Shown piece after piece: positions 1 to 64,000 of a stretch of DNA of 64,000 nt. How positions within the stretch are numbered: the stretch's first letter is position 1; every line of letters starts with the position of its first letter. A model generated the notes under the pieces. It was not told the DNA's origin, did no database searches, and worked only from the letters and a program-made list of their open reading frames with translations. The position numbers were made by a program, and so were the translations under genes. The stretch is from Membranipora membranacea. Lineage: Eukaryota > Bryozoa > Gymnolaemata > Cheilostomatida > Membraniporidae. The stretch spans positions 34,160,001-34,224,000 of the forward strand of contig OU612065.1 of NCBI GenBank assembly GCA_914767715.1. Direction: 5' to 3'.

Positions 1-173
1 GATGTAAAGCAAAGCAGTTAATTGAATGCATATGAGAAGTTTGGAACAGCTGTTGGATATCACATACTGCTATAAACATTATTTACATCAAAACATTAGA
101 TCATTTTTCAATAAATAGTACTAATACTGAGTGCAAAGTTACCTCGCGTACCATTCTAACTAATAGTAAAAAA
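1..173. repeat. Direct repeat of intronic sequence, copy 1
   Basis: Bases 1-173 recur at about 6792-6954 in the same orientation with only a few differences. The two copies bracket the LRR exon segment, so the 6.6 kb between them was probably inserted or duplicated inside one intron of the LRR-Roc-COR-caspase gene. Confidence 0.8.
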
Positions 174-216
174 CTATTAAAGGACCAAAGCAATATATAG
201 TCTAGCTAGTGCTGCA

Positions 217-326
217 GTAGCCTGTCTTGACAAGCTTTGTTCGGTGGGGGGTGGGGGAAAATGCAATAGTTGACAAACGTTGTTCTCCACCCAAACCGAA
301 CAAAGCTTTTCAAGACAGGCTAGTCC
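217..326. repeat. Inverted repeat (hairpin, ~27-bp arms)
   Basis: The arm starting AGCCTGTCTTGACAAGC near 220 is the reverse complement of the arm ending CAAGACAGGCT near 321, with one or two mismatches. A G-rich and A-rich loop of about 45 nt separates them. It looks like a small foldback element in an intron. Confidence 0.75.
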
Positions 327-1371
327 TGCAGTAGTCATGCAACAGTTTTACACTGAAAGATTCATAGCACTTCTGGGTAACAATCATGTAAAGTGGTAGA
401 AATCATCATCCTGCTGACCTAATGAATATATGCCATGTACTGTACAAGTAAAATAAACTAGCACTTTAGAGCTTCCTACTTTCCTTCCAAACTGGAACCA
501 CTCACACCAGTGGATAAAAAAACTCTTATGATGAGGGTTGCCATAACAAACTCCATATAAATCCCTCTAGTTGCTAGTATATACACCAACACCAGTTAAC
601 TGCAGTTCTCTAATTGTGTACTACTGTGTAATTGTTAGCACTCTGTGTGTATGGACTATCGAATCCACCTGAGCAATCAACTTCATTATGTGTCTTGCAA
701 AGGTTGTGTCTAAGATTTTGTTTTGAGCCGTGAAAAAGTGGTTGGCATACTTTCAAATTATTACAACTGTCTACTATTCGATATAAAGTAGGTGAAATAT
801 GATAAGGATTCGGATGAAATCCAAAATATGACACAACAAAATTGTTTCAACTGGTTTTCCTCTGCCTAAACTCATCCAGAACATTTCAACATAAAAAGGA
901 GGGGATAACATTTATCACTTTCTATTAGAATCAATATTAACTTGGTCCACTGCAGCAATTCAAATAGCAGTCCCGCCAATAACAAAGAAGCCAAGATCTT
1001 ACATACCTTCCCTTGAACTGGAGCATAAAAATAATTATCCCGACAAATCATACAATAGAATCTACAATAGATTCAATATAGCTTCGATTATCTTTATTAT
1101 ATGTCAATTATTTAAAAACTCCACTACTAAATTAAATGTATAAATAGATGCAATTTTATATCAGACATATCAGTCTATTTGTGAGTCCGCTGACACAATG
1201 AGTTTTGTAGCCACTTATATAGTGAAAAAAACCTTTAATATTCTCACTGAAACTTGTGTTGTTCAATCATTGTTCCAATTTTTTATTAGCTGTATAATAG
1301 AACTTCACTCTAATTATCAGAACCTAGTCACTAAGTTAACCTGGTCCTGGCATTAGCTGTTTGATGTTATA

Positions 1372-2100
1372 AGTTCCTTTTAACGGACTAAGGAAACATG
1401 GTCATGCCATGTTAGCCGGTCATTCATGATGAAACCTAACCGTTTTCATTCAGGCTTTACCAACAGACTAACTGGTTCAGACTCACATTAGTAGGGGAAT
1501 GTCAACTGATTTGCTGACTATGTTTATAATAAATACTGTAAAAAAATGCCTTTGCTTCCTTTTAACGGACTAAGGAAACATGGTCATGCCATGTTAGCCT
1601 GTCATTCATGATGAAACCTAACCGTTTTCATTCAGGCTTTATCAACAGACTAACTGGTTCAGACTGACATTAGTAGGGGAATGTCAACTGATTTGCTGAC
1701 TATGTTTATAATAAATACTGTAAAAAAATGCCTTTGCTTCCTTTTAACGGACTAAGGAAACATGGTCATGCCATGTTAGCATGTCATTCATGATGAAACC
1801 TAACCGTTTTCATTCAGGCTTTATCAACAGACTAACTGGTTCAGACTGACATTAGTAGGGGAATGTCAACTGATTTGCTGACTATGTTTATAATAAATAC
1901 TGTAAAAAAATGCCTTTGCTTCCTTTTAACGGACTAAGGAAACATGGTCATGCCATGTTAGCCTGTCATTCATGATGAAACCTAACCGTTTTCATTCAGG
2001 CTTGATCGACAGTCTAACTGGTTCAGACTGACGTTATCAGGGGATTATCAACTGATTTACTGACTATCCCTATAAAAAATACTACATAAAAATACATTAC
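1372..2100. repeat. 182-bp tandem satellite, four units, upstream of LRR exon
   Basis: Four tandem units of about 182 bp start at the motif TTCCTTTTAACGGACTAAGG (near 1372, 1555, 1738 and 1920). The last unit diverges and runs into the acceptor of the LRR exon at 2140. Three such units precede the LRR exon at 57549, and single units lie near 51821 and 58668. The satellite travels with the type A exon segment. Confidence 0.9.
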
Positions 2101-2139
2101 CGAATCTTATCACATCACAATCTGTGTTCTCTGTTATAG

Positions 2140-2280
2140 TCTAGGAACACTGACCAGCCTGGAAGAGCTGACGTTAGATGATAATAAAACACTGACAGAG
2201 TTACCAGATGAGATCGGGGGATTGAAGAGTCTACAGACTTTAAATGTATCAGAGTGTGGCCTCACCAGTCTGCCAAGCAG
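2140..2280 (+). CDS. Type A LRR exon A0 (two leucine-rich repeats)
   Basis: A 141-nt exon between TTATAG and GTAAAT, phase 2-2, encodes two ~23-residue LRRs including LEELTLDDNKTLTELPDEIG and LQTLNVSECGLTSLPS. No stop is present. Its 3' phase fits the Roc exon at 10092 across a 7.8-kb intron full of repeats. It could instead be a stray duplicated exon. Confidence 0.7.
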
Positions 2281-5200
2281 GTAAATATGATATATTTATA
2301 TACATTCATTACATATTGAGTTTGAGTCGCTTTAAGAACATATTGATGTGCACTGAAAGAACTTATGTATATATAAATAAATATATAAATAAATATATAA
2401 ATATATGTATATATATATAAATTCATTGCATGTTGAGTTTAGGAACTCTAAGAACTTATTGATGTGTGCTGAATCTCAAGCTCTAAGCTGAAAATATTGC
2501 ATTATGAGACTGGTGTGTAGAATACAATTACCAACAAGGTGACCCTCGATTGCAATTTTTTGTCAACTTTTTATAGCACTGTAGGACGTAAATATTAACT
2601 GCATGATATTGTCATAAACCAACTTTATGGCAGGATATTAAGGATTTGTCTTAAGTGCTGTTGGTCAGAGTTTTGGGTATACCAATTCGCCAGATCTGTG
2701 AGAGATAGAATTTACAATACAAGTATGGAATTTATGGAATCCTACTGATATGCAAATTATGCCTGGAATCGTCAATATGATATAAGTATTAGATTTAATC
2801 CCTTTTTAGGGCAGTTGTGTGCAATATAAACATATAGGAATGGAAAGTGATATACCTACTCAAGAATATTATGAAGATCATCTTTAGGGTCATATCCCCT
2901 TGTAAAAATCACTGACCCAGCTTTGTTGCCAGTATTATAGGAGTTGCTTGCACCGATGTGTTTGTATACGCTGTTTGTCAGGTTTTTGGATAAGCTAACC
3001 GCAAGGAATATTGATAATAGAAAAGGCAATTGAAAATATTGTAGCCTATTGACCGTTGGTGTGCGGTCTTTCTATTAAACCTGTGGCCAAACATCTCTGG
3101 GCATCACTGCCAAGAAAATTTATGTTGTATGGTAGGAATAAATGAGCTATTTTTTTAGTTAGCTGCAAACGATATTCCGCTAATATATAAAACTTGCAGA
3201 TACTATAAATGGCAAAGAGATTTGCCCATATGAATTGTAAAACTAATAATTCATACATTACTATCAATCTATTTATAAGCAGTCATACTCTCCAAATATT
3301 ACCAGACACCATGATAGGTTGATAGACTGCAAGATGGATTACAAAGTCTCCAGGGGATGGTTTCAATAAGAGACTCAAAACATCTCTTATAGCTTCAAAA
3401 TTCAGCAATAAATAGATAGACAGACATAATGTTTCCCATCATTCAGTAAGTGTTTGCATTGCTGTTTGTCCGGTTTTTTTATATCAGCAAACTTTGAAAA
3501 ATAGAAATTAGAGAAGAAATTTGAGAAAATCAAATTTTATTTTACATCCAAAATATATAATCCCCTTTGTTAGAACTTACCTGTCTCAAAGTTGTAGGCT
3601 GGGCATGTTACAGAGACCAGGTTATCTTTTTGTTAAGCCAATGCAGAATCACAACCCAAGGCCTGCAGGTCAGATTCACTTTCTCCCATCTCTATCCAGG
3701 TTAATAGATCACCCAATAGTGATTCCGTACATGTGCTCCATTTTGGCGCCAAACATCTCATAAAAGTTTGTTTACATTGATAAGGAAGAACTTGATGTCA
3801 AGAGTGGGACTCTCATAAACAATGCCCTATACTATCAAACAATAATTACTGATAAATAAATTTACTAATTTTTCTCAGTAAATAGTAATCACTTTTTGAA
3901 AATCATTATAGCTGCACATTCCTCAGCTATATTTGACTCTGCGGATGGATTTTTGAAAGCTGATTATCTATATTTCAAAGAAAGTAAAATATGAAAAACT
4001 GTAGGAATACAATACATTTGACTACTCATTCTTTTCCCGAGTTCAGTTTTTAGTTATATTACAATGGCTAGGCTCGATGTGATTACCATGATGTCAAAGT
4101 TATTAGGATGTAAATTTGAGCATAGCAAATTGGTAAAAGTAACTTGCATTTTTTGTCCCTAATATTACCCCCCACACAAGAAAACTGCTGCATGTGTAGT
4201 AACAAGTCTCTATAATGATGCTGGACCTGAACCGCAGGCCACCTTCAAATCTGAGGTGCTCATACTCTAAACCTTTCACACGGGGTTATAGGCTTAAACT
4301 TGTGTTTTTTTAATGTTTTACAAAATTAGCCATCAAGAAAAAACTAAAAGAGGGAAAAAAATCAATCAAGATGGCGAAAAGAATAATCAGAACTTCAACA
4401 TTTGAATAATTTATAATTGAGTATTGAACATAAATTAAATGGTATATTGTTAAAAGTAGATGCTATCATATTGACTAAGAAGTTATATGAAGTTAAGTGT
4501 AGCTTGAACATGTCTCTCATATTAAAAATGCGCGAAAAATTAGAATTTTCTAACATAAATGGTGGACATGTCTTTTTTTTCAATTGATGTCCAGTTATGC
4601 TAATAAAATATATGTTGAGCACTGGTAGATGTAGAAGGTGTAACGACCCTGATAATTCGTTAGTTGGTACCAGGTGATTAGGAATGATTTGTATATTACA
4701 TATCAACCTGAATGCTTTTTTCTGGAGTAAAAATACATTCTGCGCATGCTCAGCTCTGGGCATGAGCTGATCTCTGCAAAATTGAGTCTCGGAATTCCGA
4801 AGCCATCTGATTGGCTACCTGCTCTGGTGACATATTCCCCAAAGCGTGCGGATTTGTTATTAATAGTTATCCTCTCTTGTCATTATTAGCTGATTTTGAT
4901 TGACAGTTTTTGCAGGGATGTCCCATCTCCCCTTATCCAAAGTTGCAATCAGAACCCAAACTAAACTCATTGTTCTTGCACATGCGCAAATTCAAGTCAC
5001 GCATGATGCATACTTAGCGTTACGACACTTGCTTTGTGGTAATAACACCCTAGTTTATCAGTGATCTACATGCCCAGTCAGATCACGAGAGTCAGTATGG
5101 TAAAAATAAGTCAGTGATTGGATGGCGTTGCGTCATTTTATCGGAGAAGTGAGGCCGAAAAGGCTGTTTTAGCAAAGTGGATGGCTGTGCTACATTGATT

Positions 5201-8200
5201 GCTACAAATTTCTTAACAGGTTACATTCATTCTTAGAGACATAGTTCATCCTAATTTTAGGTTTAAAATAATATTTAATGAGCCCAAAATGGCTTTTTTA
5301 AGTCACGTCATAATGCGTGTTTGTTTTTTAACTTTGATGATATAATGCTAGATTTTAGGCTACGAGTTGAGACAGTTCGAATAAAAAAGGGCCAAATTAT
5401 TTGCTATTTTCCGCTATTATTGCTGTTTAAAATGACACACACAAATTTCAGCAGTATATCAAATGTATCAATATCAGCATAGACCATCAAAGGTAGACAC
5501 GTTTTGCGCCATTTATCAATAACGTCAAACATGCTGTCAAAAGGTCCAGCACTAAGGACAAACAAATTTATTTTGAAAATTCTCACAAACGAAGCGGCTT
5601 TGATTGAGCATGGTGCAAACAGGAAATGCCAACAGAATATGGCATAATGTATTTGTCTTCCTCGAATTATACCATGCAGAATGCCCAAAACAGCCCATTT
5701 AATGGACTTTTCAAGGTGTTTTTCGGCATTCTGTGTGGTATAATTCGAGAAAGACTAAAACATAGTGCCATATTCTGTTGGCATTTCCTGTTTTTACTAT
5801 GCTTAATCAAAGCGGCTTCGTATGTTAGAATTTTCAAAATAGATTTGTCTGGCCTAAGTGCTGGACATTTTGACAGCATGTTTGACGTTATTGATAAATG
5901 GTTTTGTGGGTTAAAATTGCAAGTGTTGTCTCTGTCCGAGGACTGAGGAATATCAGTGCCTTAAGGGCGCGGCTGCTGTATTCGGCGCCAAGTTGCTCTC
6001 AGTTTGCAGGCAGGTCGGAGCACACCTGGGGCGTCATGTGTCATGAGCCCAGTAGTCAATAGACCGCAGCGGGATTCGAAGCCAGGACCCCCAATGCTTG
6101 CGCATCAGAGGGCAGGCGCTCTAACCAACTGAGCTACCTCCTACTCCTTGTCTAGTAGTAACAGTAAAGTAAAACTGATAAAGTAGAAAAGTTACTGTAG
6201 TCTGGAAGCTGTCACGTAAAATATTGACAGATGACGGCATCTCAACTACCACGTTCCATCCTATTACCTAAGCTTAGCCAGTTGTATTCAGCAATCAGTC
6301 ACCAGCCTGCATATTGCTATTACTGTATTTTTCTATATAATATATTTTTTGTGTGTCAAGATGTAAAGGAGAGGTATACACCCGAGGGTGCTGGGGGCTG
6401 GAACAATCAACAATGAAAGCTCCCCCAGTGGGACTCGAACCCACAACTCCTGCGGCACTGATCGCCTGGCAGTGAATAGCAAGCGCGCTAACCGATTGCT
6501 AGCGCCATCTCACCATCCCCAAAAAAGAATGGGTGGATGGCGCTAATTAGATAGCCTGCTATTCACTACTCGGAGTTGTGTTCTCTCATCCCACAGCACA
6601 TTCCAATCCACCATTGCTACCCTATGAAACACAGCGTACTTGTTAGGGTTATTGGCCTTACATGGCCCATTTCTGGGACCCCTTGTAGTAAGTTTAGCTG
6701 TCTTTCCAGCTTGTCAGCATGTCTTTCCATGCTGTCACATGTCTTTCTATGAGTCAGTCAGTAGACAAGTACACAGGAAAGTAAAGCAAAGGATGTAAAG
6801 CAAAGTAGTTAATTGAATGCATATGAGAAGTTTGGAACAGCTGTTTGATATCACATACTGCTATAAACATTATTTACTTCAAAACATTAGATCATTTTTT
6901 GATAAATAATACTGAGTGCAAAGTTACCTCACGTACCATTCTAACTAATAGTCTACCTGATCACTTGCCCATTGCTGGGTGCATTCATATGCCAAAATTG
7001 TGTGGCAAACACAGCCCATCAATAATGGTCACAAAACTACACAGTGACTTAATATCCAACAAAATAAATGAGCCAGGAAATTGGAGTGTAATTTATGAAA
7101 TTGGCAACCCAGGGGAGTCCTCCATGAGCGATGCTTTATAGAAGCAAATTATCACTATCACATCTCTCAAAATCATCACTCACTTGGCTGTTCAATTAGA
7201 CAAAATCGCTCACTCAGAATTTATATAGTTCCATCAAAGACTGAGCCATTTCTGAGCGAGACCATAGAGTGAGCGATCAGATTGCGATTTTGGCTGTTTT
7301 TAATTGAAAGATCCCCCTAAAACCCTTCGCTCTCCTTTAAAATACGATGCAAAAGCTAATAGCACAGTTGTTATAATCCAAGCAGATGAACCAGGTCAGA
7401 AATTTCACTTTTAAGCCACCCTGTATGACGAAAAAGTTACACAATTTAATCAAGAAGCATGATGGGATCCTTGAAAAATACTCATGGTCAATCATGGCTC
7501 AATACTAAAAAACTTGATAAAAAGTATTAAAAACCATAAGAGAGTTTCAAAATTGCAGAGTGTGAATTTTATCAGGAAACATTTGAAACAACATGTTTTG
7601 AACCTAACAAATAATGGGGGTTTGTCAACATAGTTTTGAACAGAAAAGTTTGTCATGATGATACAAATGGGTGTTTGAAATTTGACGACATAAAAATGAC
7701 AGAAAAACATGAAACAACTGATAAATGCAATGAGTATTTTAGCAAAGTTGGCAGCAATCTTGGAGTCCCACAGGGCTCTGTATTAGGCCTGATCTTATTG
7801 ATTATATTCATCAATGACCTTGTTAGTACAGCCTCAGTGTTCGCAGACGATACAAACATTTTCAGTCCGGAGCCTTCATTATCAAATTTGAAACGAATTG
7901 ACTCATTTTAAAATATACAAACACTTTTCAAATTTTCTCAAAGCTCATGACAAAATGGTGCCAAATCCTGTTAACTTTATTTCAGATATTGGAAAGAACT
8001 TTTAGTATCGAAGTTGCTCACAAAATTTCATTTAACATCATAATGCCATAATGTTCAAGCGCCATATTTGAGAACTTTGACAATAATCAAATTTCACTTT
8101 GCTCCTGATGTATTGCGCCAGACAGTATCTCGATCAACAATCATATTCAGTCTTTATTATTCATTTTTTCACCTCCAACTCATGTATGGGATTGAGTTGT

Positions 8201-11200
8201 AGGGGCATGCTGCAGATTGCCATCTCAGCCAAATTTACCTCCTCCAAAATGCAGCTCTTTTGTTATTTCCTCATTTGGGTCATGTCACTACATATTTTGA
8301 AGAATTTTGTCTAATGCCTATTAATATACTAATCAAATACAGATTTTCAGTTCATTTTCCAAAGCAAATTTTAATAACAAACTAGAAGGCCTGAAAAACT
8401 GAAAGATCCCCAAAAACTTGTACACGTTCAAATGAAAATATTATTCCAACCTAAGAGAACCACTAGCTGCAGAGGGTAATGGTCACTGCTCACCGCTGAA
8501 CTGCAAACCTCATTGGTGAAAGATGTCCTCTGTTGGGTCTTATGTTCCAAAGTCAGAGAGACTGGCCTGCCTGAGCGCTTGGGCAGGCAGGTCACCACAC
8601 TAGTCCCCAACTAAATGACCGTAGCACCGCCCTATTTTTCTAGTTGTCATGTTATGTCTGAATTTTACTGGATGCAGGAACCAAATAAAAAAAAATATAA
8701 CAAACACAATAACACCATTTTCAGTTATTTAGACAATAGTCTAATTAAAGTTATTTTATTATGACCTAGATTTAAGTCTTGCAAACTGAAAAGATATGTG
8801 TTCTCGGCTTTTGGGTGAGAAGTTGCAGGGGATTGGAATGAAGTATCTCTACTTTTATATTATGAGTGAACTGTACACTGATAAACAAATTTGATATTTC
8901 ATCATAAATGTATTCTGTTTTGAATATTTCTACCGTATCTTGAAATAAGGCATTAAGCAATGTGTGTGTGTGTGTAGTTTCATGCACGCTTGTATCCTTG
9001 GTTTTGATGAGTTGGATTTAATTTTGCGCCAACCCATAAGTCGTCATCGAAATTGGCGTCCTAGAGACCTGCGAACAGGGCACAATGTTTTGTTGAAAAA
9101 TCATTTGAACTCCATCTGAATTGGTAAACAAGGTATATAAGTCAACTTCGTCTACTTTCTGACAAAATTTATAATGAATCTGCTTCCTACAGCAGGAAGC
9201 AGATTCATTATAAATTTTGGCTATATTATTATAAAAATGGCCATATAGAACATTAGTCTCAGAACACATGATTCTTTTGATAGACAATTTCTCACAGGAC
9301 TGGTCACGAATTCGCCAAATTACAGACACTAATTTTGCTTTTGAAACATTCATCGAAAGCTACTCTACCATTATTGAAAATTCAAGCAAGAAGACTAGTG
9401 CTAAAACCCAAATGCGACATTTTAAAAAGCCACCGATGACCACAGGATCATTGGAACTTAGAGAAAAGTGTAAAAGATTGCACATTAAATCTAAACAAGA
9501 ACAGGAGTTTCCAATACAGAAGCCAGCTAACCAATAAATTGCCTTCCAATTAGTCCTTTTTATGATATTTAGGAATTGTTAACAATTTCAGGTATTTCAA
9601 TGCGTCAGACCTTTTAAACTCTGCGAAGAACTGTCACAGTGTTACTATTACTGTTATATTGTCACTATTATTCCTCGAATGAACAGAACACCCCCCCCCC
9701 TAAACATTTTAGTATTTCACAAGATCATTATGGGGAAAGTGTGACAAATTTACATAAATCTGGTTAAGAAAAGTATTTCTATTTACATTTCAGAAAAGCT
9801 GTAAAATAGCAGACTCCTTTATTGATTTATCACAAGAAAATAATTATTATTTTCCTAATAAGGAATTCTGATGAGACAACAGAAATTTGTTCTACCATAG
9901 ACATCAGGTAGCAAGACAGAAATTGCACCATATTTAAAACCTAGGCACGGAATCACTGTCCAAATCGATAAAGATTCTTTTATTCCTACCAAATTCCATA
10001 GAAAATGCACTGTATGCTATTAAAATTGCAATGGATTCCTACACTTCTCATAGGTAAAAATATTTGAGCTATTCTATTTTTCTTTTTACAGCATGTCAAA
10101 CTTAGAAAATTTAAGGCTACTGAATATCAATAAGAATATAGCTCTACTCTCAATTCCCGCTGGAGTATGTCGACTCGATACACTCAAGTCAATAAAGTGT
10201 GAAGACTGTGCATCTCTGACAAGTCCACCTTATGCTGTCTGTAGACAGGGGCTGCTAGCAATGAGAAAATACTTTGCCGATCTGGAAGAAAATGTTGAGC
10301 AAAACAAAAAGTTTGTTCCAATAACTGTTTTTGGTCAAACTATGGCTGGTAAAACCAGCCTTGTTCGGTCAATGCAAGAAAATAAACGGGCTTTGACCAC
10401 TCGATGTAACAATAGCAAGCTAGATGAGGCCACCAAAGTGATCAAGGTGTGTGAGGTAGACGTTGATGAAAAATTCAAACTTGTATTTCATGACTTTGGT
10501 GGGCAAGCAGTATATCAGTTTGCCTATCAATTGTCACATAGATCACAGTATGTTCCCATGCTTGTCATAGACATTGCTGAATTTGACCGACTTGTAGCTG
10601 AACACGGAGAAGAGAATGCCTGTGAGACAGTCTGTTTTACATGGCTCTCCAACCTTTATTTGTCCTGTCCAAAAGCAGGCCAGCCTTTCGTGGTGCTCAC
10701 CCACTGTGATCTTATCGATAATGAAACCTGCAAAGCGAGAGTGAGTCAGTTGATAGAAGTGACTGAACGTCTACGCCTTAGGTTAATAGAGGAGGAGAAG
10801 GCAATGAGACCAATAAACAGTCCAATCTTCATAATGGAGAGTTTCTGTGATACATCTCAACCTCTTCTCTCAAAACACACACCCCTTCTCATATATAAAG
10901 GTTCCGGAACACAGGTAATCCTCGATCTAAAAACTTTCCTTGTGTCTGTTGGATTGCCTCTACTCACAGAGATTCCAGGTAGCTGGTATGTTCTGATGAA
11001 TTTGTGTGCAAACAGCACACAGCCATATCTTATGCTGGGTGAGCTAGACAAGCTCTTCTCTAATGACAAAGATCGCTTCATTCTTCAGTACCTTCATGAA
11101 ATCGGGCGAGTGATGTGGTACAGAAATCGAGTCAAACTAAAAAACATTGTGTTTCATCGCATTGAGCTGCTCACACACCTAGTTGAGTTGCTCTATGATC

Positions 11201-14200
11201 ACTGCAGAGAGGAAGCGTGGAATAAGCGTAGTTTTCTGGCATTCCAGCATGGTTACATGAGAATCAATCAACGGCAATACAATCATATGGTCCAATCATA
11301 CCTAAATACTGGAGTGATAAGGGACATTTTACTGCTCAACCTCCTCAAAAAAGAGTCCGAATTCAAATCCCAACCTGAGCTTGCAATCGAGGTATTGAAG
11401 GTCTTTCATTTGGTTTGTGGTCCTGTCAAGAAGGGCAGTGAAAGTCATTATATCGTCCCATACTTCAGTCAGAGAGAAATCACAATCGAGGAATCTGGAA
11501 AGTACATTCTTTTGAAAGTTGACATCTGTTTCAACGGACTGGCTATTCCTAGCTACGTATATCATCTTCTCGCTGCAAATTATGTGGATCTCCATATAAC
11601 GCCATCCAATTGTATTGAGGCTGGCTCCAATGGTGTTTGTGTGAGGGAAAACAATGGCACAATCAAGTACCTGCTTCATAACCATACTGAGAGAACCTTT
11701 TCCCTCCTGATACTGACCCCAACAAAACATGTCGATAAATCCTGGGACAGCCTGCTGTACACATTGCAACATTTGAGATCTCAACTGGAACAAGAATGGA
11801 AGGGCGCTCACTATGAGATAGTATTCTACTGTTCGCACTGCCTGCTCACTAAGAAGGAGAACCCAACCACTCAAGTCAATCCTGCATGGCTCAACAATCA
11901 ACATCAACCTTATACTGGCGATGAAACTTGTGACTGTATTCAGCAAACTTCAGCCAAAAGCCGGACTACTATTCCGTATCCACTGTTCTATCCATGTGAG
12001 TACAGTTTCACCAACTTATGTATGATTGATATGGCAATGAAAATTCTGGTCTGCTCTTTCTGCCTTCCTCTATAGATACCTTAATTCAAATTGTTTTTCT
12101 GATGCTTGCTATATTATGACATGCTACTATATGCTTGATAGGTAGCACCATCACAGAGAGAGGGGTTCAGACTTTAGATGAGTACATGTCAGAATTCGAA
12201 GTGGCTTCTCATGAATCACAAATAGAGGATATTGTGAAGGAAGTAAATTCTGAGAAAGTTCTTATTTACGCTTCAGATTTATATCCAGTCACGGCTGACC
12301 CAATGAGTAGTACACTGAAACATAAGGTGGGAAGATGTTGTTGATTTTCACCTTTTATATGTAATATTTTCAAGATGAACCCCACTGTTTTCACTCACAA
12401 CCTGCATACAATAAGATGGTAGTAAATTTACTGGATTTAGTGTGCCTACACACGCATTAGTCAGAGTCTTATCTTCTTGCAGAAGGTGTACAAAATGTCT
12501 GAGACTCGCGGAAGAGCGCTGATTATATCGAACACCTGCAATAACACAAGGAAAGGTTCAGAGCATGACTATCGGAATATTAAAGGAATGCTTGAGAAGT
12601 TTGGATTTATAACTGTAGGAGGTCACAAAAATTACACTGCAGAGGTAATGGCAATGTTTTTGCTCCGCCATTGTTTAAGCGCTCAAACGGTGACGGTATG
12701 CTGGTAGAGGCATTCCATTATCAAGAGAAAGTGGTTGATAATGAAATGCCTCTACCAGCATCCCGCCACCGTTTGAGCGCTTAAACTAGCTCCGCCACAA
12801 TGAAATAAACGCATTGTGACTATAGGAAAATTATTAATATTTGATCTAAAATTATAATAGTTAGAGGTGACTGTAACTCAGTTTGTAAGGTAGTATAGAT
12901 ATTTCATATGAGAGAGCCGGTGATCAATTCCCAGCAATTGCAGATGTATAAGAAGAAGCGACCAACCAAAGCAGCAGCATCTTGTTATCAACTTGATGCT
13001 ATTTCTTCTTCAATTTTTTTTTTAGCTGAAAATTAGTATCAACTGTTCAGGATAAGCTGCTAAATCTACTGTAATTCTCAAACTCAAAATCAAAGAAAAA
13101 CCTGGACTTTTGACAGTAAAGCAATAATTGCACATTGTGTCTACAACTTCCGATGACGTTACGTCGCCCCACAATTAAGTGCCTCATTTCAGCTGTATAT
13201 GGTGTCCTGTCTAGGTATGTTATTAAGTCTATGGTGAGATCCTATTTTTTGGCTTCAGGCTATATACGTACTCGAATCACTTATTTGTTGTTTGCATAGA
13301 TGATCGTTACGGCTATCCATTCAGAGACACAGCTAGTAGACTGGGAGACAGGAGAATCAGTACACAAACATCTCAACTCATTTGTGTTGGTCATCACAAG
13401 TCATGGTCATGAAGGGTCTGTGTCTGGTTCCAATGGTAAACATCTCGTAATCACAGAGCTTATGGATCTGCTTTCATCTGGGAATTTCCCCGCCATGAGA
13501 GGGAAGCCAAAGCTTGTCATCATACAGGCTTGTGCTGGTAGTAAGTTTATAAACTTGATCAATTATGGACAGTCAAATATTGTTCTAAGGGAGTAACTTA
13601 CTAAAAGTTCAACGATTATTTTTTAATTTCCATGTCCTTGTCATTTACGTCTGCATTCTCAGGCAGCGATTTACCGATGGTATGACATACACTCAGTAGA
13701 AAATTTGGGCATAAAAAATACTCTAAGTATTTGCTCTTATACTCATAAGACAAATTAGTTCTCGGTGAAAGTCAAGATTGTCTCTCTACTTGTAGGTAGG
13801 AAAGAAACACTTCCAGGAGACGTGCGTCCTTCTCAAGCACCACCCAATCAGAATCAGCTAGAAGTAGATCAGCCTCAACACAGCAATGGAGCCACAAATG
13901 AATCCCCTTCTACAGATCCTCATGATAACCCTATATCAGACTTCATCATTATGCAGTCCAGCTTTGATTGTAAGTTGTGAGAGACAATATTCCCTACTTT
14001 CTAATTGTGATGGTAGATGTGTTTGTAATGAAATGAACATAATTGTACTTTATATCACTGACAACCAGTTTGAAGGTTGTCTTGGTTTGTTGATGATTGA
14101 GTTATTTTAAATTATGAACAGTAGGACACCCAACTCAATCTGACGGGCACAGCTGAGCTGAGGCATATCCATCTTCTTTGTTTGAGTGATGTCATCGATC

Positions 14201-16143
14201 AGTTATTTTAACAGGATATCCCAGCCTTTGGCATGCACAACTCATTTGAACACTTACAGAGTATGATAACTAGCCACTTGGTCATACTAGGCAATAGTAG
14301 GAAATGCAAAAACAATTTTTTGTGTTCTTTTGCAGCATTCAAATCACATCGAAGTCCTAAAGTTGGCTCGCTGTTCATCCGCTGCCTGGTATCTACATTC
14401 TATAGATATGCTCACAGAGATCATCTCGAAGAACTGGCAGCAATTGTAAGTGATACATCTTACTGCAGTTTTAGTCAATGTATGATGCTTGTAAACAATT
14501 TTTACACAATCAATCGAGTTTTTTGCAGTACAGTTATTAATTGTCTCAACAAATTGTTGGTTAATGCTTGAGAGTTTAGTAAGACTTGATGTAAGCATGT
14601 GTATTTTTACAGCATAATCTCAAGCTGAATCAATCAAGCACAAATACAACACACGTTTTTTTAGGGTGGGGGGGGGGGGTAAATGGACTGAATAATACAT
14701 AGCATGTTAGTCACAGCTAAGTAAATGATTCCACCCGCACCTTTGTGACGGCCATTGGCTTATTTTACAGGTCAGTGAGACTGTAGTAAAGGCTGGAGCA
14801 CAGAGAACAGAATATCTGCAAAGAATCGGAAAGCAGCATTATCCCTCTATACCTCAGACTAGATCTACATTTCTAGGTAATAAGTTCTATCTGCAGCCTG
14901 GGATCAATATGAGAACAGAGGACCACCCAGAATCACTCAGAAATCCTGTGTTACGCAAACCTACAGCTACAAGGATTCACACAGAACCTGGTATGTATGA
15001 TGTTATGTATGATATAGAAGAAATGAAAATCATAGAAACTTTTTACTCGTTTCAATGCCGTTGCGCCACTTACGATGCTAATGCTGCTGCTGCTGCCGCC
15101 GCCGCTGCTGCTGCTGCTGCTTACAGTGTCCTGTCTAGGTTGAGGAAGTTTTTATTTTTACCTGATTATGACACTGCCTCAGTTTTTTCTCCTACACACC
15201 CGCTGATATGTCTGTAACTTGTGAATTAACCAAAATATAAGGTACATATGTATTTTTTGAGTAATGAAAAAGCATTGTGCAATAATACATATCATGCAAT
15301 ATTTATTAGTGCTAGAGATGCGTTAGACAAAGAGCAGGGGCGTATATTCTAAAAATTTTCACTCACTGACTGTTTAGAGATGAGCATAATGATCGGGCGC
15401 AGCCCGATCCACACGGCGTAGGCGTGGCGGGGAGGGTGTGGGAGGGGCGCTTAAGCGCCCTCCCACCACGGAAATTTTTGCATATCGGTAGCAAAATAGT
15501 GCAAGCAGAGAGGTATTTCAATAGCTCACTGAGGTATTTCAATAGCTCACTGAGCTGTTGGGTACTTTCACAAAACAACTCAATAGCAGTAGAAGATTAC
15601 GGAAAAATTTTGAAAAAAAACTGACCTAAATGGGATTCGAACCCACAACAATCTGATATACTGTGATTATAAAGCAGACGCTCTACACACTGAGCTATTC
15701 AGTCACTCACGGAAATCCGTGGGCCGTGAGTGCTAATATACGCCACTGACAAAGAGTGGCCCAATGGTTAAGGGTGCGAACTTGCAAACCTTGAAGACCA
15801 AGTTCAATTCCCAGCCCGGCAAATGATAATGTTGAAAATAAGATGCAAATAACATGTTATGCTTTCTACCTGATGCGGCCACAAATTATTTTCTTGCCCA
15901 CCCACTGATATGTTGTCATGAAGGAACAACTTGAAAATTCACAAAAAAAAAACATGAGTGAAATATGATTGGCCTATGGTATGGAAAAGACATTGTGATG
16001 TCTTACCATAATATACAATGTTAATTGGATTTTTCTCTTCTGCAGACCTAATACATACATATAGAACCGGAGAGGCAGAGCAGATGAAGACTTATTATCA
16101 GTGGTCAGTAAAGAGAAACTCAGTAAAGAGGAACTCACCATGA
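2140..16143 (+). CDS. LRR-Roc-COR-caspase (ROCO-caspase) gene, 3' part; exons listed separately
   Basis: This is the gene-level call. Predicted exons are 2140-2280, 10092-11995, 12142-12326, 12483-12644, 13300-13537, 13796-13969, 14336-14445, 14771-14990 and 16046-16143. Phases agree at every junction (2, 1, 0, 0, 1, 1, 0, 1). The product carries LRRs, a Ras-like Roc GTPase with P-loop, DxxGQ and THCD motifs, a COR dimerisation region, then caspase p20 (SHG, QACAG) and p10. ROCO proteins are cytosolic GTP-regulated switches; caspases are cysteine proteases activated by proximity. By inference the LRRs sense, Roc-COR gates dimerisation and the caspase executes. The 5' exons lie before the window. 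The use of 2140-2280 and the last exon are the least certain parts. Confidence 0.72.
2281..4394. other. Intronic part of the duplicated unit, no gene supported
   Basis: This holds an AT microsatellite near 2350-2420 and two blocks conserved among the duplicated units (near 3300-3770 and 4050-4270). Short open frames in them are broken in some copies (for example a TAA in the minus-strand frame near 3633), so I do not call a gene. Confidence 0.6.
4395..4735 (-). mobile_element. CR1-like LINE 3' fragment (RT C-terminus), copy 1
   Basis: The minus-strand frame reads LLQKKAFRLICNIQIIPNHL and continues for about 100 residues, the typical C-terminal tail of CR1/Jockey-type reverse transcriptases (LQKKAxRII). 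The 5' side is cut by the MITE inserted at 4736. Copies lie at 51.3-51.8, 56.39-56.95 and 58.09-58.66 kb and at the window end. Confidence 0.7.
4736..5099. mobile_element. 364-bp non-autonomous DNA transposon (MITE), copy 1
   Basis: The element starts CATTCTGCGCATGCTCAG and ends GAGAGTCAGTATG, with short inverted ends (CATTCTG/CAGTATG). It is flanked by a perfect direct repeat GTAAAAATA (4727-4735 and 5100-5108). A second copy of exactly the same length is at 46868-47231. The 8-9 bp duplication is compatible with hAT or Mutator-like transposition; the superfamily is not settled. Confidence 0.8.
5505..5912. repeat. Long inverted repeat, ~180-bp arms
   Basis: The left arm (about 5510-5695) and right arm (about 5727-5908) are reverse complements with scattered mismatches, around a ~30-nt centre. 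Both arms encode a similar peptide reading outward (KIDLSGLSAG and FDSMFDVIDKW in one arm). It is a foldback element or a transcribed long hairpin. Confidence 0.8.
5945..6150 (-). mobile_element. tRNA-derived SINE
   Basis: On the minus strand the tRNA-like head has an A box TAGCTCAGTTGG and a B box GCTTCGAATCC, followed by a body down to about 5945. Anticodon-arm pairing is not convincing, so this is a SINE head and not a functional tRNA gene. Confidence 0.65.
6366..6635 (-). mobile_element. Dimeric tRNA-like SINE with inverted halves, copy 1
   Basis: The minus strand has an A box TAGCGCCATC-type complement and a perfect B box (GGTTCGAGTCC complement at 6431-6441). A second tRNA-like half in opposite orientation is joined at about 6520. 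The copy at 38426-38689 has the same head-to-head layout and the same tail (GGGTGTATACCTCT), so the dimer is a family trait and not a chance juxtaposition. Confidence 0.75.
6792..6954. repeat. Direct repeat of intronic sequence, copy 2
   Basis: This matches bases 1-173 with a few substitutions and a short deletion. After 6954 it diverges into LINE-derived sequence. Confidence 0.8.
6845..7911 (+). mobile_element. Degenerate CR1-like LINE (EN end and RT fragment)
   Basis: At 6900-7090 an endonuclease C-terminal pattern is visible (LPDHLPIAG). At 7740-7860 the linker (NEYFSKVGSNL) is joined directly to the RT motifs GVPQGSVLGL and FADDTN. The RT domain between them is missing, so the copy has an internal deletion. 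A MITE interrupts it at 7108-7318. Stops are frequent and it is inactive. Confidence 0.65.
7108..7318. mobile_element. MITE of the CTTTCAATTAG family, copy 1
   Basis: The right terminus TTAATTGAAAGATCCCCC matches the inverted ends of the element at 20978-21222 in opposite orientation. The internal part (GCTCACTCAGAATTTATATA, GAGTGAGCGATCAGATTGCG) matches as well. The left end is diverged. Confidence 0.6.
7912..9017. other. Intronic sequence, nothing recognised
   Basis: No conserved coding pattern is visible. A short TG microsatellite lies at about 8960-8978. Confidence 0.5.
9018..9540 (+). mobile_element. Degenerate LINE linker fragment
   Basis: The frame from 9268 reads DWSRIRQITDTNFAFETF and later KKPPMTTGSLELREKCKRLH. 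This matches the region between endonuclease and RT in CR1-like LINEs (D-W, then K-P-W/P-M-T-x-G, then basic residues). It ends in TAA at about 9535 without an RT domain. Confidence 0.6.
9164..9220. repeat. Perfect 26-bp hairpin with 5-nt loop
   Basis: The arm ending AATGAATCTGCTTCCT pairs exactly with AGGAAGCAGATTCATT and beyond, 26 bp in all, around the loop ACAGC. It lies inside the LINE remnant. Confidence 0.85.
10092..11995 (+). CDS. Exon encoding last LRRs, Roc GTPase and COR domains
   Basis: The acceptor TTTTTACAG precedes C-ATG in the same phase 2 as the LRR exons; the donor is CCAT|GTGAGT (phase 1). Numbered from that ATG (10093), residues 1-60 are LRR-like and end in the typical QGLLAMRKYF segment. 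Roc occupies about 74-280: P-loop GQTMAGKTS at 81-89, DFGGQ at 134-138, THCD at 203-206. COR follows (about 285-480) with GRVMWYRNR and VFHRIELLTHLVELL, then a COR-B-like region to about 630. No stop interrupts 634 codons. Roc binds GTP and COR mediates dimerisation in this family. The open frame continues past the donor to a TAG at 12073, so an unspliced, caspase-less isoform is possible. Confidence 0.9.
12142..12326 (+). CDS. Linker exon between COR and caspase
   Basis: Acceptor GATAG and donor AAG|GTGGGA give phases 1 and 0 that fit both neighbours. The encoded ~61 residues (TITERGVQTLDEYMSEFEVA and onward, ending YPVTADPMSSTLKHK) are acidic and match no domain I recognise; they resemble a caspase prodomain linker. 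Confidence 0.7.
12483..12644 (+). CDS. Caspase p20 exon 1
   Basis: Acceptor CTTGCAG, donor GAG|GTAATG, phase 0-0, 54 codons. It reads KVYKMSETRGRALIISN, then GSEHDYRNIKGMLEKFGF and NYTAE. This is the classic start of caspase p20: Y-x-M, RGxALIIxN, R-x-G-S-x-x-D, LFxxLGF, LTxxE. Confidence 0.85.
12675..12784. repeat. Long hairpin, ~50-bp arms, in caspase intron
   Basis: The arm TTTAAGCGCTCAAACGG... (12675-12725) pairs almost perfectly with the arm ending CCGTTTGAGCGCTTAAA (12734-12784) around a ~10-nt loop. Imperfect direct repeats GCTCCGCCA(..)TG flank it. It may be a MITE or a small-RNA hairpin. Confidence 0.85.
12855..13020 (+). mobile_element. Possible degenerate tRNA-derived SINE
   Basis: A weak A box (GTAACTCAGTTTG) and B box (GTGATCAATTCC) are spaced as in a tRNA, and T-rich sequence follows. 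This is low-confidence pattern matching. Confidence 0.3.
13300..13537 (+). CDS. Caspase p20 exon 2, catalytic His and Cys
   Basis: Acceptor TTGCATAG, donor GCTG|GTAGTA, phase 0 to 1. It contains FVLVITSHGHEG (catalytic His codon 13402-13404) and KPKLVIIQACAG (catalytic Cys codon 13531-13533). Canonical caspases have QACRG; here the fourth residue is Ala. Both catalytic residues are present. Confidence 0.85.
13796..13969 (+). CDS. Caspase inter-subunit linker and start of p10
   Basis: Acceptor TACTTGTAG, donor GATT|GTAAGT, phase 1 to 1. A polar Pro/Asn/Gln-rich linker with several Asp residues (for example STDPHDN) precedes ISDFIIMQSSF, which matches the p10 opening (x-D-F-L-x-x-x-S-T). Asp residues in the linker are candidate activation cleavage sites by analogy. 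Confidence 0.8.
14336..14445 (+). CDS. Caspase p10 exon
   Basis: Acceptor TTTTGCAG, donor ATT|GTAAGT, phase 1 to 0. It encodes FKSHRSPKVGSLFIRCL and YAHRDHLEELAAI. This fits the p10 core SxR-x-x-x-x-GSxFIxxL and the following helix. Confidence 0.85.
14771..14990 (+). CDS. Caspase p10 C-terminus and tail
   Basis: Acceptor TTTTACAG, donor CCTG|GTATGT, phase 0 to 1. It encodes VSETVVKAGAQRTEYLQRIG, then QHYPSIPQTRSTFLGNKFYL, the end of the p10 fold, and a ~30-residue polar tail. If the donor is not used the frame continues through a polyalanine stretch to a TAA-type end at about 15217. Confidence 0.8.
15079..15122 (+). repeat. (GCN) repeat, intronic or polyalanine-coding
   Basis: A run of GCT/GCC triplets stays in frame with the preceding caspase exon and would encode about 14 alanines if the intron at 14991 were retained. 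It is otherwise an intronic microsatellite. Confidence 0.7.
15335..15748 (-). mobile_element. hAT-type MITE carrying a tRNA-like unit
   Basis: Termini CAGGGGCGTATATT and AATATACGCCACTG are inverted repeats with the hAT-like CAG start. A perfect 8-bp target-site duplication ACAAAGAG flanks them (15327-15334 and 15749-15756). Inside, on the minus strand, is a tRNA-like unit (A box AATAGCTCAGTGTGTAG, B box GGTTCGAATCCC at about 15643-15710) and GC-rich hairpins (GATCGGGCGCAGCCCGATC). A second copy is at 59440-59795. Confidence 0.85.
15757..15900 (+). mobile_element. Possible tRNA-derived SINE
   Basis: TGGCCCAATGGTTAAGGG (A-box-like) and AGTTCAATTCCC (B-box-like) are spaced like a tRNA and followed by non-tRNA sequence. 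The acceptor stem does not pair well, so a functional tRNA is unlikely. Confidence 0.45.
16046..16143 (+). CDS. Predicted last exon of the ROCO-caspase gene
   Basis: Acceptor CTTCTGCAG with a good pyrimidine tract. Phase 1 fits the previous donor. It encodes about 32 basic residues (TYRTGEAEQMKTYYQWS) and stops at TGA 16141-16143. A different frame is open from 16064 to a TAA near 16251 (SKEKLSKEELTMTFF), so the C-terminus is uncertain. Confidence 0.5.
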
Positions 16144-18520
16144 CCTTTTTTTCTCTCACCTTCCGGCAGTTCTTCACCAGACTGATGACGCTGAAGATCA
16201 TTTGTAACTCAATCTTACTAAGTCACAAACTGGTGGTTAGACAAAGAATATAAGTTATCATCTATATCTAAGTGCTGCTATTGGAGTTACCCTGTGTACA
16301 TTCAAATGTTCTTCTCAGTTATTAAAAAAACTTTATATGTGTAGTAGCCTTGATTGCCTTTCACATTTGATTCATTTTAATCACAATAAATATGTTTCTT
16401 ATCCACAATGAATATTTCTTTCAATAAAAATGTCTCATGTTTTATTTATTATCCTCAATTTATACAATCTTCATTCACAAAGTGTATATTTATTATCTAT
16501 AATGTATATATTTTATTAAAGCAATGTATATATTTTTTTAAAGCAATGTATATATTTTTCTAATAAATCTGGGAAAATTTAATTGTGGTCTCCTTAGAAG
16601 TTTTGTCACACTGCATTAGAATTGAATATTCATCCAAGTATCTAAAAGCTACATTGAATCGAATCGAAGTTTTTATGGCAGCAAAATGACATTGGCAATC
16701 AGATATCTTGGAGAGGTTTTACCCCAAAAGATTGCTGACTCCATTGCATAAAATTACGTTTAACTCTTGCAGCAACAAGCACAGATAGTGTAGAAGAATC
16801 GATGACAAACCTTTAGTCACCCTACATTTCATTTGTGACCTACCAACAGTATAATGTCCCATGATTCTCATAATATCTTGATTAAATTTGGTGCGCGTAA
16901 TTTTCAGAAGTGAGCCCTTAGATAAGAATTTCTTCCTAAATTAAGATGAGAAAATAAGTTCACACAAAGTCAAACTTGATTGCAGATCAGAGAAATACCA
17001 GTAAACAGTGACAGCTTTATACACAAAAAGCGTGTTATAGCCAGTATGTCTACTCAGGGCTGCTCCAAAGTGGAGTTTTTCGAAAAAAATTCTCTTGGTG
17101 AATATGCTTTCATAACTTATGCCATCCTAGGTTGGTGATAGGTATATGGCTAGTTAGTGCATGGAAGACACTTTTGTTTGTAAACAGTCGGTGATGAATA
17201 AGGAGTTGGCAGCAAAACATAAGTTTGCTATTCAAAGTCGTTGAAACTGTGATATTACCACAAATCAACCTATCATGTTGTGTCATGCTACAGATGGATC
17301 AATATACCTCACAGAAGCCTGTGTTCACTAGTTTTGTATCGACAAGAAGTACTCTTTGGTATTGAGGACAACAGCAAAGCAAAGCATTTCAGGACAAGCT
17401 GAAACTTAAAAGAAGTTTCTGCAATATTCCTTCATCACCAACAAGAACACAATTTTTCCAGGCATAAATGGCGTAATTGAACTATATAGCTCACTTTGAT
17501 CAGGTAGTTTGAAATATACGTCCTAAGCGATCCTGTTTTGATGACAACGGGGAAATATATTATTGTAGGTACAAATGAAAACGTTCAGTTCTATATGGGC
17601 AGTAGCCATATTCATAAAAGCATCATAGTAGAGGGTTTGCTGGTGCAGACAATGTTGCTTGCTAAGACATATTTTAGGTACTTAGTCTAATCCAACACTC
17701 TGGTGTTCTAAGACATGTGGCAGATGCTGTATGTGATATGTCTTACAGCACGCATGTGGCCCCTACAGTACCACAACAATGCTTTATAGTTCTTGAGTGC
17801 TGTAAGATATGTCACAGTCAGCACTTGCCACATTTCTTACAATAATTGTTGTCAATGACGGTTTTTAGTACCCATTCAGAACATCATAATTTTTGTAATG
17901 TGAGTTATCTGCTCATGGCAAATGGAAGGACAACTTATAATATACACAGACATCTGTAAATGAATTATTTTACTCAGTCTATTTTCTTATGCAAAGTCAA
18001 TATAATGATACTGTAAGATGTTAAGATGATTTAGTAAGGTGGGCATTTTGTGAGAGTATCCATGAACCAACATATGACATGGAACCTTGGTTAAAGTTTA
18101 TTTGGGTCAAATTTATCTAGCCAGTCATCTTCCAAGAATTTCAACCTATTTCACATCTCAATATTTTGTGCGCACCATAATAAGCTTTGAGAAGAAAAAA
18201 GAAGGTAGGAATCAGCATTTTCATTGAAGTTCGACTTTTGGATATTTCAGGTAGAAGAATACTTTGTAAAGAACAAGTTTGACTTCTACAACCGTGGCTT
18301 TAGCCCATTTGTATCACTAGATAAATGACTGTCATTTTCACTGCGCAAATAGATGATAATTGAGTAGATTAATTCAATAAGTTATAGTGATGAATGAGAA
18401 GAAGTTTGTTGCAATGATCATGAATCATGATGCAAGCAATGAATGGATTTGAATTGAATCAATTCAATGCCAGTACAGTAGTAGGGTCGAGTTGACTACT
18501 GGCATTGAGTTGATAGAGTT
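16144..18520. other. 3' UTR and intergenic sequence
   Basis: AATAAA-type polyadenylation signals lie near 16385 and 16424, followed by AT-rich tandem sequence (ATGTATATATTT, 16490-16560). Apart from the inverted repeat at 17708-17840 I recognise no gene or element. Confidence 0.55.
17708..17840. repeat. Inverted repeat, ~42-nt arms
   Basis: Left arm ACATGTGGCAGATGCTGTA plus GATATGTCTTACAGCAC pairs with right arm GTGCTGTAAGATATGTCAC plus AGCACTTGCCACAT, with mismatches, around a ~45-nt centre. Confidence 0.65.
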
Positions 18521-18529
18521 GCATTGAGT

Positions 18530-18695
18530 GGTAAATGAGTAGTAATGAGTAACAACACAACAGCCCGGTTGGATGACCAGTTTTGTTACTCCTTTCCTTG
18601 CTTGCTGTTTGAATTGAATTGATGATGTTTTGTGCCCCCCAAAGGGGGGCTAGCCAAAAATTGCACGACAAGACCCGTCCCAATAATGTTTTGGA
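18530..18695. repeat. ~160-bp repeat flanking the LINE, left copy
   Basis: It shares AGTAATGAGTAACAACACAA, CCAAAGGGGGGCTAG and CAATAATGTTTTGGACTTGG with the right copy at 20135-20300, in direct orientation. The first part has inverted ends (GAGTAACAA/TTGTTACTC). Confidence 0.8.
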
Positions 18696-18736
18696 CTTGG
18701 AGTCAATTGAGTGGTAGATGAGTAGTAAGGTGAAAA

Positions 18737-20140
18737 GGTGAAAAGTACCTGGCCTCCAACTATCGCCCTGTCAGCCTTACTTGTGTCACAAGTAAGGTAA
18801 TGGAGCACAAACTAACCAGCCACCTGATGTCACACGCTGAAAACAACCAGATATTCAACTGTAACCAGCACAGATTCAGAAGAAATCATGGGACTGAGAA
18901 ACAACTAATAGAGTTAACATCCGACATCACCAACAGCCTAGACAAAGGAGAAGAAATCGAAGCATGTGTGCTGGATTTCAGCAAAGCGTTTGACAAGGTT
19001 AACCACAGTAAGCTGTTATCCAAACTAGCGAAGTGTGGTGTAATCTATCAACTCATATCCTGGATTGATGACTTTCTTTCCCATCGCACTCAAAAAGTAG
19101 TTGTGGAGGGTGAGGAATCTACAGTAGCTCCGGTAACCTCGGGGGGTGCCCCAAGGGTCAGTTGTCGGGCCAGCGATGTTTTTGTTCTACATAAACGACC
19201 TGCCAGATACAGTTCGATCAAATGTACGACTCTTTGCCGATGATACCATAATATACAACTGTACAGTCAATAATCAACAACTACAAGAAGACCTAGCAAG
19301 CCTCGAATCGTGGGAGAAAGCCTGGGATATGGAGTTCCACCCCTCCAAATGCCAGCACATCACATTCTCTCGCAAAAGAAAACCAGACAGACAGACACTG
19401 AGTCTCCATGCTGCTGAAATACCTCGTGCAGAGCGCATTAAGTACATCGGACTCACCCTGGACCAGAAGATCACATGGTCAACCCACATTGAAAAAACCA
19501 CCACCAAGGCAAACTCTACACTAGGCTTCTTCAGACGGAATGTGCTGACAGACTCCACAGAGGTCAAAGCTACTGCTTACAAACAGTTAGTTCGACCTGT
19601 CATGGAATACTCTACAGCGGCATGGGATTCTATATCCAACACTGCGGCATCCCGTCTTGAAGCAGTCCAGAGAAGAGCAGCCAGAGTCATCTGCGGTATA
19701 CGTAGAACAGATAGACAGACAAGCACCACCAGCCTACTAACAACGCTCAACTTGCAACCTCTCTCAGAGCGACGAAGTGATCGACGTATGAAAATATTCA
19801 GCCAGTACCACTACGCAAACAACACAGTGCTCAGTAGATACACCAAGAGAGCCACTACCACCTCTGCCAGACGGCACCCACTGCAGTATCTAGCGCCACA
19901 TTCGAACAGTGACCACTATCGACGTTCCTTCTTCGTCCGCAATGCCAAAGAGTGGAACTTACTGCCTGCAGATAGTAATTATCTCATTCCCCCAAGTGCC
20001 TAGCATTGCTGTTCAATTGGTTGATCAATTGTTAATGACCCGGAAATGTTAAACCGATTTTGAGCAGAAGTTTCTAAAGTCACAGCTGGAGAGCTGGCGC
20101 TTGAGACGAAGAAGACGCAGGTAAATACGCAGGTAAATAG
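18737..20140 (+). mobile_element. 5'-truncated CR1/Jockey-like LINE, reverse transcriptase
   Basis: The frame begins inside RT (LASNYRPVSLTCVTSK) and continues with ACVLDFSKAFDKVNH, then PQGSVVGPAMFLFYINDLP and LFADDT (catalytic Asp pair), the thumb and a C-terminal LEAVQRRAARVICG, stopping at 20003. One extra G in the run at about 19140-19146 shifts the frame just before PQGS. The endonuclease and first RT motifs are missing. It is not functional as it stands. Confidence 0.9.
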
Positions 20141-20300
20141 TAATGAGTAACAACACAACAGCCCGGTTGGATGACCAGTTTTGTTACTCACCTTTCCTTG
20201 CTTGCTGCTGTTTGATATGTTTTGTAGCTGGCCCCAAAGGGGGGCTAGTCAAACATTGCATGACAAGACCCGTCCCAATAATGTTTTGGACTTGGAGTGA
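20135..20300. repeat. ~160-bp repeat flanking the LINE, right copy
   Basis: Direct copy of 18530-18695, about 90 percent alike by eye. A fragment with CAACAGCCCTGTTACTCC also occurs near 26488. Confidence 0.8.
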
Positions 20301-20977
20301 ACCTGTGTTGCAGTTTGTACTCAAACTCAAACTGATTAAAAATTGAAAATTTAAGCAAGTTGAGTCCGTCAAGATTGTTAGTCAGTGTTTCTCCTAGACC
20401 TTGATTGTTGTAAGCAAGGAGTACTGTTACTCCTTGATGTAAGTAAGCAATGATGGTGGGTGAGCAGCGAGCTCCCAGTCTCAATCATTGACTTTGACTA
20501 TAGACCTGCAATGTTGCTTTGGAATAAGTCGGCCAAGAGCAAACTGGGGGAAATATGGGATCACCTTACTTTGTTTCTGCTACATGTTAGTTAGTAATTT
20601 TACCCAAACTAGTAGCTTGTTGTTACATCTTAAACTTTGGTCATTTTGCACATGTATACTGGTGCCTAGACAAATGGATCTCATTGCCTAGACTGAGGGG
20701 GTTTTAGTTTCAGTTAGTAGCCAGTGTGATGTGTCGTCTAATCGTAAGCCAATACAGCCACAACCAGTTTCCCGAAAGCGATTGCTCAGTCACCTATTTT
20801 CCACTTACACCCAGGTCATCTCGATGAGTTGGAAACTAGCCAATAACCGGCCGTTGGTGGCAGATGCCTGCCATAATCCTCAACACAATCACACAGTAGT
20901 ATTCTGTGAGCTCTGACCCAGTAAGACTGGTGTTTAACAATGCTTACTCGGCGCACTCAAAGCGCAGGTGTGCCCCA
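20301..20977. other. Intergenic, nothing recognised
   Basis: Short open frames only, with no recognisable protein pattern or repeat termini. Confidence 0.5.
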
Positions 20978-21222
20978 GGGGGTCTTTCAATTAGAAACAG
21001 CCAAAATCACAATCTGATCGCTCACTCCCTGAGTGAGTGATACCTGCTAGGTTCTCGCTTTCAGATCGCTCACTCACTTGATGGAACTATATACATTCTG
21101 AGTGAGCGATTTCGGAGCGATTTTGTCTAATTGAAAGACCAAGTGAGTGATAACTTTGGAGGGATGTGATAGTGATAACTTGCTTTAGTAAAGGATCTCT
21201 CTTTCTAATTGAAAGACCCCCC
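20978..21222. mobile_element. 245-bp MITE with ~20-bp terminal inverted repeats
   Basis: It starts GGGGGTCTTTCAATTAGAAA and ends TTTCTAATTGAAAGACCCCC, near-perfect inverted repeats. Internal GAGTGAGCGAT/ATCGCTCACTC palindromes are shared with 7108-7318 and 30400-30640. The family is unassigned. Confidence 0.8.
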
Positions 21223-21908
21223 TGTTTGCCTATAAACTCGGTTTGCCGATAAACAACGGCCCAAGAAAGACACATAGGCAAACATGATCCTCATGTTTAT
21301 CCTAGCTTACAAGAAGATCTGTTGTTCATTGAGTTTCATATTTTGGAAAACACATGATATTATTGTTCATCAGATCTTTCGGGTTTGGCAAAAATATAAA
21401 CGGTATTGCAGTCTGGGAATTCATGAGTATTTCCACCTCAAGTTTTGATCATCAGACAAGTTACATGTTAATTATTATGCATGATAATTTTCGCTGTGTT
21501 CATATAATCTCACTCACATTATGTTAGGCGCAGCAGTTTCACGATCACTGGAACTATCAGGTCGGCACTGATGCCATTTATAGACTAATACTGATACCTA
21601 TTAACATAACAGCACTCCACTCCCCAAATAAAAGTATATTTATTTGCTGTGCTTGTAATTTTTATGTGATTCAGCAAGTTGTCGGGCAATTCCAGCATAG
21701 GGAACTTCAGGAGATGGATCAGCTCACAGTGTAAAAGAAGTATCTGGAAAAGAACATCTAATCTTTCCATCAATCATAGAGAAAGTCCGCATCCAATATA
21801 TTAGTTAGTCTCTTGTGTTCCCAGAATGTTGAGTCATGCGCAATCCTCGTACTTTCAGCTGAGCCTCGTACGCCAAACTGAATCTTCTGAGATAATACTG
21901 CAAACAAG

Positions 21909-24900
21909 ATGGACGCTGATCTGTACGATGAGTTTGATAATTACATCGGACCTGACTTAGATGACAGTGATGATGAGTTAGCGGATCAGGATAGTGATGG
22001 GTCAGCTGACCTTGACGCTGTAGATGATGATCCCAATGATGCTGACGTATGTATTTTATGCTCCTTCTCCATCCAAGTTTCTTCTTTGCAAAGTTTCTTT
22101 TTTTGCTTGACGTCGTTTCAACATCATCAAGCTGTTTTTGGAGTAAAGCACTAAGTCTTGGAGTTTACTATGTGATTAGGAACTCAATTTGTACTTGGAA
22201 ATACATCCTTATTACACTCAATGTGCATGTAGAAGACCAATTACCCGATATCGATAATCATTTTACTTTTTTGAACCAGAATGATGATATGGATGGAGAT
22301 GATGGTGACGCTGCTATGCAGGTTGTACTACACGAGGATAAGAAGTATTACCCTACAGCTAGTGAGACGTTTGGTCCTGATGTGGAGGTAAGTTAATAAG
22401 AGGATTTCCAATCCGCCTTCCTCTTGTGTTTATGACTATATATCAATAAAATTAGGTCAAGATTTTATTCTCATCTTAGGATGTTTTTTTCACTGTAGTT
22501 ATGCTGCCCAAAACATTTTTGGTTGGCAGTGTACCAATAAGTAGGAGCTCAGATGAGCCCATCAGATTGAGAAGGCATGCAAGCTAAATTAAGCCTGGAT
22601 GCTAAGTATTCAAGTATAGTTTTGAAATTGATCAACTTTGGGAGCTAAGTTCTTGACTTTAGCATCTCAATGTCTTAACGTGTGATTTTTTAGACAATTG
22701 TACAAGAAGAAGACACCCAGCCGCTGACTGAGCCATTTATAGCACCTGTAAAACAGAGAAAGTTTGCATATACAGAGCGTGAACTGCCTATCACTACATA
22801 TGACTATGAGTGAGTGAGGCTCATTATTCAGTCTTTTCCTGAGAAAGACCAATCCTGCTGACAAATTCCGATTAACATACGGTGCCACCTCTGTTTTGGC
22901 CTTTTTTCCCAGTCTATATCGTGAATATCTTGCAACAACTCGTTTTTTGTTAGCTGATTTCGCCTTTGATGATAAATGAGTCATGAATTTTTGAGGCTGC
23001 AATTGGATGAATGTGGCATAATTTTTGTTTTCCATTCCCGATATCTCATATTGCGCTGCTCTTATCATATTTCAGGTTTTTAGCTGATCTGATGGACAAT
23101 GCTGACCTGATCAGAAATGTGTCACTGTGTGGCCATCTCCACCACGGAAAGGTAAGGAAAGCATTATCTCCCTGTTTCGTGATGTAAAGCAACACAATAG
23201 TGGTTCGAATGTGCCCGGCAATATACCAGGCTGGCAAGTCAGACTCACAGTGTATGTATCAATCATTGTTATCTGTATTACAGACCACGTTTGTGGATGC
23301 TCTGAGGAGCAGACCCATCCTCATTTCCGTAGTACAGACATGCTCACAGCTGACCTACGCTACACTGACACGCTCTTCACAGAGCAGGAGCGCGGAGTCA
23401 GCATCAAATCACAGCCTATCACTCTGGTACTACCTGATCTGAAGGGCAAGTCCTTCCTGTGTAACATATTTGATACACCCGGACACGTAAACTTCTCTGA
23501 TGAGGTGACGGCAGCATTAAGAGTCAGTGATGGAGTTGTGATCTTTGTGGATGCTGCTGAAGGAGTAAGTTGTTATGTTTGAATTGTCTACTATTGCTCC
23601 ACACTTTTTATCTCAACATATTTGTAAGCATGTCACAGCTGATACAAGTTTGAGTTTTCAGCATTCTTTAACTTGTCTTGTCTGCAATGGGGGATAACAC
23701 AACATAAATTCTTTAACTTGATGTTCCTTTTTGAGTGAAAATCACCCACAAGCGCGCCTGGATAAAGTTCTCCACGGGATGACTAAGCTGTTTACTCAGC
23801 CAACTGGAAGATTCAGTTAAGAGCTGCTAATATGTAGCTATCTCTCTATAAACAATCAACCAATACTGCCCCCCGCTCCCTCCACCACTATGGTTTGATT
23901 ACAGGTTATAATGAAAACAGAGAGATTGATACAGCACGCCTTACATGAGAGACTGGCCATCACTATCTGTATTAATAAGATAGACCGTCTGATACTGGAG
24001 CTCAAACTTCCCCCTACTGATGCATACTACAACCTCAGACACATCATCGATGAGGTACGTATCGAGATTAGACATTAAGCTCACTTTGCTTAGATAAATT
24101 AGTATATATCCGTTGGTAATGGATGTCCATGATACTTAGAGATGGCACATAACCTGTATATAAAGCATTACACATTTAGGGCAGTAAGGGCTATGCCTTT
24201 TTTTGCTGCAATCAACGACAAAAAGGAAAATATTATCCAGCTAGAGTTATGTTAATATTGATGGCAGCACCTTATTTTCCTTATTCTTATTCTCTTTATG
24301 GAGAGAAAATGAAGAAGATTTAGATGATCAGACTCAATGTTCAGTTGATCTAGTGGCACTATGTACACTTTGATAACAGAGTGCAGAAAAAAACTTCACC
24401 CAATTCAGATCCTTACACTTAGACATATCCCTGTATCTAGATCAAACTACAGCAACAGTTTTTTCAGTTAATCACTCAAGGAAATTATTATTGTTTCAGA
24501 TAAACGAGATAATAGCTAAGTAAGGAGATGATGAATCTCAGGGTATGGTCTCTCCTCTGCTCGGTAATGTCTGCTTCGCCAGCTCTTACTATAGGTTCTG
24601 CTTTACTCTGAGATCATTCGCTAACGTCTACTCTAAAACCTACCAGGGTATCAACGATGTGGAGTTTGCTAGGAGACTGTGGGGAGATATGTACTTTAAT
24701 AGCAAAACGTAGGTTTAATAATTCTTTTTTAATGTATATTCTCCTGGAATTTTAACGTTCATATTAAAAAGTAGGGTTGAAACATAAAATTTCCAAATAT
24801 TTTGACTGTTTACATTATGATGTAGGAGTCTGCTCATACCTGCCGCTCAGTGAAGAGTTAACCCTCAAAATTTGGCTGTTTGTTTAAGGTTTACTTTAGG

Positions 24901-26797
24901 ATATTGAAAAGATGTTTTGGCTTTTCCATACTGTAATTCATGTGTAAACTTTAAAATTTCAGCCGCAAATTCTCAAAGAAGTCACCACAGCCCGGAGCAG
25001 CGAGAAGCTTTGTGGAGTTTATACTTGAGCCTCTGTACAAGGTCTTCGCCCAGGTATACATGAAGTACTCCTTGATCAAGTAGCGCTCTCCAGGATAAAT
25101 TGTCTCCACTTGATGTTAAAAACTTAACATCAGACTAAATTTATTTTTGCTGATGATAAGTTTCACTACTTAGTTACAGTTTTGACTATAGTAGCTACAC
25201 AGTGAGAACTTCTGTGGAATGATTTTTTTGCCAATTCGAGTAGCTTTTCAAGAGTGTATCAACTTAGTCAGCCATTTATTTTATCCAACTTCAAGCAGCA
25301 ATCATAAAGGCACATGTATTGACTTGACTGCGTTTGCATTAACTATGTTATAAAACACAATAGTCTTTTGTGAGGCAATGGATACATGGACTCCTTTCTC
25401 CCTGCATTCTGGTGCAGAACCAACTCACAAGCTCGTCAGTTTTCTCTCATTTAGTAATTGGTCCATGCACTTGCCTAATGCCATTTAGTAAGAGACATCC
25501 TTCTGTGTAGCCACTGCTTAGGCCTATATTTCCTGTGTAGCCGCTACTTTAGCCTATATTTCCTGTATATACAGATAGTAGGAGATGTAGACGAATGCTT
25601 ACCCATGGTGTGTGAGGAGTTAGGTATACATCTAACTAAAGATGAGAAGAGAATGAATATCAGACCACTACTAAGATTAGTTCTCTCCAGATTCCTCGGT
25701 GAAATGAGCGGTATGTATGATACTAGGATATAGATAGTAACACCTCCTTGTGCCATCATTCTTATTTCGCCTGTGATACGAAAAGTTGGAGTTGTTTACT
25801 TCAATATATTGTGTGATCATGTGGGATAAATGTGCTGAAGTAGCAAACTTCAGGTAATAAATACCTCCTGGGCAGTCTGCGCCTTAAAATATGTGGAAAC
25901 CTGACAGTTGACAGCGAATGAGTATGATTCTATACTTTGTACAGAATATTGTCAATCACTGGTCGAAAGGTAATAGAGATAAAAAAAACACCTGTTGTCC
26001 TAAATCAATGTTGGATCTTTTTTTATAAAACTATGCTCTTATCATAGGAATGTTGAGATGGTAGTTACTATGCTCTAACACTGTATGTACTGTTACAGGT
26101 TTTGTTGAGATGGTAGTTAATATGCTCTAACACTGAGTTGGCTGTTACAGGTTTTGTTGAGATGGTAGTTACTATGATAAAGTCGCCCTAGAGATAACGG
26201 TAAGACTAAAGTAGAACACTTGTACACTGGACCTCAGGATACTGAAGTAGTGGAGGGTATGATAGAGTGTGACTCTGAGGTAAGTTATCTGGGGGAGGGG
26301 CGCCCGTATCTTAAAGTCAAGTCCTCACTATGGCCAGTTCAATTCTTTGGTCCAATTAATCAGAGTCTGGAGGGCCTCAGACTAACTACACTTGTGAATC
26401 AGTTCATTGTCATCTTCTGATCCTTGTTTTTACAGTACAGTATCAATTTGTGAGCTTTCTGTATTGATATATTGAATTATATCAAGGGGCAACAGCCCTG
26501 TTACTCCTTGGTTTATATATAACTATATCGACTCATTCTGTCCCATTCTCTCCCTGTTCTGTCTTATATGTCATTCATATCTCACATTTACTGTTGATTT
26601 TAGTCATCTCTCATGGTCCACACCACCAAGTTTTACCCGACAGACGATGCTACATCATTCCATGTGTTCGGACGTATCATGTCAGGGACTCTGTATGCTG
26701 GGCAGAAAGTGAGAATTCTGAGAGAGAATTACTCGATGGCTGACGAGGAGGATTCAAGAATCGGACAAGTCGGAAGACTTTGGGTCTCTGAGGCCAG
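21909..26797 (+). pseudogene. EFTUD2: EFTUD2 (Snu114/U5-116K) 5' half, truncated and disrupted
   Basis: EFTUD2 is the EF-2-like GTPase of the U5 snRNP that drives spliceosome remodelling. Eleven exons fit: 21909-22046, 22280-22387, 22694-22809, 23076-23151, 23284-23564, 23905-24054, 24500-24708, 24963-25053, 25575-25710, 26151-26279, 26604-26797. They give the acidic N-terminus (MDADLYDEFDNYIGPDLD), G1 GHLHHGK, G3 DTPGHVNF, G4 CINKIDRL and domain II start ([19 protein letters not shown]). Lesions: one base missing in exon 5 near 23303 (281 nt where 282 are needed), in-frame TAA at 24521-24523, and one extra T near 26189. The last exon ends in phase 2 and nothing encoding domains III-V follows before the collagen gene. 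Introns are retained, so this is a duplicated and not a retroposed copy. Assembly errors could explain the small lesions but not the missing half. Confidence 0.85.
26060..26151 (+). repeat. Tandem partial duplications of EFTUD2 exon 10 acceptor
   Basis: The stretch TGTTACAGGTTTTGTTGAGATGGTAGTT and its downstream ATGCTCTAACACTG are repeated two to three times immediately before the exon (26050, 26097 and 26147), each with its own CAG acceptor. Confidence 0.75.
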
Positions 26798-27366
26798 GTA
26801 TTAATTTGCAAACCCTAAAGGAGTAAAGACATTAATAGGAAGAAAAAATTTGCCATTGAAAGTAGACTTGAAATAGATGCTAGCTAACATTGACACACCC
26901 TCTTAACTTTATATAAACTACCCTCTTGATAGCTAACATTAAATCCCCTAACCAGCTATATCAAACTCTTGCTAATATTTACTCCCATAGAGTATGTCCA
27001 AACTTCTTTATCTGCAGCAGCCCCTATTATTTAAAGAAAATTTTGGTTTGGTAGTAGAGTTCTCACCAGTGTGTGGCCATCACTTCTCACTATTGCGTTG
27101 TGTGCCATTAAATTATTATTATTATCATATTATTATATTATATGGAAATATTGTTTGTTTTTTTTACTTTATTATTCCAATATTGTACTCCTATTTTCAT
27201 CAGTAATTCACTATTCTGAATTTTGTACTGATGCCAAATAATGCAATATGCAAAACAAGCTCCAATCATATTGGACAGACTGCGGAACCAGAATAGAATA
27301 ATAGTGATTTTTCAATAAATTAAAACTATCGCTATAATATATTTGCGTATTTATTTTTCTTTTCAG
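26798..27366. other. Gap between EFTUD2 copy and collagen gene
   Basis: No continuation of EFTUD2 is visible in any frame. An (ATT)n stretch lies near 27112-27140. Confidence 0.55.
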
Positions 27367-27369
27367 AGT

Positions 27370-29120
27370 ATGGCTCGTAAGAACAAAGACCCACAAACAA
27401 AAGAGGTTACGACCTTTGGCTCAGCAACTGTAGCGTATGTCAATTTTGATCTTCTTATCGGCGCCATCGGATTGGGGATTTATTTTACTGACAAAGAGAA
27501 TCGTCAACAGAGTGCTTTGGATCAAGTGAGTTGTATTATGAATCCTAAGTGTAATATTATGAAAACATTTATGCAAAAAAAACTTTAGTATTTTATACTG
27601 TTCAACTTGCCAGGCATATATTGTTGTTTGAGGAATTCAACTCAGCAAACAGGCTCCAAAGATATTGAATATATCCCCACTCACCCCCGCCAGTCTGCCC
27701 AGGATACCGTGAAGGTCTCTGTAATTACTATTTTTCTTTCTCAGGGGAAAACAACTTGCCTCTAAATAACTACTTGCTATTTGTATACTCACAAGCCAAT
27801 CTCTATAAATATGGAAACAAAAGCGGCTGGATGCTGTCTTCATCAAAGTTGTGTCGTGGTTCATGCTTTGTGGAATGAGAAATATTAGGTAACATGTATA
27901 CAAATACCTTTTGTGAGTTCAAATGTCCCCCCAATGTTTTGACAGCTTCATGCAATGTAATGCTTACATACAGCACTGACTGCTTGTATGTATACATTTC
28001 ATAATCATAAATTGAAAATGCATACAGGTTAAGTCTCTTGCCATAAAGTCCAGAAAATAGGAACATCAACATAATATGATATCACTGGACAACCTAAGTA
28101 CAGGTAATGGAACATTACCTGATCAAATACTTTTTACCAATTTAAGGGGACACGATTATCGAGGGGCAGGTTGTTGGAATACCAGGAGTAAACGGTGTAA
28201 GAGGACAAACTGGAGAAAAAGGATTCAGAGGAGTGACTGGTAAGTTTGGGCCGGGGGCCAAGAGTCTGGGGAGCTCAGACTAGCTATAACCATCCTGTAG
28301 CTTGCAAAATTTCCGACCAAACAGTCTGTCAAAAACTGAACCCAGTAAACACTGTATCACCATAGATATAGTTGTCCATGAAGGCCAACATATATATGAA
28401 AACAAAGATTGAAATGGCAAGGAGATCTACAAAGCTCTAACTGAGCCTTGAGATCATCATCAGAAAAAAAAATCCTAATTCAAGTCAGTTGATTTGCTCC
28501 GCACACTAGTAGTTTGAAAATCTGCGGCTTCAATGTTTACACCAAGGGTCACCAAGAGGTAACTTCCATAATTTTTCACCCCCTTTATTATTTATTGAAT
28601 GTCACAACAATTTCTTACAGGAGCTGCCGGAGCTAGAGGTGCTCAAGGTACCCAGGGAGTGCCGGGGAGAAATGGTATAAATGGTACTCCAGGGAGCAAC
28701 GGACAACCAGGCACCCCAGGTTTGAATGGTGCACCAGGAACGATCGGAGAAGATGGTAGTACAGGCTCTCCCGGTGTGCAAGGTGTTGCTGGACCTAATG
28801 GAACTCCAGGAGCGCCAGGAGCTCAAGGCACAATTGGAGTGTTTGGAACCAATGGAAGCCCAGGCTTGCCTGGTACGCCAGGTGTCAATGGAATTCAAGG
28901 ACCGCCAGGAGAACCAGGGACTGCAGGAGTAGCCGGAGTTCAAGGGCCCGCAGGTGTGTCCGGACCATTCGGAATACCTGGTCCAGATGGGGTACAAGGA
29001 CTACCTGGAGCACCAGGTGTGGATGGAGAGGATGGAGAGGATGGGACACCAGGTCCAAGAGGGCCAACTGGTGAGCCGGGCCGAGGTCCAATAGAGGCAC
29101 TATTTGCCGAATTCGGTTGA
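27370..29120 (+). CDS. Short collagen-like protein with N-terminal membrane segment
   Basis: Exon 1 (27370-27525) starts [18 protein letters not shown] and carries the hydrophobic [16 protein letters not shown] (about residues 22-38). No signal peptide precedes it, so a type II membrane anchor is likely. A short exon ending at 28239 (acceptor near 28163-28172, weakly defined) encodes [16 protein letters not shown]. The main exon (28621-29120) encodes about 150 residues of nearly perfect Gly-X-Y, rich in Pro and Asn, ending [11 protein letters not shown]-stop. No C-propeptide (fibrillar COLFI or NC1) is present. It should form a trimeric surface or matrix collagen. AATAAA at about 29213 fits its polyadenylation. 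An exon between 27525 and 28163 may be missed. Confidence 0.75.
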
Positions 29121-29212
29121 TCACATATTATGTTGACTGTCCGCAATCACATGACTGTATATCAATATTATCATACATTATCAAACTATACATCAATACT
29201 ATTGTTTGTAAC

Positions 29213-29218
29213 AAATAA
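29213..29218 (+). terminator. Polyadenylation signal of collagen-like gene
   Basis: AATAAA about 93 bases after the collagen stop codon. Confidence 0.5.
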
Positions 29219-30399
29219 AAATTTGTGATTAAGAAATAATTTTGCTTCTATGGGGGAATTGACTAATCGGTACTGTATGACTTGGCAAGCCCACGAGCAA
29301 CAGATGAGAATCTCCTGTGAAAAATTGCCAAAATTACTCTAATTTGCTAACTGTAGATTTAATAATATTTATATATATTTATATGATGCTAATCTAACTG
29401 ATTGATATCAGATGTAATCACACTATGATTATCTTATACTGTCAAGTACTCTATAGAGAATAATGTGGTAACACTTTTAGTCTGAAATGTATGATTTATG
29501 TATGACACCGGATACCAAACATTTAAAAAATCTCTCCTCCACCACAGAGGGTACAAACTTGTTCTAAGTTTTAGGTATGTGTTTATAAATCGAAATTTCC
29601 GACAATAGCAAGATGACACTACTGGCTATTATATGTATATCTATATATTATATCTTCAAGTTTCAGACTTAGATTTCTAATTGATGACCTCTGAATCTCA
29701 TAACTTGTAGGAATTTGCCAATTACACCTGCCAAGTGAACTTGTATAATCCCTTCATAATCGACAATGACACCCCTGGACACCTGATAATTAATAAGGAT
29801 AGGCATAAATGTTGTCGATGTATATTCATGACAACTAGAGAATTTTTTGGGTTTTCCAAAAGTGACTTGCTGAAAATGTTGTAGGGCTACGGCCCCCATA
29901 CATTGCCTATGAATACACCTCCTCCACCCCCCTTAAGGCTGAATTACAGCCTGCCCTAAAAAAGGTATGCTGTTTATTATAATCAGAGCTCTCACAACCA
30001 CTCGTGTTTAGGCCATGTTACTCAGGCGATTTCAGAATATGAGTTTGAAACTCAGATTTTGTTTCATATTAATTAATAATGAACTCCGTCAGTGTGGATT
30101 AGACGACAATAATGAACAACCCTTTTGCGTTGTAATACGTGATGATACACTGACACACTAACCAACTGGCTGTTTTCAGTTGAATTCTCAATGATGACCT
30201 GCTTATAAATCACAAACTGAACATTTCACCATTGGAGCCAATGAAATTCATCTCCGGCTGTGCTGCAGACCTTGTTCGGGAGGCTTACAGTCGCTGAACC
30301 CCAAAACCCTCAGCTAATTATGCACAAAGCGCTTTGCACCTTTAAAATGCAACTACCAAACACAGTATAAGCAAAACTCAGAATTTGGATCCATCCAGG
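29219..30399. other. Intergenic, nothing recognised
   Basis: AT-rich sequence with short frames only. No repeat termini or coding motifs seen. Confidence 0.5.
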
Positions 30400-30640
30400 T
30401 GGTCTTTCAATTAGGATAAGCCATTGAATTCCATACCGAATAGTACAATATTCGTTGGGATGAGCGCGTTATTATTATCGTTAACTTTGTGTTTCCTTCA
30501 ACCAATTAGACACCAACTCACTCCCAAATTGCTCTCTCAGAATGTATATAGTTCCATCAAAGAGTGAGCGATTTGTGAGTGAGACCCAAGCAGGACTCGC
30601 TCACAGATCAGATTGCGATCTTGGTTGGTTGAGAGCACCC
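30400..30640. mobile_element. MITE of the CTTTCAATTAG family, copy 3
   Basis: GGTCTTTCAATTAGG at the left and internal blocks CAGAATGTATATAGTTCCAT and GATCAGATTGCGAT match the elements at 7108-7318 and 20978-21222. The right terminus (GGTTGAGAGCACCC) is degraded. Confidence 0.55.
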
Positions 30641-31272
30641 ATTATAAGGTGCCGATATAATTTGTTAATATTTAGGAGTTGTCTGTACTTTGATAATGCA
30701 CTCTGATTGGATGATCTGTGTATACTGATTAGGCCTTTTAAAATAGTTTTAACATAGCGCATGCAGGCATAGTTTGTAGAGGTTTGATGAATTGTCATTA
30801 CAAACACCTGCCGTGTATGTAAGTGAACGAGGGAGAAAATGTAAATTCAGATGACTGAAAGGGTTATAATATGATCATTGATCCTCCATGCCACTCACTA
30901 TATTGCAAGGCTTTTCCTACCACCAACTTACTAATAATAATGATCTTAATCCAAACCAGGGATCTGTGCCAAAGAACAGCTCATACATTCAGTTGAGTTA
31001 GCTCAACATTAACATCACCAAGCTCTTTGCTGGAAGCCTCTTTTGTTCACTCAGCACAGAAATGGAAAATACGATGAGAGAGCTGTATGGCCCAATAGTT
31101 CCTTTCACTTTCATGGTTGCCGGCAAATTTGATTTCCTATCAATCATCAACATACCAAATAGATATGCAGTCATTTGTTGACTACAGTGCTATTAATGTG
31201 AGCAATGATAGTTTGTTGCTTATTTATTGTAATCTTTCTCCTCAGTCTAATCCTGATCTGCCTTTACACTAG

Positions 31273-34200
31273 ATTATGGAAGAGGAGGAAGTACACAAAG
31301 ACATAATTGATTCTATCTATGAGTCTGCAGAGAATACTCTCACAACTTCCGGTCTTATCCTGGTCAAAGATTTCATCAAGAAATGGAAATACGCTCTGGC
31401 ATCTGACGAACTTCTGCTGCAGAACCATGACCAAGTGAATTTACTTAACTTTTGAGATATTTCATCCCCAAAATTGTCTGAGCATTTATAGGTGTGACGC
31501 ATAATGGCTTTGTATGTTGCACGCGGTTTCACACCATCATACAGTATACATTAGGTTACCTGCAGCTCACATACATCCCTCAAATACTAGCCTGGCCAGC
31601 CTGAGAGTCGTTTATAACATATTATTATTATTATTATTTTCTTTATTGTTGGTGTCATGACAATTTGATACCTGTGTATGTAACCAGGTTGTTCTAGCTT
31701 ATGACTCGGTGAGCTGATAGTTTTCCTTTAATCATAATATATTGTTACATTAGTTAAACCAACAACAACAGAGCTACCCAATGGTCCTAAAACGTCAAAA
31801 TTATTCACTGAATATTCTAAGAATCTTCTCTTATTTTGATTAGGCACACACAGCAGGCGAGGAAACTAAAAACTGAAAGAAATGTACCAGATTATTCAAT
31901 ACGTAGCGTCATGGAATCTACCTTCAGAACTGATGAAAACCTGGTAAAAATATTATTTCTGATGTTCTAAGAGAGAAAACATAAGGAAAAGTTAGGCCAT
32001 GTATTTGTACTATATGGTCAGCAGGAGAGATTGTGTATGTTGCTTGTCAAAGTTGATCATACGTTGCTTTGATCTGACAATCACCTGTATAGTTTGCACA
32101 TTGAAACAAGAGAAGCTGACTCTGTGATAATCCGAAGGCTGATGTGTTTAGTTAAATGTAGCATAATCATAATTTTAAAAGTTTGACCGTTAAACTACAC
32201 ATTTATGTAAGCTGATTAAAAAGTCGAGTATGCTCTGTGATAGTTTCAATGCAACAAGTTTTTTACACACTGTAAATTTCTTTTTACAACAGGCCCACAA
32301 GCATGCTAGAATCAGAGCCGAAAGAGACTTGTTGAAAACAACCAAAGAAGACGGGATGCTGATAAAAGGCACCAAAAAGGAAATAGATGTACCTGAGGCT
32401 ATAGTAGAACTTGTGTATACCAAAGGGCAGGACAAATTCCCCGATAAAGCAATACAGGTTAGGTGATGCACTGAAAGGTTTGGTATTCAGCTAGATATAT
32501 TAATATTGAGATACCTCCTTGGCGAGTGGTACAGGGCTTGTTTGCATAGGTACATGCACTATCTCCACAGCACAGTACAAACTAGTCAATTAAGGCCAGC
32601 ATATCCCTGCATTAAAGGCAGTTAGGAACCGCTCTTCAACAATTTGATAGCTTTGCCAAGGTAGCCTGTAGTGGTCATATTTAGAAATAAGAAGGTGTTT
32701 TATTCTTACATTACATGTGTGGGGACATAATTCCTATTCTGACCTATGAGCTAAAGTGAAAAAGTGAAAAGCACAGTGTCGTTGCGTCATGAGGAATGCA
32801 CTGAATTGGAGAAGACACTGAGCCTGTAACAAATTGCAAATGATTTCCAGTTTAGAGCATTTATATGTTTATGATGCTTCCTCACTACCTTTGATGCAGG
32901 GATTTGTTTCCTTAATTGACTAAGGTTCAAGACACTGATAGTAACAAATGTGCAAACGCATAGAATAACTAACCCTGCAGGTGTGAAATGGACAAGTGAC
33001 TATTACCTTACCTCCTTTTGTAGAGAACACGACAAACACATATTCACATGGTTACAGAGAATACGCTGGCCAGCTTGAGGGATGTGATAGTCTGTGATAA
33101 GGAGGGACAGATACCAGGAGACTTCAGTGAATCTCCTGACCAGGTACACAGCTCTAAGTCTGCCGCTGATATATTCTCCTCCGGCATGATGTTTATAGAA
33201 GATACTTTTTATCTGGACACTCGGAAGCTTTCTTCTAAAGACTACAGCAGGTAGGCTCAGAATGTATTGATGGCGCATCCAAGCGTACATCAGTATAACA
33301 TATAAACCCGTACTTACCTCAGTCACGCAAATATAAACCTGTACTTACCTCAGTCAAGCAAATATAAACCCGTACTTACCTTAGTATAGAATTTAAACAC
33401 AGCTCACTAGCTACCAGTATAGGTGATGTACTGGATATATAGGTAGTATCTGCCCTTCATTATGAAGGTACAATTTCAATTACAAAGTGTCTGTCAGCCA
33501 TATACACCAAGACAGGTGTCTGTAAGGGCCATTGATGAGTATGTAGGGTCTTTATATAAACTGTGAAATATTGAGCAGTTTACACACAGTTTTCTGCTGC
33601 AAGTTTAGCGTGAAATTGCAGAGTTGGGCTTCAGGAACTGTCCTGTTCAGTAAGAACCAAGCTAGATGAAATTTGGCCTAGTGTCAAAACACCACAATAT
33701 CTTCCTGTTAGACAAATATCCGAGATCCTGCAGGGAAGGCTTATCCCCATACATATGACATTTAACCTGATCAATGATGGCACGTATTCCATTTTTGTAG
33801 ACATATAGTCCAGTGGTTGAGAAAAAAGGGCTGTACTAAAGATTACCCAATCAAGTCCATGCAATTTGTCAAGATTGCCGATATGAAGATTCAGCTTGGT
33901 GTGCCATATGTGTACATACATCAGGGAAACTGTGAGCATATGTTGCAGTTCATTGATATCAGGTAAATATATACTAGAACACTTTTCTGCTGGCAGAATC
34001 TCTTGAAAATATTCCGTATCAATGCCGGACACTAAGATCAAAATTTACTATCTGCCTGTCTGTTTTTCCGTACTTCATCGACCCCTCAACTTAAGCAAAT
34101 AGGCTTTTCGTGTGATTGTTCAAAATGGGATAACAAGTCATAAAAATTGGCAAAAAGGAGAGTTGTCTACCTAATGTCAGAGAGGGGACAACTGCAACAA

Positions 34201-34945
34201 AAAGAGTATAATAATTTGATTTAGTTGTTGATCTTGTAATGAGTCTTGGATTGACACAGTGATTATTGTATCAAGTTGTATAGCTTAAATGATACATTTA
34301 ATGTGCTTTAATAGAAATAGTGATATGGACATGAGAAAGCTGAATACTATCTACTCATCTCATAAGCTCACTATTTATGTCTGTCGCTTTTGTCAAGTTC
34401 ATGATAATTTCATGATTGACAAAAGATTATTATGCTGATTTGTGCATGGCTTAGTTAATGGCAGCAAAATAACTGCAAGTGAGATTTTTTTAGCATTGCA
34501 TCATCCAACTCTCCTATGAGCTGTGTAATGGTATGTCACAAAATCTCACCTGCATTTGTTTTGCCGGTTGATTTGTGTGGTGCTGGGACCACCTTCATAA
34601 CATTCTACTTCACAAATCCGCTTTGAAGTTCATTTCCATAGACATGACTATGTTTATTTCACTTTTTTTTGTAGGCTGGTAAACTCTGAGGACTGTCAGA
34701 CTTTGGCTGCTTATCCTCTACAGATCACACAACATCAGCATCGATTCTACATCTGTAAATCATGTCAGATACGCAGCGTTAGATGGATGGTTGTAAACAG
34801 CGTCGTCTCCCCTGCCGATCCCGACCATTACTGTGACATCTGCTACAAGATGCTTCATTATAACAGCAAGGGTGAAAAGATATGCGATTTTAAGGCATAC
34901 AGGTATAATGATATGATGCATAGTACTCTGTCGCTAGCCTACTGA
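31273..34945 (+). CDS. SNAPC3: SNAPC3 (SNAP50), snRNA-activating protein complex subunit 3
   Basis: Exons 31273-31434, 31854-31943, 32293-32457, 33024-33250, 33801-33962 and 34675-34945 join in phase with canonical sites and end at TGA 34943-34945. The C-terminal half is diagnostic: LRDVIVCDKEGQIPGDFSES, MMFIEDTFYLDTR, LGVPYVYIHQGNCEH, then a Cys/His zinc-binding region with CKSC and HYCDICYKMLHY and the end GEKICDFKAYRYND. In other animals SNAPC3 is part of the complex binding the proximal sequence element of snRNA promoters for Pol II and Pol III. The N-terminal exon(s) are not located; ATG at 31065 (MENTMRELYGP) is a candidate. The N-terminal half is divergent and Lys/Glu-rich. Confidence 0.88.
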
Positions 34946-37800
34946 GATCAGTAACAGAGGGATGGCTGATTTTTACATCGGCAGACTTATAGCTCTCAGG
35001 ATAAATTACTGAGCTGAGCAAGAACGGCTCTATGCTTAGCTTATGTTACATTTATTGTTACTGTGACGGAACTGGTCGATTGCAGGTGATCAGCGTTATC
35101 TCGTTCTCTCAAAGGGATGCAGCACGGCTTAGACCTGATGGTATTTGGGAAGGCGGTTGCGGTTGAGATTGGTTGAGGCCTATAGTTCAAGTTATAATCT
35201 AAACTAGCATTTCTTTATTTTGTGAATTTTGTTATTTCTTCTTCATGTTGCAAGAGGTAGTGAGAGTAATGTTGAATGAAGTATTAAACTTGTTTTTATT
35301 CCGCTTCATTTTTGTAAAATAGATAACCTAGGCCTTTCCTCTACTATACTCATTGATGCAGTCTTTTTCCTCTGTACATAGTAACTGGTAGATCACTGTC
35401 ACTGACTGGAAGTGGAAGCACACAGAAGCAAATTAGCCTTATTTAACATATCAAGTCTCAAACCTTATTGACCACTGAGGCGTCTCGATGAATTGACTTT
35501 GTACCTGATCATTTTGACATGAATATGTATGAACCATCACCTTCTTTCTCTTATACTCATCTTAATAGGCCCTCATATAGCTCAGGATCAAGGCCAGAAA
35601 TGGCATAATAGTCAGTGGTAATGAATGCAACCAGCAAAAATTTCAATTTGGTGAGGAAGGGGGTGTGAATCTCTCCAGACAGGAGATGCTTTTTTATTTA
35701 TGCTCATTTTAGAATTCTTAATATTGGTAGTCTTAAAGGTTTTGATACGGATCGCCCGGATTGCCTCCCTGTTTCCCTTTCACCATTACGCGTGACATCA
35801 GTCTGGTTCTCCTGCGATGGTGGACCATCATCCCGAAGTATTGAAATCCTTGCATGGGGTGCTACGTGTAGGGCTGAGAGAACCATGATACTCCATATGT
35901 GCGACAGCAGTAAACAGTAGCCAAACACATTGAGCCGTGTCCTCAGTGCACCACAAGTCTTCCAAACTGTACTCTTGTCAACAAAAATGTAAAGTGTCCC
36001 TACTGTTTTAATACTACTATAAAACCTGTATGCCTTTTGTCGATCTATTACATGGTGTAGGTAAGTTATGTAACTCGGCATGCAATGGTCCCTATAATCG
36101 GGGATCTCAGGGTCAAAATTCATGTTAAAAGTGTAAAAGCTGGTTTTCATACATCATGCGGTAGAAGTGTTATATTTTTGTATTCTGCCCTCAGAAGAGG
36201 AATCACAAGGGGGATTTTGAGGAATTTCACTCGTGTTAAACAGGGGAGACAACTTTTCTCTCAAATCAACCTTACAGTACATATTTTTAACTTGTGGTTA
36301 AATTTGACAATGTTTAGAGCTAAAACTCAGGATATTATTTCCTGTTACCATTAGCTTTTCATAAAAATTAGAAATCACTTACCCAGATTGTTGATGTGCT
36401 GCTAACAGCACAACGTCATGACATAATATAAATCTTTTGTGATTGTCATCTTAAAAGTGCTTTTTGCGATTATTCAGGTATCTCTGATTAGTTGGAAATT
36501 ATAATCAATTCAATCCGAGTATGTCCCTCCATGAATGGATTGATTTGACGTAACGCTATACAATGTGATCAGTAGCTCAGCAGCTTTCCAACGGTGTTTA
36601 GAAAGTTGATATTTGCTGACCTGTCTGACTCAGATTCCGATATTATTATGTTCTCTGATATTTGTATTACTTAGGTTTGAGCTTGACAATGTAAGTAATT
36701 GGTTTGAGCAGAAGGCAATTTTTTCAGAGAAGAAACAAGTTTTTTTTGTGGCAGATCGAGTTGAGCTTACACATTTCGGTCCTAAACAAGAACTACTCAA
36801 TCTTACGGTCACAAGCGCAGTAGTACATTACTCTCTTCACTACCACCTGATAATTTTTTCCCGACTGATTTGAAAACCCGGGTACAATGGTTTGATACAG
36901 CCATAAACATATATGTTTATGGATACAGCTCAACAGTAATTTTATAAAGATATGAAAGCTAACTATTCCCTTATCACCTACGCTGAGCATGATAACTTCT
37001 GAAATAAAATGGTATTCACATGCCATGACTGCTATGTTGAAGACCATTTGAAGATAACAAGGTTATATCAGCTGCGTCCATCAATTGTGTGTGTTTGCTT
37101 ATGCTTATGAAATACTGATAAGAAATGGGCGTGAGTTGAAGCAAGTATTTCAATACCCGGATTGTATTTATGAATCACTCAAAATTCAGTTCTATGTTGA
37201 TTCAGTCTCTTAGATATGGTCAAGGGATTGATACTTCTGATGCTGTATAGTCTTGAATGAGGTACCTGGGGAAGACACAACAGGTAGATTCTACCAAACG
37301 TGAGCTTACTGAGCTGCTATCTTCCTATACTCATCCTTACATAGGCATTTTACTAATAATATTGGGCTTTAGGAACAGGCGTATTTTTGACGGTTCACCA
37401 GACTTATGAATCTAAGTGTCATATCTTTTAACATCTTAAGCTGATACATCTTACCTCTAAACCAAAGGCCTTTTTATACAGTCAGGTCTAGATTCAGAGA
37501 GTCAAATTATGCAGGGTTGTTTTCAGGCAGTTCTCGTCTAATCCAAAAATTCTTCTCTGTAATAATCTTTTTTGTTTCTCAACATGATAGTTATAAAGCT
37601 GAGCAGGTGTGTGTGTTATTTATACTTGAAACTAACAAAAATATGAATACCTGACATGTGGGGACAGCCTATCAAAGCATTTAGATTGTCTAGCACTCTA
37701 GATGGTGTTGTAGAACCAGACTAGTGTGTGTTCTGGTGGATCTATGCCTAGGGGTAGAGAAATTACCCTCTATGATTAGAGAATTTGGCATCCCCTATCC
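34946..37800. other. Intergenic, mostly unassigned
   Basis: No conserved gene recognised. It contains one longer minus-strand open frame (35704-36150, listed separately). Confidence 0.5.
35704..36150 (-). CDS. Unrecognised open frame, 148 codons
   Basis: This is the longest frame in this interval, starting MKTSFYTFNMNFDPEIPDY and ending RLPILRILK. It has a mixed hydrophobic middle (VFGYCLLLSHIWSIMVLSAL) and a polar, Arg-rich C-terminus. It matches no family I know and may be a chance frame or part of a mobile element. Confidence 0.15.
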   Translation of the reverse strand: MKTSFYTFNMNFDPEIPDYRDHCMPSYITYLHHVIDRQKAYRFYSSIKTVGTLYIFVDKSTVWKTCGALRTRLNVFGYCLLLSHIWSIMVLSALHVAPHARISILRDDGPPSQENQTDVTRNGERETGRQSGRSVSKPLRLPILRILK

Positions 37801-37859
37801 TATTAATTGTCTTTTGTACCCCTGATTTTTATGGCATTCCTAACCTTGGTCCTATACCT

Positions 37860-38160
37860 AATTTCATGTTTGCCCAAAGGCTGGAAAGTCGAAGTTCATT
37901 TCCAAGATGACAATCCTGTTTTTTATGTTTTTTCATCAATGTTCGTAGTTCCAAATACTGCAGCAGGGCAGCCGTATCTACGCTTGACTTTATCACATGA
38001 TGCTAGGATCAAACATGGTATGAAATCTGCAAAACAAAAGACAATAGATGAGTTGAAAACTTTAGATTGGTAAAGCCTATTGGAGGAGAGTCTAAAGCTT
38101 GTTGTTGCTGTATCATGGAGCCTGCCGAGCCTCAATGTTCTGGTACTGTGGTGAGAGTAA
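37860..38160 (+). other. Possible coding block upstream of the LRR gene
   Basis: One frame reads LPKGWKVEVHFQDDNPVFYV and stays open to TAA near 38072; an adjacent frame then opens through MEPAEPQCSGTVVRV at 38114. The first part faintly recalls the start of a methyl-CpG-binding-type fold (GW-x-R/K-x-V, then Y-x-x-S), but it is too short to claim. Confidence 0.25.
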
Positions 38161-38425
38161 GGTCTGAGACAACTGATGTCACAGAGAGCCAGGATAATAG
38201 TAAGTAGAAACTAAAACTTTCATGACTTTTCCACCCTACTTTTTTCAGCCGTATCTGTACTACAAAGCATCGAGTTATCCCTATTCAGCTGCAAAAAAAA
38301 TTGTTGTTTTAATATAGCTGTGCTGGCTGCGTGCTAGCTTCTCTCCTGTAAAATTAGTTACTCAATTAGAAGAAGAGAACTCTCATAAAACGTTGCCAAT
38401 CTTTATCACAACTATTCTCTACATG

Positions 38426-38689
38426 AAGACATAGTTGCACAGGGTGGCGATAGTGGAGTAGAATGCGCCATGGGGTGAGAAAACACAACTCTAGTAGTGA
38501 ATAGCGAGAGTGCTAATTAGCACCATCAACCAATTCTTTTTTGTGGATGGTGAGATGGCGCAATCGGTTAGCGCGCTTGCTATTCACTACCAGGCGATTG
38601 GTGCCGCATGAGTTGTGGGTCGAGTCACAGTAAGGGAGCTTTCAAGGTTGATCGTTCCAGCCCCAGCACCCCCGGGTGTATACCTCTTC
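38426..38689 (+). mobile_element. Dimeric tRNA-like SINE with ~22-bp target-site duplication, copy 2
   Basis: The forward half has A box TGGCGCAATCGG (38556-38567) and a B box GGT-CGAGTC that has lost one T (38618-38628). The preceding half is tRNA-like in the opposite orientation. Near-perfect repeats TATCACA(A/G)CTATTCTCTACATG lie at 38404-38425 and 38690-38711. The right repeat forms the 3' splice-site region of the following exon. Confidence 0.85.
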
Positions 38690-38723
38690 TATCACAGCTA
38701 TTCTCTACATGTAGAACTTGTAG

Positions 38724-38846
38724 AGCCGTTAGTCGCAGTCCCCGCTGATCTGACATCACAGGCACAAAGCATTACAGATGCTGACAAGGATGATATCCAG
38801 TCTGAGCTTAGTGATACCAACAACATTCAGCAAGCTGAGTCAACAT
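38724..38846 (+). CDS. N-terminal exon of the second LRR gene
   Basis: Acceptor CTTGTAG (an alternative nine bases upstream keeps the frame), donor ACAT|GTGAGT, phase 1 to 1. It encodes about 40 acidic residues (VPADLTSQAQSITDADKDD), no known domain. It begins within 35 bases of the SINE, and its pyrimidine tract is part of the SINE target duplication. Confidence 0.55.
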
Positions 38847-41800
38847 GTGAGTTTAGATTAGATGTAAATGTTGTTGACCCTGATTCTGGCTTTGATTTAG
38901 AAGGGAATATGAAGTTTTACTGTATAGCCAGTTTTCAAATTTGTTACTTTATATCACCAAATAGTTGAGGTTATTTTAGTATATCGAGTTTGGTATGAAG
39001 ATGACACTGAGCCAGAGATTGGTGAGTTTCCTGGTCATATAAACTACAGAGATGTCACACTGTCAGAATTACTAACAGATACACAAAATCTGACTGTCAC
39101 ACATATGTCTGTCAAAGGAGCCATACCACCACTAGATCAGATAGCTCCTAAACTAAAACATCTCATGTTACAGGGAATGAGCACAAATCAGATAAAGAAG
39201 TGAGTGAGATTTATACAATGATTATATACATATACTTCTATTGTAAATCAACATTCATCTTCTCAAATGTTTTTCATGCAGTGCCAGAACAAATAACTTT
39301 AAATAAGGAAAAGCGGAGAGACAAAGAAAAAAAATACACTAGTGATGAAATTAACAAGATTTAAGGTGTTTGATAGATGTTAAAAAGAGTAAAATGAAAA
39401 TTTGTACTTGGCTTTACTTTGATTGTTATAGCAATCAATGTTATATGATATAGTATGATGTAATATGTTACACATGTCATATGATGTTATGGCCATGTAT
39501 AATACCTCTGTATACTACCTGAACTGGGCATACCATCACTACATCATAAGCCATGGTTTTAGTGTCATTTCATCCACCATTATTCTAGTTACATACCCTA
39601 CTGACCTTAAGTTTTCAAGTGGTTTAATAATTCCCGGTTAATGACAGCAACAGAATACTTAATATGTTCGTGTATATTCTACCACCTACATCTACCACCT
39701 ACCATCTACACCACAAAAAGATGTGTGCATCAGTGGTATGACTTTAGCTTGGCATGCACAGGTTCCCAGGTTCTACTCCTGGTTGGGGAAGGGATATTTG
39801 CAGTTGAGTTGAAAGCTTGAAATTTTCTCATCTTGGACAAACTTACCAGAAATTAGCGGGCCTAAAATCCGTGAATAATTAAGACTAGTGAAAAAAGTTT
39901 GAGTTGTGCCCTCTGCGAATTAGGAACCCGCGAACTATTTTTTGGTAAAGACTATTTTATATTATATTACAGCATGTGTACAATGGTTAACCTCACAGAG
40001 CTGAATGTATGTGGTAATGAGGACCTGCAGATATTACCAGAGTGGATCTGTAAGTTGGAGAACTTGACAAAGTTAGATGTGTCATACTGCGGTCTGGAGG
40101 AACTACCAGAGAGGTAAATAGCGCTGATCAATTAGCATGAATATTTGTTTGCGATGATTTATGTGCACTAAAATGCCAAGCATTGGACAGCTAATGACCT
40201 TTGAGACAGTTCTCAAAGTTTTGAACAAGATAAAATGCAATATAAAGGTAACGTAAATAGTTGTGAAGTCATGACGATTTCAGATGATGTGAGGTGAATT
40301 TCTGGTAAACTATGAAGATTTACTGATCTTATATATTACAGCATGTGTACAATGTTTAATCTCACGGAGCTGAATGTGAGAAGTAACAGGAGCCTGGGGA
40401 GATTACCAGACTGGATCTGTGAGATGAAGAGCTTGACAAAGTTAGATGTGTCACACTGTAGTCTACAGGAACTGCCAGAGAGGTAAATCAGACGTGTTGA
40501 TCCATGCCCATTTCTCTCTGTTTTTGCTGTTATTTCCGCCTTGTCAGTTAGATGTGTCAATTTATTTAATATAATATCAAATTGAGGTTGATTTGTAAAA
40601 TCCAAATGCAAGCTCTATAAAATTGATCCTCAGCAGGCTAACCATAAATACTATATCCTCTAGGGTTATGGTATTCTGCATGATAATAATAATAATTAAG
40701 TTTTTGCCAAACTTGACGGCTGGTAGTCTTGGAGTTGTCGGCACCTAGTTCTTAGGAAAGGCTGAGTATCTTATTTGTATGCATTTAGCATGAATATTTG
40801 TTTGCGATGATTTATGTGCACTAGAATGCCAAGCATTGGACAGCTAAAGACCTTTGAGACAGTTTTCAAAGTTTTGAACAAGATAAAACGTAATATGAAG
40901 GTAACGTAAATAGTTGTGAAGTCATGACAATTTCAGATGATGTGAGGTGAATTTCTGGTAACAAAATGAAACTATGAAAATTTACTGGTCTTATATATTA
41001 CAGCATGTGTACAATGGTTAACCTCACGGAGCTGAATGTGAGAAGTAACATGAGCCTGAAGAGATTACCAGACTGGATCTGTGAGATGAAGAGCTTGACA
41101 AAGTTAGTTGTGTCACACTGTAGGCTACAGGAACTGCCAGAGAGGTAAATCAGACGTGTTGATCCATGCCCATTTCTCTCTGTTTTTGCTGTTATTTCCG
41201 CCTTGTCAGTTAGATGTGTCAATTTATTTAATATAATATCAAATTGAGGTTGATTTGTAAAATCCAAATGCAAGCTCTATAAAATTGATCCTCAAGTCAT
41301 GACAATTTCAGATGATGTGAGGTGAATTTCTGGTAACAAAATGAAACTATGAAAATTTACTGGTCTTATATATTACAGCATGTGTACAATGGTTAACCTC
41401 ACGGAGCTGAATTTGAGAAGTAACATGAGCCTGAAGAGATTACCAGACTGGATCTGTGAGATGAAGAGCTTGACAAAGTTAGTTGTGTCACACTGTAGGC
41501 TACAGGAACTGCCAGAGAGGTAAATCAGACGTGTTGATCCATGCCCATTTCTCTCTGTTTTTGCTGTTATTTCCGCCTTGTCAGTTAGATGTGTCAATTT
41601 ATTTAATATAATATCAAATTGAGGTTGATTTGTAAAATCCGAATGCAAGCTCTATAAAATTGATCCTCAAGGCATGACAATTTCAGATGATGTGAGGTGA
41701 ATTTCTGGGAACAAAATAAACCTATGAAGATTTACTGATCTTATCTATTACAGCATGTGTACAATGGTTAACCTCACAGACCTGAATGTATGTGGTAATG

Positions 41801-44800
41801 AGGACCTGAAGAGATTACCAGACGGGATCTGTGAGATGAAGAGCTTGACAAAGTTATATGTGTCACACTGTAGTCTACAGGAACTGCCAGAGAGGTAAAT
41901 AGCGCTGATCAATTAGCATGAATATTTGTTTGCGATGATTTATGTGCACTAAAATGCCAAGCATTGGACAGCTAATGACCTCTGAGACAGTTCTCAAAGT
42001 TTTGAACAGGATAAAATGCAATATAAAGGTAACGTAAATAGTTGTGAAGTCATGACAATTTCAGATGATGTGAGGTGAATTTCTGGTAACAAAATGAACC
42101 TATGAAGATTTACTGATCTTATATATTACAGCATGTGTACAATGGTTAACCTCACGGAGCTGAATGTGAGAAGTAACAGGAGCCTGAAGAGATTACCAGA
42201 CGGGATCTGTAAGATGAAGAGCTTGACAAAGTTAGATGTGTCACACTGTAGGCTACAGGAACTGCCAGAGAGGTAAATCAGACGTGTTGATCCATGCCCA
42301 TTTCTCTCTGTTTTTGCTGTTATTTTCGCCTTGTCAGTTAGATGTGTCAATTTATTTAATATAATATCAAATTGAGGTTGATTTGTAAAATCCGAATGCA
42401 AGCTCTATAAAATTGATCCTCAAGGCATGACAATTTCAGATGTGAGGTGAATTTCTGGGAACAAAATGAAACTATGAAGATTTACTGATCTTATATATTA
42501 CAGCATGTGTACAATGGTTAACCTCACGGAGCTGAATGTGAGAAGTAACAGGAGCCTGAAGAGATTACCAGACTGGATCTGTGAGATGAAGAGCTTGACA
42601 AAGTTAGATGTGTCACACTGTAGTCTACAGGAACTGCCAGAGAGGTAAATCAGACGTGTTGATCCATGCCCATTTCTCTCTGTTTTTGCTGTTATTTCCG
42701 CCTTGTCAGTTATATGTGCCAATTTATTTAATATAATATCAAATTGAGGTTGATTTGTAAAATTTAAATGCAAGCTCTATAAAATTGATCCTCAGCAGGC
42801 TAACCATAAATACTATATCCTCTAGGGTTATACATACTTGCCAAGTCTCCCGATTTAGGCGTGACCCTCCAGATTTTTACACCCACCTCCCACTTTTTGT
42901 AAATCTCACTATTTCCTCCAGATTTTAGAGAAAACAGTCCAATCGCAATTTTTTGATAGTTATCCAAGCACATGTTGTTGTTGACTAGTTATTGTTAAGG
43001 TCTTTGCACACAAAATTGAAAGAATTATCAAATTAAATAATCCTAACAAATTTACCTGTTTAGTTAAGATTCAGCCTATTATTGTAAATGACCAATAGCA
43101 TCCTCTCATAACTCACAACACTGACTGTCATTGGTCACAATATAAAGTAGCTAGTCAAGTGTATACATTTAGTTTTCATTTCCTTTCAGATCACACATTT
43201 TTTAGTATTAATTGTATACTGTCTACTCTAGTTAAATTTAAGTGAAAGGAAATAGAAACCTCACAATTCCAAAGGTAGGTCCACTACAATTTAACAAAGC
43301 TTGGACCAAAGACTTTGAAACATATTTAATGTTAGTCAAACAGGAATATAGTACCTTATCTGGATTCTCACTGTCTGTGACTGAGCACATTTTCAGATCT
43401 TGATGATGCATGGGCACTTGTAGCCATGGACACCTGGGACTTACATGCCTCTACTTTGCCAATGGGGTGTTTGATACTGGACATTGACAATGTAAAGGTA
43501 TGTATGTAAGAGTCCCAGGGGCCCATGGATTGATTGTAATTGTTTGAAGTGTATTTCACCTCAGTTTTATATTTAATTAAGTACTAGTACAAACATGAAA
43601 TTATTTGGGGTCAAATATACACTTTTAGCCCTTCCTAGTGGCTGGAAACGCTCTCAGAGCTTCTGCAGACGGGGCTCCGCCCCGTACCCCGTTGGGGGGC
43701 TCACACCGCCCCCCAAACCCCCAGGTGGGTGACTCGGGTGCTTCGCACCCTCGAAGCACCACGTTGTGGTGCAGTATCGCCGTAAAGTGAAATCTCCCTA
43801 TTTTGTATTTAGATTACTTGGCAAGTATGGGGTTATGGTATTCTGCATGATAATAATAATAATAAAGTTTTTGCCAAACTTGACGGCTGGTAGTTTTGGA
43901 GTTGTCGGCACCTAGTTCTTAGGAAAGGCTGAGTATCTTATTTGTATGCATTTAGCATGAATATTTGTTTGCGATGATTTATGTGCACTAGAATGCCAAG
44001 CATTGGACAGCTAAAGACCTTTGAGACAGTTTTCAAAGTTTTGAACAAGATAAAACGTAATATGAAGGTAACGTAAATAGTTGTGAAGTCATGACAATTT
44101 CAGATGATGTGAGGTGAATTTCTGGTAACAAAATGAAACTATGAAGATTTACTGATCTTATATATTACAGCATGTGTACAATAGTTAACCTCAAGGAGCT
44201 GAATGTGAGAGGTAACAGGAGCCTGAAGAGATTACCAGACGGGATCTGTAAGATGAAGAGCTTGACAAAGTTAGATGTGTCACACTGTAGTCTACAGGAA
44301 CTGCCAGAGAGGTAAATCAGACGTGTTGATCCATGCCCATTTCTCTCTGTTTTTGCTGTCATTTCCGCCTTGTCAGTTAGATGTGTCAATTTATTTAATA
44401 TAGTATCAAATTGAGGTTGATTTGTAAAATCCAAATGCAAGCTCTATAAAATTGATCCTCAAGTCATGACAATTTCAGATGATGTGAGGTGAATTTCTGG
44501 TAACAAAATGAAACTATGAAAATTTACTGGTCTTATATATTACAGCATGTGTACAATGGTTAACCTCACGGAGCTGAATGTGAGTGGTAACGGGAGCCTG
44601 AAGAGATTACCAGACTGGATCTGTGAGATGAAGAGCTTGACAAAGTTAGATGTGTCACACTGTAGTCTACAGGAACTGCCAGAGAGGTAAATCAGACGTG
44701 TTGATCCATGCCCATTTCTCTCTGTTTTTGCTGTTATTTCCGCCTTGTCAGTTAGATGTGTCAATTTATTTAATATAATATCAAATTGAGGTTGATTTGT

Positions 44801-47800
44801 AAAATCCAAATGCAAGCTCTATAAAATTGATCCTCAAGTCATGACAATTTCAGATGATGTGAGGTGAATTTCTGGTAACAAAATGTAACTATGAAGATTT
44901 ACTGGTCTTATATATTACAGCATGTGTACAATGGTTAACCTCACGGAGCTGAATGTGAGTGGTAACGGGAGCCTGAAGAGATTACCAGACTGGATCTGTG
45001 AGATGAAGAGCTTGACAAAGTTAGTTGTGTCACACTATAGGCTACAGGAACTGCCAGAGAGGTAAATCAGACGTGTTGATCCATGCCCATTTCTCTCTGT
45101 TTTTGCTGTTATTTCCGCCTTGTCAGTTAGATGTGTCAATTTATTTAATACAATATCAAATTGAGGTTGATTTGTAAAATCCAAATGCAAGCTCTATAAA
45201 ATTGATCCTCAAGTCATGACAATTTCAGATGATGTGAGGTGAATTTCTGGTAACAAAATGAAACTATGAAGATTTACTGATCTTATATATTACAGCATGT
45301 GTACAATGGTTAACCTCACGGAGCTGAATGTGAGTGGTAACAGGAGCCTGAAGAGATTACCAGACTGGATCTGTGAGATGAAGAGCTTGACAAAGTTAGA
45401 TGTGTCAGACTGTAGGCTACAGGAACTGCCAGAGAGGTAAATCAGACGTGTTGATCCATGCCCATTTCTCTCTGTTTTTGCTGTCATTTCCGCCTTGTCA
45501 GTTAGATGTGTCAATTTATTTAATATAATATCAAATTGAGGTTGATTTGTAAAATCCGAATGCAAGCTCTATAAAATTAATCCTCAGCAGGCTAACCATA
45601 AATACTATATCCTCTAGGGTTATGGTATTCTGCATGATAATAATAATAATAAAGTTTTTGCCAAACTTGATAGCTGGTAGTTTTGGAGTTGTCGGCACCT
45701 AGTTCTTAAGAAAGGCGGAGCATTCTTATTTGTATGCATTTAGGGTAAGTCAATCTGCATGATATGTGAAAATCTTTGATGAAATTTCTTATCCACAGCA
45801 GAGATTGATGGTGGCCACGATTTCATTGGTCAACCAGTTTTCAAATTGGATTGTGGCTTTTGCCATTTTAGGGCCACTCTCATGATATATACAAAATTAC
45901 CCTGTTTTTGTATTTTGTAATGTAGCCTAAGATCACTCAGTCTCCCAGCAGGTACATCTTCCCTCTAAAAACAACTAAGTATGATAAACTTTGAGATAAC
46001 CTTGAAGTTTTATCAAATATCAGGAGTCGGCACAAAGCTCCCTCTGTTTTCACTAAAACTTATTTAAGGTTTTGAATGAGTAGGTCCAAAATCAGGACTG
46101 GAGTAAAGTCATAGATTCAAACAATAGTCAAACCTCCATGGAAAACTTCATAGCTACACTTCAAGCTATCAAAAAAAGCACATGAATTAGATTTTAGACA
46201 GCCTTGGATGACAACCGAATTGTACTCACTCACATAGGAACATACCCGACTTCATCGCAAGGTGAAAAATATCCCTATAACCTAATACTCAAGAAAAATT
46301 ATCAGAAATTACAAATTATGTTTTAAATTAAGAACGCTAAAAGAGATTATTTTGCACACAAATTTGAGCCATGTAAGAACAACAAAAGTTGAAAAATGAA
46401 AATATATCAGAAAAATCATCACTAAGAGCGAGACAAAAGATAGTAATTTAATGATAAAAAAGGATGGTTCTGAGATCACTGATGCGTTAGGTACTGTTCA
46501 AAAGTTTAACCAATTTTTTGTGAGTTTTGGGTCGTCACTAGCTAATGATTTACCAGAACCTTCATGTGATTATGAGTGCTCCGGAAAATTTGAGGAAATT
46601 TGTTTTTAGAGATTAAATCTGTAATTAGCAAGCTGAAGACAAAGGAAGCCAAAGGGTGTGATTTAATCAGCGCATGTACAATAAAGAAAACTACCTGAGG
46701 TGCTCATACTCGAAACCTTTCTAAGCTAGTTCAGACTGGATCAACAGACTAACTGGTTCATACTGACATTATCAGAGAAATATCAGCAGATTAACTGACA
46801 ATGTTCTTATTGAACACTACAAAAAACACCATTTATCAAATCTTATCACAATGCAATCTCCGTTCCTCATTCTGCGCATGCTCAGCTCTGGGCATGAGCT
46901 GATCTCTGCAAAATTGAGTCTCGGAATTCCGAAGCCATCTAATTGGCTACCTGCTCTGGTGACATACTCCCCAAAGCGTGCGGATTTGTTATTAATAGTT
47001 ATCCTCTCTTGTCATTATTAGCTGATTTTGATTGACAGTTTATGCAGGGGATATCCCATTTCCCCTTTCCAAAGTTGCATTCAGAACCCAAACTAAACTC
47101 ATTGCTCTTGCACATGCGCAAATTCGAGTCACGCATGATGCATACTTAGCATTACGACAGCTGCTTTGTGGTAATGATAGCCTAGTTTATCAGTGATCTA
47201 CATGCCCACTCAGATCACGAGAGTCAGTATGCCGTTCTCTGTCATAGTCTAGGATCACTCACTAGCCTAGAGGAGCTGAGTTTAGATAATAATTACACAC
47301 TGACAGAGTTACCAAATGAGGTTGGGGGATCGAATAGGCTAGGATATTAGATATGTCACAGTGTGGCTTCACCTGTCTGCCATTCACCATTCTAGTTACA
47401 TACCCTACTGACCTTATGTTTTCAAGTGGTTTAATAATTCTCAGTTAATGACAGAAACGGAATACTTAATATGTTCATGTATATTCTACCATGACACCAC
47501 AATAAGATGTGTGCATCAGTGGTATGACTTTAGCTTGGCATGCAGAGGGTCCCAGGTTCTACTCCCGTTTGTGGAAGGGATTTTTGTAGTTGAGTTAAAA
47601 GCTTGAATTTTTCTCATCTTGGACAAACTTACCAGAAATTAGCGGGCCTAAAATCCGTGAATAATTAAGACTAGTGAAAAAGGTTGGAGTAGTGCCCTCC
47701 GCAAATTAGGAGCCCGCGAATTATTTTTTGGTAAAGACTATTTTATATTATATATTACAGCATGTGTACAATGATTAACCTCACAGAGCTGAATGTGAGA

Positions 47801-50800
47801 GGTAACAGTAGCCTGAAGAGATTACCAGACGGGATCTGTAAGATGAAGAGCTTGACAAAGTTATATGTGTCACACTGTAGGTAGGAACTGCCAGAGAGGT
47901 AAATCAGACGTGTTGATCCATGCCCATTTCTCTCTGTTTTTGCTGTTATTTTCGCCTTGTCAGTTAGATGTGTCAATTTATTTAATATAATATCAAATTG
48001 ATGTTGATTTGTAAAATCCAAATGCAAGCTCAGGCTTGATCAACAGTCTAACTGGTTCAGACTGACGTTATCAGGGGATTATCAACTGATTTACTGACTA
48101 TGTTTATAATAAATACTACATAAAAAATACATTACCAAATCTTATCACATCACAATCTGTGTTCTCTGTTATAGTCTAGGAACACTGACCAGCCTGGAAG
48201 AGCTGACGTTAGATGTTAATAAAACACCGACAGAGTTACCAGATGAGATCGGGGGATTGAAGAGTCTACAGGTATTACATGTATCAGGGTGTGGCCTCAC
48301 CAGTCTGCCAAGCAGGTAAATATATATATACATTCATTGCATTTTGAGTTTGAGTCACTTTAAGAACATATTGATGTGCACTGAATGAATTTATGTATAT
48401 ATATATAAATGTGTGCTGAATCTCAAGCTCTAAGCTGAAAATATTGCATTATGAGACTGGTGTGTAGAATGCAATTACCAACAAGGTGACCCTCGATTGC
48501 AATTTTTTGTCAAATTTTTATAAACGCTGTAGGACGTAAATATTAACTGCATGATATTGTCATAAACCAATTTTACGGCAGGATATTAAGGATGTGTCTT
48601 AAGTGCTGTTGGTCAGAGTTTTGGGTATACCAATTTGCCAGATCTGAGAGTTTGAGACTGGTGTGTAGAATTGAATTACCAACCAGGCGAGGTTCAATCG
48701 CAATTTTTTGACTTATCTTTCTAATAACTGTTAGGATCCAATGTAAATATTATCTGCATGATATTATCATAAGCCAAATATATTTAAGATTTGTCTGCAG
48801 CGCTGTTGGTCAGAGTTTTTGGTATGACAACACCTGAGAGTTAGAATCTAAAATACAAATATAGGATTTATTGTAAAGTCATAGATACCGAAGCACAACC
48901 CAAGTATTTACTTTAAAACTGAGGTGCTCATATTCTCAAAAGATTTCATGCAGGGTTAGGCTTAAGCTAGTTCAGGTTTGATCAACAGTCTAACTGGTTC
49001 GGACTGACGTTATCAGGGGATTATCAACTGATTTACTGACTATCCCTATAAAAAATACTACATAAAAAATACATTACCGAATCTTATCACATCACAATCT
49101 GTGTTCTCTGTTATAGTCTAGGAACACTGACCAGCCTGGAAGAGCTGACGTTAGATGATAATAAAACACTGACAGAGTTACCAGATGAGATCGGGGGATT
49201 GAAGAGTCTACGGACATTAAATGTATCAAAGTGTGGCCTCACCCGTCTGACAAGCAGGTAAATATATATATTTATATACATTCATTACATATTGAGTTTG
49301 AGTCGCGTTTAGAACATATTGATGTGCACTGAATGAATTTATACATATATAATATATATGAATTCATTGCATGTTGAGTTTAGAAACTCTAAGAACTTAT
49401 TGATGTGTGCTGAATCTCAAGCTCTAAGCTGAAAATATTGCAATATGAGACTGGTGTGTAGAATGCAATTACCAACAAGGTGGGTTTCAATTGCAATTTT
49501 TTGTCAAATTTTTATAAACGCTGTAGGACGTAAATATTAACTGCATGATATTGTCATAAACCAAATTTATGGCAGGATATTAAGGATTTGTCTTAAGTGC
49601 TGCTGGTCAGAGTTTTGGGTATACCAATTTCCCAGGTCTGCGAGAGATAGAATTTACAATACAAGTATGGAATTTATGGAATCCCACTGATATGCAAATT
49701 ATGCCTGGAATCGTCAATATGATATAAGTATTTAGATTGATTCCTTTTTAGGGCAGATGTCCGCAATATAAACATATAGGAATGGAAAGTGATATACATA
49801 CTAAAGAATATTATGAAGATCATATCCCCTTGTAAAAATCACTGACCCAGCTTTGTTGCCAGTATTATAGGAGTTGCTTGCACCGATGTGTTTGTATACG
49901 CTGTTTGTCAGGTTTTTGGCTAGGCCAACCGCAAGGAATATTGATAATAGAAAAGGCAATTGAAAATATCATAGCCTATTGATCGTTGGTGTGCAGTCTT
50001 TGTATTAAACCTGTGGCCAAACATCTCTGGCAATCACTGCCAAGAAAATTTATGTTGTAAGGTAGGAATTAATGAGCTATTTTTTAGTTAGCTGCAAACG
50101 ATATTCCGCTAATATATAAAACTTGCAGATACTATAAATGGCAAAAAGATTTTCCCATATAAATTGTAAAACTAATAATTCATACATTACTATCAATTTA
50201 TTTATAAGCGGTCATACTCTCCAAATATTACCAGACACCATAATAGGTTGATAGACTGCAAGATGGATTACAATGTCTCCAGGGGATGGTTTCAATAAGA
50301 GACTCAAAACATCCCTTATAGCTTCAAAATTCAGCAATAAATAGATAGACAGACATAATGTTACCCATCATTCTGTAAGTGTTTGCATTGCTGTTTGTCC
50401 GGTCTTTTTATATCAGCAAGCTTTGAAAAATAGAAATTAGAGAAGAAATTTGAGAATATCAAATTTTATTTTACATCAAAAATATATAATCCCCTTTGTT
50501 AGAGCTTACATGTCTCAAAGTTGTAGGCTGGGCATGTTACAGAGACCAGGTTATCTTTTTGTTATGCCAATGCAGATTCACAACCCAAGGCCTGCAGGTC
50601 AGATTCACTTTCTCCCATCTCTATCCAGGTTAATAGATCACCCAATAGGGATTCCATACATGTGCTCCACTTTGGCGCCAAAAATCTAATAAAAGTTTGT
50701 TTACATTGATAAGGAAGAATTTGATGTCAGGAGTGGGACTCTCAAAAAACAATGCCATATACTATCAAACAATAATTACTGATAAATAAATTTACTAATT

Positions 50801-52282
50801 TTTCTCAGTAAATAGTGATTATTTTTTGAAAAACATTATAGCTGCACATTCCTCCGCTATATTTGACTCTGCGGATGGATTTTTGAAAGCTTATTATCTA
50901 TGTTTCAAACAAAGTAAAATATGAAAAACTGTAGGAATACAATACATTTGACTACTCATTCTTTTCCCGAGTCCAGTTTTTAGTTATATTACAATGGCTA
51001 GGCTCGATGTGATTACCATGATGTCAAAGTTATTAGGATGTAAATTTGAGCATAGCAAATTGGTAAAAGTAACTTGCATTTTTTTGTCCCTAATATTACC
51101 CCCCACACAAGAAAACCGCTGCAAGTGTAGTAACGAAGTCTCTATAATGAATGCTGGACCCGAACCGCAGGCCACCTTCAAATCTGAGGTGCTCATACTC
51201 TAAACCTTTCACGCGGGGTTATAGGCTTAAACTTGTTTTTTTTTTAAATGTTTTACAAAATTAGCCGTCAAGAAAAAACTAAAATATGGAAAAAAATCAA
51301 TCAAGATGGCGAAAAAAATCAATCAAAACATCAACATTTGAATAATTTATAATTGAGTATTGAACATAAATTAAATGGTATATTGTTAAAAGTAGATGAT
51401 ATCATATTAACTAAGAAGTTATTTGAAGTTAGGTGTAGCTTGAGCATGTCTCTCATATTAAAAATGCACGAAAAATTAGAATTTTCTAACATAAATGGTG
51501 GACATGTCTTGTTTATCAATTAATGTCCAGTTATGCTAGTATAATATATGTTGAGCACTGGTAGATGTAGGAGGTGTAATGACCCTGATAATTCATTAGT
51601 TGGTACCAGGTGATTAGGAATGATTTGTATATTACATATCAACCTGAAGGCTCTCTTCTGGAGTAAAAATATGTCCTTTAGTATATAGCTTGGTGATAGG
51701 TTGTAGTAAATATGGATACCACTTATGATGTGGCAAAAAATTAAATGATGGTAAAGTATAAAAGATGTTTTGTTGTCAAAAAACGCCTACAAAGTTGTTA
51801 TAGTGTAATTGCCTTTGCTTCCTTTTAACGGACTAAGGAAACATGGTCATGCCATGTTAGCCTGTCATTCATGATGAAACCTAACAGATTTCTTTCAGGC
51901 TTTATCAACAGACTTACTGGTTCAGACTGACATTATTAGGGGAATATCAACTGATTCTCTGACTATGTCCATAATAAATACTGTAATAAAATACATTTAC
52001 CTAATCTTATCATAACACTATTATGTGTTCTCTGTTATAGTCTAGGATCACTCACCAGCCTGGAGTCCCTGTGGTTAAGTGGTAATAAAACCCTGACAGA
52101 GTTACCAGATGAGATCAGGGGATTGAAGAGTTTGCAGACATTAAATGTATCACAGTGTGGCCTCACCATTCTGCCAAGCAGGTAAATATATATATTTATA
52201 TACATTCATTACATATTGAGTTTGAGTCGCTTTAAGAACATATTGATGTGCACTGAAAGAATATATGTATATATAAATAAAA

Positions 52283-52318
<36 letters not shown>

Positions 52319-55300
52319 TTATTGCATGTTGAGTTTAAGAACTTTAAGAACATATTGATGTGTGCTGAATCTCAAGCTCTAAGCTGAAAATATTGCATTA
52401 TGAGACTGGTGTGTAGAATACAATCACCAACAAGGTGAGTCTCAATTGCAGTTTTTTGTCAAATATTTATAAACGCTGTAGGACGTAAATATTAACTGCA
52501 TATTGTCATGAACCAAAGCTTTGCAAGCTTTGAAAAATAGAAATTAGAGAAGAAATTTGAGAATATCAAATTTTATTTTACATCCAAAATATACAATCCC
52601 CTTTGTTAGAACTTACCTGTTCCCAAGTTGTAGGCTGGGCATGTTACAGAGAGCAGGTTATCTTTCTGTTTAGCCAATGCAGAATGACAACCCAAGGCCT
52701 GCAGGTCAGATTCACTTTCTCCCATCCCTTTCCAGGTTAATAGATCACCCAATAGTGATTCCGTACATGTGCTCCATTTTGGCGCCAAACATCTCATAAA
52801 AGTTTGTCTACATTGATAAGGAAGAATTTGATGTCAGGAGTGGGACTCTCATAAACAATGCCCTATACTATCAAACAATAATTACTGATAAATAAATTTA
52901 CTAATTTTTCTCAGTAAATAGTGATTATTTTTTGAAAAACATTATAGCTGCACATTCCTCCGCTATATTTGACTCTGCGGATGGATTTTTGAAAGCTTAT
53001 TTTCTATATTTAAAAGAAAGTAAAATATGAAAAACTGTAGTAATACAATACATTTGACTACTCATTCTTTTCCCGAGTTCAGTTTTTAGTTATATTACAA
53101 TGGCTAGGCTCGATGTGATTACCATGATGTCGAAGTTATTAGGATGTAAATTTGAGCATAGCAAATTGGTAAAAGTAACTTGCATTTTTTTGTCCCTAAT
53201 ATTACCCCCCACACAAGAAAACCGCTGCAAGTGTAGTAACGAAGTCTCTATAATGAATGCTGGACCTGAACCGCAGGCCACCTTCAAATCAGAGGTGCTC
53301 ATACTCTAAACCTTTGACATGGGGTTATATGTATGTATGTATGTCATTGTATTCATCTCATTCACTGAGAAATAAAATGTTTGTGTAATGTGCTCTGGGT
53401 AAAAACTTATAAAATATTGCACCAAAAATAATAAAAAGATATAATAAAAGACACACAATCTATTTAGTTATCTAGTAAAGAGTATACTATTCAAAAGTCT
53501 GACACTTTCCGCCCTGTAACATTTGGCACGGATTTGAACTCTGTGTCTTATGGCAGTGTAACGACCTGATGGAAGTTGGTCAAGTATCAGTACAGGCTCG
53601 CTGGAGGTGGCAACCATTCGAAGACTTTTAGTCTTGAGTTTACTAATGTAAAGTTCTTCGAGGGGCGTAAAGCTTAGGTCACCTGAGAGATATCCAGCAG
53701 ATTTTATGACAGACCTAACTTTTCTCTTTGAATCAGCTGACATGTGTTGGTATAAGACCACAAGATGGTAGCTTAGGATGGATTCGATAAAAGACTTATA
53801 GCAGGTGTTAATCAGTTTCTCGTTAACTCCTAGATGATAGAGTTTCGATATGATATAGAGTCTTTGTCGAGCCTTCTTGGTGGATTTGACAGTATTAGCT
53901 GAGAAGTCAAGTTTTTTGGTGACTATGGTCCCGAGGTAGGTGAACTGATCTACTTGTTCAATCTCGCTGTTGTTATTTACGAGTGCTGGCTGCGTAGGGT
54001 CATCTCGGTAGTTGCACATGATTAGCTCTTTGGTCTTTTTGGCGTTCAGGATGAGGTCATTATCAGCACACCATTGGCTGACGGAGTCTGCAGCAGATTG
54101 AAGATCGGAGGTAGCATTAGCAGAGAGGAGCTTCATAATAACAGTATCATCGGCATACTTAACCAGTCTGATATTTTCACTAGTTTTCGGCATGTCAACA
54201 ACATACAGAGAGAAGAGGAGAGGACTGATCACGCAGCCTTGAGGGCTGCCAGTCGATGTACATATTGATGCTGAGGTATTTAGAGTCGTTTGAACACACT
54301 GTTTACGGTTGGTTAGAAAATCGAATACCCAATTAGTGATGTTTGGATGAATGTCATAGGTTTGGAGTTTTCTTATCATGGTAGCCGGGTTTATGGTGTT
54401 AAATGCGCTGGAGAAGTCTATAAAGAGTGCTCTCACACTATTCTTAGCATTTCTGTCTAGGTGTTCGGTAACAGTGTCTAATAGAGATATCAACGCATCT
54501 TCAGTGGATTTGTTAGGCTGATATGCGAACTGAGTGGGATCGTTAAGATTAGGGGCTAAGCGTTTCATTACTAGTTGCTCAAGACACTTCCCAACTACAG
54601 AAGTTAACGCTATTGAACGAAAATCTTTTGGTTCAACGGCACCTGCACATTTTGGTATGGGTTTGATCGTCGCCGTCTTCCATATCTGAGGCATAGTATC
54701 CTGCTGGATTGATCTATTGAATATGGTGGTCAACGGCTCAGCTAGGACCGGTGCAGCCGACTTCAGCAGTCGACCAGTGATAGTATCAGGTCCCGGACTC
54801 TTGTTGACTTTCACACCACGCAGGGTTGCGTACACTTCTTCAAAAGAAAACTCATCAAAAGGCATATCAAGTGGTGGCAAAACAGGCATATCATAGGATT
54901 TATCAAATCTATTGAAAAAAGAATTCATAGTATCAGCATTTAGAGAGCACCGAGGCACATTATTCTTAAGTTTTAATATAGATTTCAATTGACTCCAAGC
55001 TACTCTGCTATTACTCTGCATCTTACTCTCAATGTCAGAGGCATGTATGTGTTTAGCTTCTCTGATCGCCTTCTGGACTTGAGCTTTCAGTTTATGGTGT
55101 TCTGGTGATCCAGTGAGGTAGGCAGTGTGCTTATAGCCGATCATCCGGGTGATTCTGGGAGTCATCCATGGTTTGTTGTTGGCTGGGAGTCTTATTGTTC
55201 TGGATGGAATGCAGTTTTCTATGGAGAAGTTCAGGTATTCAACAAATACATCAGTGGCAGTGTTGACATCAGTGGATGAGAGCAGTTCTGACCAGTCGGT

Positions 55301-58300
55301 GTCATCAAGACAACTCAGTAGCTTTTTCATGTTCTCATCACTCCACACTTGCTTGGTAACAGTTGATGGCTTGCTGGTGAGTGCTCTGTGTTTGTACGTT
55401 GGTAATAGGAACACACAGGCATGATCAGAGTTCCCTAGTTCAGGTAGCTTTGTTGATTTATATGAGTTCTTGATGTTTATATAACACTTATCCAGGATCT
55501 TGTCACCTCTAGTAGTGCATGTCACTTGCTGTTGGAAATGAGGCAGTTGTACATACGAGCTGTTGAAATCACCAAGCACTACGATGGTAGCGTTGGGATT
55601 TCCCCTCTCTAGAGTTTCTATGACGTCATGGATCTTCCTAACATCTTTCTTGACAACCCCACTAGAGGGCGCCACAAACAATGTACAATTATACTAGTAC
55701 CACAATGATACAAGGGATTTCCCTTGGTAACCAGAATGACCTTAGTCTGACTCTCATAATCTCTAATGTTCGTTCTGAGTGGGTCGACACAATTGAACCT
55801 TGATCGCACCACTTATCATTTATGTAAATTAATAAACCACCACCTTGATTTTTATTGGTGGTGGTCTGACTTCTGTCGCACCGAAGAGTCCAAATTCCAT
55901 CTAGAGCTACCTGAGAGTCTAAGAAAATTGTCATTGAGCCATGTTTCTGTCAAAGCAATCAGACAGCAGTTTTGAAGTTGGTTAGTTTGGAATGCTGCCT
56001 CCAGCTGATCTACTTTGTTGCATAGTCTGTTGACATTAGACAGGAGGATGCTGGGTAAGGGAGTTCTAATCTTCCCATTACACTTACTGTCTCTTAGTTT
56101 TTGTCTTGCTCCTGATCTCTTCCCTCTTTTCTCACTCCTCAGAATTTCCGGAGATTGACACTTGACTACTTTTCTATATTTAGTGTCCCAGAGGTGCTTC
56201 TGTACAGTTTTTGTGGTTCTGCCAATATGTAGGAGAGTTCTACGATCTATCTTGAGACAGTAGGCTGATGGTAGAGTGCCTTAACTGGTATAAAATAGCT
56301 AAAACTCAGAGAATTTTCAGTAGCACTTTCAAAACAAGGCCGCCATTTTTCGGCGCAAAATAGAAAAAAAAACAAAAAAACTTAAACTTGTTTTTTTTTA
56401 AATGTTTTACAAAATTAGCCGTCAAGAAAAAACTAAAAAAAGGGAAAAAAATCAATCAAGATGGCGAAAAAAATAATCAGAACATCAACATCTGAATAAT
56501 TTATAATGGAGTATTGAACATAAATTAAATGGTATATTGTTAAAAGTAGATGCTATCATATTAACTAAGAAGTTATTTGAAGTTAAGTGTAGCTTGAACA
56601 TGTCTCTCATATTAAAAATGCGCGAAAAATTAGAATTTTCTAACATAAATGGTGGACATGTCTTGTTTACCAATTGATGTCCAGTTATGCTCGTAAAATA
56701 TATATTGAGCACTGGTAGATGTAGAAGGTGTAATGACCCTGATATTTCATTAGTTGGTACCAGGTGATTAGGAATGATTTGTATATTACATATCAACCTG
56801 AAGGCTCTCTTCTGGAGTAAAAATATGTCCTTTAGTATGTAGTTTGGTGATAGGTTGTAGTAAATATGGATACTACTTATGATGTGGCAAAAAATTAAAT
56901 GATGGTAAAGTATATAAGATGTTTTGTTGTCAAAAAACTCCTACAAAGTTGTTATTGCCTTTGCTTCCTTTTAACGGACTAAGGAAACATGGTCATGCCA
57001 TGTTAGCCTGTCATTCATGATGAAGCCTAACAGTTTTCATTCAGGCTTTATCAACAGACTAACTGGTTCAGACTGACATTAGTAGGGGAATGTCAACTGA
57101 TTTGCTGACTATGTTTATAATAAATACTGTAAAAAAATGCCTTTGCTTCCTTTTAACGGACTAAGGAAACATGGTCATGCCATGTTAGCCTGTCATTCAT
57201 GATGAAACCTAACCGTTTTCATTCAGGCTTTATCAACAGACTAACTGGTTCAGACTGACATTAGTAGGGGAAAGTCAACTGATTTGCTGACTATGTTTAT
57301 AATAAATACTGTAAAAAAATGCCTTTGCTTCCTTTTAACGGACTAAGGAAACATGGTCATGCCATGTTAGCCTGTCATTCATGATGAAACCTAACCGTTT
57401 TCATTCAGGCTTGATCGACAGTCTAACTGGTTCAGACTGACGTTATCAGGGGATTATCAACTGATTTACTGACTATCCCTATAAAAAATACTACATAAAA
57501 ATACATTACCGAATCTTATCGCATCACAATCTGTGTTCTCTGTTATAGTCTAGGAACACTGACCAGCCTGGAAGAGCTGACGTTAGATGATCATAAAACA
57601 CTGACAGAGTTACCAGATGAGATCGGGGGATTGAAGAGTCTACGGACTTTAAATGTATCAGAGTGTGGCCTCACCAGTCTGCCAAGCAGGTAAATATGAT
57701 ATATTTATATACATTCATTACATATTGAGTTTGAGTCGCTTTAAGAACATATTGATGTGCACTGAAAGAACTTATGTATATATAAATAAATATATAAATA
57801 AATATATAAATATATGTATATATATATAAATTCATTGCATGTTGAGTTTAGGAACTCTAATAACTTATTGATGTGTGCTGAATCTCAAGCTCTAAGCTGA
57901 AAATATTGCATTATGAGACTGGTGTGTAGAATACAATTACCAACAAGGTGACCCTCGATTGCAATTTTTTGTCAACTTTTTATAGCACTGTAGGACGTAA
58001 ATATTAACTGCATGATATTGTCATAAACCAACTTTATGGCAGGATATTAAGGATTTGTCTTAAGTGCTGTTGGTCAGAGTTTTGGGTATACCAATGTTTT
58101 TTTTTAAATGTTTTACAAAATTAGCCGTCAAGAAAAAACTAAAAAAGGGAAAAAAATCAATCAAGATGGCGAAAAAAATAATCAGAACATCAACATTTGA
58201 ATAATTATAATGGAGTATTGAACATAAATTAAATGGTATATTGTTAAAAGTAGATGCTATCATATTAACTAAGAAGTTATTTGAAGTTAAGTGTAGCTTG

Positions 58301-61300
58301 AACATGTCTCTCATATTAAAAATGCGCGAAAAATTAGAATTTTCTAACATAAATGGTGGACATGTCTTGTTTACCAATTGATGTCCAGTTATGCTAGTAA
58401 AATATATATTGAGCACTGGTAGATGTAGAAGGTGTAATGACCCTGATATTTCATTAGTTGGTACCAGGTGATTAGGAATGATTTGTATATTACATATCAA
58501 CCTGAATGCTCTCTTTTGGAGTAAAAATATGTCCTTTAGTATGTAGTTTGGTGATAGGTTGTAGTAAATATGGATACTACTTATGATGTGGCAAAAAATT
58601 AAATGATGGTAAAGTATATAAGATGTTTTGTTGTCAAAAAACTCCTACAAAGTTGTTATTGCCTTTGCTTCCTTTTAACGGACTAAGGAAACATGGTCAT
58701 GCCATGTTAGCCTGTCATTCATGATGAAACCTAACCGTTTTCATTCAGGCTTTATCAACAGACTAACTGGTTCAGACTGACATTAGTAGGGGAATGTCAA
58801 CTGATTTGCTGACTATGTTTATCCCACCGAAAAACCGATAGGTTTGGAGGTGGTATTAAGGTAATGCCCATGAAGCAACTCTCATAGGGGACTTCTGACA
58901 ACTTATGTAGCAGCTGAGCCCTATTTTTGCACACAATAAACACCTACAGTTTTGCCTATCCATCCTCAATTATTGTCAAGATAACTAGATTCATACCTGG
59001 TCTTCTCTTTGGGAGTAGTATGAAAAACAGCAGGTGATGCTATGACATAGAAAACTTGCAACAGCCAGCACAGGTTTTTTGGCTTTTTCTAGCCATTTTT
59101 ATTCAATCCCATAGACATAGTTCTGTCTATGTCTATGAGGTTGCATAAAAATGTTTTGTCTATGTGCAATCCTCAATCATCAGTGCAACTTAATAAAGCC
59201 TAAGTGCCTGGGCAAAATGTGTAAAATCTGCTTCAATAGAAATGTTGATTGTTAAAATTTGCTCAAATAGAAATTTCTATGGTTCAAAGGCTAATATCTA
59301 AAAGAACAGTCATACCTGAGCAAATCATTTAAGCCTTAGTGCCTGGTCAAAGCGTTTAAAATCTGCTTTAATAGTAGTATCAATGGTTCAAAGCCATCTG
59401 CTTTGATAGAAATTTCCAAGGTTCAAAGGCTAATCACTAAAGCACCTGGGCATATTAAAGCACAGTACTTAGCCAGGATGAATAGCTCAGTGTGTAGAGC
59501 ATCTTTCTTTTGTTCACTGTTTATTAAGAATGTTGTGGGTTCAAGTCCCAACATGGTCAGATTTTTTTCCAAATGGGTGCTTTATAAATGGAGCATTTTT
59601 ACCGTAATCTTCTACTGCTATTGAGTTGTTTTCTGCAAGTACCCAACAGCTCAGTGAGCTATTGAAATACATCCAAATACCGCCAAAGCGCCCCTCCAAG
59701 CCACGCCTACGGCGTGTGGATCAGGCTGCGCCCGATCATTACGCTCATCTCTAAAAAGTCAGTGAGTGAAATTTTTTAGAATATACGGCTCTAGATATAC
59801 CCATTGTTTAACTCTGTGCTCCTAGGAGTTATCTTATAAATTAATTGTCATGTAATCTGCTTTACACTTCTCCCATGTGAGTTTAAATAACAGCAGCTAT
59901 TGCTATGATTTCTTAATTATTTTTATTCATTCATGCAAACTTATAATAAGATTATACTATTTTTCAGTTCTCTTATAGTAGCTGCCCATGTACGGCCTGT
60001 CATAAGTTCAGATAGCGGCAATTGCAATCTCCTTATTATGTTAATTTTTTATCTAGACCAAATCGCCTGTATAATTTGTTGTGTCGTTGTATTTGTGACG
60101 TTTAACACCAATAATAGATATTCCTATTCGTTAAAAGCTTGCCACAGTTCTTTTTTTACCAGGCAGCATATATGACATGAGATGAATTATGTCTCAGTAA
60201 CAATTACCTAATGGGCCGCAAAATAAGCTGTGGGTTTAATTCTCAGACATAGTTGTGTTTGTGAGATATTGTCCGATTTTAGAATTTTACACCGCTGATT
60301 CCTATTGGGTGGAAGTAAAAGTCCTGCATACCTCTAGATCAGCTGTCGGCAACCTGGTCTATTTTCCAGTGCAGCCTAATGAACAATATTTTGCGGGCTG
60401 ATTGTGGCCTTATGCCTGAAAAGATATATATTACACATTAATTTCGATCCCCATCTCGCAATTTGTAATCCTGATATTCAAGTATGTAGGCACAATATAT
60501 TTCAAAATAGTGGCATGTAGCTTCCAAAGCCGTTTTTAGACATAATCATCTTAACTGTATTGGTGTTAACTCCTTTTTCAAGTGCTTTATTTTCAAAATA
60601 ACCTAGAATGGTGACCTTTGGAAATTCGAATAAAATTTTTTGTTAATATCATAGTAATTAGTTTTTTTAGCAAATCTGTCACCTTGAACAAGAAATGCAG
60701 ATGAGTATCAACAAGTTTTCATGTTACAAATGCCCCTGCTTTATCGCTGAAATGTTCCAGATTGCATCTAATTTTACAGGCATTCGCAAAAAAACTTCCC
60801 CGTTGCGGAGGGGTGCCAGCACCCCTCCCACACCCACCCTGCCCTTTTCCATACACATGCAAAACTTCACAAGATTTTTTAAATTAGTATTTCTGTTGGG
60901 CTGAAGTTCCTTAAAACATACCACGGCTTTTACAAATAAATCTGTTTTAGTTTGTACATAGTTGTTACTCCGGTTCCGATTTTTTACCTGTAAGATATGT
61001 TGCGCCTAATTGTGTTGAGCCTGTGTAAAATGTGGAATTTTTGTAGAAAAAGATTGCCCACCCATGCTCTAGCTAGATCAATATTGATCCATTTGCCTAA
61101 ATTCGGAGTTGTTTTTCCTCCAATGGACAGGGGAGCAACTCCGAATACAGACAAATAAATCATATATTTGTTCACTCTGACCAGTGAGCCATGAGTGAAC
61201 TAAGCTATGATCTGTCCAACTGAGCCGAATAGTTTTGCTCCTTTTCGGTGGTCTCTGATCTTATCAGTTCTAGTAATAAATACTGTAAAAAAATACATTT

Positions 61301-61841
61301 ACCTAATCTTATCATAACACTATATGTGTTCTCTGTTATAGTCTAGGATCTCTGACCAGCCTAAAGGAGCTGTTGTTAGCATAGCTGTTGGTGATAGGTG
61401 GTTTTGGTATGACAACACCTGAGAGTTAGAATCTAAAATACAAATATAGAATTTATTGTAAAGTCAAAGATACCGAAGCACTATCCAAGTATTTACATTA
61501 AATCTGAGGTGCTCATATTCTCAAAAGATTTCATGCAGGGTTGGGCTTAAGCTAGTTCAGGCTTGATCAACAGTCTAACTGGTTCAGACTGACGTTATCA
61601 GGGGATTATCAACTGATTTACTGACTATCCCTATAAAAAATACTACATAAAAATACATTACCGAATCTTATCACATCACAATCTGTGTTCTCTGTTATAG
61701 TCTAGGAACACTGACCAGCCTGGAAGAGCTGACGTTAGATGATAATAAAACACTGGAAGAGTTACCAGATGAGATCGGGGGATTGAAGAGTCTACGGACA
61801 TTAAAAGTATCAAAGTGTGGCCTCACCAGTCTGACAAGCAG
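38724..61841 (+). CDS. Second LRR (probable ROCO-type) gene, 5' part; exons listed separately
   Basis: Gene-level call: two N-terminal exons, then up to 18 LRR exons (12 type B, 6 type A), all phase 2-2 and on the + strand. Each intact LRR exon can be included or skipped without changing frame. The acceptor and phase match the Roc exon at 10092, so this is likely a paralogue of the first gene with its Roc or effector exons after 64 kb. Sequence between exons is duplicated too. Whether one transcript spans the whole 23 kb, or the type A block belongs to another transcript, cannot be told. Exon B11 and two type A remnants are dead, and a LINE sits inside. Confidence 0.6.
38980..39199 (+). CDS. 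LRR N-terminal cap exon
   Basis: Acceptor TTATTTTAG, donor AAGAA|GTGAGT, phase 1 to 2. It reads YRVWYEDDTEPEIGEFPGHI, VTLSELLTDTQNLTVTHMS and LKHLMLQGMSTNQIKK, irregular leucine-rich sequence typical of a cap before regular LRRs. The outgoing phase 2 matches every LRR exon. Confidence 0.7.
39570..39972. repeat. Intron segment duplicated at 47385-47760
   Basis: The segment from ATTCTAGTTACATACCCTAC to the acceptor of exon B0 recurs before exon B11 with few changes. It includes a tRNA-like stretch (TAGCTTGGCATGCACAGG, GGTTCTACTCC). Confidence 0.8.
39973..40113 (+). CDS. LRR exon B0
   Basis: 141 nt, phase 2-2. The most divergent type B exon: TELNVCGNEDLQILPEW and KLENLTKLDVSYCGLEEL. Confidence 0.8.
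40342..40482 (+). CDS. LRR exon B1
   Basis: 141 nt, phase 2-2. NVRSNRSLGRLPDW and KLDVSHCSLQEL. Confidence 0.8.
41004..41144 (+). CDS. LRR exon B2
   Basis: 141 nt, phase 2-2. NVRSNMSLKRLPDW and KLVVSHCRLQEL. Confidence 0.8.
41379..41519 (+). CDS. LRR exon B3
   Basis: 141 nt, phase 2-2. NLRSNMSLKRLPDW and KLVVSHCRLQEL; nearly identical to B2, 375 bp away. Confidence 0.8.
41754..41894 (+). CDS. LRR exon B4
   Basis: 141 nt, phase 2-2. TDLNVCGNEDLKRLPDG and KLYVSHCSLQEL; a mosaic of B0-like and B1-like halves. Confidence 0.8.
42132..42272 (+). CDS. LRR exon B5
   Basis: 141 nt, phase 2-2. NVRSNRSLKRLPDG and KLDVSHCRLQEL. Confidence 0.8.
42504..42644 (+). CDS. LRR exon B6
   Basis: 141 nt, phase 2-2. 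NVRSNRSLKRLPDW and KLDVSHCSLQEL. Confidence 0.8.
42832..43829. mobile_element. 998-bp DNA transposon inserted in the LRR array
   Basis: Inverted ends ACATACTTGCCAAGT and ACTTGGCAAGTATG. A 7-bp duplication GGGTTAT flanks it (42825-42831 and 43830-43836). The empty site TCTAGGGTTATGGTATTC is seen at about 40662-40679 and 45615-45632. Its 3' part has GC-rich hairpins (GACGGGGCTCCGCCCCGT, GGGTGCTTCGCACCC). No intact transposase is visible, so it is non-autonomous. Confidence 0.85.
44171..44311 (+). CDS. LRR exon B7
   Basis: 141 nt, phase 2-2. MCTIVNLKELNVRGNRSLK and KLDVSHCSLQEL. Confidence 0.8.
44546..44686 (+). CDS. LRR exon B8
   Basis: 141 nt, phase 2-2. NVSGNGSLKRLPDW and KLDVSHCSLQEL. Confidence 0.8.
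44921..45061 (+). CDS. LRR exon B9
   Basis: 141 nt, phase 2-2. NVSGNGSLKRLPDW and KLVVSHYRLQEL (the usual Cys is Tyr). Confidence 0.8.
45296..45436 (+). CDS. LRR exon B10
   Basis: 141 nt, phase 2-2. NVSGNRSLKRLPDW and KLDVSDCRLQEL. Confidence 0.8.
46090..46690 (+). mobile_element. Degenerate CR1-like LINE linker
   Basis: Broken frames give QPWMTTELYS, RLHRKVKN, KRDYFAHKFEPCKNNKS, KFNQFFVSFGSSLANDLPEP and SKLKTKEAKGCDLIS. This is the order found between endonuclease and RT in CR1-like LINEs. Several frameshifts and stops; inactive. Confidence 0.7.
46868..47231. mobile_element. 364-bp MITE, copy 2
   Basis: Same ends and length as 4736-5099. The flanks CCGTTCCT and CCGTTCTC look like a decayed target duplication. 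It lies about 17 bases before the acceptor of the type A exon remnant at 47249. Confidence 0.8.
47249..47382 (+). pseudogene. Type A LRR exon remnant with frameshift
   Basis: It begins LGSLTSLEELSLDNNYTLTE and LPNEVGG, then one base is missing near 47340 so a TAG follows. The C-terminal motif (SQCGFTCLP) is in another frame, and the donor is lost. Confidence 0.8.
47385..47760. repeat. Intron segment duplicated from 39570-39972
   Basis: Copy of the block upstream of exon B0, ending at the acceptor of B11. Confidence 0.8.
47761..47898 (+). pseudogene. LRR exon B11, disabled by in-frame TAG
   Basis: 138 nt instead of 141. A 3-nt deletion in AGGCTACAGGAA changes R-L-Q to R-stop (TGTAGGTAGGAA, TAG near 47882). 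Splice sites are intact, so inclusion would truncate the protein. Otherwise NVRGNSSLKRLPDG. Confidence 0.85.
48175..48315 (+). CDS. LRR exon A1
   Basis: 141 nt, phase 2-2. LDVNKTPTELPDEIG and LQVLHVSGCGLTSLPS. Confidence 0.75.
49117..49257 (+). CDS. LRR exon A2
   Basis: 141 nt, phase 2-2. LDDNKTLTELPDEIG and LRTLNVSKCGLTRLTS. Confidence 0.75.
51331..51820 (-). mobile_element. CR1-like LINE 3' fragment, copy 2
   Basis: Same tail as 4395-4735; frame interrupted. A T-rich stretch on the + strand (51236-51246) marks its 3' end. Confidence 0.65.
52041..52181 (+). CDS. LRR exon A3
   Basis: 141 nt, phase 2-2. The most divergent type A exon: LESLWLSGNKTLTELPDEIR and LNVSQCGLTILPS. Confidence 0.75.
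52266..52320. repeat. (AT)n microsatellite
   Basis: About 40 bases of alternating TA after LRR exon A3. Shorter versions occur at the same place in the other units. Confidence 0.9.
53329..56380 (-). mobile_element. Near full-length CR1/L2-like LINE nested in the LRR array
   Basis: It interrupts the repeat GGGGTTAT|...|CTTAAACTTG, which is continuous near 51220. On the minus strand a leader reading RKVVKCQSPEILRS leads into the endonuclease start (LLSNVNRLCNKVDQLE, ALTETWLNDNF), then IVVLGDFNSS and GNSDHACVF. RT covers about 54900-53900 with SPGPDTITGRLLKSAAPVL, ALFIDFSSAFNTI, GSPQGCVISPLLFSLY and VKYADDTV. Frames change near 55920 and 55685, so the endonuclease is broken, but the 737-codon RT frame (55681-53468) is intact. 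The 3' end is a short (ACAT)n-type tail. Confidence 0.92.
53468..55681 (-). CDS. LINE endonuclease C-terminus and reverse transcriptase ORF
   Basis: 737 codons, uninterrupted. Residues 1-90 are the end of an APE-type endonuclease (VLGDFN, SDHA). Residues about 290-580 are RT with the catalytic YADD motif, and the C-terminal region includes SYHLVVLYQHMSADSKRKV. It copies LINE RNA at a nicked target. The true start lies upstream in other frames, so the methionine at 55681 is only the first in this frame. Confidence 0.9.
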   Translation of the reverse strand: MFVAPSSGVVKKDVRKIHDVIETLERGNPNATIVVLGDFNSSYVQLPHFQQQVTCTTRGDKILDKCYINIKNSYKSTKLPELGNSDHACVFLLPTYKHRALTSKPSTVTKQVWSDENMKKLLSCLDDTDWSELLSSTDVNTATDVFVEYLNFSIENCIPSRTIRLPANNKPWMTPRITRMIGYKHTAYLTGSPEHHKLKAQVQKAIREAKHIHASDIESKMQSNSRVAWSQLKSILKLKNNVPRCSLNADTMNSFFNRFDKSYDMPVLPPLDMPFDEFSFEEVYATLRGVKVNKSPGPDTITGRLLKSAAPVLAEPLTTIFNRSIQQDTMPQIWKTATIKPIPKCAGAVEPKDFRSIALTSVVGKCLEQLVMKRLAPNLNDPTQFAYQPNKSTEDALISLLDTVTEHLDRNAKNSVRALFIDFSSAFNTINPATMIRKLQTYDIHPNITNWVFDFLTNRKQCVQTTLNTSASICTSTGSPQGCVISPLLFSLYVVDMPKTSENIRLVKYADDTVIMKLLSANATSDLQSAADSVSQWCADNDLILNAKKTKELIMCNYRDDPTQPALVNNNSEIEQVDQFTYLGTIVTKKLDFSANTVKSTKKARQRLYIISKLYHLGVNEKLINTCYKSFIESILSYHLVVLYQHMSADSKRKVRSVIKSAGYLSGDLSFTPLEELYISKLKTKSLRMVATSSEPVLILDQLPSGRYTAIRHRVQIRAKCYRAESVRLLNSILFTR
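56390..56955 (-). mobile_element. CR1-like LINE 3' fragment, copy 3
   Basis: The frame at 56796-56485 gives the RT C-terminal tail (ICNIQIIPNHLVPTNEI and onward). It directly adjoins the nested LINE. Confidence 0.65.
56965..57500. repeat. 182-bp satellite, three units, before exon A4
   Basis: Units start at 56965, 57147 and 57329 with the same sequence as at 1372-2100. Confidence 0.9.
57549..57689 (+). CDS. LRR exon A4
   Basis: 141 nt, phase 2-2. LTLDDHKTLTELPDEIG and LRTLNVSECGLTSLPS. Exon and flanks are nearly identical to exon A0 at 2140. Confidence 0.75.
58090..58665 (-). mobile_element. CR1-like LINE 3' fragment, copy 4
   Basis: Same tail (frame 58500-58060). It joins intron sequence abruptly at 58095, so about 2 kb of the unit is deleted here. 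Confidence 0.65.
58666..58822. repeat. Single truncated 182-bp satellite unit
   Basis: Starts at TTCCTTTTAACGG and breaks off after GACTATGTTTAT at 58822. Confidence 0.8.
58823..59439. other. Unique insert, nothing recognised
   Basis: Sequence not shared with other units. Internally repetitive (CTAAGTGCCTGG, AAATCTGCTT, GGTTCAAAGGCTAAT each twice or more). Confidence 0.5.
59440..59795 (+). mobile_element. hAT-type MITE with tRNA-like unit, copy 2
   Basis: Same family as 15335-15748, opposite orientation: tRNA-like AATAGCTCAGTGTGTAGAGC and GGTTCAAGTCCC, the hairpin GATCAGGCTGCGCCCGATC, and an end AGAATATACGGCTCTAG that is a decayed terminus. Confidence 0.75.
60353..61070. mobile_element. Possible hAT-like element remnant
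   Basis: CAGCTGTCGGCAACCTGG with TTGCGGGCTG downstream resembles hAT-type termini, and the interval ends GATTGCCCACCCATGCTC. Possible target repeats (CTCTAGAT/CTAGCTAGAT) are imperfect. Uncertain. Confidence 0.35.
61342..61382 (+). pseudogene. Truncated type A LRR exon
   Basis: An acceptor and the first 13 codons are kept, then TAG. The remainder was replaced by intron sequence of another unit. Confidence 0.75.
61701..61841 (+). CDS. LRR exon A5
   Basis: 141 nt, phase 2-2. LDDNKTLEELPDEIG and LRTLKVSKCGLTSLTS. Confidence 0.75.
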
Positions 61842-64000
61842 GTAAATATATATATTTATATACATTCATTACATATTGAGTTTGAGTCGCTTTAAGAACA
61901 TATTGATGTGCACTGAAAGAACTTATTTTCTCTAAATAAATATATAAATAAATATATAAATATATGTATATATATAAATTCATCGCATGTTGAGTTTGAG
62001 AACTCTAAGAAGTTATTGATGTGTGCTGAATCTCAAGCTCTAAGCTGAAAATATTACATTATGAGACTGGTGTATAGAATACAATTACCAACAAGGTGAC
62101 CCTCGATTGCAATTTTATGACAAATTTTTATAGCACTGTAGGACGTAAATATTAACTGCATGATATTGTCATAAACCAACTTTATGGCAGGATATTAAGG
62201 ATTTGTCTTAAGTGCTGTTGGTCAGAGTTTTGGGTATACCAATTCGCCAGATCTGCGAGAGATAGAATTTACAATACAAGTATGGAATTTCTTGAATCCT
62301 ACTGATATGCAAATTATGCCTGGAATCGTCAATATGATATAAGTATTTAGATTAATTCCTTTTTAGGGCAGTTGTGTGCAATATAAACATATAGGAATGG
62401 AAAGTGATATACCTACTCAAGAATATTATGAAGATCATCTTTAGGGTCATATCCCCTTGTAAAAATCACTGACCCAGCTTTGTTGCCAGTATTATAGGAG
62501 TTGCTTGCATCGATGTGTTTGTATACGCTGTTTGTCAGGTTTTTGGCAAAGCCAACCGCAAGGAATATTTATAATAGAAAAGGCAATTGAAAATATCGTA
62601 GCCTATAGACCGTTGGTGTGCAGTCTTTGTATTGAACCTGTGGCCAAACATCTCTGGGCATCACTGCCAAGAAAATTTATGTTGTTAGGTAGGAATTAAT
62701 GAGCTATTTTTTAGTTAGCTGCAAACGATATTCCGCTAATAAATAAAACTTGCAGATACTATAAATGGCAAAAAGATTTTCCCATATAATTTGTAAGACT
62801 AATAATTCATACATTACTATCAATCTATTTATAAGCGGTCATATACTCTCCAAATATTGCCAGACACCAAACTCCAGGGGATGGTTTCAATAAGAGACTC
62901 AAACATCTCTTATAGCTTCAAAACTCAGCAATAAATAGATAGACAGACATAATTTTTCCCATCATTCAGTAAGTGTTTGCATTGCTGTTTGTCCGGTTAT
63001 TTTATATCAGCAAGCTTTGAAAAATAGATATTAGAGAAGAAATTTGAGAATATCAAATTTTATTTTACATCCAAAATATATAATCCCCTTTGTTAAAACT
63101 TACCTGTTCCCAAGTTGTAGGCTGGGCATGTTACAGAGAGCAGGTTATCTTTCTGTTTAGCCAATGCAGAATGACAACCCAAGGCCTGCAGGTCAGATTC
63201 ACTTTCTCCCATCTCTATCCAGGTTAATAGATCACCCAATAGTGATTCCGTCCATGTGCTCCATTTTGGTGCCAAACATCTCATAAAAGTTTGTTTACAT
63301 TGATACGGAAGAATTTGATGTCAGGAGTGGGACTCTCATAAACAATGCCCTATACTATCAAACAACAATTACTGATAAATAAATTTACTAATTTTTCTCA
63401 GTAAATAGCGAGTATTTTTTGAAAAACATTATAGCTGCACATTCCTCAGCTATATTTTACTCTGCGGATGGATTTTTGAAAGCTTATTTTCTATATTTAA
63501 AAGAAAGTAAAATATGAAAAACTGTAGTAATACAATACATTTGACTACTCATTCTTTTTCCCAAGTTCAGTTTTTAGTTATATTACAATGGCTAGGCTCG
63601 ATGTGATTACCATGATGTCAAAATTATAAGGATGTAAATTTGAGCATAGCAAATTAGTAAAAGTAACTTGCATTTTTTGTCCCTAATATTACCCCCCACA
63701 CAAGAAAACTGCTGCATGTGTAGTAACAAGTCTCTATAATGAATGCTGGACCTGAACCGCAGGCCACCTTCAAATCAGAGGTGCTCATACTCTAAACCTT
63801 TGACACGGGGTTATAGGCTTAAACTTGTTTTTTTTTAAATGTTTTACAAAATTAGCCGTCAAGAAAAACCTAAAAAAGGGAAAAAAATCAATCAAGATGG
63901 CAAAAAAATAATCAGAACATCAACATTTGAATAATTTATAATTTAGTATTGAACATAAATTAAATGGTATATTGTTAAAAGTAGATGCTATCATATTAAC

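Follow-up and report, generated by a model that had tools for sequence, protein, structure and literature searches.

Does a locus of the bryozoan Membranipora membranacea, in which exons for a Roc-COR GTPase lie directly upstream of exons for a caspase, encode one polypeptide or two, and what might such a polypeptide do? The window, by which we mean the whole stretch of DNA analysed (64,000 nucleotides), covers positions 34160001-34224000 of contig C1 in a genome of 339 Mb and 18 contigs. As read from splice sites, exon order and coding signals, the exons concerned appear to constitute one gene for a single LRR-Roc-COR-caspase chain, and two separate genes are very unlikely.

Structure of the gene

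Splice-joining of the window sequence yields eight plus-strand exons between 10092 and 16143, and the seven GT-AG introns separating them join in phase, in agreement with the initial annotation, which had described the exons as lying in compatible phases (table 1). The product, of about 1,030 residues when counted from the first Met in exon A, would comprise the end of an LRR region, a Roc-COR GTPase, a short linker and the p20 and p10 parts of a caspase, in this order.

Table 1. Predicted features of the LRR-Roc-COR-caspase gene and associated LRR cassettes (positions within the window).
Feature	Position	Strand	Evidence
Upstream LRR cassette exon of 141 bp with two LRRs, in the phase of exon A	2140..2280	+	phase, repeat register
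Exon A: last LRRs, Roc GTPase, COR	10092..11995	+	paralogues, Pfam, fold matches
Roc domain, residues 77-206	10321..10710	+	Pfam match
P-loop GQTMAGKTS	10333..10359	+	alignment of 19 members
COR-A, residues 309-370	11017..11202	+	Pfam match
Exon B: COR-to-caspase linker, 61 residues, without a Pfam family	12142..12326	+	paralogues, selection
Exon C: start of caspase p20; putative S1-pocket Arg (NTRKGSEHD)	12483..12644	+	alignment, relatives
Exon D: core of p20, including catalytic His and Cys	13300..13540	+	alignment, paralogues
Catalytic His codon (SHG)	13402..13404	+	aligned with caspase-9, CED-3
Catalytic Cys codon (QACAG)	13531..13533	+	aligned with caspase-9, CED-3
Exon E: p20/p10 linker, start of p10	13796..13969	+	splice-join
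Exon F: p10, putative S1-pocket Arg (SHRSPKVGS)	14336..14445	+	alignment, paralogues
Exon G: remainder of p10	14771..14990	+	splice-join, paralogues
Exon H: putative last exon including stop; least certain part	16046..16143	+	
Second LRR cassette array, same phase and size	39973..61841	+	

When scored with a codon model for which exon A was the training set, exons B to G give positive values and are free of stops in the predicted frame; exon F has a second open frame with a slightly higher score. Exon B reaches 0.13 bits per codon, against 0.07 at the 99th percentile of noncoding pieces, and it is open throughout, a property of only 2.6% of noncoding 61-codon pieces. The score of exon H is slightly negative, so that of all the exons it is the one least securely assigned to the gene; AATAAA motifs occur 3′ of it at 16385 and 16423. 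For exon D, an end at 13537 was considered and replaced by 13540. A GT lies four bases past the QACA codons in all 20 genomic neighbourhoods of related copies (10 kb each, the best 20 of 150 by similarity to the query rather than a random sample, with the window itself included as L021), the exon end reading GGCAGTAAGT in six paralogues versus GGTAGTAAGT in the window; this shared GT led us to take 13540/13541 as the donor, giving QACAGS.

The Roc-COR module

To judge from profile matches and predicted fold, exon A encodes a ROCO module with an intact P-loop and with COR directly after Roc, and GTP binding is predicted. The Pfam matches of the spliced window protein to Roc (E = 1.6e-5) and COR-A (E = 0.002) both lie below the Pfam cut-offs; across 19 aligned family members, Roc matches all and COR-A 15, and the first Gly of the P-loop and its GKTS are invariant (GxxxxGKTS). 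The structure predicted for exon A alone matches LRRK1, C. tepidum Roco and LRRK2 over both Roc and COR, structural alignments extending COR to about residue 595 (11877). Pfam, the P-loop and the fold match together bear out the full Roc-COR module that had been claimed here.

The caspase

The caspase part, judged by its alignments, is complete, with p20 and p10 both there, and cleavage after Asp is predicted. Pfam Peptidase_C14 matches residues 705-955 (E = 5.8e-30) over model positions 1-224 of 233, and the best-scoring solved caspases are caspase-9 and then CED-3 (an order of sequence scores, not a tree). The His of SHG, the Cys of QAC, the Gln preceding it and the Arg residues of NTRKGSEHD and SHRSPKVGS all align on their counterparts in caspase-9 and CED-3, so the complete p20 and p10 with catalytic His and Cys of the initial annotation stand. 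The two Arg and the Gln presumably form the S1 pocket for Asp. The fourth residue of the pentapeptide QACAG is Ala; the available text of a study on amphioxus gives R, Q or G at this position of QACXG (PMC2575513). Exon E carries LEVD and STD in the p20/p10 linker, possible self-cleavage sites.

The alignment with CED-3 starts within exon B, a mild hint that this exon is part of the caspase chain. Pfam detected no CARD or DED prodomain in exon B and the start of exon C, nor elsewhere in the spliced part inside the window, and NACHT is likewise absent from the Pfam matches of that part. A search of the caspase part against NCBIfam gave no match.

One gene or two

The frame of exon A continues to an in-frame stop at 12073-12075, and the locus could on this ground be read as two adjacent genes, an LRR-Roc-COR gene ending at that stop and a separate caspase gene downstream. 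The ends of exon A point elsewhere. Its start is preceded by an AG and supplies the rest of a split codon, and joining the exon to the upstream LRR cassette gives ...LTSLPS-SMSNLENLRLLNINKN..., a seamless LRR. At its 3′ end, 16 of 18 metagenome relatives reach a conserved Pro-Cys (P0017 stops at it, and P0005 and P0007 diverge before it), and the residue that follows is E (eight), K (six) or M (one) in 15 of the 16, the sequences differing beyond. These relatives were compared as proteins and their donors inferred from read-through, with E, K and M fitting read-through of GTGAG or GTGAA, GTAAG or GTAAA, and GTATG, respectively. Such a residue in 15 of the 18 relatives, followed by unconserved sequence, argues against a genuine C-terminus at the stop. 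Besides the window there are 19 paralogues, and in 18 of them the COR exon ends at a T|GT donor (GTGAGT in 11, GTAAGT in four, GTTAGT in three), that of L032 not being readable. By these signals both ends of exon A are splice junctions.

The two-gene reading is further contradicted by exon B, which begins only 146 bp after the COR exon, and by exon C, at the start of which a Gln (CAG) can be read back in six of ten relatives, as at a phase-0 acceptor; the other four start at an internal Met. This Gln suggests that a further exon precedes those of the caspase. In all of the best 20 of 150 neighbourhoods, exon A lies 5′ of B, C and D on one strand in the order A-B-C-D, which led us to reject a chance adjacency of Roc-COR and caspase. 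We rejected the two-gene model on this conserved order, the conserved donors and the 146-bp spacing, and its remaining probability is close to nil. Transcripts ending after the COR exon and a separate promoter for the caspase, the scenario that the initial annotation had named against itself, are very unlikely on the same evidence and on that of selection on exon B (see below).

A different possibility is that one gene yields two forms, the fused chain and an LRR-Roc-COR form without protease that arises by intron retention or alternative 3′ ends and acts as a regulator or decoy. The intron between exons A and B is indeed short, the pyrimidine tract of its acceptor is weak, and an AATAAA is found at 12804 in the intron after exon C; however, the read-through sequence is unconserved among relatives and neither AATAAA nor ATTAAA occurs between the exon A donor and exon B, and we regard this possibility as unlikely.

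A multi-copy family

The gene, as the genome-wide matches indicate, is a member of a multi-copy family with LRR cassettes, which goes beyond the single gene claimed earlier. At least 150 relatives of exon D were found in the genome with an 80-residue query (150 of 225 candidates were scored), and there are at least 145 Peptidase_C14 matches, counted per exon among the best candidates. The exon D matches listed are spread over ten contigs (31 on C9, 30 on C1, 24 on C5, 18 on C11, 16 each on C10 and C8, six on C3 and three each on C2, C4 and C7), many of them grouped in same-strand clusters. The combination of Roc-COR with Peptidase_C14, sought beyond this one gene, recurs in the window's own genome, in each of the 20 neighbourhoods selected as most similar.

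Exon A is a single open stretch to its end in 18 of these 20 and broken or partial in L026 and L032. The neighbourhood stretch ends 1.8 kb past the start of exon D; up to this limit, exons E and G were each detected in 14 of the 20, exon F in 15 and exon H in none, and L032-L036 showed neither E nor F nor G. In other clusters, a COR end lies upstream of the caspase in L006, L007 and L009, and none was found within the short flanks of L004, L005, L008, L010 and L011, a set including other caspase types. Three exon D copies on C11 (2801400-2807916) lie at a spacing of only 3.1 kb, which leaves no room for a complete gene each, so that some copies need not carry Roc-COR and probably lack it. As a separate observation, the caspase-like ORF at L004:1282-2331 has, by eye, FFDSST in place of QACxG and may be catalytically dead.

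Selection and exchange between copies

We compared the window with its paralogues by dN/dS over tblastn-aligned segments only, which for exon B often comprise 19-46 of the 61 residues and favour conserved stretches. Against the diverged copies L030 and L033-L039, the ratio is approximately 0.18-0.23 for exon A (dN 0.18-0.22, dS about 1), 0.22-0.42 for exon B (dN 0.18-0.53, dS 0.76-1.8) and 0.15-0.22 for exon D (dN 0.11-0.13, dS 0.5-0.8); L032, with its fragmentary exon A, gives similar ratios. The values show purifying selection between diverged copies, including, as far as the alignments extend, the linker exon B, whose identity to diverged paralogues is 38-68% where aligned. Near-identical copies on C1 give a mixed picture based on few changes, with dN equal to or above dS in exon B of L026-L029 and in exon G of several. 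The exon B acceptor AG is kept in all the copies shown in the alignment, and the exon C acceptor is CAG in those shown except L031, which has CAA.

It may be asked whether many copies are decaying or catalytically dead, the family being mostly a cluster expansion with little function. Such decay would fit the interrupted or partial exon A of L026 and L032, the damage to two LRR cassettes near 47.2 and 47.8 kb, and the recent duplications at 99%. We nevertheless find it quite improbable, given that exon A is open in 18 of 20 copies, that no stops occur in the best-aligned exon segments of any of the 20 neighbourhoods, and that diverged copies are under purifying selection.

Two copies are mosaics. 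L031 is 93-100% identical to the window up to about 12.6 kb and 79-86% thereafter where alignable, with a dS of 0.016 in exon A versus 0.66 in exon D; L020 has the reverse pattern (a dS of 0.19 for exon A and of 0 to 0.08 for exons B-G). These two copies suggest that gene conversion or unequal crossing-over has swapped Roc-COR and caspase modules between members of the family.

LRR cassettes

The window contains 19 LRR cassettes of two sequence types, one 5′ of the gene and 18 in the downstream array, and 17 of them are intact 141-bp exons in identical phase. Of the damaged two, that at 47248 has no donor of the usual kind and an early end to its frame, and that at 47761 is 138 bp long with a stop. 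We infer from phase and repeat register that the upstream cassette is in the same gene as exon A, across a 7.8-kb intron. The array, which has a period of 375 bp at 40.9-42.8 and 44.1-45.6 kb, presumably supplies the sensor of the gene that follows in the cluster, and the next Roc-COR-caspase copy is L027 (C1:34.236-34.246 Mb); L030 has five LRR-matching open stretches 5′ of its Roc-COR exon.

Cassettes have been duplicated together with their surroundings. The segment 1547-2686, which includes one LRR cassette as well as a portion of a 182-bp tandem repeat, recurs at 56956-58095 (1,140 bp, 99.3% identity), and the module around the upstream cassette is also found at 61556-64000 (94.5% over 2,487 columns). 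The pN/pS ratio is 1.21 among 11 type-A copies and 1.30 among six type-B copies, figures without a significance test, and the slight excess of nonsynonymous over synonymous changes per site is only suggestive.

Relatives outside the genome

A metagenome search with exon A returned 24 matches, of which 18 are relatives of the exon and six match LRR-Roc-COR proteins in part (23-36%), at least two of these being bacterial. Among the 18 exon A, ten exon C and seven exon D metagenome matches, Roc-COR and caspase were not placed on one contig, and exons C and D were likewise unpaired. P0025, P0030, P0031 and P0032 are 97-99% identical to copies in the window's genome and probably come from the same species. 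Among viral contigs, 600 pattern matches included no relative; in prokaryote genomes, three loci (L001-L003) from archaeal bins match at 31-34% across the Roc part.

A possible mode of action

We consider it likely that this one gene encodes a single-chain receptor-protease, LRR-Roc-COR-linker-caspase, working in the following manner. The LRRs would meet a ligand or a damage signal and autoinhibition would be released; Roc-COR would switch its dimer state with GTP and GDP, bringing together two tethered caspase domains, which would be activated by proximity like caspase-9 and CED-3, cleave the linker between their own p20 and p10 after Asp and set off cell death or some other proteolytic response. 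One polypeptide would then do the job of an NLR or Apaf-1 plus an adaptor plus a procaspase. GTP gating, proximity activation and the receptor role are proposals. Caspase-9-like domains require dimerisation, and a caspase of this kind fused to a GTP-controlled Roc-COR dimer would therefore activate its own protease. In the available accounts, ROCO proteins are thought to be GTP-dependent dimers (PMC4104024), and artificial dimerisation of a caspase leads to apoptosis (PMC2575513).

The regulation might conceivably run in the reverse direction, with the caspase cutting the COR-caspase linker to free LRR-Roc-COR as a signal, or with Roc-COR serving mainly to keep the caspase monomeric and inactive. 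Exon B does contain the Asp-ending and potentially cleavable tetrapeptides YASD and VTAD, but it is poorly conserved, with no fixed cleavage site evident, and we judge a reverse regulation to be rather unlikely compared with activation of the caspase by Roc-COR.

The number of copies and the LRR cassettes suggest a role in immunity or in telling self from non-self. The family might accordingly form a second, NLR-like repertoire of dozens to more than 100 clustered LRR-ROCO-caspase receptors, diversified by cassette duplication and module exchange and triggering an adaptor-free caspase response in immunity or self/non-self recognition; we see the chances of this broader proposal as evenly balanced. 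If true, this animal would have a receptor repertoire independent of NLRs that triggers a caspase directly.

Comparison with known systems

In the apoptosome, caspase-9 or CED-3 is joined through CARDs to a separate NTPase, Apaf-1 or CED-4. The idea of a nucleotide-switched platform is common to that system and the present one, and caspase-9 and CED-3 are the nearest solved caspases by sequence; the difference is that the platform of the apoptosome is a separate NTPase, whereas the GTPase here is covalently attached. The initial annotation knew of no described animal ROCO protein with a C-terminal caspase. Our searches of the text of an open-licence library are in line with this, as they found no description of a ROCO-caspase, and as far as these searches reach, a caspase covalently joined to a GTPase that switches its dimer state is undescribed in animals.

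ROCO proteins have been divided into three groups in the available text of a review, i.e. LRR-Roc-COR proteins, proteins that carry a kinase at the C-terminus, and DAPK1 (PMC6337361). The first group (MFHAS1/MASL1, C. tepidum Roco) resembles the present protein in having LRRs directly before Roc-COR, and the predicted fold is like that of C. tepidum Roco; it is defined there, however, by having only LRRs before Roc-COR (PMC6337361), whereas in the present gene Roc-COR is succeeded by a linker exon and a caspase, placing the protein outside the group as defined.

The joining of a ROCO receptor to a cell-death effector is a known theme; the caspase as effector appears to be new, and as a gene family unusually informative. 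Early animals go beyond the three groups of the review, and among the nearest parallels is sea-anemone Novel Gene 1, an LRR-Roc/Ras-COR-TIR_2 protein reported from all sea anemones examined, which likewise unites LRR-ROCO and an immune effector in one chain; its effector is TIR_2 instead of a caspase, and the section devoted to it does not describe LRR cassette exons (PMC5094078). Amphioxus has LRRs-caspase hybrids, in which LRR recognition is wired to a caspase as it is here, as well as TNFR-caspase hybrids, but the main text of that report contains no Roc, COR or GTPase, and hence describes no GTPase switch (PMC2575513). Trichoplax, an early animal, is credited in the available text with at least 17 ROCO genes, whose partners include CARD, death, TIR and other domains, that is caspase-recruiting or death domains in contrast to the protease itself (PMC4104024). 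The ROCO genes of brown algae share with the present family the LRR-ROC-COR order, shuffled LRR exons, many copies and a proposed immune role, and differ by the caspase, which the available part of that paper does not mention (PMC11378527). In the sponge Dysidea avara, an expanded NLR repertoire has been reported whose genes are, in the available text, recognised by their NACHT and LRR domains, whereas Pfam matched no NACHT in the part of the present protein inside the window; the legend of its figure 2 names CASc and COR among the domains drawn, and judged from this legend a COR-caspase protein may already have been drawn there unremarked (PMC12909245).

The family also offers a test system in which protease activity could serve as the read-out of how nucleotide state drives Roc-COR dimerisation, a matter debated for LRRK2, and in which the origin of apoptosome-like activation could be studied.

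Other features of the window

The intron between exons C and D contains, at 12673-12786, a 52-bp inverted repeat with 94% complementarity and a 10-bp loop, resembling a small foldback transposon. Reverse transcriptase ORFs matching Pfam RVT_1 occur at 19137-20000 and 53471-55693 (minus strand) and are probably LINE elements; a further RT-like motif was noticed by eye at 7615-7911. An exon at 23106-23579 encodes a translation-factor-like GTPase (GTP_EFTU, E = 1.7e-18), which we take to resemble the U5 snRNP factor EFTUD2, and an ORF at 28599-29117 consists of collagen triple-helix repeats (Pfam Collagen, E = 4e-27).
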